This document shows positions 1-64,000 of a DNA stretch of 64,000 nucleotides, in pieces. Position 1 is the stretch's first letter. Each line of letters opens with the position of its first letter. The notes beneath the pieces are model-generated. The model worked only from the letters and a program-made list of their open reading frames with translations. It ran no database searches and had not been told where the DNA came from. Source of the DNA: Ostrinia nubilalis (Eukaryota; Arthropoda; Insecta; Lepidoptera; Crambidae); the NCBI RefSeq assembly GCF_963855985.1, contig NC_087108.1, positions 12,728,001 through 12,792,000 on the forward strand, in the 5' to 3' direction. Both the position numbers and the translations under genes were made by a program.

Positions 1-1967
1 CAGTTGCACGTTAATTACAATTTAATATATCGCCAATTAAACCGTTGATCGGTATAACCCGGGCGTGTTCGGAGGTCGCAGGTTGTCTAGTGATGCTGGA
101 GGGTGTGTATTTTGGGACAGAAATGCAATAATTTATGTTTGGGACAATGTAAATAGCTTTTGTGGTGCCTAGGAGAACGCTGAACGATTTCAATCAATCA
201 ATCAATCAATCAATAATTATTATAAGTGTCCATCACAGTGATATGAAAAACAAGAAAAATAACAAAAACGTAGGAATTTCAAAAACTAAGATCTGAGAGA
301 CAATGAGACCATTTTGAAGCACTTAATGATTTTAAGCTTCAGTGTCCTTCATATTCCTTTGGAAACCTAATCGAAAGCCTACACACACAACTTGAGAAAA
401 AGTTTTTTTAAAATACACATAAGACAGTTTTACACTACAACCTAATATTGAGATATATCTATAAATCTAATGAAAAGCAATGTCCCACACAATCGGGACA
501 CTTACAGCCACAAACGTTCGCTCTCGGTCGACTGATCGCAGATACTGTTAGCATAGCGAATGCCCCAGGCGATGCTCACAGGTAGCAATCGTCTGCAACT
601 GCTGGATTGCAACATTTCGCCGAATTCACAACTTTGCGACGTGCGCGATCAATTTCGATGGCAGTTAAATTTGTGCAGTTTGTATCAACGTGTTGTTACT
701 TCGGGCGTTTGTGAATAGATTTGTGTTGGGGAACTTTATACACATTTAGGGACTAGTGTCCGACCGAAAATAGTTTTACGACCGAAACCGAAACCGAAAA
801 CGAATTTCGGCAACGGTGTCTCTTTCGGCCGAAACCGAAACCGAAACCGAAATTTCCTTACAAGGCTCATATTTTGAGGGATAAATAAAGAAATGCGAAA
901 ATGCACTGCCTGAAAGAATCGCACAACCTACTCCGACTACATGACTAGCCGCGCTATGGCACCGGCTGGGAAGGGGTATCTTTGTTCAACAATAGCTTCG
1001 AAAGTAATAGACGTAGACTAATAAATTTACATGCGTTTTGTAGAATAGCTCAAATGCTAATAATACAATGCAAATAAAACATACTTTAACAACCTGGTTT
1101 TTCTTGTGTTGGAAAATAACTGAAAAAGAAGTGAAAAATGTCATGGTTTTTCTACTTAAATCCATTCCTACTCCCTTAAAATGTATGAAACTTGTGTCTG
1201 TTTTCTACTTTACTAATAGATCATTTTATCAGCTATCGCATGACATAAAATATTTGCTCATTAGTGTTAAGGTGCCGGGCACGCAGTCACTTGTTTTTGA
1301 AGGAAGAGGTGAATTCTAAAAATTAAAAACTTAAAGCCTAGTAATTTTTTGAGAAATGGGTCAAGCCCCAAATTTGAAGTATTTTCATCGATAAAATTGT
1401 CCATAGATCACGCCCTTAAAGTTTGATCACTACATGCCCGGACACATTGTATAATACTATAGATTAAGTATAAACTATGATCGTAATGCACATTCGGTTT
1501 CGGTCGTAGTTTCGGCAAGTTTGCCGCCGAAAACGAAACTAAACCGAAACTCGTGTTTTTACCGAAACTCAACCGAAAACGAAACCGAAACCGAACATTC
1601 GGTCGGACACTATTAGGGACAGTTTAAAACGTTTCATAACAAATTGCTAACTCTATTTTTTTATTCTCATCTTTGATAAGTAGATCAGGTATTGCTATGA
1701 CCTAACTGACGTCTGAATCTTCTAGCACACTTACACCAACATCATCATCATCAGATCATTTAGTCTCCACTGCAGAAACTTAGCTCTCTAACTCGTGGAA
1801 CCCTAATGGACGCTTGAGACCGTAGCGTCAATTGATTTCTATTGTCTCGACTCGCTGGTACTTGAAGGGCATTTACCAGAACCATAAGGAAGTTTCTCAG
1901 CTATAGAATCCCATCAAGTGTGCAAGCTCTATCTCAAATTCTAACCAGCTCTTTCTTCTTGTTCCAG
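1..1967 (+). other. cut intron upstream of exon A
   Basis: AT-rich non-coding DNA assumed to be intron because exon A starts in mid-codon. It contains a short TCAA tandem run (about 190-214) and one hAT-type element (754-1612). Nothing else is recognisable. Confidence 0.6.
754..1612. mobile_element. Non-autonomous hAT-type element, CCGAAA-rich
   Basis: Terminal inverted repeats TAGTGTCCGACCGAA (754-768) and its complement (1598-1612) are flanked by a perfect 8-bp duplication TTAGGGAC (746-753 and 1613-1620). TAGNG ends with 8-bp duplications are hAT hallmarks. Both subterminal regions are packed with CCGAAA/GAAACC hexamers and the middle is AT-rich with no transposase. 859 bp. Confidence 0.88.
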
Positions 1968-2113
1968 TATGCTTAGAGCGTTGGACCTCGGAGCGGGTGA
2001 GCGCTCACTAGAGCGGAAGCCCGAGCCTCTCCGCTCGCCGGCCATCGCGCCTCCTATGCGCGACGAGCGGAATTCGGCCGAGCGCGAGCGCAGCTCGGAA
2101 CGACGCGACACCG
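1968..2113 (+). CDS. ct: cut exon A: charged linker N-terminal to CUT1
   Basis: A pyrimidine tract and CAG end at 1967 and the donor GTACGT begins at 2114. The exon encodes about 48 residues rich in Arg, Glu and Ser with no named domain. Its last base plus the first two of the next exon make a Gly codon, so it joins exon 2488 in phase. It is called coding because of clean splice sites, GC-rich third positions unlike the flanking AT-rich intron, and phase fit. An inference, but a strong one. Confidence 0.8.
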
Positions 2114-5100
2114 GTACGTACAAAAGTAAATACTCAACAATGTATCTTCTTAAAGCCGTATACTTATAGAAAAAAACGCAAGAGAATGAAATCATTTTCT
2201 GAACTTGAAGGTAACCCATCATGATAAGCAGTGATTTTTATGAGTATGCGGTTTTAGACCCATTGCTTCCAATCTGCTCTGATCACACCGGTATTGGTTC
2301 AGTCAGTCTATGAAGACTCCGTCCACTAGTTTCAGTCGACCCCGGCCAGTCCAGCACGCTCGATGTATGTGTATGTCCGTAGCTAGTACGTGTTCGCTTC
2401 CTTTTCGGCGCGGAGTACGAGGATTCCCGCGAAGGATCCCTCCCCCTCCCCTCCTCGTGTTCCCGCGTAACCGTGCTTTCACCGCAGGTGCGGAGGAGTG
2501 GCCCAGCACGCCGCCGCCGCTCAACAACAACACCACGCACCACAACAACAACGGGCCGCTGCCGCTGCCGCCGCCCAGCCCCTTCCGCTTCGACGAGCAC
2601 CGGCCCTACCGCTTCGCGGAAGACATGGGGCCGCTGCCGCCCGGCGCGCTCGTCGGCCGCCTCGGCGACTCCCTCATCCCCAAGGGGGACCCCATGGAAG
2701 CCCGCCTCCAAGAGATGCTCAGATACAACATGGACAAATACGCCAACACCAACCTCGACACGCTCCACATAAGCCGGAGGGTCCGAGAGCTGTTATCGGT
2801 CCACAACATCGGCCAGAGGCTGTTCGCCAAGTACGTCCTGGGGCTGTCCCAGGGCACGGTGTCGGAGCTGCTGTCGAAGCCCAAGCCGTGGGACAAGCTG
2901 ACGGAGAAGGGCCGCGACTCGTACCGCAAGATGCACGCGTGGGCGTGCGACGAGGCCGCCGTCATGCTCCTCAAGTCCCTCATTCCCAAGAAAGGTACCA
3001 TCTTACACTTATTTGACGCATTTGTTCATAGCAAACCTCGAGACGACTTCGCTTACGTAATTACTTCAATGCAATTAATTTAATCACGAAATAAACCTAA
3101 GCGAAGTTCTCCTCGAATTGCACTAAACGTTTTCAAAATTGGTTAGGGCAGAGCAGTGAGTCTGGCTGTTGACGAAAAATTGATCGCTATTTGTTCCCTA
3201 ATTTGAATCAAGTTCTTTGCGGAGGTCACGGCTCATTGCTCCTTCTGAAAGGTGCCCAATCTTCCGACCGGTTTGGCGCGTCACCGCTATCGTAATTATC
3301 AGGCACCTGACAATAGGCCTCATCAATCAGCGACCGTCCACCAGCCATCTGGGCGAGATATCGCAAACGCTTCACACTGCACGAGGCTCGCTTTAGCACT
3401 ATTTTTATTTGTTAATTTTTGTTTTACTCCTCACCTTGTCCTTGTCCAGTGAATCCTAGACCTTCCTCGTTTCGTCGCGTGCGGGAAGCGTGCCCCCCGT
3501 GCCCCCCGGGGGTGGGGGACACGGTCAAGCGAGTGCCCGAGTCGTTGTATGGCGCCAATTTATCGTTTTAATACGTGCTACTTCTGGCGAGCTCCCGCGT
3601 CTTTTATATCCGAATTATTAAGCGAAATTTTTTATATTTTGAAAAGATAAAGCCCGTTCCAGCGCTGCTTTCGAGCGGGTTCTCGTTCCGCATAATATTT
3701 ATCGAGCTGGGGCAATGGGAGCCGCAGCGCACGCAGCCAAAAGAGGACAGCCGGCTCATTTAGAGCTATGATTAAGAAAACTTGCATCTTACAAGTCATT
3801 GCAGTGTGATATGATTTGCCTGTATTTTTGTGCAACTTTTCTGTTTTACTAGCTCATGTCAAGATACTCCACAAGATTATAAGGTATTTACTATCATAAG
3901 ATTACATTTAAGTTCAACAACCAAGAATGAGCACATTTTACTCGTACACAATGACTCAAGCATCTTAGATCTCTTGAGCGATTTCAAGGCACCGAATCGC
4001 GTCTTGCTAACTGAAATCAAAGCTTTTAAATTTATATAGACAAAAAGTGACATTTCCGTCAACAATTAACATCCAAGTTAAAATCTGATGTTTTTTTAAG
4101 ATAATTTCGACGGAAAAACTTGCGTCTTTTGAACTCAAAACACAATGATCTGGCTGTCCTCTCTCGGCTGCGGCGTCCGAAACGAGCAAGTGTGGCGAAC
4201 AATGAAAAGTAAGCGGACACGCACCTAGCCGGGCACAATGGCTTAGCCGGCGGACCTAGACGAAACTCAACCCTGTGTCTAGGCAATAAAGACCACGATC
4301 CACGCGGCGGCTGCACGACGCCGATTAGCAACGCATTGTCCGAAAGACATTTGACACTTGTGAGGACCTTGGATTCGCAGCTTTGTATGGGGGCTCTGAG
4401 ATAGAACTGCTGGGTGTAAAGTTAACTATCCTATAGTATGAATAGGCTGTAGGCACAATACGTTGAACTTATAAAGAGATACAGACAAAGCAACGTTTTA
4501 TTTCATTACGTCACATTTTTAATTTACGTTATTTAATTTTTTAACACCTATGTAGAGTCTTCATCAACTTACTATACTTCCATGATTCCTATTTTATGTC
4601 TATTTCTTTATAATGCAATTTAAATTGTAAAAAATCCTTCATAAGGTAACTGATCGCCATCTAATAAAGCAATTACAAAGCGACCGCGCACAGACCCCTT
4701 CACCGAATAAGACCGGCGCAGAAATTCGGAGGAATTAAAAAGAGCGGACTCATTGTAAACCGGTGTACACATTAATGACAATGCTGGACAAAGTATAAAT
4801 CTGTGGAGACAATAGCCTGCATTAGCCTTTGTCATCGATGGGGATGAGCGGATAGATTGAATTTCAGATACCGGAGCTCTTCTTATTTCGGATGAAATTA
4901 TGCATTTGTTTTTGCGATTAGAATTCCTGGGTATTGTCCCGCTCTTTTGTAGGGTGCAAGCAATAAACATCCGAAAAAAGACTGCTTGAACTATGACTTT
5001 GAATGGTTACGCTTTGGACGTTGTTTCGTGTAGAATTGGGTTCGAAAGGGTTAGAAAATAACACTTTTTGACATGACTTAGTTGTCCATTACAAAAAAAG

Positions 5101-8100
5101 ATTCCGAAAGTTTTGGATAACCTATGATTTTAGTGTAGTTTTTCTAAGGAAATTCTCAATCTTGAATCGGACATTCCTCTCGTATGTCCCACTTTCCCGT
5201 GTAAGCGTCCGGTAATAACCAGTAATGGCGGGCCCGTCACGCCACCGATAATCAGCTGTAATACGCGCGTGGGAACCCATCACTACGCCTTTGCGCGGTT
5301 GACAACTCCAGAAAAAAAGTAATGTCAAAAGTGCGAAACGCACCTTCTTTGTCTATGCTTTAGACGAGAATTAAAAAAGAATCCAAAAGTACGCTACTAC
5401 CATTTTTTTAAATATAGCAATACTGCCAACTTTTAAAATTTAAATTGAAACTTTTTGTGTTAAGATGGTTTTGTTTAATAGAGAAGCGATGCCAAATCCA
5501 CAAAAACTATGCTAAAACTGTCTTTTCAATGCTAATTTTAACTGATACAACTTTTAATTGATTTATAGTCTTTTTAGTTCTTTTCAACAACAAATAATGG
5601 ACATATTGTATGTATACTCTACCATAGAGCACCAGCTCTATCAGTCTCAGTATTAGCAATTGTCTCAGCTTACATTAGAGGCATAGACACAAATTAATTA
5701 TTACACAACCGCCCACCGGCCGATAACAGCACTTGCGGGCAATTCCATAGACCAGCGGCCGTAGTCTATGGTCTATACAATCCGCAGTATGTCATTTGCG
5801 TTGTTATGGCATCGCATTTCCACGGTTTCCCAGTTCCCACGATATATATACATAATGCATGTCGTCCTGTCCGTTTGCGAAACGATTGTACTTCGACGTT
5901 CGCACGTGATGGTTTTGAGGTTAAATGACATGTATGTGTTTTCTGTTACATACAAGTTACATTGTCGGCGTGGACAAACGAGTGTCTCAACGGATAATGG
6001 GTAATTTTTCCCCAAACAGTTCAGCACTTTTCTAATTTTCAAGCAAACGCCATTTCAGCTAGAACTATAAAAGCATGGAGTACATATTTGAATAAAGAAT
6101 GATAAATTGCTTTAGTTATCCAGGTTGAACTTATTACCCTGAATTGGAGTAGAATTATGACAATATCATAACACAATATGACCGCATAATACTTAATGAC
6201 CGGCAAACAGCCCCGTCCCATATTAATTACTATATCTCATCGCGTAATTACAAAAACGCATATCCCTATGCGAGCCATAGACAATAAAATCAATTACTCC
6301 ACACGACCGCCCATACAATTTGTTATTAACTAGATCCGAGCAAGAAACGGCGTAAAAACAATTATGAATTAAAGTAGGAGGGATTCGCGGGCTATCAGCG
6401 AATATTAACTTTTTTCTGTTGGCAGACATGAGCATTACTTGACTATCGTTTATCGTAATACCCGACGCATGCAATCCTGGCTAAAATGCTAGATTCCATC
6501 GCCGGCACTTTAAAAAAAAAGTAATCTTCGGGATGTAAAAGACGATAAAATTTATTTTTCGTAAAATAGGAAAGAATGTGCGTTTTAATTTAAAATGATA
6601 CTTCCAATAGTTATTAGATTATGGTAATCAGTCCACTTTACGATACATTTCGCTACCTTCACGCACGCGAACACATCATCGATCTATCACCGTATATCAA
6701 TTTTAATTCCGTTCCGGTACAATAACTATGCATTTTTCCACCCCCAAGCTTCGGTTTAAGTTAAGCGCGTTTTATTTATTCACTTAATCCTTCGGTCCAA
6801 TTAACCTTAGTTACGGCTGCCATAATTATTGCTCTTATTACTTGCAACACGGTTCAGTGATGAAATGCCGGCACAAGACTTTCGCTACACTCCCCGTGAT
6901 CGATACTCAATGAAATTCAACCTTATTTCGTACGAACAAACCCCCACATCGACATTTTAGCAGCAAATTAAATTTGCAAACGCCACCATTCATATGACTC
7001 GAAAAGACGCGCCATAAATAGATTGGAAACCATTTTAATTAACGTGTCCATTTTAAAATTAGAACGCTTATTTGAAAAAAAAAGCACGCGACTGGCAGGT
7101 TTTATTTAAAAGATAACCACTATTCAGCAAAACGCCAATCTTTATTTCGATCGTGACGTCAGCGCGTCAAAATGGAAATGACAGCTGTCAGTTCCGCTTA
7201 CGCGTTCGGATTTAGTGGGGTCTGAATGGTTTTCAATAGTTTTTCGTGAGGTGGAGAGAAATGTTGGCGGCAATATTTGGACAAAGTTGGCCCCTCGGAG
7301 CGGCCGAGGCGTGGAAATCTATTTTCAATGGGCACTATCGGCCGGCGCAGGACACGCTTTACGCCCGAAGTTGGGCGTTGCTCCTTCGCCGCCCTTGTAG
7401 TGCTCTCGACGAGCGTTAAGCAAATTTTAATATTCAATTGTGCTCGGATTTGTCGAGCGCTTCAGATTTTGTATTAGGACTGCTCTAAGCGATTAGTGTT
7501 AAGTGTGCTGATACGAAGTTGGCGAAAACGGTTGTTTTGTTCTGTTCAGAGTTTCGGCGGTTTGATTTTGTATTTTCTCTCTCATTACTGTAAATGGGCT
7601 TGTAATTAACCAATTTAGTCCGATTGAAATATGAGTTAAAGACTGGAGAATAGATGGTAAGAGCAGTTGCAAGTTGTGCTTAACACAAGGACCTTTGTCC
7701 GTGAACATGCGAACTTATTAAGTACGCAAGCCCCGCGCGAGAGCAATAAGTTATCGACGTGTCCGGCGGCGCGTCAGAAGCGTTTAGACGACTTAAGACC
7801 GGCGTTAGGGCTGCACACACTATGGAGCGAAGCGAACTGTCACATAAGACTACCTCTTTTTGGTGGCAAGTGGAGCAATGAGATCGGTTCGGCATATCAG
7901 AAAGATAGAGCAAGAAGTTCTTAGTTTACAGCTTTTTCGCAAGCTTTTCCCAAGTGTATAAGCGCCTTGTATTGGCCTAAGTATGTATTGTATAAAATAT
8001 ATACAGGTATATGTTCCATCCTAGACAGCATCTCACTTAACATCAGGTGCGATTGCAGTCAAATACCTGCCTACCAAAAAAATCTTTCGACTCTTTTGAC

Positions 8101-11100
8101 TTAATCTTGTTGTAAATAACTATACGCTTAGCATACTCTACATCAGTCTTTCCCAAAGTGGGCGATAACGCCCCCTTGTGGGCGCTGCAGGCTTAAAGGG
8201 GGGCGGTAAGAGACCCAGAAAAAAAATCGGGACGTTGTGTAGAGGTTTGGGAGGCGTCATTTAGTAGGAGGACTCTTAGACACCGACTGAGCTCGACTCT
8301 TGACTACAAAAATGGGGGGCGCTAAAAAATAATTTATTCTCAAAGTGGGCAGTAGACTAAATAAGTTTGGGAACCACTGCTCTACATAGAGTCATCTCAA
8401 GGTGTAGCAGACCTATCGTCGTTACATGCCTATTTAGCGTCTCTACAATGGCTATCAATGTGATTTGTATTTCTAAGGTTGTTTGTCGCTCCGCTTAAAA
8501 TCGCTACGACAAAGCCCTAAGCCAAATTCCGAGGACATAACACTCCATCGAATGCAGAAACCTCGGCTAACTTTGGAAACGATTTCGGAACGCTCGCTCG
8601 GAAGGACATCGGACGCAAATTGATTTCGGCTACCTAAACTTTGAATTGTCTTATCTGGGATAAGTGAAGGATGTTACGCTGAAACTCTTTAAAACTTGCA
8701 TTTACAGTCATTCAGTCAGTCTCTTTTGCCTGAGAAAAGTTCAAACACATATCAGTCTATTCTGATTCAGTAACTCAATCTTATGGCTCTGAGCAGATAA
8801 AACTCTCATTACGATCACAAGCGAGGGTCTGGCAGTCTGGCATGTCAATTAAGGCCGGGTAGCAGAGAAAATGGCGAAAATGAGGTTTTCATTTTTCATT
8901 TTTGAGGTACTAAACAGTAAAATTAAAGGCTAAGATTTTTATTGGGCATAGTTGAGGATATTTTCTAGGGCTATTAACGGATGGAAACACGATTTGATGA
9001 AGTTGACTCGATAGAATAAATTCCCAAAGTTACCTCTATTCGTTTTCTAATTATGGTTTTATTTTTAAAATAAGCGATTTGAGATTCTAAATCTTTTACT
9101 AAACTAAAGTTCAGAAATAACTTGAGGGCTTTTAACGGATGGAATTTTTATATTGCGTCTTATTTAGTTACTATGTTAAAAAATGTGGAAAAAATCGTCC
9201 ATGACGGCTTGGACAATCTCAATCAGTCGCGCGGTGGCGCTTACGGAGGACGGACGCGTGTCAGTTTTTTGGACGTGACAGTTCGCGATTTGTCAATATT
9301 TTTGACAATGATGACTTTGATGAGTCACAGTATAATAATATCAGTGTTACTGGAGAAAACTAAAATATTTGATAATTAAGAATTATCAATTTTGTCTACC
9401 TATTGAAATTTAAATCGTTCGCATCCTTTTAAACGAAGACTCTACTCATGATACATAGTAAATTCCTTAAATTAAATATGAGACAAAACCAATGAGTTAA
9501 AATTACATATTAATAGTACCTACATACAATCGTCTTGTTACACTTATTAGAAGAGCACACTGATACATATAAATAATAAAAAATTAGGTCAGTGGGTCAA
9601 ATATAGGGGCAGCTGCACGTCACTGAAAGACGATTCTGTTTACTCGGCATCTGGGCTGGAGAACATGAACCCTTGTTTACAGATGCAGATGTAAATGGAG
9701 TTATAACTGGACAAATTTTACATGAAATGTTTAACAGAAATCAGTTAAAAGACACATACATGGAATACCAATAAGGTTGCGGAGGGAAAGCTACCTATTA
9801 TAAACTAGCGGCCGCCCGCGACTTCGTTCGCGTGGACCTTGTTTTACCCCCGTTAGATATTATCATGTTGATAGATGGCGTTTCACGGCTTCCCCTGAAT
9901 GAATATTTACGAACGTCATACAGTAGTTTGTCCAGCGCTGTAGATTTTAACCAATGACGATAGGTAGATGGCGCTTTTTAGACACGTCTTATTTATTTAT
10001 TGAAATTTGTTTGTCACATATCGTCATAAGTTAGCCTATATGTTAATCTGGGTTATAAACAATAATACTATAAAGTTTCAACAAAATCCGTACAGTAATT
10101 TTTGCGTGAAAGAATAACAAACATCCAGACATCATGACATCCAGACATCCGAACTTTCGCCTTTATAATATTATAGTAGGATAGGATATTCACAATCCAA
10201 ACTAATATTTACTATTTAGCATTTACTTACAGTAAATATATTAGTTTGGTTTTCACAATCGAACGGGTGCGAATCGACCCGTTTGAGAACTAGTAATCGC
10301 ATACTACTAGTTAAAAAAAGAGTCGATTCGCACGCGATTTTAATACTTCTAATACATCCGGGCGAAACGCCTACTAAAAAAAAATATTATTGAAAGGGGA
10401 CGTTTCGCATATTCGTGCGAAGGAAAATCGTGCGAAACTACTACTAACCCAATAGGGGGTAATAGGATGTGTTGGTAAAATATGATCAGTTAAAAAAATA
10501 ACACCTTATATAAAAACCGAAAAATTCTTATTCTTATATTATTCTAATTATGTAAGAGCATAATTATTAAAGTCGAAGTCAAACATTCTTTATTTGTGTG
10601 GACCTATATTAACGAGAGATTACAAGGCGTCAAATATATCAAGAAAAAAATTAAAAACTATTATAAAGCTAAATTTTGCTCTCATGGAGCCTTTACCTAC
10701 TCTGACAAATCAAGACTTAAAGAAGAAACTAATAATAAAACTATTTAACTGTCCTGCAATGAAAAGCTTGATCGGGTACAACACCTCAAGTTATTTTAGA
10801 ACTTGATTTCATTAAGGGACTCTGAATATCAAATCGCTTAGGTATCTAAAGTCAAACGATTCTGAAATGTCAAGTGGCATAAAGTTGGGACTAATAAATA
10901 ACCCATTAAGATAGTAGCGCCCTCCTGTCAATGACATACCTGGAACGATAGAGTATCGGACAACTAATAAAAATGCTTTGTCCTAAATGACTGACGGATA
11001 TCGTAGAGACCTGAAAGTTGGAAGGTGTGTTCTTTGTATGACGTAGGCATCCGATTTTCCGAAATGGGGTCAAGAAATGAAGGGGGTGAAATAAGGGGGC

Positions 11101-14100
11101 AAAGTAATAATAATAAATATTTTAATAATAATAATAATAAATATTTATTCACTTAAACAACCCAGTAATTTACAATAATATAAAGTAATTAGTAAAATTA
11201 TGTTACTCTAGGGTTAGTTTTAATTTTTAGTGTCACAAAAACTTGGACCCCTGACCCGGAAACTAGTAAAAAACTGTATTATCAGGGTCAGTGATTCCTC
11301 AAACGGATTTAATAAAAAAAAAACACAGGACAGTGTTTAAACAACCAGGAAGTGGGTTACTGAGTTACATAAAAATTATTAAGATAACTAGGTATACAAG
11401 GAGGGAAAAGATAAAAATAAAAACAAATCATTAATTACCAAGGCCGAGCTGCACCATCCTACCCTGACTTTGACGAACGTCAAAAATCTGTCAAACTCCA
11501 TACAAAAAGCACTGGTTATTGTAACTGTTACGGTCAAAATAAGGTGGCGCAACCAAGCCCAAGTATACATGAGAGCATATATTTGTTAGTGTGAATGTGT
11601 TTGTATGTGTGTGGTGTGTGTATGTGTGTGTGGTGTGTGTATGTGTGTGTGGTGTGTGTATGTGTGTGTGTGTATATGTGAGTGATGAATACTACGTTCT
11701 TTTATTTATTTATTTTAGAAGATTTTCGGTGTCTGCATAGGATAGGTTCTGGAGATATGTTGTGGCATTCTTAACCACTTCATATCTATTTAAGTTGTAT
11801 ATGGATGTGAATTTATGCAGTGTATTGTACAGTTTACAGGAAAGGGCATCGCACTGGCGTTTTGCAAAAGTCGTTCTACAAATTTTTAGGCTACAAACTT
11901 TGGTAGTAGAGCGTCTCTGTGAGAGAATGTTTGCATCAAATGGAAGAGTAGCGTGCTTTCGCAAAATGCACCGAAGAACATACAATTGCCGTACAGACAG
12001 GATCTGGCACTCCGCATATAATTGGTTAGTGGGGTATTGAATATGCTTCTTGGTCATTATTTTTAGGATGGCTCTCTGCGCTCTTTCTAAGTTTAGCATA
12101 ACAGTTCCCCCAGCTCCACCCCAAATTGGGATACAGTATGACAGAACCGACTGACACAGTGCAAGATACACCATTTTAACGACTTCGGGCTCAGCCAGGT
12201 GTCTTATTATTTTAAATATGTATGTTAGTTTTCTTACTCTTTTTTTAAGGGCTTCAATTTGATGGTGCCATTTTAGATTGGAATCAATAAGGATACCAAG
12301 GTATTTAACATTGGAGACAATACGAAGGAGGGGGCAGTCACATTTATGATTGGGTGATGAGCAGGTATGTATCACAAGGTTGGATGCTTCCGGTGGTGCA
12401 GACGTAGTGGAGGTTATGGAAAAGGGGAGGACCTGCGTTTTCTCAACATTCAGCGTAAGTAAATTTTTTGTAAGCCAATTAGATACAATTTGTAGTGCAT
12501 TTTGTGCAGACTGCCTGGCACTCTCCCAGTCATCACCATACACCACGAGTGCAGTGTCATCGGCATACACGTAGACACCGCAGTTTTGTATATTAAGCTT
12601 ACATAATTCGTTGACGTAGATTTGAAACAAGGTAGGCCCTAGTATGCTTCCCTGTGGGACGCCATAACCGATCTTCTCCAAATCGCTGACATGTGAATCG
12701 ATTCTAACGCACTGTGTTCGATCCAGGAGATAGCTTCGAAAAATGGACAGTTCACGACCCCGGATGCCACAACACTCCAACTTGTTTATTAGAATGGGAA
12801 TGGATACCGTGTCGAAGGCCTTGGAGAGGTCAAGGAATATTCCAAAACATTTATTTTTATTGTCAAGTTTGTCCACAACATCACTAGTTAAGCTAGCGAT
12901 AGCGTCTTCTGTGGAGATGCCTGCTCTGAACCCAAATTGATTTCTCGCTATTATGTCGTATTTATCTAAAAATTTAACCAGGGAATTATTAAGAACTCTC
13001 TCCAAGATCTTCGACAGGACCGGTAAAACCGAAATCGGTCTATAATTAGACACTGCTCCCCTATCTCCTTGTTTATATATGGGACTAACAACTGCTCTTT
13101 TCATAACCCCAGGAAATACCCCGGTACAAATAGCTAAATTGCACACATGCGTGATCGGAGGAATCAGGACATTTCTGGAGGATTTGATAATAGATGGGGA
13201 GATTCCATCCCAACCAGGGGCACAGTCATCGCGGAGGGCACAAACTATGCGTTCTATATCAGCATGGTCAACTTCAAGCAAGGCCATGGAGTTAGGTTGA
13301 GAAACTGTTGCTAATGCGGATACTGTAGTAGATGCAGTTATCTTAGACGCCAGATGACCAGCCACGCTAGCGAAGTATTTGTTTATAGAGTTTATTGCAG
13401 CATGAGGATCTTCATGTACGTTGAGAAGGGCACTTGGGGGATCCACCCGTCGGGTGGAGTTTGTAACTTTTTTAACTACATTCCACATAGCCTTCGGATT
13501 TTTATTTGCCTTGTTAAACTCGCTTTTATAGAAGTCACGTTTCAGTTTATGTAAAAGATTGTTGAGAAAGTTGCGATATCTGACATAGGTTACCTTGTTA
13601 ATATGGTTGTCTGGGTCTCCGCGAAATTTTTCATGGAGCTTGTCTCTATTTCGCATGCATCGAAGTAGACCAGGAGTGATCCATGGCTTCAAAATTATTT
13701 TTTTTCTCGGGGTTTTTATTGTTTTGGAATGAGCTTTTATGGTGTTACTAATCTTAAGGACTAGTTGTTCAGCGGCCTGGTTCACATCCTTGGCACACAT
13801 AATTGGGGAAAAGTCGGTTTCATCAAGGGCCTTTTTTATAGCATCAAAGTCTACTCTAGTTGCTGTCCGGAGTGGTCTAGAAACACTGTGTGAAAGCGCA
13901 TTGTCAATGCAGAGCATAGTGGGATAGTGATCAGTAATCGGGGAATCAAAAACAAGAACCTTGGATGCTAAGTTCGTTCTCAGAAGAATGTGATCCAGGC
14001 AATTGTTTGCCCTGGTGGGAAATGTGTGAGTCGGTAGTAAGCCCAGGGCTGTCACAGAAGTAAGGTAATAGTCAGAACGCCTATCCGTATTATTGGCTTT

Positions 14101-17100
14101 GATATCGATATTGATATCACCTAATAAGGCGATATTTTGAAAAGATTCTAGGCCAGACATTAAACTATTCAGACTAGTTATGAAGTTGGTTATGTTTGAG
14201 AAGGATGGGGATCGGTATATACCTATAAGTGCGATTTTTTTATCAATAGCGCAAACCATACAATTTCCATCTTCAAAGCTGGGTTCCCATACAGTAACAT
14301 GTAAATCCCGCTTGGTATAGATCACAACTCCGTCGTTCTGTAGTTTGTTGTGGGAAGAATGATATGAACTATAGCCGTCAAGTTGCGGTATCCCAGTCGA
14401 GTCCTTTAGCCAGCATTCGCTTAATATAATGATATCGGTATCAAGGTTCATAAGACTAAGAAAAACTATAAATTGATCGAGGTTTTTATTTATACTCCTA
14501 ATATTAGCGTGTATAATTTTATAATACTTGCACGGATCACCTAAAATTTGGATACATTCATTTGGTGAACACTTAAAGGGGCTAGCAACGTTAAACGAGT
14601 CCAGTTCCTTTGTTACATTATTTAAATCGAATTTTGTTTATGTTTCTACGAGGATCTTGCAATGAAAAGGGGACCTGGGACTCAACTTGAACCGATTTAA
14701 AGCCAAGTATATAATCTTTTCTAAAAGTCTTGTAATAGAATAAATGGTCAGACTTAGAAGTGGTAAGTAGCATTTTAATGTGCATAAGATGTGTATGTGG
14801 TGTATGTTGAATGTTTGACATTAAGTGTAGATAAATGTATAATATGATTTGATTAAATTGTGTGTGTGTTAGTAAATAATGTAGTCGTTTATTTGGATAT
14901 TTCTTTGTGAAAAAATATATGTGTGTTTGTTGTGTGGTGTTGGTTCTTACGATATCCTCTAAGATAAAACTCGAAAATAGTAGCACAGGTAAACTAAATA
15001 CTAGTCATTGTTTGGGTTCTAAATCACGTAGGCACTGTGGGGTTCTGATTAGAATTTGTTTCGTTCCCGGATCCTTGCGAAGAAATATCCTCGAGCTCGA
15101 CGACCAACAGAACATATATCCCTTCTGCTTGGCATAGACACGGGCTTCAAAGAACAGCTTTTTCATCGATGGTGACAGGTGTTCATCAACGTAAACGGGT
15201 TTCTTGTCACCAGGCAGGCCAATGTGCTGGGAATTGAGCTTGTCCGCCGGCTTCCTCGATTTGTTGAAGTTGCGAACAGAAGTCAGTATGTCGTGTTTCG
15301 AATGTACCCGGCTAAATTCTACAATAATATTGCCATGGGAGCCAGGTTTAGAAGGTCCACGATGGATATCTCGTACATCCTCCGACTGAAGGTTGAAGTT
15401 TATGGCACTCCCTATTTTGGATACAGTACTGAGGAGGTCAGCAGTAGTCTCTTTTTCATTTTGGGGAATATTACGAATCTCAATAGTCGAGGAGCGAGTC
15501 ATCCGCTGTAGCTCTTGGATTCTTCCCTCCAAGGTAAGTAAATAGTCTCGGTTTTCAATTTTTTCCCTTTCCAACGTCTTTATTTTGGATTGCATTTCTT
15601 CATACTGCGTATTTATAAACTCCAAGGATCTCTCAAGTTCTTGATTTGACTTTTGAATGTCGGAGCATTTTGTCTTGACTTCTGTTATGTCAGATACGAG
15701 CTTTTTAAATATGGAATCTTGGTCCGACTTCCACTGAGCAAAAGCAGAGTCTTGTTGAGTCTTCCATGAACTGAGCATGTCTTTAATTTCATTCGTGAAA
15801 GCTGTGTATCTATCGGGTTTATCCGGTGAGTCGGTACACAGGCGCTTGCTCCTAACCGACACGTAAGATCTTTCAAACTCCTGGTCCATTTTAGAAGGAA
15901 TATCAGATTCTGACTGTACCTGTATGTTTGCAAGTGAGTTAGATGCATTAGGTGAGCGTTGAAGTGGCATTTTATCGTCCTAGGTGCACCGCAACAATTT
16001 TATTTCCACACGAACCGAAAAGTTTGTATGGGACAGTGATTCTTTGGTTCAATCTACTTGAAATTTTGCTTAACAATTCCTTAATATTATAATTTATGAC
16101 AAACGTGTAAAAGGGGTAGAAAGTTATTTTGGGAGTCTTACTGCTTTTGATTTAATTACTTTTTATTTTTACAAGTGTTTGAAAACTCCATGTCAGATTG
16201 CAATCAATGTCAAGTGAAATCTCAAATTGAAATGTCTCAATTTCAATGAGGCTCTGCATTTATTCCTAGAATTCCCCTAACACCGTCAAATTACCCTTTC
16301 GAATTCAAGACAGTGCAGTTTCCCATCAAAATCTGCTTCGTAATGACTATAAACAAAGCTCAAAGTCAAACTCTAGCGACCTCTGCATAAACTCCCATGA
16401 GTGCTCAGAGCGGGTGCCTGCGGCAGGTAACCGCGTGTGATGCTCATAGTGATTTTCAATACAGAGCCCCGTACATACGTTTTACATAAATTATGGAAAG
16501 AAAACACCCAGACCAATACAAAAAAATATGTATGCAATTTTAGTATGATATTTTTATTTATTAATAAACAAAAAGACTGAACAAAATTGATGCGTGTACT
16601 GATTAATGTAATTAACCACATGCAAAGTTTCGTGAATTGCAACAACTATAATTTATTATCCAAGCTCTAAATAATCGCTACTAAGAGTAACTGATCATAA
16701 AATGTTTTTCCAATCGCTCAAGCTCCCGAGGACCTAACGATAGGTCGGGTGACGTAATCTTGAAAATTCCGGAAGGTCGGGTGACGCCACGACTCTTTGA
16801 ACCGTGTTTACTTTGGCAGTTATATTTTATATTTATTCGATTCTAAAATATATTCCCAAAAATTCTGAAAGTTGTTTTAATTTGTATCACTTGGATATGA
16901 TTTGTATTAGAAAGTGCTGTGAGTGTGACGCTTGAACGGAAGGAAGTCAACCTAACCTAACCAACTGGTATTTCTATACTGTGTAGCCGCGAGAGCTCTT
17001 TGGCGCGCTGTCTACGGCGAAGTATTGCGCGCGCAGATTTTGACAGCGCGAAATACCTACTTTAGCAGAAATACCAAGCCTTAAAAAGAAATTGAAAACG

Positions 17101-20100
17101 TAAGACGTAACGACATTCACACTGTCGCTGTCACATCCTGTAATTAAAATAATTCAAATTTAAATGTGGAACAATGGAACCTTCCGTTGGTTCCGTTTTT
17201 ATTTCAAATCAAATTGCATTCTGGAACACAATATTCCGCCTTTGTTCGAATCGTCCAGCCAATTCCAGATCGGGTGAATGCAACTGGCTAGAGGCAGCCA
17301 TTGTAGGCAACCTAATTATGCTGGTTCGTCATTTTCTCTTTATTAATCAGCTCTATTTTCTTCGAGAGACAATATAATAAGCTTTATTTGACAGAATTGT
17401 CCGTTTTGTGTTCAGTTTCACATCTTTACATACAACTGTCATGTCAGAAACTATTAACCATAGATAAAATCTTTCCATGGCCAAAAGTTAAACTTGAAAC
17501 TGTATGTAGAGTTAAAATCAACAAATAAACCTTTAATAATTTCTTATCTGGCATTGACATACAAAGGGTCTTTTTCGTTAACAAAATAAATCATGTGAAA
17601 CAAAGCCTACACGTTTTCCTACGAAACACGAGCTACCGCATCATTATTAATAATGTTAATCAACTATCAAAGGGGCACGGTTTTCGACATGTCGAAAATA
17701 AAACAGGTCAATCCCTCGTAAATCATAAGTTTGGGGGATAATCGCGTAATAATCGGCGATACGCCCTAATGGCCGACACAGACCGAACTTTCGGCTCGCG
17801 CGTGTTTTGTTTACTCCTGTCAGCGGCCGAACGAGAGGCACCGGCTTTTAACGGCCGCGCGAACTCACTTAATTGTAACCCTAATTAACACTGTAATGTC
17901 TTTAGAACAAGACATTTCCAAACTCGAAAAGTGGACCATAAAAATCGTGTACCTAAGTGGTTTAAAAACAAAAACTTTAACATTACTGATGGTAAAACAT
18001 AAACAAGCAGCGCCATCTGACGCCTAATAGCGCAACTACTGAAGCAGAATCCTGCTCCATTTATGACACTAACGAGTCCACCCGCATCATCGCCTTATGA
18101 AATTACGATCGCTTTTAATTTATGGCGTAATTACTAAGGTATTATTACAAACGACAAAAAATTAAGCGTCTCCCACTTAGAAAGCGTTTGAAAAACTAAA
18201 CAGCAGTTTAAGTGCGTTTACGCTTTAATAACTTGAAAAAAGGTATCGTGAAAAAGGCTGAGCATTCGCGCAACAATGTCCTGGCGACGCCATCTGTCGG
18301 CGGGTAGCGGCACTAGGGTCAGCCTCGCGCGGAATGCCGCGGCCGCTTTGACGGCTTCCGACGAAGCAATCAGACCTCTTTACGGGAACATTTATGTTTA
18401 TAATACCGTGTCTCATTATATACTTTATGATTTTATACCTAACCGACTGTTCGAGATAATAATACCTAAGTAATTGTTACGGCTCACCGCGTAAACGACC
18501 TGCGCGAACGAGACGCACGACACGCGTCCCTCTCGTCTCTATTTTTGTTGCGGTAATTACAGTTTTTATTGTTTACTCGAATACTTGGATATCTTAACAT
18601 TTTTTGTGTCTAATATTGGAGGTTACAGAGATTAAGTCCATAAAAACAAAGTCAGGGATATCGGGCGTGACGAACGTATCTAATGGAACATATTGACATT
18701 GAAGCGGTTTGAATGTTTGGCCACGATTTAACTATTACACAAATAAATGTCTTTTTAATGTTGACATAAACCTCTTCGGGTTTCATAAAAAAGTAATCAC
18801 AGTTAACCATAACCATTGACCTTCAAGTATTTCCGCATTAATCGAGCTTTAAAAAATTAATCCCTTAAAAATAATTGTTTTCTGCCCTGAAATTGATCGC
18901 TTCAGTTTTAGAACGCGGCTGTACGCAGCTTATGTCTTTGCCTAAAGCACGCAATGAAATGTAACGCTTTGTCTATTCCCGCGCATTTCCGTCGCAATTT
19001 ACTTGAGTCCCGAAATAAAACAATTAATTAATTCGCGGAGGTGTTGAATTGCAGCCGCTGGACTTGCATTATTATTAGATGCTGGCGCTAGGGTTCGCGG
19101 ATTAAGGACAATGACTTGGCGGACATTCCGCGATGACAGATCGAAACCACGTCATTGTTGCAATAATAGCTAAAGACTTACTTCTTTTGTCCAGTAAAGA
19201 AAATACAGGAATAAGAGAGAATTCTAAAACTGAACATTTTTAGTAACGGTTGTTAATTAAGACTGTTTAATTTAATTCTCAAATAAATATCTTCGGGTAG
19301 CCCTAAAATTCTAGAGCACGACAGTCAAATATATTCTCATCCTCATGCATTCTGTGTAAATGCAACAAATTTATTATTGCGCTAGAACAAGGGCGCGCGA
19401 TCGCGATAATTTAGCGCGGGCTTATTTTAGCGGCTATTAACCGCTAATTGTCGGGGGCTCTCAAGGCGCTTTGCTCCCTTTACTCAACCCAATAAACTAA
19501 ACTTTGATTCAATGACACTGGAACTGTTTCTGGCAAATTTCGAGAAAACCCTCACAACTTACGCGAGATTTATTGTAGACAAAAATTACACTTGCAGTTA
19601 AATACCAAAGACAATTGCATCGACCACTCAAGCCGCGTCAATTTGGGCGCGAACTCCGCCATTTTGTTTACACCAAGCTAAACTGTTTAATATGATATTA
19701 AGTGCATCCTGACATATTATTCGTCGTAATTAATAGCGCGCGTTTCCTTGCCGAGTGCGGGGAGTATATCACGGATCTGTCCCGCAGGATGGCTTGTTTA
19801 AACTGTCACATCGGACGCGATTTGTGACCGGCCATTTTACATCTTTGCTCCCTGTCTTGCATAATTAGTAAGGATTTAATGCGAGCTATGAAGGACTCGT
19901 TGTTTCGCCGTGAATTCGCTTAAGGTGAGATTTATAATGGCGGGGAAATTATTAATCGGTGACCGCAGTGCACGTAATTAAAATGCGCTTCGATAGCCGC
20001 CTCGCCTTATAGTTAATTAAAACTGTTTATTACGTCACGTGGACGTTATTTTCCTACGTAGAATACAATTGAGCCCGTATAAATAACGAGCTCGTAAATA

Positions 20101-23100
20101 TTTCATTTTGAAGCTTTTGAAAGGCACTAAAGAGATCATTTTATTTGTGAAAGAAAATAGTTTGGTACTGGCTGAGGGGAAAAAGTTGACGCGTAATCAA
20201 GATTTTAAATTTCGAACGGCAAAAAGTGGGACGTCTAATTCGAACCATAAAGGCGGTGCGTGTTTTTTTAGTGGCGAAGGCGTCGTTCGCTCGCGTGTCG
20301 GTTCGCAATCAATCGCCCACAATCAATAACGCGGGGTGCAAATCAATGCACTAATAACGGGTCGCGGTGAAAAATCACTCCTTTGTCACGGCACCGCTCT
20401 CATTAGGCGGTTATTATTTTTAATTTGAAAATTCGAATCAATCAGCCTTCATCGCTCGTGTTTGAGGCTAATAATTTCATATCAGCGACTCTAGAAGGTT
20501 GTTGTTAGTTGAAATAAACAATTTATTGTCAGATTAAAACCTCTAACAACCGCTATTTTTCTTCATTTGACAAACGAGACTTCCTATCAATAAATAGCGG
20601 TAGTCGCAAAAGTACAAGCGGGTCGCCTATTCCACTAATTAAATGCCCTGTCGCTGTCAAAGTAACAACTTTCTTTTAATTTACTGTCCAATTACTATCT
20701 CTTTCGATATCTTTACTACCAGGCAGGTGGTTCGAAATTAATCATCGACATTTAATTTTTGCAATTGAATTATACCTTTATAGAGGCAGCAGGGCAGCTG
20801 TGTGTCAAACCAAAGTCTCACATTCTGACCCTCCGCCTGCAATTTCTTCGATAAAGTAATAAACGATGCTCGTAAAAGTTTCACAAATATTTTCTAACGA
20901 ACGGTAAACACGCGGTCAATAACTAATAATGACATAAAACGGTTTATGGGCAAAGGGCACAGACCTCGGAGGTTTACGAACTATTTTTATGAAACAATTG
21001 AAAAAATCGTAACGCATTTTATAACCTTATCGACGCGACTCTACATAAAGCAAAGGGTCTTATCGCGTCAAATGCCCTTTTAAATCACAACCCAACTGCT
21101 TTTTTTGTTACAATTTTCTCAAAAAAGATCCTTCTAAAGTTCTAAACATCATTTAACTTTTCATACGCATTCACTTAATATTTCCTCAAAGTAAAATGTA
21201 AATGCAAGCAAACTTGATCAATATCGATTCTCGCTTCGCCCGCAGACGATCAGGTGCGACTAACCGCGTTAGCGACTCGTAGTTAGCGAAATTCGGTTAT
21301 TTCGTTAAAAAACTTTGCTATGCTATCGTTAAAAGTTACGCGGATAAGCTCCCACGGGCCGATACGGTAGTGATGCTTGCACTTTCGCGATGCTCTTCTT
21401 TTGAATTTCGAATGCTGGTTTGAATTTTTAAAAGAAAAACTGTTCTGTTATTCGAATACTTGTCTATGTTCTAATATTAAATTATTGTAGACTGCATTAC
21501 CACGTAGTTGTTATTGAAAATGTAAGATTAAAATACTATCCATTATCTTAATTGACAGAGACGAGACGTGCACAAAAATAAGAATAAAGAGAAATAAACT
21601 TAAAAATCCTAGACTTAAAAGATTTTCAAATAAACTACGAAACAATTGCAATAAAAAGACAAACATTTGACTGCTCCGAGATTGAAGAGCATGTACCTAA
21701 TTGAATTACTCCTTTACAAAATAAAACTGGCAGTCGACAGCGAACTGAAAATATTTGCAACGGCCAACTGAACCGTGAACAAAGTCGTTGCAGCACTATG
21801 GATATGGCGGTCCTCTGCGGAGCTCGCAAAATTGATTATTGAATCTAGTTACGAACTAGCGACGTCCGCGCGACGAGTGCTCTTAACGTTTTTACCTTTG
21901 CCGCGGGGATTTTTGACAGGGACCGAGGGGAAAGACAACATTTTTAATCTATCGAAATTTTTACCAACCCACAATCGCCCTGACTTTTTATAATCTGCTA
22001 ACTTTTAGTTGAAGGTATTCAAAAGAGAAATCATTCAAATTTTTGAATTTCGAACGGCGAATTCAAATTATGACACTGGCTTCATCTAAGCAACCAAAGA
22101 GAAAATGCTTTTGTTTTTTCACGGTCGCACCGTCTCGAGAATCCCCTCGCAGCCTATGACACAATGTAATGCGGACATCAATGATGAGTTCCCAACACGC
22201 AGGGAGTTCTCGGACTCCGAAATTGTCATGCATTATCATTATGAGAACGAAAGTACCGCCGCGTTTACTATGTACCGTGGTTTCCTTGCTTCTTGGTACC
22301 GACTTGATAGATGAGAAATGAGCGGTTTTCTCAAATCAAGAACTTATGTGACAGTATTTTTTATTACGAAAATACTTTCTATATTTTTATTTTCTCAATA
22401 GTTACGGACAAAATGCAAGCGCTTCGTAACTTTCTTTTGTCTCTGGTCAAACTTTGACAGTAATGAAACAAAGGGTGAATCATCAGCCTTATAGAACAAC
22501 TTGTAACTTGGGCCCTATCATCGCTTCCTCTGGAATCAATTGTGGCCGCGCGATTGCAATCTAGCACGCGATGCCGATCAGCGCACGCACCGGCCGAAGA
22601 AACGCACGCAGCGGACTTTTTACCCGAGAGAATTATTGATCCCGAGGGAAGCTTTCCGGGATAAAAAGCTCGTGTCATTACGAACAATAATTTAGTATCT
22701 TCTAATGTAATCCAATTAGATTCTAGAAACTATTCAGCTGTATATTTTACAATTAATTACAGCCTGAATGTTTTTAGTCGGGTATAATAAACCAGAAAAT
22801 ATTTCTTCAACGTTTAGCCAAATAATGAGAAACGCAATACTCATTTGTACGTTTCATCGCTACGACACGTTAGCACCTAATTTTACCAGTATGCCTTATG
22901 CAACTATTTCTTTTACCCCGCATTTGCAATTCAAACGAGGCGTTTTTTCCGCGGCCGCGACACTTTCGAGCGGCCCTGACGTCCGCGCGCGACGGCGGCG
23001 CGCATGCAAATGACATCGATCTGCCCGTGACGTACGCGCGCGTCTTACCCCTTTCCGACTACCCGCCACCACCTTGATTTACAATCCCTGATACATTACC

Positions 23101-26100
23101 CTCACAATCGGACCTAATTATATAGCCAACTTTTTTTCACTCTGTCACAGTGACACGATAATTTAGGGCACCACCCCCTTACTTTCCAAAGCCTCTGAAT
23201 ATTCATACGGCAATAGCAATCAATAACAGCTACAAAGAAATAGTTTTCGCGTGCGCGCACGCGATATAATGTCGCATAAACAAATAATTTCACCGTTTTT
23301 ATGTTGTCCCTGAATCCACAAGTTCGCTGGTGTCCCCGCCATCGGCGATGCCCGATAATAGTTCCGTGACCGGCGCACATTAATTGCGTTAACAGTTTTT
23401 ACTCCAAACTGGCATCCATCAAAAATGCACATCGTAATGATGAAGCTTTGAAAGAAAAACAATTGAATTCAAATGGTCGAACACCGTTTCCTATTCAAAC
23501 ACCTTCTATTCCTATGGTTTTTACTATAATTGCTAAAGCACACCCAATACTTCGCGGGAGCTTCCCGCCCAGCGCGGCCATTTCAAGTGACGTCTCACAA
23601 GATGGCGAGTTGGCGCGAAACGAGCGCAATTTTTGACAAAACTCCGGGGCACGTATCGGTAATTTTGAACGTGCGACACACGGAATAACAAAATGTCTGC
23701 GAGAAGATCAAAGGCATTAATAGACGTGTGTTGAAATTTATCGACGTCTCGTGTGTCGAGTCGAGGATGAATTTGGAATAAACTAAATAATTGGTTATCG
23801 CTGTCCGCAGCGCGCGGCGCCTGACGCACATATTAATTTGTTTTGATCGCTTATTGGCATAACGGGTATTCTCACACCCGAATCCTTCGATTACAACTTT
23901 TTATATCGCTTCATCACGCATTCAGGATCGGTGCGCACACTTCCAAACAACATAAATTAAAAGTTTTTATATTTCGACGTGCCTATTCAATATTAATTGA
24001 CAATCTGTTGTAACAAACAATTCCCGGAATGAACTGAGATTGTCCGTATTTTCATAAAAAGCTAATAAAGTGCTTAAACTTCGACGTTTTCTCTTTTTAC
24101 CGAGATCCGCCTTGCGGAACCATAATTACCTAAAAGCTTAATAGAGATCGCAAGTACCAGTTTAGCCGGACATTTAAACTGAGCCGGCAATTATAACCTC
24201 AAATCACGTTTGAAGGATTATTGTCTAACGTCATTACGCCGAAAGTTGAAAACATTATGGTCATACGAGATACAATCAAAGTGCTTTGGCGGCCATTTTG
24301 TGGATTTATTTAGATCACGTCGCCTTAGTCATAATGGCGGTTTCATAAAAAATCAACTAGCCGCGTAAGGACCGGCTGTCGTACTGTAGGCAGGTCGCGA
24401 ATCGGAACGTGGGAAATGAATGACAATGACATTTCGAAATCGAAGGAAAACTGTTTATTTAAACCTACTACTTAACATGTATTCGAAATATAAAGTATTC
24501 GAAAAGTAAACGCTGAACATCATTTTGGCCAATAAATTGGAATCGATAAAAGCGACAGCTTTTTCAATGTGAAATTATAAACTGGACATTGGCTACGCTC
24601 AAAGCTCTGAAAAAGGGGAACCTACTCGAAGCTTTAAGAAAGAGTTACTACCAATAAGTTGTATTATTTCCTAAGTACTTTATTTGAAGTAAGCTCTATG
24701 ATGCAAGCTTTCAGACTGTTAATAAGTCTGATTTCAAAAGTTTCCGCAGGCCAGGCCTAGGTACTCCATCCTGGAGAATTCACCTTCGAAACAAGTAGCT
24801 TACTAATTCCAGGCGAGCTTGCACAAAATTACAGCACACTAGCATCGTTAGTACACAAAGTACCTACTTGTGGAGTGCTCGCACGCAAACCAGAGAAAGG
24901 CGTTGCAAATTCAATTAACGTGACGACACATCGTGTAATTGGTAATACACTGACATTCGTTAATTTGACGTGTAAAGCCAACATTCGATCACCTAGCACG
25001 TAGACTTCTCTAGAGTTAAACAAGCGATAAAGTTTATAGACACGCTTGAAACGAGTAAACAATTTACGACCGAAACGTCACGTGATCAAAAAAGAGAAAT
25101 AAATGAAGAGCGCCACATCTTTTCAGAAAGGGCTGAATTTCAATCGAAAAGCTTATTAATAGGTATGGTATGCAAACCGCAAGTGCGTCCAAAATACACA
25201 TTTTCCGAGTGACACCTTAAATCCGCTTTTAATTACCAATAAATAAAATTCACTTTACATACCGATAAAAGCTGAGCGGTTCGGAAAACAACTTTAGTGC
25301 ACAGCATTATGGTTTTTATTGTCGATTAATCAGGGCCTGACTTTGCGTGATTCGTCGCATCTAAAATTAACAATATCAGAATAAACTGAAATCGCTAACA
25401 AACTGTCGGTTTTAAAATAAAATTTAAGGAGACGATAAACTCTTTGTGATTCCTGTAATAAGTAATAACGTTTCTTTTCTTGGAGTTATTAAGAAACCGC
25501 AGGGAAATTGGATATTGCTGGAAATCGTTTGTTGAAGCCACGTTACAATTTGTTTGGATAAGGATAAGGCACAAAAAACTGTCAGCAAATCAGCAAATGA
25601 AAATACATGCAACACTCACCATGATCAGCATCACGTAGTCTCTCCAATGCAGTATCAGTCACCATCTAAAATAGAAATATATAACTGTATTGTAAGTCAC
25701 AGAAACTTTCAAGGTACAATTTAGGCAGTACTGTCTCTATAGGAATCAAAGTTCTATAAACGACTCAAGAAAATTATCAAGTGATCATAGTCTGATAGCT
25801 TTCTACAGAAACATAATTAAGTACAGGTGAACACTTCGATAATAAGTGTGACCTGAACCTTACAGGAGATAAAGTATTCACGGTATAAGTGTTGGATTTC
25901 ATGCATAAAACGGCTGTTGTCTTAAAGGCCGCCATTTTGTTCGGCGATTATCGTTTCGCAGATAAGATGACGGAATGGGGCCGTCAGCTGCTGCATTGTT
26001 TGTTCTACGCCAAATTCTTTCGGCAGCCAATAAATACGTTGATATGTTTACAAACTAGCTGAAATTATGTTTGTCACATCAAGTACTTGGCATTTCAAGA

Positions 26101-29100
26101 AATCTAAATAAGGCCAGCCTCAAACCTCACCTAATTAGACAAAGGCATTTACGAAACCCTATAACCTTAAGCACTGAACCTAATTATTTCTTAGCCACAA
26201 ACGAAATGTGAGCCATAAAACTAAAAGCTGAAAACAGATCAAAAAGCGAGCGCTATACATCAGCCGCATAACTGCTGATCCGAGATATCCTTACTAATTA
26301 AGCTGGCAATTAAACAAATGCACCTCATCAGCATCAAGCCGTTTCATTGTCTACAGACAATATGTTGACAGGATGAACGGCAGCATGGCGGAGTAACTCC
26401 CGTTGTTTATGGCTGCGCGCGCGCAGGATTACGGGCTTAGGCGACGAGTGGCCATGCCCATTCAGCGATTATCTCTGAAGCTATTCATCGCTGCGTTTTA
26501 ATGACTCGCCTAATTTCAATTGTCTTAAATATAACCGTGTATTTATTACTTGGCAAGAGTTTAAGGAGGGCGCAGCCGAATGAGAACAGCTAACACATGG
26601 TTGCAAAGATGTGGACGAATTATTATGCATTGATTGAATGATTGATAATGCCGTTCGCGTAGATAGATCACTTTGAATTTAGCACACTGCTTGATCATTT
26701 AATATTTTATTTCATAGAGTTAGAATTAACTAAGTACATATTTTTATTCTTGTAGGTGGGTGATTCCCTGGTTATACTCATTTAAATTCATATTCACGTC
26801 TTGTCAGTCAATACGTGTTTAAAATATTTAATAAACATTAAAATGGACATAATTATCCTACTGCTAACGCTAAACATAAGACACAATTTCGACAGTTTTC
26901 ACCGCCATTTTCCTTGATAATCGCAGTTTTAACGCGGACACGAAACGTCCTGGCCGTTTTGTTTTTGTAACCTCCAGTTTTGGATCGCATCAAGTGTGCG
27001 CACGCGCCTATTCAGCTGCAATTAAAACGCAGCGCGAGTTCAAATATTGTTGCGATATGACAGTAACGGCCCGACAATTGCCACGCCAATGTCGCCCTTA
27101 TTGAGTTCAAAGTGACTAATTAGATTTCAAGATGGTATTAACATGGTTACTTTAAACCAGACTTTGTCTTAAGTTAAATGATCGCCTCAAAGATACGTCG
27201 GTTTGAAGTTAGTTATTATAATCCTGAAAATAAACTTGTAATAAAGCCAAAGACGCTACACATAGAATGTCTAGGTGTTGCAAAAGTTCATGAATCAACA
27301 TAAAAAAGTCCCTAGATTTCATGAGGTCTATTGATTTGAAAATCTTTTTTCTATCAGGAAAAATAATTGTCATGTTCTTTACTCATACTACTATTGGGAA
27401 TTCCCTAAACCGTTTTGATTCAAAACGACTTTCATCTGACTGAGTCATTCTATACAAATACTAGCACATTTTTTGATATCCGGAAGCTTAGTCTACATTA
27501 CATACAGACGGTGACACGTCAAGCCAAACACTATGAGGTCTTCTGTAGTTGTGATAAGTTCGATAATGCAACAAAAATGTATAGTCTGATGTCTTTTCGA
27601 CTTCGTTACTAAGGCTGAGTTGCACCATCATACTTTAACTTTGACAAACGTCAAATATCTATCAAAATCCATACACAAAACACCGGTTATCATCATAGTT
27701 ACGGTCAAAGATAGGTGGTGCAACTCAGCCTTAGTGTGCATTCTTAAACGTCCTTTAATAGCGTAGTTCTATTCTATTCTATGTATAGTTAAGTCTAGCA
27801 GTTCCTTTTCCATGTCTAACCGTTTCTCTTCTTCCAGTGGGAACAAAAGACGGCACCGGCGCGAGCTTCGGCCGACCTGAAGGGGAGGGTGACGAGAGAC
27901 TCGCGCACATCCTCAGCGAGGCCTCGCACCTCATGAAGCCCTCAGCACCGACCAACGACGACTCTAGAAGCAACGAGGACTCCAGCTCGCCAAGGACGCA
28001 GTGCCCTTCGCCGTTCTCCAATAAGGTTGTTACATATTCATTCTTTTCTTCTTCTTTTTCGTGTATTTTTTCTCGTTGTTTTTCTGGGTCTTTTCCCATT
28101 TCGTTTGGGCTCAGCCTTCGGTTCTAAGGCTACAAGACATTCATTACTGTTAAGTTATCAAACACTAAATACATCTGCATTTTCTATACCGTATGATATA
28201 AGTAGGTATTAATCGTTGAACAACAATTTCGATACTTCTAGAGTTCCTCAATTTACTCGTAATGGTTTTTGTCATTCTTATGAATAATGTATATGAGTTT
28301 GTGTCTTGAATACACACAATGCCGAATCGGTGACTCAAAAGTCAACGATTAGGGAAATAATTATGAGGAAAACATTCAGACAAATCTTTCACGAGTTACG
28401 ATAATTCATCAAATTAATGTTGTAAAGAAATATCTTAAATAAAAACTTTCTTTTTCCAGGACTCGAGTCAAAATAGAAGACTGAAGAAGTACGAGAACGA
28501 CGACATCCCTCAAGAGAAGGTGGTCCGCATCTACCAAGAGGAGCTCGCCAAGATCATGACGCGCCGCGTGGAGGACATGCGCCACAGCCGCGACGGGTTC
28601 CCCACGTAAGTTGCTCAAAAATCAATAGATCATTCAATCATCAACATAAAAATGAAATGTTTCCAATCTTTCAAACGAGAACAGCAAATCTTGAACTAAA
28701 GTGTAGCGTGTTTCCTCCTTTTTTCAGCGGCGGGATGCCGCCACACATGGAGCGGCCGCCGGAGGACATCCGCATGGCGCTGGAGGCCTACCACCGCGAG
28801 CTGGCCAAGCTGCAGCCCGGCGGCGCCATGCCCAGCCTGCAGCATATTCAGGGCATGCCACCCTTCCCCAACCTGCTCGCCCTCCAACAACAGGCCATGC
28901 AGCAAGCCCAGAACCAACACATGAACGGCTCCGGCGCGGTTCAGGATCTCTCACTACCTAAAGATAAAAATGCCAAAATGAATGGAATGACTGATAGCGA
29001 TAAGGATAGACCAATGGACGCCGAAGAGGCTATAAGGCATGCGGGTAGCGCGTTCTCGTTAGTGAGGCCGAAGTTGGAACCTGGACAGCAATCGACGGGC

Positions 29101-31292
29101 TCGTCGGCTTCCAGTCCCCTTGGGAATGCGATTTTACCGCCGGCGATCACGCCCAACGACGATTTCAGCAGCTCAGCGGCGGCGAGTCCACTACAGAGGA
29201 TGGCTTCGATCACGAACAGCCTCATCTCCCAGCCGACCAACCCGACTCATCACCAGCCCCCGCAACGATCGATGAAAGCCGTGCTTCCCCCCATTACTCA
29301 GCAACAGTTCGACCTCTTCAACAATCTGAATACTGAAGATATCGTCAGAAGAGTGAAAGAGGCGCTCAGCCAATACTCCATCAGCCAAAGATTGTTCGGC
29401 GAGTCAGTGCTAGGACTATCCCAGGGATCAGTCAGTGACCTACTGGCGAGGCCGAAGCCCTGGCACATGCTGACGCAGAAGGGCAGGGAGCCATTCATCC
29501 GCATGAAAATGTTCCTCGAGGACGACAACGCTGTCCACAAGCTGGTCGCGTCGCAGTACAAAATCGCGCCGGAGAAGCTCATGAGGACTGGAAACTACAG
29601 CGGAGTACCTCGTAAGTATTTTTCATTAAACACGTCATCATCTTATAATGACACAATTTCTGTAACTGGATAGTTAACTAATGATTTTCTTTTTGTCTCC
29701 TTCCAGCATGTCCGCCAAACATGACCAAGCCGATGCCCCCGACGCAGAAAATGATCTCAGACGCGACGTCCCTGCTCAGCAAGATGCAGCAAGAGCAGCT
29801 GCTCGGCCCTGGCCACCTGGGCCACCTGGGCCAGCCCACGCCGCTGCTGCTCACGCCGCCCGGCTTCCCGCCGCACCACGCCGTCACGCTGCCGCCGCAG
29901 CACCACGACAACAACAACAAGGAGCGCAAGCCGCCGCCCCCGCCGCAGCCGCACCACCCGCCCGGCGTCATGCGCAGCCTCCACCAGCACATCTCCCCCA
30001 GCGTGTACGAGATGGCCGCGCTCACGCAGGACCTCGACACGCAAACCATCACGACCAAAATCAAGGAGGCCCTCCTCGCCAACAACATCGGCCAGAAGAT
30101 CTTCGGCGAGGCCGTGCTCGGGCTCTCGCAGGGCTCCGTCAGCGAGCTGCTGTCCAAGCCGAAGCCGTGGCACATGCTCAGCATCAAGGGCCGCGAGCCC
30201 TTCATCAGGATGCAGCTGTGGCTGAGCGACGCGCACAACATCGACCGCCTGCAGGCGCTGAAGAACGAGAGGCGCGAGGCCAACAAGAGGCGGCGGTCGA
30301 GCGGCCCCGGCCAGGACAACTCCTCCGACACCTCGTCCAACGACACCTCCGAGTTCTACCACTCCAGCTCGCCGGGCCCCACCTCGGGCGCGCCGTCGGC
30401 GAAGAAGCAGCGGGTCCTGTTCTCCGAGGAGCAGAAGGAGGCGCTCCGACTCGCCTTCGCTCTCGACCCGTACCCGAACATGCCCACTATAGAATTCCTG
30501 GCGACGGAACTCGGCCTGTCGACGAGAACGATAACGAACTGGTTCCACAACCACCGCATGCGGCTAAAACAGCAGGCGCCGCACGGCCTGCCCGCCGAGC
30601 CGCCGGTGCGGGACCAGTCGTCCGCGCCCTTCGACCCGGTGCAGTTCCGGCTGCTGCTGAACCAGCGGCTGCTGGAGCTGCAGAAGGAGCGCATGGGGCT
30701 GGCGGGCGTGCCGCTGCCCTACCCGCCGTACTTCGCCGCCAACTCCAACCTCGCAGCGCTCATCGGCCGCGGGCTGCTGCCGCCCGACGACCACGTCAAG
30801 GACCAGAGCGGCGGCCTGGACCTGTCGATGCCTCTGAAGCGCGAGCCCGACGGCGACGACTTCGAGGACGACGACGTCGAGAGCAACCTCGGCTCCGAGG
30901 ACTCGCTCGACGACGGGGAATCCAAGACTGAGCCGAAGGCGGCCTCCACGCCGGCGGGCCGGTCGAGCCGGCGGAAGCCCGCGGCGCCGCAGTGGGTCAA
31001 CCCCGACTGGCAGGACGAGAAGCCGCGGAATCCTGACGAGGTGATCATCAACGGTGTTTGCGTGATGAGGAGCGACGACTTTCGGAGGGAGGCGGAGGAG
31101 ACCGTGCGGGTGGAGCCGGCGCCGGTGGCTCGGGACGGGTCGCCGGCCGCGTCGCCGGCGCCGCGCACGCCGCTCACCCCTCACACCCCGCACACCCCTC
31201 ACACCCCGCGCCCTCCCCACACGCCGCCCGAAGACGTGCTCTCAGAGGACAAGATCAAGACCGAGACGGAAGACGACCGGTGGGAGTACTGA
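1968..31292 (+). CDS. ct: Homeobox protein Cut (CUX family), 3' part of gene, six exons
   Basis: Exons are 1968-2113, 2488-2994, 27838-28025, 28460-28605, 28728-29611 and 29707-31292. All junctions have AG/GT sites and matching phase, giving about 1151 residues up to the TGA. The order CUT1, CUT2, CUT3, homeodomain is diagnostic of Cut/CUX transcription factors. Each CUT repeat carries the LGLSQG(T/S)VS(E/D)LL(S/A)(K/R)PKPW core, and the homeodomain ends in [11 protein letters not shown] with the Cut-specific His at position 50. In the family, CUT repeats and homeodomain bind DNA together in the nucleus, mostly as repressors or selectors of cell fate (sensory organs, wing margin, Malpighian tubule in flies). 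The N-terminal coiled-coil exons and the promoter lie left of the window. The first base of exon 1968 completes a codon begun upstream, so no start codon is claimed. Confidence 0.95.
2114..2487 (+). other. cut intron A-B (374 bp)
   Basis: Bounded by GTACGT and ACCGCAG. Nothing further is recognised in it. An in-frame ORF runs through its 3' half into exon B, but the AG at 2487 gives a clean phase join with exon A. Confidence 0.7.
2488..2994 (+). CDS. ct: cut exon B: Asn/Pro linker and CUT domain 1
   Basis: Acceptor CAG ends at 2487 and the donor GTACCA starts at 2995. The first third encodes a low-complexity Pro/Asn/His linker. CUT repeat 1 runs from about 2692 to 2985, with [21 protein letters not shown], the [10 protein letters not shown] core and PKPWDKL. 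Insects and vertebrates have the first CUT repeat furthest from the homeodomain, as here. The frame stays open to 3083 past the donor, but that tail is intronic in composition and the downstream exon picks up the phase, so the donor at 2995 is preferred. Confidence 0.95.
8144..8379. mobile_element. hAT-type MITE (236 bp)
   Basis: Ends CAGTCTTTCCCAAAGTGGGC on the left and, reverse complemented, CAGTGGTTCCCAAACTT on the right form an imperfect terminal inverted repeat. They are flanked by a perfect 8-bp duplication CTCTACAT (8136-8143, 8380-8387). CAGNG ends plus 8-bp duplication place it with hAT elements. No coding capacity. Confidence 0.88.
9805..10181 (-). mobile_element. Short non-autonomous Helitron
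   Basis: Read on the minus strand it starts TCCTACTATAATATTATAAA after an A and ends in a GC-rich hairpin followed by CTAG before a T, the A|TC...CTAG|T rule of Helitrons. It shares most of its length with the copy at 59675-60293 once that copy's nested insertion is removed (377 versus 378 bp). No Rep/helicase is encoded. Confidence 0.75.
10190..10460. repeat. Cluster of nested hairpins
   Basis: An AAACTAATATTTAC arm near 10200 pairs with a complementary arm near 10237-10251. GTGCGAATCGAC (10267-10278) pairs with GTCGATTCGCAC (10322-10333), enclosing a second stem AACTAGTA (10288-10295) / TACTAGTT (10305-10312). GCGAAACG near 10363 pairs with CGTTTCGC near 10401. It lies next to the Helitron. 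Origin unknown. Confidence 0.6.
11100..11148. repeat. AAT-type microsatellite
   Basis: Imperfect AAT/ATA triplet run visible directly in the sequence. Confidence 0.7.
11438..11562. repeat. Degenerate copy of short TIR MITE
   Basis: It resembles the element at 27609-27734 along its length: a GCTGCACCAT start, ACTTTGACGAACGTCAAAAA, TCCATACAAAAAGCAC and GTTACGGTCAAA in the same order. Its ends are mutated, so it is an older copy of the same family. Confidence 0.6.
11585..11690. repeat. GT-rich microsatellite beside the LINE 3' end
   Basis: Interrupted TGTGTG runs in a 20-bp higher-order pattern (TGTGTGTGGTGTGTGTA). It sits next to the AATAAATAAA tail of the minus-strand LINE, so it may derive from the tail or be the target site. 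Confidence 0.75.
11710..14451 (-). CDS. LINE ORF2: endonuclease-reverse transcriptase
   Basis: 913 residues from the first Met. Endonuclease motifs LLGDINID (about residue 109) and ITDHYPT (about 170) are followed by a reverse transcriptase with [19 protein letters not shown] (about 468), [33 protein letters not shown] and the catalytic YADD (about 629-632). The frame is open upstream to about 14637 and encodes the typical endonuclease opening [16 protein letters not shown] before this Met. The true product therefore starts further upstream, possibly at a non-ATG codon or by reinitiation after ORF1. No RNase H domain was noticed. Clade assignment (CR1-like) is from motif style only. Confidence 0.88.
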   Translation of the reverse strand: MNLDTDIIILSECWLKDSTGIPQLDGYSSYHSSHNKLQNDGVVIYTKRDLHVTVWEPSFEDGNCMVCAIDKKIALIGIYRSPSFSNITNFITSLNSLMSGLESFQNIALLGDINIDIKANNTDRRSDYYLTSVTALGLLPTHTFPTRANNCLDHILLRTNLASKVLVFDSPITDHYPTMLCIDNALSHSVSRPLRTATRVDFDAIKKALDETDFSPIMCAKDVNQAAEQLVLKISNTIKAHSKTIKTPRKKIILKPWITPGLLRCMRNRDKLHEKFRGDPDNHINKVTYVRYRNFLNNLLHKLKRDFYKSEFNKANKNPKAMWNVVKKVTNSTRRVDPPSALLNVHEDPHAAINSINKYFASVAGHLASKITASTTVSALATVSQPNSMALLEVDHADIERIVCALRDDCAPGWDGISPSIIKSSRNVLIPPITHVCNLAICTGVFPGVMKRAVVSPIYKQGDRGAVSNYRPISVLPVLSKILERVLNNSLVKFLDKYDIIARNQFGFRAGISTEDAIASLTSDVVDKLDNKNKCFGIFLDLSKAFDTVSIPILINKLECCGIRGRELSIFRSYLLDRTQCVRIDSHVSDLEKIGYGVPQGSILGPTLFQIYVNELCKLNIQNCGVYVYADDTALVVYGDDWESARQSAQNALQIVSNWLTKNLLTLNVEKTQVLPFSITSTTSAPPEASNLVIHTCSSPNHKCDCPLLRIVSNVKYLGILIDSNLKWHHQIEALKKRVRKLTYIFKIIRHLAEPEVVKMVYLALCQSVLSYCIPIWGGAGGTVMLNLERAQRAILKIMTKKHIQYPTNQLYAECQILSVRQLYVLRCILRKHATLPFDANILSQRRSTTKVCSLKICRTTFAKRQCDALSCKLYNTLHKFTSIYNLNRYEVVKNATTYLQNLSYADTENLLK
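15005..15970 (-). CDS. LINE ORF1: coiled-coil RNA-binding protein
   Basis: 321 residues. The middle (about residues 65-160) is a heptad-rich coiled coil. The C-terminal part carries [20 protein letters not shown] and [13 protein letters not shown], resembling the FP-type C-terminal domain found in ORF1 proteins of some insect CR1-like LINEs. Such proteins coat LINE RNA and act as chaperones. No CCHC knuckles are visible. It sits directly upstream of ORF2 on the same strand. Confidence 0.75.
   Translation of the reverse strand: MPLQRSPNASNSLANIQVQSESDIPSKMDQEFERSYVSVRSKRLCTDSPDKPDRYTAFTNEIKDMLSSWKTQQDSAFAQWKSDQDSIFKKLVSDITEVKTKCSDIQKSNQELERSLEFINTQYEEMQSKIKTLEREKIENRDYLLTLEGRIQELQRMTRSSTIEIRNIPQNEKETTADLLSTVSKIGSAINFNLQSEDVRDIHRGPSKPGSHGNIIVEFSRVHSKHDILTSVRNFNKSRKPADKLNSQHIGLPGDKKPVYVDEHLSPSMKKLFFEARVYAKQKGYMFCWSSSSRIFLRKDPGTKQILIRTPQCLRDLEPKQ
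16000..27608 (+). other. Repeat-poor part of the big cut intron
   Basis: No convincing open frame, RNA gene or transposon ends were found in most of this stretch. It has many homeodomain-type TAATTA cores, scattered ATCGAT sites and GC-rich islands such as 22960-23045. Enhancer content is inferred from cut biology and the lack of insertions, not shown. Confidence 0.4.
27609..27734. repeat. Short TIR MITE (126 bp)
   Basis: CTAAGGCTGAGTTGCACCA at the left end is perfectly repeated in inverse at the right end (19 bp). The interior has the palindromic TTTGACAAACGTCAAA. It lies 103 bp upstream of a cut exon acceptor. The target duplication is unclear, so the superfamily is not assigned. Confidence 0.8.
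27838..28025 (+). CDS. ct: cut exon C: CUT1-CUT2 linker
   Basis: Acceptor CAG ends at 27837 after a pyrimidine tract and the donor GTTGTT begins at 28026. The G left over from exon 2994 plus TG gives Val, then about 62 residues of Gly, Ser, Asp and Pro-rich linker (start [10 protein letters not shown], end CPSPFSNK). It ends in phase 0. A linker directly after the KK that closes CUT1 is the expected position. No folded domain is visible. Confidence 0.88.
28460..28605 (+). CDS. ct: cut exon D: conserved helical linker
   Basis: Acceptor CAG ends at 28459 and donor GTAAGT starts at 28606. The 48 residues include [15 protein letters not shown], likely an amphipathic helix. A similar stretch, [11 protein letters not shown], follows in the next exon, so the linker carries two related short helices between CUT1 and CUT2. 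Phase 0 in. The final AC plus C from the next exon makes Thr. Function of the helices is not known to me. Confidence 0.9.
28728..29611 (+). CDS. ct: cut exon E: linker and CUT domain 2
   Basis: Acceptor CAG ends at 28727 and donor GTAAGT starts at 29612. It opens with a Gly/Met/Pro-rich segment and a second ELAKL helix, then a DLS motif ([11 protein letters not shown], near 28935-28970) resembling CtBP-binding motifs. CUT2 spans about 29326-29590 with [20 protein letters not shown] and the [19 protein letters not shown] core. The exon closes on the first base of a Pro codon completed by exon F. Confidence 0.95.
29707..31292 (+). CDS. ct: cut exon F: CUT domain 3, homeodomain, C-terminal tail, stop
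   Basis: Acceptor CAG ends at 29706. A Pro/His/Gln-rich stretch with an Asn run leads to CUT3 (about 30036-30270). Then comes an [13 protein letters not shown] basic patch and a Ser/Asp-rich spacer. The homeodomain (about 30399-30573) begins [12 protein letters not shown] and ends in [11 protein letters not shown]. The tail has [10 protein letters not shown] (a second DLS motif), an acidic block, and a Pro/Thr/His repeat ([11 protein letters not shown], about 31169-31215). TGA is at 31290-31292. Third positions are strongly GC-biased, which creates long open shadow frames on both strands. Confidence 0.97.
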
Positions 31293-33525
31293 ACGGGCGA
31301 GTGAGTGCGTGATCGCGACGGACGCTTATTTATTGTTAGCTAGTGAGGCCCGACGGCTCGATGCGAGGCCGGACACTCTGTACATACCCTCGGGCCGAGG
31401 AAACTTTACGATACAAAATTGCATTTTGCTTTAATTTTTTAATGTAGAAACGAGGCGTACCCTGTTAGGTACAAATATCTGAGGTACTTGTTAAGTTGAG
31501 GCTCACTTTGTGGATTCGATTGTTGTAAATAAATATACCAAATATGTATCGAAGCGTGTGAGCCGTGTACATACGTAGCCTAGGTGTAAGATACGTTGCG
31601 ATAGGGGTAGCAGGTCATTATTGTTAATGAAATTTTAAAGTGCAATCTGATGTTAATGTAAGCTATGATCTATATTGACCCCAGTTGAAAAGTATTATTA
31701 TGTTTATATGAACCGGTGAGGTTTAAAATATTATTATAATCGGGTTATAAGTTTATAATTAAATTATGAATGTTTATTTTATACTATAGTATGTTTTCTG
31801 TGCATTATTTTATAGCCGATGGGACCGCTCAAGTTTGTGATGCGACTGCTGCGGCGTCGCCTGCACTGTATTTGTTTTCATTTCTATTATTTTATATATT
31901 TTTAGAAAACGTACAAATTTAGAGACAAACGTATACGTTTATAACTGCTTGTGGTTATAGTTTTTATTTTATTTTAGCAATAAATTTGCTTTTAATCTTA
32001 TTTCAGTTATTTTTATTTTATTTTCGCTTTCTTCCCTTATTTCCTTCTCCTTAGGGTAAAGTAAATTGTACATTATAAAGGAACCATACTCCTTGCATCG
32101 AGTTGTACATAGTCGTACTGTCTGTATATATCTAAGGAGCCGTGTAGGTAGAACGTTAGTTACCTAAGTAGGCGAATAGTGACCCCCAATTAAACTTCTA
32201 AACGGTATAATTCATGGATAATCCAAAGTATTGTCAATCTAAAGTGTATCCAAGGAAATGTATCTAAATTAATCTCCATATGTCTGTAGCTTTAGGCCCA
32301 AATATTTCGGAAATTTAATAAAAAGACAATTTGGATAATTTTTATTCGGGAAAATGAGATGACACTCTTTCTATTTACAGTTTTAGGAATACCGAACTTC
32401 ATACATATCGATGTTTATATAACGAATAAGCTAGCCTAAGTTAGAGTGTAATAGTCAATATTAAATTAAAATATTAGGCTGTCTAACAGTTGTCGAATCT
32501 TTTAATTTTACTCCAAATACCGTTAAGGGAAATTTTTTAACATTTTAAATAAATATTAAAGCTTCCAATATTTAATTTTATAGACTCATTTCATAGCTTT
32601 TGCTTTCGAAAGAATATTATATGTATATGAATATTATATTGTTGTTTATATTGTGATAGATGTCTTGGATATTTTGTACGAAATAGTTATCATTGTTTAA
32701 AAAATCACACTGTTAGAGAAGTAAGTAATAGGAAACGATCAGGAGGTGTTCATTCGTTAATCACAGAAGAAACGCTAGAAATGTCTATAAAAATTGCTAA
32801 GAAGTAGCTCGGTATACTACCCAATTTCGAAAAGAACTGAGCAACGTTGTAGAGCCAAAGGAAAATTATTTTGATCTTGTTTGAAGGCCAAAGATAGTCG
32901 AAGATGTTGTGCTAGAGTGAAAAAGTAATTTCGGTCATAAAAACATACATAAGTCAGAGCATATTTTTTGTGATAACAGTGGGGGTCTAGACAAAGTGCA
33001 AATTATAATCGCAAACCAGTCGAAAAGTGGTCGAAAAGTCCCTTTTTTGTATGGAGTTTTGACGGATTCGATTTTCGATTCGATCAAAAAGTGCGTTTTG
33101 TCTAAGGGGGCTGCTCACTTAGATCAAAACGAAACAAGAAAACATACAACGCCTAGCAAGCGTTAGCGAGTGTAGAAAGCTTAATAGCATCCTGTCTAGG
33201 AGTGAATAAGTATTTTACGAATTATTTACGAAGATAGAGTTTGTTGAAGTACTTACAAAATTTCCAAACGTCTTGTTATTCTATTATTCTACGTACTGCA
33301 GCCTGTATCTATTGATTGTTACGTCTGGCTCTACCTAGTGCCCTGTACATAAGTAATGTAGCTCCATAGACGATTATCATACGTTATCTCCATTATAATA
33401 ATGATAGAATTAATTATTATAGCGGTAATTATTATTGTTCATATCATAATAATAACGATGCTGACACATTGTCTTCTTTCCGAACAATTTCTAAAGTTAT
33501 TAAATTAAAAATAAAGAAATTGCTA
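31293..33525 (+). other. ct: cut 3' UTR and downstream flank
   Basis: AT-rich non-coding sequence follows the cut stop. AATAAA signals occur at 31528-31533, 31979-31984 and 33510-33515, so short and long 3' UTR forms are possible. Long AT-rich 3' UTRs are usual for cut-type regulators. No open frame of note is present. A possible small inverted-repeat element at 32985-33107 is listed separately. The true cleavage site cannot be told from sequence alone. Confidence 0.6.
32985..33107. repeat. Possible small MITE in the cut 3' UTR
   Basis: The ends read TCTAGACAAAGTGC on the left and, reverse complemented, CTTAGACAAAACGCAC on the right, an imperfect inverted repeat around about 95 bp. No target duplication was found, so this is tentative. 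Confidence 0.35.
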
Positions 33526-33712
33526 ATCAGTGGTTTGTTTTATTCAGTAAGCGATAATTTTAAGTGAGAGCTTTAACAAAGATCCGATGATATTTAAAAC
33601 AATACTTAGGACCTACTAAAATACAACAGCAATACCAAGATGAACTCGAAAACTTTCCAGCCACCCACCTAGAGAAAAGCGACGATACAAAAATAAAAAT
33701 ACATACTCCTAA

Positions 33713-33978
33713 TACAGGGTGTTAGGTAAATGGGTATATGAGCCGACACTAGCCCATGTTAACATGGGCATATAAATGGTATGGTGAAGTCAGAAAATTG
33801 ATATCTTCATTTTAATTATTTAAATTTTCATACAAATCGGATTTTATAAAAATTATTTTGTATGACAATTAAAAAAAATAAATGATGATATCAAATTTCT
33901 GACTTCACCATACCATTCATATCCCATGTTAACATGGGCTAGTGTCGGCTCATATACCCATTTACCTAACACCCTGTA
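33713..33978. mobile_element. Foldback-type MITE with CAGGGTGT ends
   Basis: Arms of about 100 bp begin TACAGGGTGTTAGGTAAATG on both ends in inverse orientation, with nearly perfect pairing (both contain CCCATGTTAACATGGG). Total 266 bp with an AT-rich loop. The TA at each end may be a target duplication. Superfamily uncertain. Confidence 0.8.
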
Positions 33979-34114
33979 CTATAGATAAATAAATAACAAA
34001 AGTGACTACAAAACCTGTAAAAAACTGAATTACTTACCTAACCTACATAAAATAACAACTGAAACAAAAGTTCCGTGAAATGTTATTTCACTACCTACAC
34101 CCGTTGGAAACCTT

Positions 34115-34127
34115 GGGTTCGAATCCC
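34115..34127 (+). other. Isolated tRNA B-box-like motif
   Basis: GGGTTCGAATCCC matches the RNA polymerase III B box. No A box or cloverleaf could be found upstream, so it is at most a relic of a tRNA-derived SINE. Confidence 0.3.
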
Positions 34128-34733
34128 AGATTGTAAAATGTCGAATCACCGAGAAGGCAGGTAGGTACTGCCAGTACATAGTTAGGTACCTTAGATTTCT
34201 AAGATAGTTGTACGCTACCTAGACTCTATGATTTGAACAGGGCCGCGCCGACCGCCGGCAGCGCCTGTGTGCGGAACCTATGAAGCGCCTCTTTTCTAAT
34301 GAATCGTCATAAAAAAACGAATTTAAATTATTTTTAACGAATATTTTAATTGTTAATTTTGACTAAAATAAATGTTCTTCAGTTTTACAGTAGGTACTTA
34401 GATAATATTATCATAAGTGTATTAAAACTGAAAACCACTTAGGAATTAGGATACTAAATAGGTAAATCCCGTTCGTTCTGCTTGCCAATTACTACGAAAA
34501 AGAAAACTCGAACTAAATTTTTACATGCTTAATACAAAGAATTGTATATTTAAATATTAATAACAAAGAAGCTTACTTGTTTCTAATCATAATATTATAC
34601 TAATATGACTATTACGTACCTACCTATGCTATGTAAAAACAGCAAGAGTCTAACTTTTTTTTTATATTAGTGCTACTGAAATGCACTTGCAACTGGTGCT
34701 AACAAGAATACTTTAATCATACTTAAATTATAA

Positions 34734-35631
34734 TACAGGGTGTTTGGCGGAAGATTAGACATACTTCGTGGGTGTATAGGTAAGGTCATTTTAAGAATAC
34801 AAGTTCGCCCATTTTACCCTAAGTGGGCTATTTTTTTAAATTTATATTTTTGTTTTAATTTAATTTTTTCCGAAATTTGACCTAAAAACTGCTTTTTTTT
34901 TCTCGCGTGTTTTCAATCGCTTTTATTATTTCAAATTAATATCGAATATGTCTTAAGTCAAGTAAAATAAATTTCAGATCCAGATAATGATTGGATAGCT
35001 AGTTACGAGCCGCCAAAGTTTAACAAAAGTACGAACCATGATAAAAAAACTACTTGGAATTCTATTTAAAAAAAAATTAAAGATGACAGTGAATTGCCAA
35101 TGATCTTAAAAACATCTCTAGCTTCTCTTCTTTCCAATGATATTATGTCACATGTAGCCTAATTAGATGTTGAAATTCGTCAAAAATTCAAAGTTTAGGG
35201 AAGAAAATGGAACAGTAATACAAAAGTTATCCATGCAAAGTAAATTTAGAATTTTTTTACTGTTTTTTCTTCATAATGTGGTTATTATTTTTAAATTAAT
35301 TTTGAAATAAAACACAAAAAAATTAATGAAAATGAGTATAGCAGAAAATATAACGATGCTGGAAGAAGCTTTGTATGGATAACTTTTGTATTATTGTTCC
35401 ATAGTAACGGAAAGTTTATTTTTGTTTAAAATAAATTTGTCGTTCCAAAGTAAAGTTATGCAAATCGCTCCTTTTCGTTAATTTATTTTTGCGAACATAA
35501 CTATTTACTTACTTCAGTAGTTACTTACTTACTTAGTAGCTCACTGGGTAAAATGGGCGAACTTGTATTCTTATAATGACCTTACCTATATACCCACGAA
35601 GTTTGTCTAACCTTCCGCCAAACACCCTGTA
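34734..35631. mobile_element. TIR element with CAGGGTGT ends, nested in the hAT element
   Basis: Long inverted ends (about 90 bp) begin TACAGGGTGTTTGGCGGAAG and include CGAACTTGTATTCTTA. The ends share the TACAGGGTGTT start with the element at 33713-33978 but otherwise differ. 898 bp, AT-rich interior, no transposase. Confidence 0.8.
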
Positions 35632-36809
35632 TACTGTGGTTTTGGCTTGGCTATCTCGTTCGTTAAAATCCCCGTGACGGGGAATCCCCGGGACCCCATC
35701 CCGTTTGTGTCGCAACTCGCACGCATCGCATCGGGTTGCGTTCATAAACTCACTCATAGTCATAAAAAAATTGTATTACAAACTCGGCGCCTCTACGGTT
35801 CAAAATATGTAACTAGTACTTTATGGTTCAAAAGAACTGCCGCCGTTTTGACGTTGAGCTCGTAAGTAATCTATTGGCTCTGTGCACGATTACAGCGCCA
35901 ACTAGCGTCCACAACTTTGTGGGCTCTGTCACATTGACATTTAGGTCGTATATTTGTGAAAAAATATCGAAATGAAAAAATAACAAATATTTTCGACTAA
36001 TAAATTGTTGTAATACCACGATTTGGGTGGAAAAAAGGTTTTGAAATCATTTTGGTCATTCAAATCAAATGAGGTAAGTCCAAAAAGTGTGTTTAATTTT
36101 GATTGTGTCAGGGTTTGTTTACTTCATTTATAGTTGTAGTTTTACAGTAAAACAAAAAGAAAAAGCTACTTTTACGGTTTCATTATATAACAGTAAATAT
36201 ATTTAAATGTTCCTGTATCGCTAGTAATAAATTAAATATCGTTTTCAGATCGAAATGAGTATTGTTTTGAAGACCGGGTTTGTGAGTGTTATAATGTCAA
36301 ATTCCAACCACAAACCGTTTTTAAAGGAAAGTTGCTGGTATTGGCTGAACAAGTCCCGAGATGTAGAAGAATTAAGAACAAAACAAGGACAGATTTCAAT
36401 AATTCACGCTCTCATCATAAGGCAAACATCTGTGCACAACAACTACTGTGACTCATTTTTGTACTACCACGTTGTATAGTCTAGTTATTACCAAATTGTA
36501 AACGGCTATTAAACCAGCCCTATCGAAATACAGTCCATTCTTTTATTTAAGTTCCCAGTAGGACCCTTTTCATGCGATTAATTAATGATATTAAAATGTG
36601 TTATGTAGAATCGCTTTGCCATTGACAGATACATCTGATGACAGAGCTTACATTATTTCTACTTTTGACCACCATGAGCGCTGCGATAGATTATGTTTCC
36701 CCCACCTAGTACTTCGCACCCAGCGAATACTTATAATAAATCTGTAGAGGTCAATTCTGTACATTAAATATATATTCAAAATAACTACCAGGGGGTGATT
36801 AGTGATCGA

Positions 36810-37192
36810 CACTGATGCCAAAAATGCAATCAGTAAAATTTTTGTCTGTCTGTCTGTATGTTCCTTATAGAAACAAAAACTACTCGACGGATTTTAACGA
36901 ACTTTGGTACAATTATTCTTCATACTCCTGGGCAGGTTATAGTATACTTAGGAATTCCCACGGAAACGGGAATTAGCGGGAAAATCCTTTTGTATAAAAA
37001 ATCAAAACCGCTTAACCGCTTTTTGGCAAGCAGGTACCTTAGTAAACTTAAAACTTAGTTACAACAGGATATTGCAAAATTCCCACGGGAGTAGGCGGGA
37101 ATAAACATATGTATGAAAAAATCTAAACCGCGTAAGATAGATGAAGGGGGTAAAACGGGATCCACGCGTACGAAGTCGCGGGCGGCCGCTAG
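36810..37192 (+). mobile_element. Helitron remnant
   Basis: The 3' end has the GC-rich hairpin CGCGTACGAAGTCGCG followed by GGCGGCCGCTAG and then T, as in the other Helitrons here. Upstream is GTCTGTCTGTCTG and a CTCGACGGATTTTAACGAA stretch typical of such elements. The 5' TC end could not be placed, so the start is approximate. Confidence 0.55.
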
Positions 37193-37449
37193 TGTAAACT
37201 AAACTAAAACCCTAAGCGTAAAATGAAACCATAAACGTGAATCATAATAAACATAAATATTGAGAGACTTGTTTAATAAGCGTATTATTTGTTTTGTTGC
37301 GCTTGCGCATACTGTACCTACTTACTTATCGATATGTACTCCATTTAAAAAAAAAATAGGTGGCAGTAGCGGCGCGGCGCCCCTATTGTCTTGGCGCCTG
37401 TGTGCGCCGCACACATCGCACACAGGGGCGGCGCGGCCCTGGATTTGAA

Positions 37450-37672
37450 TGGCATGAATCCAATATCGGTCCCATTAAAAAATGTCAGTGGCCTACGGCT
37501 CGGGCTCAAAGTTTGGACACCACCAGACAGAGTTGATGACCTCAATTTATAGTAATCGACACGTCTTATCTGTAAACTGTCTAATTTACCTACCTAACTA
37601 ATCCTATATTATCTGTGCTAATACCTAAGTCATAAGAAACGAAACAACCAGGTGAGAAAACTAAGACCAAAC
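37450..37672. other. Intergenic flank between repeat nest and Hsp70
   Basis: Short AT-rich unique sequence. Nothing recognised apart from the Hsp70 polyadenylation region at its right edge. Confidence 0.5.
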
Positions 37673-37678
37673 TTTATT
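37673..37678 (-). terminator. Hsp70 poly(A) signal
   Basis: TTTATT on the + strand reads AATAAA on the minus strand, 33-38 bases after the stop codon. Confidence 0.65.
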
Positions 37679-37710
37679 AAACAAAACAACGAAATAAAGA
37701 CAACAACTTT

Positions 37711-39615
37711 TCAATCGACTTCCTCAATGACGGGGCCGTCGCTCCCGCCAGCGCCGCCGCCCCTGCGAGCCCCGCCCGCCCCGGCCCCCGCCCCATGAAG
37801 CTTCTTCATCAGCGGAGCGCACACACTGCTCACCTCCTTCAGCTTATCCTCATACTCCTCCTTCTCCGCCAACGAGTTAGCCTCCAACCACTTCAGCGCC
37901 TCCTCACACTTTCGACGCGCCTTCCCACAGTCAGGCTCGCCCAACTTCCCCCCGCTCTCATCTACCGCCTGCCGCACCCCATACAAATACGTCTCCAACT
38001 TATTCCGAGACGCCACCCTGTCTCTTTGACGGTCATCCTCATCCTTATACTTCTCAGCTTCAGACAACATCCTGTCGATCTCAGCTTGAGATAGTCTCCC
38101 TTTGTCATTCTTAATTACGATGTTCTTACTCTTTCCTGTGCTGTTCTCTTTAGCAGATACGTTAAGAATACCATTAGCATCCAAATCAAAGGTGACGTCA
38201 ATTTGTGGAACTCCTCGTGGAGCAGGCGGTATACCGGTCAGATCGAAAGTCCCAAGCAAGTTGTTGTCTTTTGTCATAGCTCTTTCGCCTTCGTAGACCT
38301 GAATGGTGACGGCAGGTTGGTTGTCAGAGTACGTGGTGAACGTCTGCGAGTGTTTGCAAGGAATCTTGGCATTACGTTCGACTATTTTTGTCATAACTCC
38401 TCCAGCTGTTTCAATCCCTAATGACAGAGGGGCAACATCGACAAGTAAGACATCCTGTATCTTTGAATGACGTTCTCCACTAAGAATAGCAGCTTGTACT
38501 GCAGCGCCATAAGCGACAGCTTCATCAGGATTGATTGACAAGTTCAGTTTCTTGCCATTGAAGAAATTTTGGAGCAGGCTTTGGACTTTGGGTATACGCG
38601 TTGAACCTCCAACAAGAACAATATCGTGGATGGAAGTCTTGTCCATTTTAGCATCCTTCAATGCTTTTTCCACCGGTTCCAGTGTTATTCTGAAAAGATC
38701 AGCGTTGAGCTCTTCAAACCGTGCTCGGGAAATACGAGAAAAGAAGTCGATTCCTTCATACAGGGCATCAATTTCAATACTTGCTTCGGTGCTTGAGGAT
38801 AGAGTCCGCTTTGCTCTTTCAGCTGCAGTGCGCAAGCGACGAAGAGACTTTGGGTTATTCTTTAGGTCTTTCTTGTGCTTTCTTTTAAATTCATCAGCAA
38901 GAAAGTTAACCAGTCTGCTATCAAAGTCCTCGCCACCGAGATGAGTGTCTCCAGCAGTAGCTTTCACCTCGAAAAGTGATCCTTCGTCGATAGTAAGAAT
39001 GGAAACATCGAAGGTTCCTCCTCCAAGATCAAAAATGAGTACATTCTTTTCTCCCTTTAAATCCTTATCAAGCCCGTACGCTAAAGCAGCGGCAGTAGGC
39101 TCATTGATGATACGCAAGACATTCAGCCCTGCAATAGCGCCAGCGTCTTTAGTTGCCTGTCTTTGGGAATCATTGAAGTAAGCTGGGACGGTAATGACTG
39201 CGTCTTTCACTGTTTTTCCAAGGTACACCCCAGCTATCTCTTTCATTTTGGTCAGAACCATGCTGCTGATCTCTTCTGGCGCGAACCGCTTGGTTTTACC
39301 TTTGTACTCGACTTGGATTTTTGGTTTTCCGCCATCATTGATGACTTTGAATGGCCAGTGTTTCAGGTCTTGCTGAATCTTAGGGTCGTCGAACTTGCGG
39401 CCAATAAGTCGTTTGGCGTCAAATATTGTGTTGCTTGGATTGAGAGCCACCTGGTTCTTGGCTGCGTCGCCAATGAGGCGCTCGGTGTCGGTGAAGGCGA
39501 CGTAGGACGGCGTGGTGCGGTTGCCCATGTCGTTGGCGATAATCTCCACGTTCCCATGCTGCCACACTCCCACGCAAGAATACGTCGTCCCTAAGTCAAT
39601 TCCAACCGCTGGCAT
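37711..39615 (-). CDS. Cytosolic Hsp70/Hsc70 chaperone, intronless
   Basis: 634 residues. Hsp70 signatures are in order: [13 protein letters not shown] (6-18), [12 protein letters not shown] (about 195-206), [13 protein letters not shown] (about 333-345), then the substrate-binding domain and the C-terminal EEVD that docks TPR co-chaperones. No signal peptide and no KDEL, so it is cytosolic/nuclear. The enzyme couples ATP hydrolysis to binding of unfolded segments. The usual GGMP tail repeats are replaced by a Gly/Ala/Arg-rich tail before EEVD. It is uninterrupted, as in stress-inducible insect Hsp70 genes, but I see no convincing array of heat-shock elements upstream. Inducible versus cognate is left open and no symbol is given. 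Confidence 0.97.
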
Positions 39616-40183
39616 TTTTGTATTTTATAGATTTTATCCGCAATGAATTTTTGTTTCGCAATAATTTGATTATTTTGACTTAGATATTTTTTTCTAAAAA
39701 TCTAATCTGTTGACGTTATTCATAACTAACTGCCAGTAATAAAAGCTATCCTCTGGTATATTATTAAAGCAGTTTCCTTTAAGCTCTGTATTATTTAATT
39801 AAATCAAATTATAATTCAAAAATATTTAAATAAAGTATTAAAACATTTATTCCTAAAGAACAATACAACGCTATCATTGTTAGTGAAATTTAAAAAAAAC
39901 CAGATGACATTGACAGGTTTATTGACTTTGGCACTTGACAGCTGTGCTTGACAGTGACATTGACAATTATTTATTATTCTTTGTGAGATTTGAGATTTGC
40001 CTGCAGTTTTTAAAATTTTCCTTTTAGTAAAATAATTCTTTTAAACCATCAAATTAAAGCATTTGCAATAGTATAGTTAGCTGCATAGTACACAGCTAGG
40101 TGTTTAAACAAATAACAAAATTCAGGCATGTCAACATAACCTTTAAAAGTACTGTATTTTTGATTTTATAAAAACAAAGAACA
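39616..40183. promoter_or_regulatory. Divergent promoter region of Hsp70 and GPN3
   Basis: 568 bp separate the two start codons, facing apart. A cluster of TGACA/TTGACA motifs occupies 39905-39970. No clear TATA box was placed for GPN3. For Hsp70 the only TATAAA-like site (about 39625-39631) lies too near the ATG to be confident. No good NTTCNNGAANNTTC array is seen. Shared control is inferred from spacing only. Confidence 0.55.
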
Positions 40184-40228
40184 ATGCGGTATGCTCAGTT
40201 GGTTGTGGGCCCTGCAGGCAGCGGTAAA
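40184..40228 (+). CDS. GPN3: GPN3 exon 1
   Basis: ATG at 40184. 15 codons end on the P-loop Lys and the donor GTAAGT is at 40229. The intron falls between GSGK and ST of the P-loop. Confidence 0.9.
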
Positions 40229-43009
40229 GTAAGTTAGCTAGTTGATGTAGCAAAAGCTTGTTTCAAGTAGGTACTATTATTCTTGATATGCTTTGTTCAA
40301 ACATACAAACTTGTATGTACAGTGTATTGCATATCAGACTATATATTTTTGTTGCTAAACAGCACCTAATACAACTTCTTCAGATGTAGCATGATGTGCC
40401 ATGACCTATCCTTGAAAACGTAAAAGATAAACGCCAAGAAAGCTCGACAGACACTATATTTTTATGTTTTCTCAGTCTACCTACTGCTCCACCATAGTGA
40501 AGCATGCGAGTGATACAAAGCGCATCGTGGAGGTGGTCAACTTGGACCCGGCTGCAGAACATTTCGACTACGAGCCACTCGTGGACATCCGAGAGCTCAT
40601 ACACCTGGATGATGCTATGGAGGACGATGAACTGCAGTTTGGGCCTAATGGGGGCCTGGTATTTTGTATAGAGTGAGTTGCATTTGGGATTTAAAGTTAC
40701 ATCAAGACTATGTTCTAACATTGTTGACACTTTAAAACACAGATTCCCATCCTTTTTAAAAAAGAATAAGATTCACAATCCTGCAATGATCCTTCCTGAT
40801 GATAATATTCATTGGCAGCATGAGCATACCTAAATCTGCTTAAATTGTCACCTTCTACCTTCCAATTTATGTTTTTGAAAGTGTCCTTCATTCAATAACA
40901 AATCGAATATAAAGACTAACATGATTCTTTTTTTCATTCAAATAAAAAATTATCAGCTTTTACTGCTGAGCTTTCACATCTAAAAATGTTAACTTTTTTG
41001 GCATTATAAATACCCACAAAAATATCAATCATAGTTTTTTTTTTTTTTGCAGAACCTTACTAGAAAACTGTGATTGGTTAGAAGAACAGTTAGGGGATGT
41101 GGACGATGACTACCTGCTATTTGATTGTCCTGGCCAAATAGAACTGTACACACACTTACCGGTGATGAGGCGGCTGGTGGACCAGCTGCAGCGATGGAAC
41201 TTCAGGATCTGTGTAGTATTCATGGTGGATTCACAGTTCATGGTGGATGGTGCTAAGTTCTTATCAGGTCCTTGCTGTTTAAAGTCACACTACACCTTAT
41301 CACTTCACTACACTGTAAAAAAAACACTAGTCTTTCAGTTCCATCCACTTTTTAAGTTTATGCAAAAGTTTTTCACACAAAAACTGCAGTTTGCAACTAC
41401 CCTCTCACTATCAAAACCTACACACAAAACTTTTTCGTTCGTTAATCCCAACTAATATTATAAATGCGAAAGTAACTCTGTCTGTCTGTTACGCTTTCCC
41501 GCTTAAACCTCGCAACCGATTTTGATGAAATTTGGCATAGAGATAGTTTGAGTCCCGGGAAAGAACATAGGATAGTTTTTATCCCGGTTTTTGAAACAGG
41601 GACGCGCGCGATAAAGTTTTTCTGTGACAGACAAAATTCCACGCGGGCGAAGCCGCGGGCGGAAAGCTAGTTCAAAGATATACCTAACACATTTATCAAA
41701 TTGTCATAGTACCTACTTGTGATCCACCAATCTCAATATTTTCGTCAACTTCTTGCACACTTTAAACTAACGAAATTACTTTTACTTGCAGGCACCATGG
41801 CAGCTCTCAGTGTCATGGTGAATCTAGAATTGCCACATGTAAATATCCTGACTAAAATGGATCTGCTTAGCAAATCAGCCAGAAGTCAACTGGATGGGTT
41901 AGTATTATTTTAACCAATAGGGTACACTTCCTAGTCATTTGAGATACTTTTTATATTATGGTGTTACTACGCGCCCCATAGATTTGACGCGGCAAATTTT
42001 GGGGGGTGTGACGTCATCAGGTCGCGAACTAAGTTTCAATTCAAAAATCGAATTCTAGCTAAAACCAACGCGGGCGCACGCATGCGTGTGTATCGAAAAA
42101 TAAGTATTTTTCTATACAGAAAACGTGTTTTTGCAAGCAATTGTTTCTTTTATTAGAAATTGTGAACTAAAGTAAAACCAGGCCTGTTCATCTCCGCGAG
42201 TTTACATCGAAAATAAAACACGCACGATGGCCCACCTACAGGATACTATTCATACTATTCGACAAGGCCTCACATACGAGCGAACATTGACTCACGCACG
42301 CGTATTCTTGAGTATGATGGAAGAAAATGAAGAAAATAGTGTACTAAATTACTGTGCAGTATTTAACTGCCTAAATAATATAAAAACACAGAATGTACTT
42401 TTTTAAGTTGCCTCAAGACACTGAGAGGTAAATAAGTAGTTAATATTATTCATGCTAAATCATGTATTTCCTCCGCCATTTTCCGCAGTTTGGCACCTCA
42501 CGTCACATCATTTTAGCGAAGTCAGCCCTATAGCTTCGGCGCAGTGCCGATCACAGGCAAATTATTACACCATATTGTTAATGACATTGAGCATACATTT
42601 TTTTAAATACCTTCGCGAAGTAAAACTTCTGTACGTAGTACTTATTATTATTCTGTGGTAAAACTAACAAGTGTATGACGTAAAACTTTCAACTAACTGA
42701 ATTTAGATAAATATTAAAATACATTTTATTTCTTACAGTTACTTGGATCCAGACCCGCACATTTTGCTAGCAGACATGAGAAATGCAAAGTCGAAGTGGC
42801 ACGAGAAATACGCCAAACTAACAGAAGCGATTGGGGAGGTCATAGAAAATTTCAGCCTCGTCCGGTTCTACCCTCTAAACATAAAGGAGGAAGAGAGCAT
42901 AGAGAACATTCTGCTGACCATAGACAACATTATACAGTATGGTGAAGATGCTGATGTCAAAATAAAAGATTTTGAGGAACAAGACCCTGATGATGCAGAT
43001 GATGATTGA
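40184..43009 (+). CDS. GPN3: GPN-loop GTPase 3, five exons
   Basis: Exons 40184-40228, 40476-40672, 41053-41267, 41792-41897 and 42739-43009 join in phase to 277 residues, the usual family length. Motifs: P-loop GPAGSGKST (9-17), split by the first intron, the Gly-Pro-Asn loop FGPNGG (70-75), [15 protein letters not shown] (105-119) and the guanine-specificity motif TKMD (173-176). GPN3 acts with GPN1 in assembly and nuclear import of RNA polymerase II. The acidic C-terminus ends DPDDADDD. The start is the Met of [12 protein letters not shown], which aligns with the family's MPRYAQL opening. A Helitron sits in intron 3. The gene converges on PHF12. Confidence 0.95.
40476..40672 (+). CDS. GPN3: GPN3 exon 2
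   Basis: Acceptor CTCAG ends at 40475 and donor GTGAGT starts at 40673. Encodes [15 protein letters not shown] and the [10 protein letters not shown] loop. It ends two bases into a Glu codon. Confidence 0.93.
41053..41267 (+). CDS. GPN3: GPN3 exon 3
   Basis: A long T tract and GCAG end at 41052, and the donor GTCCTT is at 41268. Encodes the [15 protein letters not shown] switch region and [14 protein letters not shown]. Confidence 0.93.
41446..41670 (+). mobile_element. Short Helitron in GPN3 intron 3
   Basis: It begins TCCCAACTAATATTATAAAT after an A and ends GCGGGCGGAAAGCTAG before a T, with a GC hairpin just inside the 3' end. 225 bp. By eye it matches the 59917-60157 copy at every base except the GTCT microsatellite (2 versus 6 units). 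Confidence 0.82.
41792..41897 (+). CDS. GPN3: GPN3 exon 4
   Basis: Acceptor TTGCAG ends at 41791 and donor GTTAGT is at 41898. Encodes [20 protein letters not shown] and the G4 motif TKMDLLS. Confidence 0.93.
41898..42738 (+). other. GPN3 intron 4
   Basis: AT-rich, 841 bp, with no gene or clear repeat ends. A short palindromic GC patch occurs near 42065-42085. Confidence 0.5.
42739..43009 (+). CDS. GPN3: GPN3 exon 5 and stop
   Basis: Acceptor TTACAG ends at 42738. Encodes [12 protein letters not shown], the VRFYPL core and the acidic tail. TGA is at 43007-43009, and AATAAA at 43013-43018 is only 4 bases downstream. Confidence 0.93.
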
Positions 43010-43012
43010 GCC

Positions 43013-43018
43013 AATAAA
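43013..43018 (+). terminator. GPN3: GPN3 poly(A) signal
   Basis: AATAAA, four bases after the stop codon. Minus-strand AATAAA signals (TTTATT at 43051-43056 and 43143-43148) for the convergent PHF12 transcript lie close by. Confidence 0.7.
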
Positions 43019-44559
43019 GTACTTTTGATAAAAAATAATTTGTTTTTTTCTTTATTGAAGAATATTCTTACATTTTGAATTTGCTGTAACCCAGCCTAAA
43101 ACCTAATAAGACAGAATGAAATAAACATATAATACAAACATTATTTATTACAGAAATTGATATGCAACTAATGTGATCAACACAATATCATTAGACATTT
43201 CATAATAAACAGTAATTCAGGAACAAAGGATAAGAGAAGAACACATTCAGGGCAATTCAAGATTCGTATCTTTCCTATGCTTAACTGAGAGAAAATATGA
43301 ATAAATACTTGGTTTTAAGCCTTCCTCTATGTTGTCAAATGCATATATTTAAAATTTATGCGTAAGAATGGAAAAAGGATTATTTACAAAAGCACAATAC
43401 ACAGCAAGACAACTGATAGGATACATGTAGTTCAGGCGTCTAAATAATTTTAAACCCCTTAACAAAAGTTATACATACATTCTGTTTGTATAACTGCGTA
43501 AAGAGGAAATAGTATGCTATAATAATATGACTCGAGTCATTTAGGCAATATTTTAGTCTACAATTAACCACATTTACTATGGCAGTAACATGTATTATTT
43601 AATAATAACTTCAAATCAGTAATTTATAAGCCCAATAAATGACTTATCATTATTACAATAAAATATTTGCTTATTTTGGACATCATAATAATAACTTATA
43701 TTACATTCACCCCTTGATTCTAGCAATTTGGTGGTAATTCAAAAGTACAGTCGACAGCAGCAGATCAGACTATACAGGCAACCTGAATAAACTCCGGCAA
43801 ACGTCACTTCGACACTACTGAATATCGACATGACTTTACTTCGACACTACACTGACAAAGGCGTACTGTCGAAGTAACGTTTGTCGGAGTTTATTTAGGT
43901 AGCCGACTATAGATTTTGTTGCAATATAGTACCTATTTGAACTACATAAGATCGGCCTGCGTATAGCTTGATTTCGTCTGTACACAGGGACATAAATACA
44001 GGATGAATATTCAATATCCTAACTCCTCAAAAAGATAACAAGATACTTAATTATAGATTCATATCAATACATAGGGGTTTACTCCCAACGCTGGGACGTT
44101 ATGTCACCCTTCAATTCTGCTCCTTTATCAAAAATCCTACACATTCTTATAATTAGAATAACAATCTATTTTCCTATGTATGTTATACATATTAATTGTC
44201 ACTAAAACATAAATATTACGTCAAGTCTTTCCACTTAGAGCTGTAACCACATCAAAGGCCGAAAACTTAGTTCACTGGTCACACGTACACAACACGAATA
44301 AAAAGTGCATTGAGAGAAAGTAAATCAATAGTCCACTTTTCGCCTTCTAAACTGAAAGTAGAGTTATTTGTACGCTACTGATTGTCTGAGACATTCAGGG
44401 GAGAGCTCACAGCAAAGAGAAGTTGGATTCAGTGCGCAAAACCTTAACGTAGGCGCCAGCTATAACATTACACCTCGTATTAAGCAACTACGCACAAGAC
44501 GGGTTCCACTCAAGCATAGACTCAAGTCTAATGAACTGAGTGGAAAATCTAGTGGCGTT
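43019..44559 (-). other. PHF12: Probable PHF12 3' UTR and convergent gene boundary
   Basis: No coding potential. Minus-strand AATAAA at 43143-43148 or 43051-43056 could end PHF12, giving a 3' UTR of about 1.8-1.9 kb. It holds one hairpin element (43777-43904). The remainder shows nothing recognisable. Confidence 0.45.
43777..43904. repeat. Hairpin MITE-like inverted repeat
   Basis: Two 38-bp arms (43777-43814 and 43867-43904) pair with few mismatches. They contain AATAAACTCCGGCAAACG and its complement around a 52-bp loop. Confidence 0.7.
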
Positions 44560-45013
44560 GCTAGTGGAGTATACGCTTGATCGGTTACAGAGTGAGTTAC
44601 GATCAAAATGGCGTCGACACAGATTCGGGATCTACCCTCATCACGCTTTGCTTGAGTCTCGACGTGCTCTATCATAGGGCAGGCTCATCAGGCATGTCCA
44701 TATACGGAAGGGCTCATGTAAGAGGTACTAACTTACTAAGATGTGGAAGTCCATGTGATAGAGAATCGGGATCTACCCAGGCTGGCAGCGTTGACTCGTA
44801 TTCGTATCCCGTTATAGGGCAGGCTCATCATACGGGAAGGACGCGTTATCGGTGATTCTGAAGACAATCTCATATAGAGAGGTTATGTACAATGGCGCCG
44901 ATTAGAATCTGGATCTACCCACGCTGGCAGCAGATTCTCGGCGTGTATTACAATGCAGGCTCGTCTGGCATGTCCATATACGGGAATGGGGCGTTATCTG
45001 TGATACTGAAGAC
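44560..45013 (-). repeat. Tandem copies of the PHF12 terminal exon end
   Basis: Three units of about 140 bp. GCAGGCTCRTC followed by CATGTCCATATACGG or its remnant and GTGATWCTGAAGAC recurs at about 44680, 44819 and 44955 (coding copy). GATCTACCC with GGCAGC recurs between the units. Confidence 0.8.
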
Positions 45014-45164
45014 GTAGTGCGCGCATCCGAAGGCCAGCAGAGCGCCGTGCGGTAGCAGCGCCGAGCCCTCCCACGCACCTTCCGGGGTTTCCGGCTCTCG
45101 CTCGGGACAGTGGCACGAGGACGATTCGGAGTCCGACATCGGGAGTGTTAGGGAGCCGTTGATC
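44948..45164 (-). CDS. PHF12: PHF12 last exon: FHA C-terminal strands and stop
   Basis: Acceptor GTTCCAG precedes 45164. It encodes LPMSDSESSSCHCPEREPE, then GAWEGSALLPHGALLAFGC, YVFSITDN and a short tail MDMPDEPAL before TAA (44948-44950). Copies of this exon's end recur twice in the 3' UTR at a spacing of about 137-140 bp. Confidence 0.87.
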
Positions 45165-48100
45165 CTGGAACGTTACAACATTACTTTTAGTCCATTGATT
45201 GTATTTACTAGAGGTGATAGCTTTACTCACGCACTAGCTACAGACGATATTCAGGAAGTTTACAATTATTTTTACTAGATTATAGTGAATATTTCGAAAG
45301 CTAATGGACGTCTGTCTTGGAGAATAAAATGTCAACAGCTCAGCGCAGGAGCGACCCACGCAACACACAGCCATTGGTCCAACCAAAGTTGTATAGGTAC
45401 TATCGGGGACTCGGACGCCTTGACACCTTAAGGACCTAAATTGTTTGCACACACACGCTCGATTATGCTACGCCCCTGTTCATTAATATTTCGGGTCTAA
45501 GCAGCGTCGGCGCTCCACTGTAGATGTTTGCCCTAGCAAACCAAGCTCTATGTAAAGCGTTTTGGATTGAGTATTGCTTACCCGCATCCGTAGCGCTCGC
45601 GGGACTACTTGGGTAGAAGGTTTGAAAGGAACAGTTTGGCAACGTCGCATTTTAGTCAATGTGAATCCCAATAAAGAATCGCTACAAAACAGTGTGCAGC
45701 CCCCCTAGTGTCCCACCTGTGGGCCGCCCTAGTGTCCCACCTGTGGGCCGCGTGCGGGCGCCGGCTGCCCAGCGGGAGCGGCTGCGGCGCCTGCTCCTCA
45801 TCCAGGCGAGGCGAGGCGGCGGCCGCGTCGCAGGTATAAAGGACGCCGTTGACTAGTGTCCCCCACTCGGAATAGTTGATCAGCTCGAAGTGGCGTGTCA
45901 CCTGATGAGAACAATGGTATATTAAGGACCTTTTTACACAAGTCTCTTGTACTAATTTTAAAACACGGGGCTCAAAATTTACTGCCGGTAAACCCAAGAG
46001 ATGCGATCTGGAGTGAGGAATTGCACACCATTACGGATTGGTGCAGAGGATGTGGCACGAGTCCACAATTTTACCTACCTCGGGAGCGTCGTGTCAGAGA
46101 CTGGAGGTACCGAAGAGGACATCACTTCGCGCATTGCCAAGGCCAGAGCTACCTTCGCACAACTTCGCCCCGTATGGCCACGGAAACTGACCCGAAGGGG
46201 CAAAATCAAAATCTTCGGGTCCAACGTTTAATCCGTTCTGCTCTATGGGTATGAAACGTGGAAGGTCACCGAGGTCATCTCACACCAGCTGCAGGTCTTT
46301 GTCAACCGCTGCCTTCGCCGAACATTGTACTAATTTTAAAACAAAATCCATCATCCAGTAGCTCAGAGTGAAGAGCAGTTGTCCGGCAAGCGAAAGGTCG
46401 TGGGTACGATTCCCGCCTTAGGCAGTTCGATTTTTTTCAAGTTTTTCATTTATAATTTAAGACAAAAATTCTATAAAAATATCCGATCATACGCAAGTTG
46501 AACTCGCACACCACGGAAAAATTGGACGTGGTTATTAGTCTTCTTTGCCGAAACCACAGTGTCTAATATTTCGTGTCAGCCAAAAGAAGACGTCTACTGC
46601 TAGACGATCTTGCCACGGATTTCCATAACGTCTTGTCCTGCTTGCTCCAAATGCTTCCCGCAACCATCGCTAGATCGTCAGTCCACCTCCTGTAATATCA
46701 CGAGTGTACCTCATTCATGAAGATGGTAGCGTGGGAGGCCGGATACAGCGTCCCCCGGGTACAGTGTTTTCGCGTCCTATACCTCGTTCATGAAGATGGT
46801 GACGTGGGCAGCCGGGTACAGTGTCCCCTAGGTATAACGTCCCCTTGTCCCCTGTACCTCGTCCATGAAGATAGTGGCTTCAGCGGCCGGGTACAGCGTC
46901 CCCTGTGTATAGCGTCCCTTGTCCCTGTACCTCGTCCATGAAGATGGTGGCGTGGTGCGGCGCGGCGCGGCGACAGGCGGGCAGGCGCAGGCCGCAGCCG
47001 CTGTCCGTGCCCACTGTGAGAGCAGCGCGCCGCATCGCAACGGGGCTCCCGGCTAGCGCTCCCATGCCGTCGCTGAAACACGCGACATACAGGTTAAATA
47101 GCGCAATAGCTTTTTTTTTTATGTGACAGGAGGCAAACGAGCAGACGGATCACCTGTAAGTGATTACCGTCGCCCATAGACACCCGCAGACCCAGGGGCG
47201 TTACAGGTGCGTTGCCGGCCTTTAAGGTGAAGATACGCTCTCCTCTTGAAAGCTTGCAGGTCGTATCCGTCCGGAAACACCGCAGACGACAGTCCGCTGA
47301 TTTCAACCTCTTTAAATTTTATTAAGATTATAATGGTACCACCAGTAACATCCTGAAAAACGTTCATCGGGTCACTGAAAATGCGTGAGCGAGCAATGAT
47401 GTTATTTAGCGTCTTAGAGTTACTCTGCCATTGCGATAGGGTTGACTGCTGCAAGAAGCTATTTTTATTATTAGTATATTTTTCTTTCCACATGGATTTT
47501 CTTTATAATGGGTGAAGAACACGCGCGCCTACGGCACTCACTACTCGCTCGTAAATTCTTGGTGGATTAAACCCACCGGTGGACACGCCGCGCGCGTTTT
47601 GAGATGGCCTGCTGACACTGTCACTCGACAGACTCTGAAGTCACTGACCAAACGTGAGCAGTGGTGAGGTATAGAAAATGTACGTGTGAATTTATATGTT
47701 CGTTCGTAAATGTACTCACTGTGCAACAGGACTAAACGTAGCTCGCACATAGGCGTCACAGGGCGGCACGGGGGCGCCCCACACAGTAGGGCGGTGCCCT
47801 GGTAGGCTAGAGCGCGCCCCGCTAACGGCGCATGTGTAGTAGATACATGGGTCTACTCACTGCGCAACAGGGCTGAGTGTAGCTCGCACATAGGGTCATA
47901 GGCGTGCCTGAGACTATGCCTACCTACTAGAGCAGACCAGCTAGTAGGGCCACGTGTAGTAAATGCTTGGGTCTACTTACTGTGTACGTAGTATTGCGGC
48001 CGTACGTAATACGTAGTAGGGCGCGTCCTGCTAGAGCCGCGTGTGTAGTAAATGCCTAGGTCTTCTCACTGCGCAACGGGACTGAGTGTAGCTCGCACAT

Positions 48101-51100
48101 AGGGTCATAGACGACACTGGCTCTTGGTGCCGGGGGCGGGCTCCCTTCCCTACTAGAGCGGACCAGCTAGTAGGGCTTGGTGTAGTAAATGCTTGGGTCT
48201 ACTCACTGTGCAACAGGACTGAGCGTAGCCCTAACATACGCGTCACAGGGCGGCACAGGCGCCGGCGGGGCAGGTGGGGGCGGCGGGGGCGGGGCGCCCC
48301 ACACGGCAGCCGCTATACGGCGGCGGTCGGCGGCCGACAGCAGGGCGGACGGCAGGGCGGCGCTCCGGTCGGCTAGAGCGGACCAACTAGTAGGGACGTG
48401 TAGTAAGTGCTTGGGTCTACTTACTGTGTACGATGGCCGTACGTAGAACGCGCCCTACGTGTTCTGCTAGAGCCGCGTGTGTAGTAAATGCCTAGGTTTA
48501 CTCACTGCGCAATGGGACTGAGTGTAGCTTGCACATAGGGTCATAAGCGTCATTGGCGCTTGGTGCCGGGGGCGCCCTCCCTGCTAGAGCAAACCAGCTA
48601 TTGCCGCGTGTGTATAGTCTGGTCGCTTAGTACGTAGAATATCGTCCAATGACCCCAAACTACCCATCCTTATCGCTCGCGCGTAATTATATTGCTGTCG
48701 CGATTGTGCGACAGGCTCGCAGTGAGTGTGCGAACGCGACAGAGACCCGGGCTTTAGTAGATACATGGGTATACTCACTGTGTAACGGGCCTAAGTGTAG
48801 CTTGCACATAGGGTCATAAGCGTCATTGGCGCTTGGTGCCGGGGGCGGGGCTTCCCTCCCTGCTAGAGCAGACCAGCTAGAACCGCGTGACCCCAAGCTA
48901 TCTTCCCTACTAAAGCAGACTAGCTAGGGCCGCGTGTGCAGTAATGCTTGGATCTACTTACTGTGCAACAGGACTGAGTGTAGCCCTGACATACGCGTCA
49001 CAGGGCGGCACAGGCGCCGGCGGGGCAGGTGGGGGCGGCGGGGGCGGGGCGCCCCACACGGCTGCCGCAATACGTCTCCGGTCGGCGGCCGACAGTAGAG
49101 CCGACGGCAGGGCGGCGCCCCGGTCGGCAGTAAGGCCATGTGTAGTAAATGCTTGGGTCTGCTCACTATGCAATAGGACTGAGTGTAGCTCGCACATAGG
49201 AGTCATTGGCGCTTGGTGCCGGGGGCGGGGCTCCCTTCCTTGCTAGAGCAGACCAGCTAAGGCCGCGTGTGTATAGTCTAGTCGCCGAGCACGTAGAATG
49301 TCGTCCGATGACCCCAAGCTACCCATCCTTACCGCTCGCGCGTAATTATATTGCTGTCGCGACTGTGCGACGGGCGCCCGCAGTGAGTGTGCGAGCGCGA
49401 CAGAGACCGGGCTTTAGTAGATACATGGGTATACTCACTGTGCAACAGGACTGAGTGTAGCCCTGACATACGCGTCACAGGGCGGGACAGGCGCCGGCGG
49501 GGCAGGTGGGGGCGGCGGGGGCGGGGCGCCCCACACAGCAGCCGCGATACGACGACGGTCGGCGGCCGACAGTAGAGCCGACGGCAGGGCGGCGCCCCGG
49601 TCTGTTAGAGCGGACTAGCTAGCGCCGCGTATGTAGTAAATGCTATACTCACTGTGCAACAGGGCTGAGCGTAACCCTGACATAAACATCACACGGCGGG
49701 GGCGAAGCGCCCCACACAGTAGGGCGGCGCCCTGATAGGCCAAAGCGCGACCAGTTAGAGCCGAGTGTGTAATAAATGCCTGCGTCTACTTACTGCGCAA
49801 CAGGGACAAGCGTAGCTCGCACATAGGCATCACAGGCGGCGGTAGGCAGCTGATAGCGGCGCCCTGGCCGGTTAGAACGCAACCATCTAAACTCTGATTT
49901 TTAATTCGACGGAATTTTGACATTTCAGAAGTGTTGTCAACATTGAAACATTCCCATTATGAATGGAGAGCATTTTCACAAATTAAAAAATAATCCTTTC
50001 TTGAATTTAAGGTTTCACTTGAAAAACTAAGGCTTAAAAATGTACTGATCATTTCAAAATGGTTATTTGAATTTTTATTATCATATTTTTGAAGTTACAA
50101 AAACAGTTGGGAAATTATTTTTCTATTACTGGACTCCCTGGTCAATAATCCATGGGTTACAAAACTTTTTTATGAAAATCCTTTTGTTAATAAAATCTTA
50201 GCTTCATAAAATAACCAATTTAACAAGATGCCAATTTTATAATCCAAGTTGATTATGACGACGATAATTATTATTGATGATCAATACATATTTTCGTTTA
50301 TGATAATATGTTGTTTTACTGTGTTAAAACACGTTTTTTTCTATTTAATCTCTAAAATGTACATAATAATTAGTGTACATTGAATTGACAAAACAAAAAA
50401 TAGTTCATTCTTGTAAGTTGTACTTGATGAAATTTCATTTCATATTATTATTTATTAATAATTCAAAGCAAAAAAGGCTTATCACATCTGAATTGTCAAA
50501 AAATGACAGCTGTCAGAATTCCGTCGAATTAAAAATCGGACTATAGTGTAGTAATGTCTGGGTCTACTCACTGCGCAACAGGGCTGAGTGTAGCTCGCAC
50601 ATAGGGTCATAGGCGTGCCTGAGACTATGCCTACCTACTAGAGCAGACCAGCTAGTAGGGCTACGTGTAGTAAATGCTTGGGTTTACTTACTGTGTACGT
50701 AGTATTGCGGCCGTACGTAGTAGGGCGCGTCCTGCTAGAGCCGCGTGTGTAGTAGATGCTTGGGTCTACTCACTACGCAACGGGACTGAGTGTAGCTTGC
50801 ACATAGGGTCATAAGCGTCATTGGCTCTTGGTGCCGGGGGCGGGCTCTCTTCCCTACTAGAGCAGACCAGCTAGTAGGGCCGCGTGTAGTAAATGCTTGG
50901 GTCTACTTACTGTGCAACAGGACTGAGTGTAGCCCTGACATAGGCGTCACAGGGCGGCACAGGCGCCGGCGGGGCAGGTGGGGGCGGCGGGGGCGGGGCG
51001 CCCCACACGGCAGCCGCTATACGACGACGGTCGGCGGCCGACAGTAGGGCGGACGGCAGGGCGGCGCCCCGGTCGGCTAGAGCGGACCAGCTAGAGCCGC

Positions 51101-54100
51101 GTATGTATAGTCTAGTCGCCGAGCACGTAGAATTTCGTCCAATGACCCCAATCTACCCATCCTTATCGCTCGCGCGTAATTATATTGCTGTCGCGACTGT
51201 GCGACGGGCGCCCGCAGTGAGTGTGCGAGCGCGACAGAGACCGGGCTTTAGTAGATACATGGGTCTACTCACTGTGCAACAGGACTGAGTGTAGCCCTGA
51301 CATACGCGTCACAGGGCGGCACAGGGGCCGGTGGGGCAGGTGGGGGCGGCGGGGGCGGGGCGCCCCACACGGCAGCCGCGATGCGGCGGCGGTCGGCGGC
51401 CGACAGTAAGGCGGAGGGCAGGGCGGCGCCCCGGTCGGCCAGGGCGCGCCCCGCTAATGCCGCGGCGACGGCGCGGCGCGCGCGGGCCGAAATGCCGCAG
51501 CGCGACCACGAGCCTACGCAGCCCTCGCCCCAGGATATCTAAAGCATAAGTTCAGTCGTAAGAGGCTACACATCAAACAAAGAACGGGCAGCAGCGCTCT
51601 CTGAAAAACATCAATCTTTTAAACTGCGATCTCCAACCCGCCTGCCAAGCGTGGAGATTATGGCAAAACCCTCCACTATAGTGGAGGAGGCTCATAGTCC
51701 AGCAGTGGACTGTAAAGGGCTGTTGATGATGATAATGATAAGTACTAATTAACGCATTGTCCCAAACCAGTATGTATTTAGCGCCATCTTTATGCAACTG
51801 TTTGTAAAGCACCATCTATGGTCAACTCCACGTTGACGTGTTACACGCGTTTTTTCGTCCTTAGGCTATAGCTGAAAATCAGTGGTTTGCTTTTAAGTAA
51901 ACCAAGTACTGGACTATTGCCGTTTTGCGTTGCTGCGACACACATTTCTGTATAAAGTGTGTACCTATATTATGTGTCATAATGGGTTTTTTTTCTTTTC
52001 ATACCATGCCATGTGGTATTGTCCTGAGGGTACTATTTTATCCTACCTTCGATACTTTCTGTTTGTAATGTGTATCCCATCAAAAACAATACTTGTCAAA
52101 AAAACCAAGTCTCGCAACTCAGTTGTTCTACGGTAAAAAGTTGTGAGATCCATGTAATACCAAGTCTAGGCCAGGAAATCTTTAACGTTTTACATAAATT
52201 ATTGACTTGGCCATCGCACTAAATAATTTAATTTACATGTGTTTTCATGAGTTGCGAGACTTGGTTTTTTTGACAAGTATTGTTTTTGATGGGATCTCAT
52301 TTCTTTTTGTATTTTGTAAACAGTTCTACTTTTTTCCTTTTCGGTACCTTCTACTTATTGTATGTATATCTAACCAGCAACGAATTTTCTTAAAGTCCTC
52401 TCTCTGACTTATGAAATTTTCTTATTTATGTAGGTAGCCTTCCGTTTTCTCTTTTCCGGTTCTACTTCTTGAGCTGAAAACTGGACCGAAATTGAAAAAT
52501 GTTACTCGACTTGGCGGGGACACTACCGTGTGCCTTTATATTTAATTTTATATGATATTACAAACTTATTTAGGTAAGTAGTTAAATATTTATAAAACTG
52601 GACCGAAATTGAAAAATTTTGCTAGACTTAGCGGTTGCACTACCGTGCCGTAGTAGTCCCGTGTAGTTTTTCCTTGATTCATACACCAAACACTACTTAT
52701 ATTCCAAATTTGAAGCTTCTAGGTCGGCTAGAAGTGCCTTAGAATTTTGATGATCGGTGAGTCAGTCAGTCAGTCAGTGAGTGACAAAATTAAGAAACTT
52801 TGACCCGTTATAATTCTTAAACTGCTGGTTCAAATTGAATGAAATTTGAAATATACCGTGTCTTTACAATGCCTGCATGGATACTGAAAATTCAGTGTTC
52901 TAGTTTTATCCACAAGATGATACAGGGGGTCGAAAATGGCCTGAATTGCTTCGAGAAAAGGATGGTACGGCCGTGCCGCTTTTTTGCTCGACTTGGTTTC
53001 TGTTATGCAAATAAACATTTTATCTATGTTTCTGTTATGCAAATAAACATTTTATCTATCTATCTATGGTTCCTCTTCCTTACCGAACTACCGGGACTCC
53101 GTGAGTCTAATTCCGTAAACAAAGAACCATAGATGGCACTACACATGTCCGTGCTGCTTTTACATATCGATCGATCGCACGGCCATCCGGCCATCATTAC
53201 ATTCCTATTCAAGACACCACTGTAAACTACTGCGTGTAGAAATACAACCAACAAACAACGTCTCCTGAGTTTTCTTTCCAACACGCATACTTAATAAAAA
53301 TTACATAAGTTAAATACGTCAGAATGTGTAAATTAATAATATTATACCATAATGTAAATTTTAAACAACCTTGTCTACTTGTTGTTACCTGCTGCAGCTG
53401 CTGCCAGGCCAGCAGGCGCACCAGGCGCGAGTCCAGCTTATGCAGGCGCTCGTCCACCACCTGCAACATTATTATTATTATCAGCATATTTTCTTGTCCG
53501 TGCTGGGAGCAGTTGAGGGAGAGTGTGAGATCTCTTGTCGGTGTCATTTAGCAAACCCTATCCTACGATGGACTGGAGATTGGAGATTAGCGTACTGTCA
53601 TCTAGAATCTCTATAAATAAGCTCACTAATGGGCACATCTTCGTTGGTCGATACTGCTGCCTCCTTTGCGACCTAAAGACAACATAAGGCCCTGTACCTG
53701 CTTTGAGAAGGAATAAGCACCTGCAATAACTCCTCCACGTCGTCATCAGGCCGCAGAGTGAGCCGCTCGAGCTTGTCGCGCGGGCTCGAAGTCGGACCGC
53801 AGAGTGAACCGCTTAACCTATGCGGGAGGGTCAAAATTGGTGTAGATACTTAGCGTCTACGAAAGAGGTTACAAATCTTCCTTGATCGATGCAGCTGCTT
53901 CTTTGAGTCATGAAGACAGATTAAAGGCCTATGTCACCTGCAGTAACTCCTGCACATCCTCATCGGGCCGCAGAGTGAGCCGCTTAGTCTATGCTGGCGG
54001 GTCAAAAGGGGTGTAGGATCTCTAGGTATTTAGCGGGTCATCCCTGTAAAAGGAGGCTGGAGATCCTGCCATCCAGAACGTCTACGAAACATCTTCCTTG

Positions 54101-56882
54101 GTCGCTGCTGGTGCTTCTTTGAGACATGAAGACAGAATAAAGACCTGCCCCAGAGTGAGCCGCTGGAGCCTATGCTATGGGGTCAAAAGGGGTGTAGGAT
54201 CTCGGGTCAAACACTGCAAAAGGAGGCTGGAGATGGACAAATGAGATCACCAATGAGCACATATTCCGTGCTCGATGCTGCTGCCTCCTTTGGGACATAA
54301 AGACAATAAGTACCTGCAACAACTCCTCCACGTCGTCATCGGGCCGCAGAGTGAGCCGCTTAGTCTATGCTGGCGGGTCCAAACGGGTGTAGGATCTCTA
54401 GGTATTTAGCGGGTCATCCCTGTAAAAGGAGGCTGGAGATACTGCCATCCAGATCGTCTACAAATGAAGTCACCAAGGAGCACATCTTCCTTGATGGATG
54501 CTGCTGTCTCCTGCCGTATCAGCCGTATCAATAATGGCCCCCCATTATCATAACATGAAGACAGAATAAGGACCTGCAGTAACTCCTCCACGTCGTCATC
54601 AGGCCGCAGCGTGAGCCGCTCAAGCTTGTCGCGCGGGCTGCGGCGCTTGACGGCGGCCGTCAGGTACTCGAAGTCGGACCGCCGAGTGAACCGCTTAACC
54701 TATGCGGGGGGGTCAAAATTGGTGCAGATACTTAGCGTCTACGAAAGAGGTTACAAATCTTCCTTGATCGATGCAGCAGACATGAAGACAGATTAAAGGC
54801 CTATTTGACTTACTTGACTTATGGTCCTATGTCCCCTAGATGGGGCAGAGGGCGTCCACAACAGTCCTCCATCTCGTTCGGTCTTGAGCTTCTCGCTTGA
54901 TCTCGCTCCAGGTCTTGCCGATCTTCTTCGCCTCGTCCGCTACAGTGCGCCGCCAAGTTTGCCTGGGGCGACCACGTTTGCGTTTTCCTTGGGGATTCCA
55001 ATTCAGAGCCTGCTTGGGGATGTGATCGGGATCCCTTCGGAGAGTGTGGCCAATCCAGTTCCACTTGCGGCGCTTGATCTGCTGGTCGATCGGAATTTCG
55101 TGGCAGCGTTCCAATAGCTCGACGTTGGAGATTTTCTCGGGCCAGTATATGCCTAGAATTCGGCGAAGGCAGCGGTAAGGAATAAGTACCTGCAGTAGCT
55201 CCTCCACGTCGTCGTCTGGCCGCAGCGTGAGCCGCTCGAGCTTGTCGCGCGGGCTGCGGCGCGGCGCCGACAGCTTGCGGCGCTTGACGGCCGCCGTCAG
55301 GTACTCGAAGTCCGAGTCCGACAGCGAACTCGATGACTCCGTGTTGCGCTCCATCTGGGAATGAGAGCAACGTGTAAATGTTGAACACTGGATGCCCTTG
55401 TCCTTGACCCTATGTTCTTCTGATTAATTTCGGTTCATCCAATGACAGTTTAACTTTCCCCCGGGACATACTTGACCTTCATTGGTTGGGTTTTTATGGC
55501 GGTCAAGCTGTAGATCCTGGCTACACAGGAGTTGCAGTGGTGGAAACGAGAGGCGGGAATAGTCCCGAACACTGGATGCTTTTAACCTATTGAAGATCCT
55601 AGCCTAGACAAAAAAAATATAGGATTTTGTGTACATAAATAAAATTAAACTTAGTCCATGGACTCTCTAACTCTCAATCAGTCAAGGTAACATGGCAGGG
55701 CAGGACAGGTTCAGGCAGATCATATGCATGGCCCTGGTCATTTTTTTCCGTCGGAAAATGCTTTGCGCATAACCATTGACCGATGGGGACAGTCAGTGAG
55801 TTATGTGGGACTCTCCTTTGAGACCATTGAAAAGGAACCGCGAGTTATTGTCCTTAAATTGGACATTCATCCGCGGTTTGAGCCCTAGGTACTGGCCTAT
55901 TGAAAAAGAAGACATTATTACCCTAGGCTCAAATAGCTTTCAGGTCATCTGCAGCGTCCTCCTCGGAGGCAGATACTTTGCATGAAGCCTTGTACCGCTG
56001 GGACCTGGGCATTTGCCTAGACTGCCTAAAGGAAATGAAGACCTTCCTACCTTGGGCTCAGGCTCGGATATAGCCTTCAGGTGATCAGCGGCGTCCCTTC
56101 ATAGGCGGTAGCTTTACGATCATCAGCGGCGTCCTCAGACAGATCTTATGCTTGGGAGCACCCTCGATCACTGCGCACTTTCCAAGACTGCCTAAGATGT
56201 TATTACCTTAGGCTCCGGGTCGGATATAGGGCAGGACAGGTCGAGGCAGGTCCTGTTACCTTAGGCTCCGGGTCGGATATAGCCTTCAGGTCGTCGGCGG
56301 CGTCCTGCTCGGAGGCCGGCTTGAGGCCGGGCGCGTCGCAGGGACACGGGCCCTCGCCCGAGTGCTGCGGGCAGGACAGGTCGAGGCAGGTCCTGTTACC
56401 TTAGGCTCCGGGTCGGATATAGCCTTCAGGTCGTCGGCGGCGTCCTGCTCGGAGGCCGGCTTGAGGCCGGGCGCGTCGCAGGGACACGGGCCCTCGCCCG
56501 AGTGCTGCGGGCAGGACAGGTCGAGGCAGGTCCTGTTACCTTAGGCTCCGGGTCGGATATAGCCTTCAGGTCGTCGGCGGCGTCCTGCTCGGAGGCCGGC
56601 TTGAGGCCGGGCGCGTCGCAGGGACACGGGCCCTCGCCCGAGTGCTGCGGGCAGGACAGGTCGAGGCAGGTCCTGTTACCTTAGGCTCCGGGTCGGATAT
56701 AGCCTTCAGGTCGTCGGCGGCGTCCTGCTCGGAGGCCGGCTTGAGGCCGGGCGCGTCGCAGGGACACGGGCCCTCGCCCGAGTACTGCGGGCAGGACAGG
56801 TTGAGGCAGATTTTGTGCTTTGGAGCGTCCTCATCCTCGTCCTCTGAGTCGATCTCTTTGCTGTCCTTTAGGTTTTGGAGCA
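44948..56882 (-). CDS. PHF12: PHD finger protein 12 (Pf1) homologue, C-terminal exons with FHA-like domain
   Basis: In transcript order the exons are 56882-56680, 55354-55190, 53460-53389, 51538-51273, 47072-46931, 45901-45741 and 45164-44948. All have AG/GT borders and matching phases, giving 407 residues to TAA. Recognition rests on the C-terminal FHA-like region: FELINYSEWGTLVNGVLYTCD, a Cys-rich spacer (SCHCPE), then GAWEGSALLPHGALLAFGC and YVFSIT, the arrangement at the C-terminus of PHF12. The LVRLLAWQQLQQ helix also fits. PHF12 is a nuclear scaffold of Sin3/HDAC and MRG15 complexes. The PHD fingers and start codon lie beyond the right edge. Six of the seven exons have tandem copies of their 3' ends downstream (see findings). 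Confidence 0.85.
45706..45752 (-). repeat. 24-bp tandem duplication of PHF12 FHA exon donor
   Basis: CTAGTGTCCCACCTGTGGGC occurs twice, 24 bp apart. Each copy contains the exon end and a GTGGGA donor. Confidence 0.9.
45741..45901 (-). CDS. PHF12: PHF12 exon 6 of window: FHA core
   Basis: Acceptor CTCATCAG precedes 45901. It encodes VTRHFELINYSEWGTLVNGV and LYTCD, then an Ala/Pro-rich loop. Two tandem donors GTGGGACAC occur 24 bp apart (exon end at 45741 or 45717), both in phase. The second adds 8 residues (WDTRAAHR). Confidence 0.87.
45985..46330 (+). pseudogene. RTE-type reverse transcriptase fragment
   Basis: The + strand reads FTYLGSVVSETGGTEEDITS, RIAKARATFAQL and, after a frame change, CETWKVTE with VNRCLRRTL. 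These are hallmarks of the C-terminal part of RTE/CR1-like LINE polyproteins. Broken by frameshifts. It lies in a PHF12 intron, antisense to the gene. Confidence 0.75.
46357..46440 (+). repeat. tRNA-derived SINE head
   Basis: TAGCTCAGAGTG (46359-46370, A-box-like) and GGGTACGATTCCC (46402-46414, B-box-like) are spaced as in a tRNA, followed by a T-rich stretch. It is not a functional tRNA: the acceptor stem does not pair. Confidence 0.55.
46710..46935 (-). repeat. Four tandem copies of PHF12 exon end plus donor
   Basis: CTCGTCCATGAAGAT (minus strand ATCTTCATGGACGAG followed by GTAC or GTAT) starts at 46710, 46783, 46858 and 46931, spacing 73, 75 and 73 bp. The last is the true exon border. 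Confidence 0.88.
46931..47072 (-). CDS. PHF12: PHF12 exon 5 of window: first half of FHA-like domain
   Basis: Acceptor GTTTCAG precedes 47072 and donor GTACAG follows 46931. It encodes MRRAALTVGTDSGCGLRLPA and HHATIFMDE, matching the FHA opening strands. Three further copies of the exon end and donor follow downstream. Confidence 0.85.
47109..47295 (-). repeat. Dispersed lepidopteran-type retroposon fragment
   Basis: A poly-T start leads into GTGACAGGAGGCAAACGAGC, GTGCGTTGCCGGCCTTTAAG and GTCCGGAAACACCGCAGAC. I recognise this as a common dispersed lepidopteran sequence. The family name is not certain. The poly-A tail is on the minus strand. Confidence 0.6.
47718..51290 (-). repeat. Large array of PHF12 exon 4 3'-end copies
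   Basis: Donor-containing copies (minus strand TGTTGCACA or TGTTGCGCA before GTGAGT or GTAAGT) begin at 47720, 47861, 48070, 48207, 48506, 48779, 48962, 49167, 49439, 49653, 49794, 50572, 50774, 50911 and 51273 (true exon). Diverged ones lie at about 47981, 48425 and 50692. Copies at 48207, 48962, 49439 and 50911 extend 150-190 bp into the exon through the poly-Pro codons. Others keep only about 40 bp. A shared AT-poor spacer recurs at about 48615, 49270 and 51106. Confidence 0.88.
49894..50539. mobile_element. TIR element inserted in the exon-copy array
   Basis: The inverted ends GATTTTTAATTCGACGGAAT extend to about 27 bp and are flanked by ACT on both sides (49891-49893, 50540-50542), a possible 3-bp duplication. 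646 bp, AT-rich, no transposase. Its composition contrasts sharply with the GC-rich array around it. Confidence 0.75.
51273..51538 (-). CDS. PHF12: PHF12 exon 4 of window: Ala/Arg and poly-Pro segment
   Basis: Acceptor ATGCTTTAG precedes 51538 and donor GTGAGT follows 51273. 88 codons plus two bases: Ala/Arg-rich helices (RARRAVAAALAGRALADRG), SAADRRRIAAAVWGA, a Pro run of seven, then CDAYVRATLSPVA. The frame was fixed by the phase of the next exon. The WAPPPP part is low complexity. About 17 partial copies of the 3' end follow at 47720-50911. Confidence 0.75.
52075..52294. repeat. Foldback element with 47-bp arms
   Basis: Arms 52075-52121 and 52248-52294 are essentially perfect inverted repeats (TCCCATCAAAAACAATACTT with its complement). 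The loop carries TTGTTCTACGGTAAAAAG. Resembles a sequence common in moth genomes. Confidence 0.8.
52996..53059 (+). repeat. 32-bp direct tandem duplication
   Basis: GTTTCTGTTATGCAAATAAA plus CATTTTATCTAT occurs twice in succession, then continues into CTAT repeats. Confidence 0.9.
53389..53460 (-). CDS. PHF12: PHF12 exon 3 of window: LLAWQQLQQ helix
   Basis: Acceptor GTTGCAG and donor GTAACA enclose exactly 24 codons, phase 0: DERLHKLDSRLVRLLAWQQL then QQ. Probably helical. This is the only visible PHF12 exon without downstream copies of itself. Confidence 0.85.
53721..54690 (-). repeat. Tandem copies of PHF12 exon 2 3' end
   Basis: Copies of CTGCARYAACTCCTCCACGT start at 53721, 53938, 54314 and 54574, plus a fragment at about 54149. 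The true exon end is at 55190. Some extend into the Ser-Pro-Arg-Arg codons. Between them lies a shared spacer with GGGTGTAGGATCTC and CATGAAGACAGA. Units are about 215-380 bp. Confidence 0.85.
54819..55175 (-). pseudogene. RTE-type LINE C-terminal fragment
   Basis: The minus strand reads LRRILGIYWPEKISNVELLE, KRRKWNWIGHTLRRDPDHI, QALNWNPQGKRKRGRPRQTW and RTRWRTVVDALC. This is the conserved C-terminal region of RTE-type retrotransposon polyproteins. Unbroken over about 110 codons, in the PHF12 sense orientation. No N-terminal RT part is adjacent. Confidence 0.85.
55190..55354 (-). CDS. PHF12: PHF12 exon 2 of window: Ser-rich and basic segment
   Basis: Acceptor CCCAG precedes 55354 and donor GTACTT follows 55190. 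55 codons, phase 0 both ends: SSSSLSDSDFEYLTAAVKRR, then KLSAPRRSP and DDDVEELLQ. KRRKLSAPRR could serve as a nuclear localisation signal (inference). The open frame continues past the donor into an RTE retroposon fragment. Confidence 0.82.
55905..56819 (-). repeat. 140-bp tandem array of PHF12 exon 1 3' end
   Basis: Donor-bearing units start at 56260, 56400, 56540 and 56680 (true exon), spaced exactly 140 bp. The first three appear identical, and the true exon differs mainly beyond codon CPQYSG. A truncated unit lies at 56206-56259. Two older degenerate units lie at about 56045-56160 and 55912-55980. Confidence 0.92.
56680..56882 (-). CDS. PHF12: PHF12 exon 1 of window: acidic Cys-containing segment
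   Basis: Acceptor TTTCAG precedes 56882 and the donor GTAACAGG is at 56679-56672. It encodes 67 residues after a partial codon: an acidic run SEDEDEDAP, then KHKICLNLSCPQYSGEGPCP and DLKAISDPEPK. It ends in phase 0. Its last ~140 bp are repeated three times immediately downstream. Confidence 0.8.
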
Positions 56883-59674
56883 CTGAAAAATTAAAAACAA
56901 AAGTTTTGTTCCATACCAAAAGAGAAAAATAACCTAGGTGATTAAGATCATTTTGTTTTCTTCCGTCACCATGACGATTGCAACAGTGCCGAAATATCGG
57001 AAACTCAAAATTAAGGTACATGGTAGCAATCCCGTCAGTAATAATAATAATGATAGTGACCATGAAAGTTTAAAACAATATATTTTGTTTTCTGTCTATA
57101 AGTCCTGGATAAAAAAATAGGTGATTATGAAAACGATGATTTTACTCTTCATCGTGGATGGCGTAAAAAGCCACTAAGGGAGAAATATGGAAACATAGGC
57201 CTCCCTAACCCGTTTGTCCAGCACTGCAGTATGGGAGTGTTGACCAAATCAGCCATTTGCCTCATAAATTGGAGACGGTTGTCTATTTGCCATGCAAACT
57301 AAATACCTTAAGAGCGTTTACGTCTAGCGTGGCATGTCAAGTTTAGGTAATTTCGATGCTATTTTTATTCACACTAAAATAATTATGACTGTGTGCGTGT
57401 TCTCACGCTCTATAGTCAAACCAAAATACTTTGATCCACCATCGTAAAAGTGTGCCAGGCTGTCAAGTGACAGCCCAAAGAAACTATAAAATCTTCAAAT
57501 CTTCCATCACCGACTCCATACTTATAAATAATGGTATACATTAGTCCTAATCAATAATAAATACGTAAATTCTTTATCAAATAGTAAATTATCAAAGGTT
57601 TTTTACTATTTTGAGAATATTTTATACAGCCTATGTTCAGCAGAAAAAAAATTGAATTTTAATGATGAGAGATTTTTTCAAATCGGTTCTATTCAAAACA
57701 AACTTTTCCTGTTTACTATTCTTTTTTTATCCGGAAAATGCATAACATTTCATACCCACCAGCTGCGGGGGCAGCTAGTGGGTTATGTGGGGTTCTTCCT
57801 ACCAGAAGGCCCCCCTACACCCACTAAAAACCTGACTGTTTCTGCCATGATCCATATGAGTGATATGAGGGAACGCGGGACATCGCCATTGGCTGTTGCC
57901 TGAAGCATTCGTCCTTAGCCGCCACCAGACACCTCCATGTCTAGCGACCGAGGCCTGTTAGGAAGGGACAGTTGGAGACCATATTAAGCTGTCCTCTTGC
58001 GCCCAGGGTGTCGGCGGCGGATAACCGGAGTGTCGGCTGAGGCCTCTCGCTCCCCCTTTCCACTGCTTCTTTCTGTGAAAGAACACTTTCACAGAAAGTA
58101 AGCACACTATACCATAAGATTATTTATACCTACTAATGTAGATATTGTTTCCGAAAGCGAGCGGGTTCATTCCGTACCTGTACGCTTCATGCGTTCTCTA
58201 GCAAAAGCTGAAAATCAGTGTTCTGCCCTTTTGAGGGTAGTGTTTATACTGAGCTCTTTGCTTTTTGCATCGCTGCGGCACACATCAGTCTGACGCAGGG
58301 AACTATTTGAAACGCTAGTCATCTTTATCTTATGTTGTTTTGTCACTTTTGTTATGTTGAAATTATTAATAACCTGTGTAACAAAATACCAGTGGTGTCA
58401 CCTAGTGTGTTTCTTGACTAACTAACTTTATTTCGATATTGAATTGAATTTCAATAGCAACTATACATAATGTGTGTGTTAAAAGCATTAAAAAAAGTGT
58501 GTTACAACAAATAAACAGTTTATCTATCTATCTCACGCCTCTTCCTGATTGGTAGGGAGAGGTCATTTCCAACCGCCGCTCGTTCGCTTAGGCTGGGCAC
58601 TGTTGGAGCGTGTCAGTCTGCTGCGGTGACTCACGTGCCAAGACTGCAGTGTTAACTGACAACCATCTACAGGCTCTCGGCCTATACGGTGGAGGAATGG
58701 CCCGAAGCACCCATGGCCCGGTAGAACCTGGGTCGCCCTTTGTGTGAGGCGATCATGCCGTCGCACCCACTCCTCTAATACAGGCAGAACTGCCTCTATG
58801 GTGCGACGTAAAATTTGGCTGACGGCCAGGCGTACCCTTCAGCACTCTGGGGCCTAGATCCTCAAGCCTCTACCTTTTGGTTTCCACCTCTCGTGGTGCA
58901 CGTACACGTACATTTCCCCTTGGGACCTATGGTCACCTCGCAACTGGCGTCTATTCTCGGTTGTCGACACTAGCTTTGTCGCCACAGAGGATAAATGGCA
59001 TAAATAATAGCGATTGTCACCAGTGGTGACACATACTTTCCCAGTTGTAGCTACAGGCTTATGGGGGTTATTTGCCAACAACCCACCATATGTTTTACTC
59101 GGAATCCTATTCCGATTCTTAATCATTAAGATTATTGTTAGGCAGTTCGAGTCAGGAAATAAAGGTAGGAAGAACACGGTGTAAGGAATAATTATTAGCG
59201 GATTGGAAATTATATTTGTAATATGGAGAGCAAAGCGATCGCGGAAGAAGTGTCACGACGACATATTTCAAATCTCTTCAACGGCGATGAGTGAGCGGAG
59301 AACGGTGACCGGCGTTGAAGCGAGACGGCAGCATACGTCTTCACGGGTGTGCGAGTGACGCAGACGTATTGTGACGGCCGCAGCACGCATGCGCCAACGA
59401 TTCGTTCACGTTCCGTCAAGTCGGGGTTGGCCCAATCTCATAGGCGGAAGCGGATCGCTCCGAAATCTAGGGCGGTGGTCCAAGTTAGGAATGTGGCGGA
59501 TGGCCGCCACAGGCTTTCTAACAACTTAGGTATGACAAATTAGAATAATACATCCCAATTATGCCTAGTGGGGACGTACACAAATATTGACGCAAATGTC
59601 ATCGTGCATGACATACGTAAAGTAAAAGTCAAGTAAGACCAGATGAATACAAATATTATTAATTTTATTTTGAA
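56883..59674. other. Probable PHF12 intron or flank, no gene found
   Basis: AT-rich with scattered short repeats, a perfect hairpin (58069-58098) and a SINE-like piece near 58205-58285. Open frames here are short and lack recognisable motifs. PHD-finger Cys patterns were looked for and not seen. Confidence 0.45.
58069..58098. repeat. Perfect 13-bp stem hairpin
   Basis: CTTTCTGTGAAAG, loop AACA, then CTTTCACAGAAAG. Confidence 0.85.
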
Positions 59675-60293
59675 CTAGCGGCCGCCCGCGACTTCGTACG
59701 CGTGGACCTCGTTTTACTCCTTAGTTCGTAAAATCTGTTGTTTGATATCATGTTGATAGATGGCGTTTCACGGCTTCCCCCGCATGAATATTTACGAACG
59801 TCAAAAACAGTAGTTTGTCCAGCACTGTAGATTTTAACCAATGACGATAGATTGCGCTTTTTAGACACGTCTTATTTATTTATTGAAATTTATTTGTCAC
59901 ATATCGTCATAAATTATCCCAACTAATATTATAAATGCGAAAGTAACTCTGTCTGTCTGTCTGTCTGTCTGTCTGTTACGCTTTCCCGCTTAAACCTCGC
60001 AACCGATTTTGATGAAATTTGGCATAGAGATAGTTTGAGTCCCGGGAAAGAACATAGGATAGTTTTTATCCCGGTTTTTGAAACAGGGACGCGCGCGATA
60101 AAGTTTTTCTGTGACAGACAAAATTCCACGCGGGCGAAGCCGCGGGCGGAAAGCTAGTAGCCTATAATTATGTTAATCTGGTTTATAAACAATAATACTG
60201 TAAACTTTCAACAAAATCCGTTCAGTAGTTTTTGAGTGAAAAAGTAACAAACATCCAGACATCCAAACTTTCGCATTTATAATATTAGTAGGA
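59675..60293 (-). mobile_element. Helitron carrying a second Helitron inside it
   Basis: The minus strand runs from TCCTACTAATATTATAAATG (after an A at the 60294 side) to CGGCCGCTAG (59675) before T. It matches the 9805-10181 copy apart from the inserted 241 bp at 59917-60157. No Rep/helicase. Confidence 0.8.
59917..60157 (+). mobile_element. Nested short Helitron
   Basis: A|TCCCAACTAATATTATAAAT start and GGCGGAAAGCTAG|T end. 241 bp, opposite orientation to its host. Matches 41446-41670 except for (GTCT)6 versus (GTCT)2. Confidence 0.87.
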
Positions 60294-60797
60294 TTGTTGT
60301 ACGTCGCCACTAATGACAATAATTTTTTTCCCATTTATCCTCAGTAGGGACATAGTCAGTGTCCACAACCGGGAATAGACGGACTGCGGATACTATGCGG
60401 TATCCACGAATTACCTCAGCCTGTGCCTCAGTGATATCATGCGTTGCGCTTTTTTGAACAGTAGGATGCTCCACGACTACACAGCACTGTGCCATACTCG
60501 AGCCCCATATAGGACCATATAACGTGCGACGCAAAAGTATAGTCAGCGACTCAGTGCAGCCGTGCCTCCGAGATTAGGCATCAACCGGCTTAGTGCGCCG
60601 GCGCTAGCCAAAAGCTTAGGGGTGAGACGATTCAAGTGACCGTCAAATGACCACTGTCCAACTAACTACAATCCGAGGTACCTACCGCAAAGTATTTCCG
60701 ACTGTAATATGGCAGAGCATTCCTATTAACTATTCTGTAACCACCTATTTATGGCAAATAAATTATTAGTATTATTCCTCTTTATAATATTAGTATA
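60294..60797. other. Unassigned stretch
   Basis: A 74-codon minus-strand open frame (60310-60534) has no motif I know. No other signal is seen. Confidence 0.4.
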
Positions 60798-60798
60798 C

Positions 60799-61530
60799 AT
60801 GTTACAGGAAATGTATGAAATCCGTCATTGTATACAATTCCTAGGAATTGTGTATTATTCCTAAAATCACCCGGAAATGTGTGATGTAAATTATATTGGA
60901 CACATTTCCTAGGAAATTCACACATTTCCTAAACAGCAATCGGAAATGTAATATTATAAGATTTCAATGAATACGCTTGGACATGCGGTGCGAGGGGAGG
61001 GTATTGCATCATCTGATAACGCGGGGTCTCTATCGAATCGCCAAATTTTTTGTACGCCTAATTGTCTATGGCACACAAATTTTAAGGCTAAAATTTTTTT
61101 ACACAAAATTATTTTTATTACCGAAACTTTTTTTTTCCGAAACTTAAATAGCGCTCGGCGGCCGCTACCGCGGCAGCTGTGTATGTGTAAGGTCGCAAGT
61201 CTAACCTAACCTAACCGAGACTTTGTTATCCAGCTACAGGAGTACTAAAACCTTCATTCCAATAATTATGTAGTTTAATCAATGAAATTTTAGGCGTACC
61301 GAGGGGCATCCGATCACGCGACCGCGCTAGTGCCGCTTAGTTTTATACATTTCCTAATACAATATTGGAATTCTATAAAATTCCTAGGAAAAGTATACAT
61401 TTCCTAGGATATGTGCGTATTAAAAAATCTCTGAAGCAATATTTTATACATTTCCTAAATGGCTTTGGAATTGTATACATTTCCTAGGAATAGTATACAA
61501 TTCCTAGAATTCATACATTTCCTGTAACAT
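60799..61530. mobile_element. TIR element with many TCCTAGGAA subterminal repeats
   Basis: ATGTTACAGGAAATGTATGAA-type ends are inverted at the right (TTCATACATTTCCTGTAACAT). Both subterminal zones are packed with ACATTTCCTAGGA motifs in both orientations. An ATACAT repeat borders both ends, but it merges with a CATA microsatellite. The interior has a TAACCTAACCTAACC run. No transposase. Confidence 0.7.
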
Positions 61531-62971
61531 ACATACATACATAACTTGCTGTTCCAAATTTTCGTCATTCGTTTTCGTTTCATCGCTAAAAATAACTTAA
61601 TTTTATTTTTCATTACGTCTGAAATAGAATTTGTAGTAAAAATAGACTGTAATGAAAAATAATAATAAAATATTTTAATTACCACGTGATCGCAAAATCT
61701 ACCACCAAGATTTTGCGGATATAGCCTGACCAGGAACATAAAAACCCTGGCGTAGAGGCGCGTCAATTGCATTTGATAGTGCAATACTGAGTACAGTCGT
61801 ACCTGTGTTAAATTAATAGGCTAACTTTATGTATCAGGATTCAGGATTACGGGCTAATTTGATATTTTCATAAATTAACCAAAAAAGATGACATAGGTAA
61901 CCTGGTTTAAATTAATTAAATGAAACCATCAATCGAGCTAGTAGGATTTATTTTATTATTCATCAATAATCAAATTCAGAACTTGAATATTCAACTGCAA
62001 TGTCTGCTCATGAACACTTCAAACTCGGTACTTCTTTCCCAATTCCATAAAATTCAATACTTACAAAGTGACAAAAAACTTTAAAATAGTTAGTTAAAAC
62101 AAACCACAGTTAATTTTCATAGTGGACTGTACTATACGATAAACATGTCAGTCAATTTGACAACCTTTGTCGGAAACATTATTCAATGAAAATATTGTCC
62201 GAACCCTTAGTATTTCTCTTTGACAAATACTTTAACACATTGTGAACCACTTTTCTTTCACGACTATAAAAAGTTTTTAGCAATTTAATTCACAAAATCA
62301 ATGGACAACACGCATAAGTTGTAATATTAAGTTAAATTATGACTTAATTGAAAGTTTAGATCACACACATTACACTAGTTTTTATTTCACCTCAATCCAT
62401 CCAGTATTACCGAAGATAGAGCCTCGAGAAGTTTACGGACTTTTTAAAATTTTCAAAAATTTCCAATATTCGCGCGTGACGTCACAACATGATTTTGCAG
62501 CCCCCGCACGTTAACCCATTTACCACTTTTTGTCTTTTTCCAACTAAAATAAAATTTTACCTAACTGACAACTGTTGTTAGTTGTCATCGTTCAATCACA
62601 TTTCAAACTAGGCGCTATAAAAGTAACCATTATTATGCCACCTATTGCCAATTTTGTGCACTATGAAGCCATTTTTACATTTATGCACTTAAATATAAAT
62701 TTTCTGGAAAAATAACCAAGTTTGTGTCTCTGTGCTCAATAACGAGTAAATACCTAGTCCAGTTATATTTTGTTAATTTTACTTGGAAAGTTTTCCGGAA
62801 TTTTTGAAAATACACGCTGCCGGGTGCACAGTGTGTTATGGGACTGTATAAACGGACATTCTCATTGATTTGATGAAACGTATAGAGCTCAGTTATACAA
62901 ACATGATAGTAAAACTCCCGTTTGAAAATTCCACGTAGTTTTCGCGGTATAATAATTCAAAGTTACCTATT
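61531..62971. other. AT-rich stretch without recognised features
   Basis: Both strands were scanned for open frames, splice-flanked coding blocks and repeat ends. Nothing can be supported. Confidence 0.4.
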
Positions 62972-64000
62972 TTTTTACTTCAAAATTATGCAAAAATATT
63001 CTCACTCGTTAACTAATAACATTTAATTCAGAATTGTTATAATACTTCATAGAGCTCTTAAAACTACACGTAATAAGCGTATTAAGTGCTTCGTAAACGC
63101 ATTCAGTTAATTAGGAAAAATGATTTTAGTGATTTTTGTTTTTATTTTTTTTCTCAATTATACCTTAATATATGCAAACATTTTTAATTGCAAGATATAG
63201 TCTGATATTTAATCTAATTGTATTAATAAAATCAGCTTTAAACTCCGTGATATATTTGAGAAAAAACATAAAACGTCTTAATAACATTTTTACGAGTCTA
63301 GGGTCGACAATTTTGGAAGGAATAATTCATGTCTAAAAAGTTTCAAATCCCGCCTGTTATGTGCATAGTGTTGAAGGTTCTAAAAAGTCACATTCACATT
63401 GTTTTTAACCGACTTCAAAAAAAGGAGGAGGTTCTCAAGTCGAGTCTTTTTTCTATTTTAACACTCTTATATTAACTTAAGTTGTATGTAAGTAACTAAC
63501 TAAAAAAGTATGTAAACAAATCTAGGAAGTCGAATTTATCCTACCTTTAATAATTTTCTCATCGATTTGAAACCTATAATAAATCGAATGTCAATACAAT
63601 AGTTTCGTACAATCGAGCTGATGATATTTAAACATCCAAAAGAAATATTGCTATTAAAAAGTGATGGGAAATTTACAATTCTATATGGCGCATATTTTCA
63701 ATTTGATTTTCCTCAAATATATCACGGAATTTAAAGCTGATATTTTTTATACAATTAGATTAAATATCAGACTATATCTTGCAATTAAAAATGTTTGCAT
63801 ATATTAAGGTATAATTGAGAAAAAAAATAAAAACAAAAATCACTAAAATCATTTTTCCTAATTAACTGAATGCGTTTACGAAGCACTTAATACGCTTATT
63901 ACGTGTAGTTTTAAGAGCTCTATGAAGTATTATAACAATTCTGAATTAAATGTTATTAGTTAACGAGTGAGAATATTTTTGCATAATTTTGAAGTAAAAA
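62972..64000. repeat. Large palindrome cut by the window edge
   Basis: Arm 62972-63260 is the near-perfect inverse of 63712-64000 (289 bp each) around a 451-bp loop. The last window base still pairs, so the arm may continue beyond the window only if its partner left of 62972 also matches. The loop includes AACCGACTTCAAAAAAAGGA, a dispersed lepidopteran motif. Confidence 0.88.

Follow-up and report, generated by a model that had tools for sequence, protein, structure and literature searches.

Copies of exon 3' ends lie downstream of six PHF12 exons in Ostrinia nubilalis, and some may serve as coding cassette exons

Tandem genomic duplication is a known source of introns and of extra coding sequence, as excerpts of three papers set out (PMC3443670, PMC2891723, PMC4974935), and internal gene duplication is treated in earlier work to which two of these excerpts refer (Rogers 1989, Gao and Lynch 2009 and Hellsten 2011, cited in PMC3443670 and PMC4974935). 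One of them describes an 'imprecise' type of gain, in which splice signals are inherited or latent ones are activated and residues are added (PMC3443670, in excerpt). In potato RdRp, according to the excerpted text, a duplication spans an exon-intron border, at the acceptor and once (PMC4974935). The arrangement described here for PHF12 of the moth Ostrinia nubilalis resembles internal gene duplication in that coding sequence is duplicated locally and head-to-tail together with splice signals. However, compared with the potato gene as excerpted (PMC4974935), the PHF12 events cross or abut the exon 3' border, concern six exons and have led to up to 18 donors, and, compared with internal gene duplication in general, they have kindred repeats across several moth families. 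Tandem exon duplication, with cassette or mutually exclusive use, is a second similar system, as its excerpted description also features extra homologous coding exons and protein-level constraint (PMC9741552). In contrast, PHF12 copies contain only the 3' part of an exon and its donor, with acceptors coming from elsewhere, and whole exons with acceptor and donor, by which mutually exclusive tandem exons are recognised, were not found, as 5' ends were copied at none of the seven exons. All tandem exon duplications known to us are copies of whole exons with both splice sites. Coding minisatellites and internal protein repeats share with PHF12 a peptide that is repeated within one protein, and the repeats of exon E4 in Amyelois look like a coding minisatellite; the Ostrinia units at exons E1, E2, E4, E5 and E6, in contrast, run through the donor into the intron. 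With regard to introners and other mobile introns, which are recognised by dispersed copies with element ends or target duplications, no copy in the window, the 64,000 nucleotides of O. nubilalis DNA that were analysed, lay anywhere but behind its source exon (E up to 1e-3). Literature searches on PHF12 in Lepidoptera or Ostrinia, mostly outside subscription papers, returned nothing, and the pattern was not recognised among titles and abstract beginnings on partial exon duplication, duplicated donors and internal duplication. The general mechanism is known, and the directional concentration at many PHF12 exons, with its kin in moths, is undescribed in the literature searched.

On the minus strand of the window, seven PHF12 exons join as a single open frame (Table 1), and two public O. 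nubilalis protein models match these exons at 99-100% identity. In the public annotation the gene appears as two, named 'PHD finger protein 12-like' (P0007) and 'protein enabled homolog' (P0001). The N-terminal model P0007 comprises PHD fingers and the PHF12 MRG-binding domain; its reading runs on beyond the E1 donor and enters the first of the repeat units. The C-terminal part of PHF12 gave an FHA match of 17.9 bits, which is under the curated cut-off of 20.7 bits. Residues 1-338 of P0007 had no tblastn match anywhere in the window (E up to 1). The seven exons are the 3' part of PHF12 only, and a count of six in seven therefore covers only the exons seen here.

Table 1. Positions of PHF12 exons and of their copies within the window
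Feature	Position	Strand	Remark or method
Exon E1	56680..56882	-	candidate internal acceptor 105 nt (35 codons) ahead of donor
Exon E2	55190..55354	-	joins in common frame
Exon E3	53389..53460	-	without copies
Exon E4	51273..51538	-	joins in common frame
Exon E5	46931..47072	-	joins in common frame
Exon E6	45741..45901	-	joins in common frame
Exon E7 (last, stop codon included)	44948..45164	-	joins in common frame
E1 array, three 140-bp units and short copy ending 56207	56206..56679	-	TRF, BLASTN
Two older E1 copies, ~87% identical	55933..56096	-	BLASTN, reading frames
E2 array, five exon 3'-end copies, GT after each	53720..54699	-	BLASTN, reading frames
E4 array, 17 further GTRAG donors	47719..51272	-	BLASTN, donor pattern
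Long E4 copy L1, 180 nt	50911..51090	-	coding exon in model P0001
Long E4 copy L2	49439..49602	-	protein identical to E4
Long E4 copy L3, 204 nt	48962..49165	-	coding exon in model P0001
Long E4 copy L4, 180 nt	48207..48386	-	coding exon in model P0001
E5 array, ~73-bp units, last ~25 nt and donor present in three copies	46705..46930	-	TRF, BLASTN
E6, 24-bp tandem duplication across donor, 2.2 copies	45699..45751	-	TRF
E7, two copies of 3' end	44607..44865	-	BLASTN

At six of the seven exons the 3' end, together with the donor in the internal exons, was repeated on the same strand and downstream only. This was scored in a border test of the 3' and 5' end of each exon for copies within 6 kb (E up to 0.01). 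Downstream copies of the 3' end numbered three at E1, three at E2, 14 at E4, two at E5 and one each at E6 and E7, while upstream copies of 3' ends were found at none of the seven exons and copies of 5' ends, in either direction, also at none of the seven. When each exon with 150-nt flanks was compared with the whole window by BLASTN (E up to 1e-3) and self and reciprocal matches were set aside, all matches were on the same strand and 3' of the exon end, with the exception of a weak minus-strand match inside E4 and a 19-nt match of the intron preceding E6. Neither analysis yielded copies of E3. By TRF, BLASTN and the border test, the copies are arranged head-to-tail on the same strand behind their own source exon. 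The units consist of the exon end and GT at E1, E2, E4, E5 and E6, the E7 copies bearing the stop instead, and they differ between exons in sequence, length and age. A sequence-only reading of this DNA had proposed that exon 3' ends recur downstream and never on the 5' side, that the exon here called E3 is the exception, and that differing unit lengths mark separate events; the first two points were recovered in full and the third holds at all six exons. Equal numbers of copies upstream, which that reading had named as evidence against itself, were not seen in the border test. Within PHF12 alone, copying of donors as opposed to acceptors amounts to 6:0 (two-sided P 0.03). Of 617 points sampled in the locus, 261 had a same-strand copy within 5 kb; elsewhere in the window this applied to 27 of 2577. 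The proposed gene specificity stands within this window, where copying is tied to PHF12.

GC-richness alone was considered as a cause and rejected, as the exon of a cut-type gene at 29685-31292, with CUT domain and homeodomain, has a GC content of 0.68 yet no exon-end array. This exon contains a short 9/18-bp repeat (31161-31227), and clusters of local same-strand matches are located at 29400-29480 and 30100-30180, which we presume may be two CUT domains matching each other. Elsewhere in the window, the minus strand carries open frames of 975 and 324 codons (11710-15979), whose translations suggest a nearly intact non-LTR element, and a 637-codon open frame with a full-length Hsp70 match (37711-39624). 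A large foldback, with arms of 297 nt that are 98% complementary and 435 nt apart, extends up to the window end (62972-64000). A scan of the window for tRNA found none.

The largest array is that of E4, with 18 donors within 3.6 kb. Among the further donors, 14 of 17 are part of BLAST matches with E4-derived ends and three were assigned by donor pattern only. Four copies are long, with donors at 50910, 49438, 48961 and 48206. The in-phase AGs of L2 are confined to its final 24 nt, so that its long stretch is unspliceable in the present form. E4 and L2 differ by one mismatch over positions -47 to +105 and by 11 over -144 to -48, a mosaic suggesting that the array grew by unequal exchange and conversion. 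Inside the array, an element with 36-nt inverted ends that are 89% complementary occupies 49887-50546; if this element is an insertion, the E4 array predates it.

Behind E1, young and old copies stand side by side: in addition to three near-identical units there are a short copy, a 23-nt fragment and two copies of greater age. The 140-bp unit comprises the 105-nt 3' part of the exon and 35 nt beyond it and is about 99% identical to the exon region, and one of the older copies still reads DAADHLKAISEPEPK ahead of GT. Since a 35-nt gap is below the length that allows splicing from one unit to its neighbour, adjacent units cannot be joined in this way. Each unit holds a pyrimidine-rich AG within the exon part, 105 nt upstream of the donor, and to judge by the letters its use could extend the protein by one E1 copy without a change of frame. 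Three of the E2 copies can be read as open exons in frame, with lengths of 126, 51 and 51 nt (54699-54574, 54364-54314 and 53988-53938), with AG acceptors that were picked by hand from seven, three and four in-phase AGs and judged by AG, phase and pyrimidine count alone; the 17 positions before the chosen AGs contain 12, 9 and 11 pyrimidines, compared with 7-14 for the seven real acceptors. Directly behind the E2 donor there is an open stretch (54819-55190) that had no match in Pfam and that, in our view, has the look of a non-LTR retrotransposon protein at its C-terminal end. E6 has one extra 24-bp unit, and both E7 copies keep the reading DEPAL-stop.

Use of the copies as exons is seen in a public model. 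P0001, a predicted protein model, consists of E2-E7 and the three E4 copies L1, L3 and L4, identical to the window letter for letter and in the order E2, E3, E4, three copies, E5, E6, E7, and four E4-type units thus stand in one chain. Homologues were collected, 63 records after two rounds and 170 after three; the best 120 of 495 matches were used, another round scored the 7995 candidates that shared most words, and the third was queried with a long Cydia protein, which favoured long proteins. Forty-seven of the 170 records (P0001-P0047) were counted as Lepidoptera, sorted by hand from their names, with the five 'lgn' records P0010, P0011, P0013, P0027 and P0039 placed there by best matches, and this set includes two Ostrinia, two Epargyreus and three Cydia records. 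The 123 others are those not counted as Lepidoptera, further 'lgn' records among them; from uninterrupted open reading frames on contigs of about 3 kb, we infer that some 'lgn' contigs are spliced transcripts. Internal repeats, scored along diagonals at 25 residues and 70% identity with low-complexity sequence excluded, a count that overlooks shorter or more diverged repeats, were present in six of the 47 records counted as Lepidoptera versus none of the 123 others (P 3.5e-4 with relatedness ignored). The six records are from Ostrinia (P0001), Helicoverpa armigera (P0009), Phthorimaea operculella (P0017), Amyelois transitella (P0031), Cydia pomonella (P0034) and Cydia amplana (P0038). Loxostege sticticalis P0008, the best-scoring relative with a full model, had no internal repeat at the threshold used.

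The comparison among moths was made on protein models only, with exon borders transferred from Ostrinia by alignment. In the five non-Ostrinia species it gave eight multi-copy exon sets, five of which reach the exon 3' end: E1 in P0009, where one of four extra matches ends early, E1 and E4 in P0034, and E2 and E4 in P0038. Among the extra E4 copies of P0034, five of nine extend to residue 91-92 of 92 and four end at 84. The remaining sets are that of E7 in P0017, extending to residue 60 of 68, that of E4 in P0031, which is internal to the exon, and that of E3 in P0038, which covers the whole exon; none of the eight covers the exon 5' part alone. The comparison with related Lepidoptera that the sequence-only reading had called for hence shows that models of other moths repeat parts of the same exons. 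P0034 has two MRG-binding domains, and in P0017 residues 769-797, at the C-terminus, are a partial repeat of E7, as though reading had run on past the stop in a copy of the last exon. These kindred repeats, coming from other assemblies, also bear on an assembly artefact, in which collapse or expansion of repeats would yield false copies. The E1 units with their identity of about 99% would fit such an error; the E2 and E4 copies, however, diverge by about 8-25% from their exon, and the inverted-repeat element is located within the E4 array, so that we consider an artefact scarcely credible.

Differences between copies and exons were sorted into synonymous (S) and nonsynonymous (N). Across E4 and its four long copies, 19 sites were variable in 162 nt, 18 of them synonymous and one nonsynonymous, with 6-12 synonymous and 0-1 nonsynonymous differences per pair. 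When sites private to E4 were excluded, 13 of 14 were synonymous at a neutral share of 0.315 (P 3e-6). The compared stretch is free of indels in all four long copies, whereas alignment of 60 nt of intron past the donor required 0-10 gaps per pair. As the arrays are mosaic, branch-wise substitution counts are approximate. Gene conversion as the source of the synonymous excess was rejected by argument only, on the ground that nonsynonymous changes would enter a converted neutral copy at the same pace as synonymous ones enter the exon. The five E2 copies differ from their exon by 6/0, 6/0, 1/2, 5/2 and 5/0 (S/N), where alignment of copy 1 needs a single in-frame gap of 21 nt, and two of the three open copies carry only synonymous differences. 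Summed over ten short E4 copies (of 13 shorter ones, the three known from donor pattern only being left out), there were 41 S and 17 N, and in four of them a one-base gap separates copy and exon. Each of the three young E1 copies has 0 S and 2 N, and all share these two changes; the old ones have 4/2 and 4/1. The copies of E5 (2 S and 2 N in sum) and E7 (4 S and 3 N) are so short as to be uninformative. On these counts, coding constraint is strongly indicated in the long E4 copies, fairly well in those of E2, and weakly or not at all elsewhere. Because the truncated E4 copies also lean to synonymous changes, the bias alone is no proof of present translation; their lean may be inherited from longer ancestors.

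These counts have to be weighed against the view that exon-end duplications are neutral and tolerated, the first donor being used and the copies representing intronic debris with spare donors. Many copies are indeed truncated and some frameshifted, the synonymous bias extends to truncated E4 copies, and an internal repeat is missing in 41 of the 47 lepidopteran records, so that it is not generally needed. The transcript-like Helicoverpa record P0013 (777 residues) also fits this view. It is identical to P0009 at 772 of 777 residues outside the 175-residue insert of the latter, lacks this insert and contains the E1 end once, indicating that copies are at least often left out. However, the synonymous excess in the long E4 and the E2 copies is unexpected for debris, and three E4 copies serve as exons in P0001. 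We therefore regard pure tolerance as an unlikely account, if one to be kept in mind.

A different role was suggested by the sequence-only reading, namely that the arrays are kept since many U1-binding decoy donors tune splicing or protect the transcript. In a search with the E4 exon part and the donor masked, all 13 copies found had retained GTRAG, and GT forms the border of all five E2, three E5 and five of six E1 copies, borders that had been picked at GT. Yet a decoy role gives no reason to expect constraint on the codons ahead of the donor, the E2 copies vary after GT (GTCCTT, GTACTT, GTCTTT, GTGACA and GTGCTT), and the E7 copies derive from an exon without a donor. As the long copies are conserved at codon level and three of them are coding in P0001, the decoy function is not favoured for them, and as an explanation of the arrays we find it quite improbable. 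The copies are better explained by repeated birth of partial coding exons: some of them probably behave, or recently behaved, as coding cassette exons that would have been born of tandem duplication across donors.

The cause of the copying may also be sought in a gene-specific mutational engine tied to the direction of transcription or to exon-intron borders, such as R-loop slippage or cDNA-primed repair. Six exons with unrelated units in one gene, the adjoining young and old copies at E1 and the recurrence at E1, E2, E4 and E7 in other moths would be in line with such an engine. However, neither the copied exons nor the arrays show a G-rich skew in their coding strand: GC skew was -0.12 to +0.03 in the six copied exons, -0.09 to 0.00 in the four arrays measured (those of E6 and E7 left out) and -0.04 over the whole locus, with +0.12 in the copy-free E3. 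R-loop seeding, as put forward by the sequence-only reading, is therefore unsupported, and cDNA priming is unlikely as the copies contain intron sequence. We thus give an engine of this kind very little weight. Taken together, the earlier interpretation was right in pattern, direction and separateness of events, and lost its R-loop seeding as well as, for the long copies, its decoy donors.

We favour, with a probability of roughly 0.58, that local tandem duplications crossing the donor seeded the six arrays, that exchange and conversion enlarged them, and that copies in frame and with an acceptor became cassette exons. Each array would start with the duplication of a segment spanning the exon 3' border, that is, the exon end and its donor, and unequal exchange and gene conversion would then enlarge and mix the arrays. 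Copies that carry along or gain an acceptor and keep the frame would turn into extra cassette exons, and we infer that they are spliced in vivo; most of the added cassettes would belong to the region that separates the PHD fingers from the FHA domain. Several of them have probably evolved under protein-level constraint, while truncated copies would decay. The direction may follow from splicing itself: after a donor-crossing duplication, the exon would remain joined to its first, intact donor and the extra copy would necessarily lie downstream, whereas a duplication that places a new acceptor upstream would present the wrong acceptor first and would damage the transcript more frequently. The excerpted potato RdRp case (PMC4974935) demonstrates that acceptor-crossing duplication exists, and the bar against acceptor copies would hence not be absolute.

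Exon birth by tandem duplication is usually viewed as a matter of single, old events, while in PHF12 young and decayed stages occur together at six borders of one conserved chromatin gene. The case also exposes the public annotation as splitting and misnaming this gene. It makes testable whether splicing renders donor-crossing duplications safer than acceptor-crossing ones, and also the route from a partial copy to a real exon. More tentatively, and with doubts of our own, PHF12 of Lepidoptera might be an exon nursery, in which continuing gene-specific duplication across donors and selection for in-frame cassettes would make the linker that joins the PHD fingers to the FHA domain differ in length and repeat number among species and isoforms.
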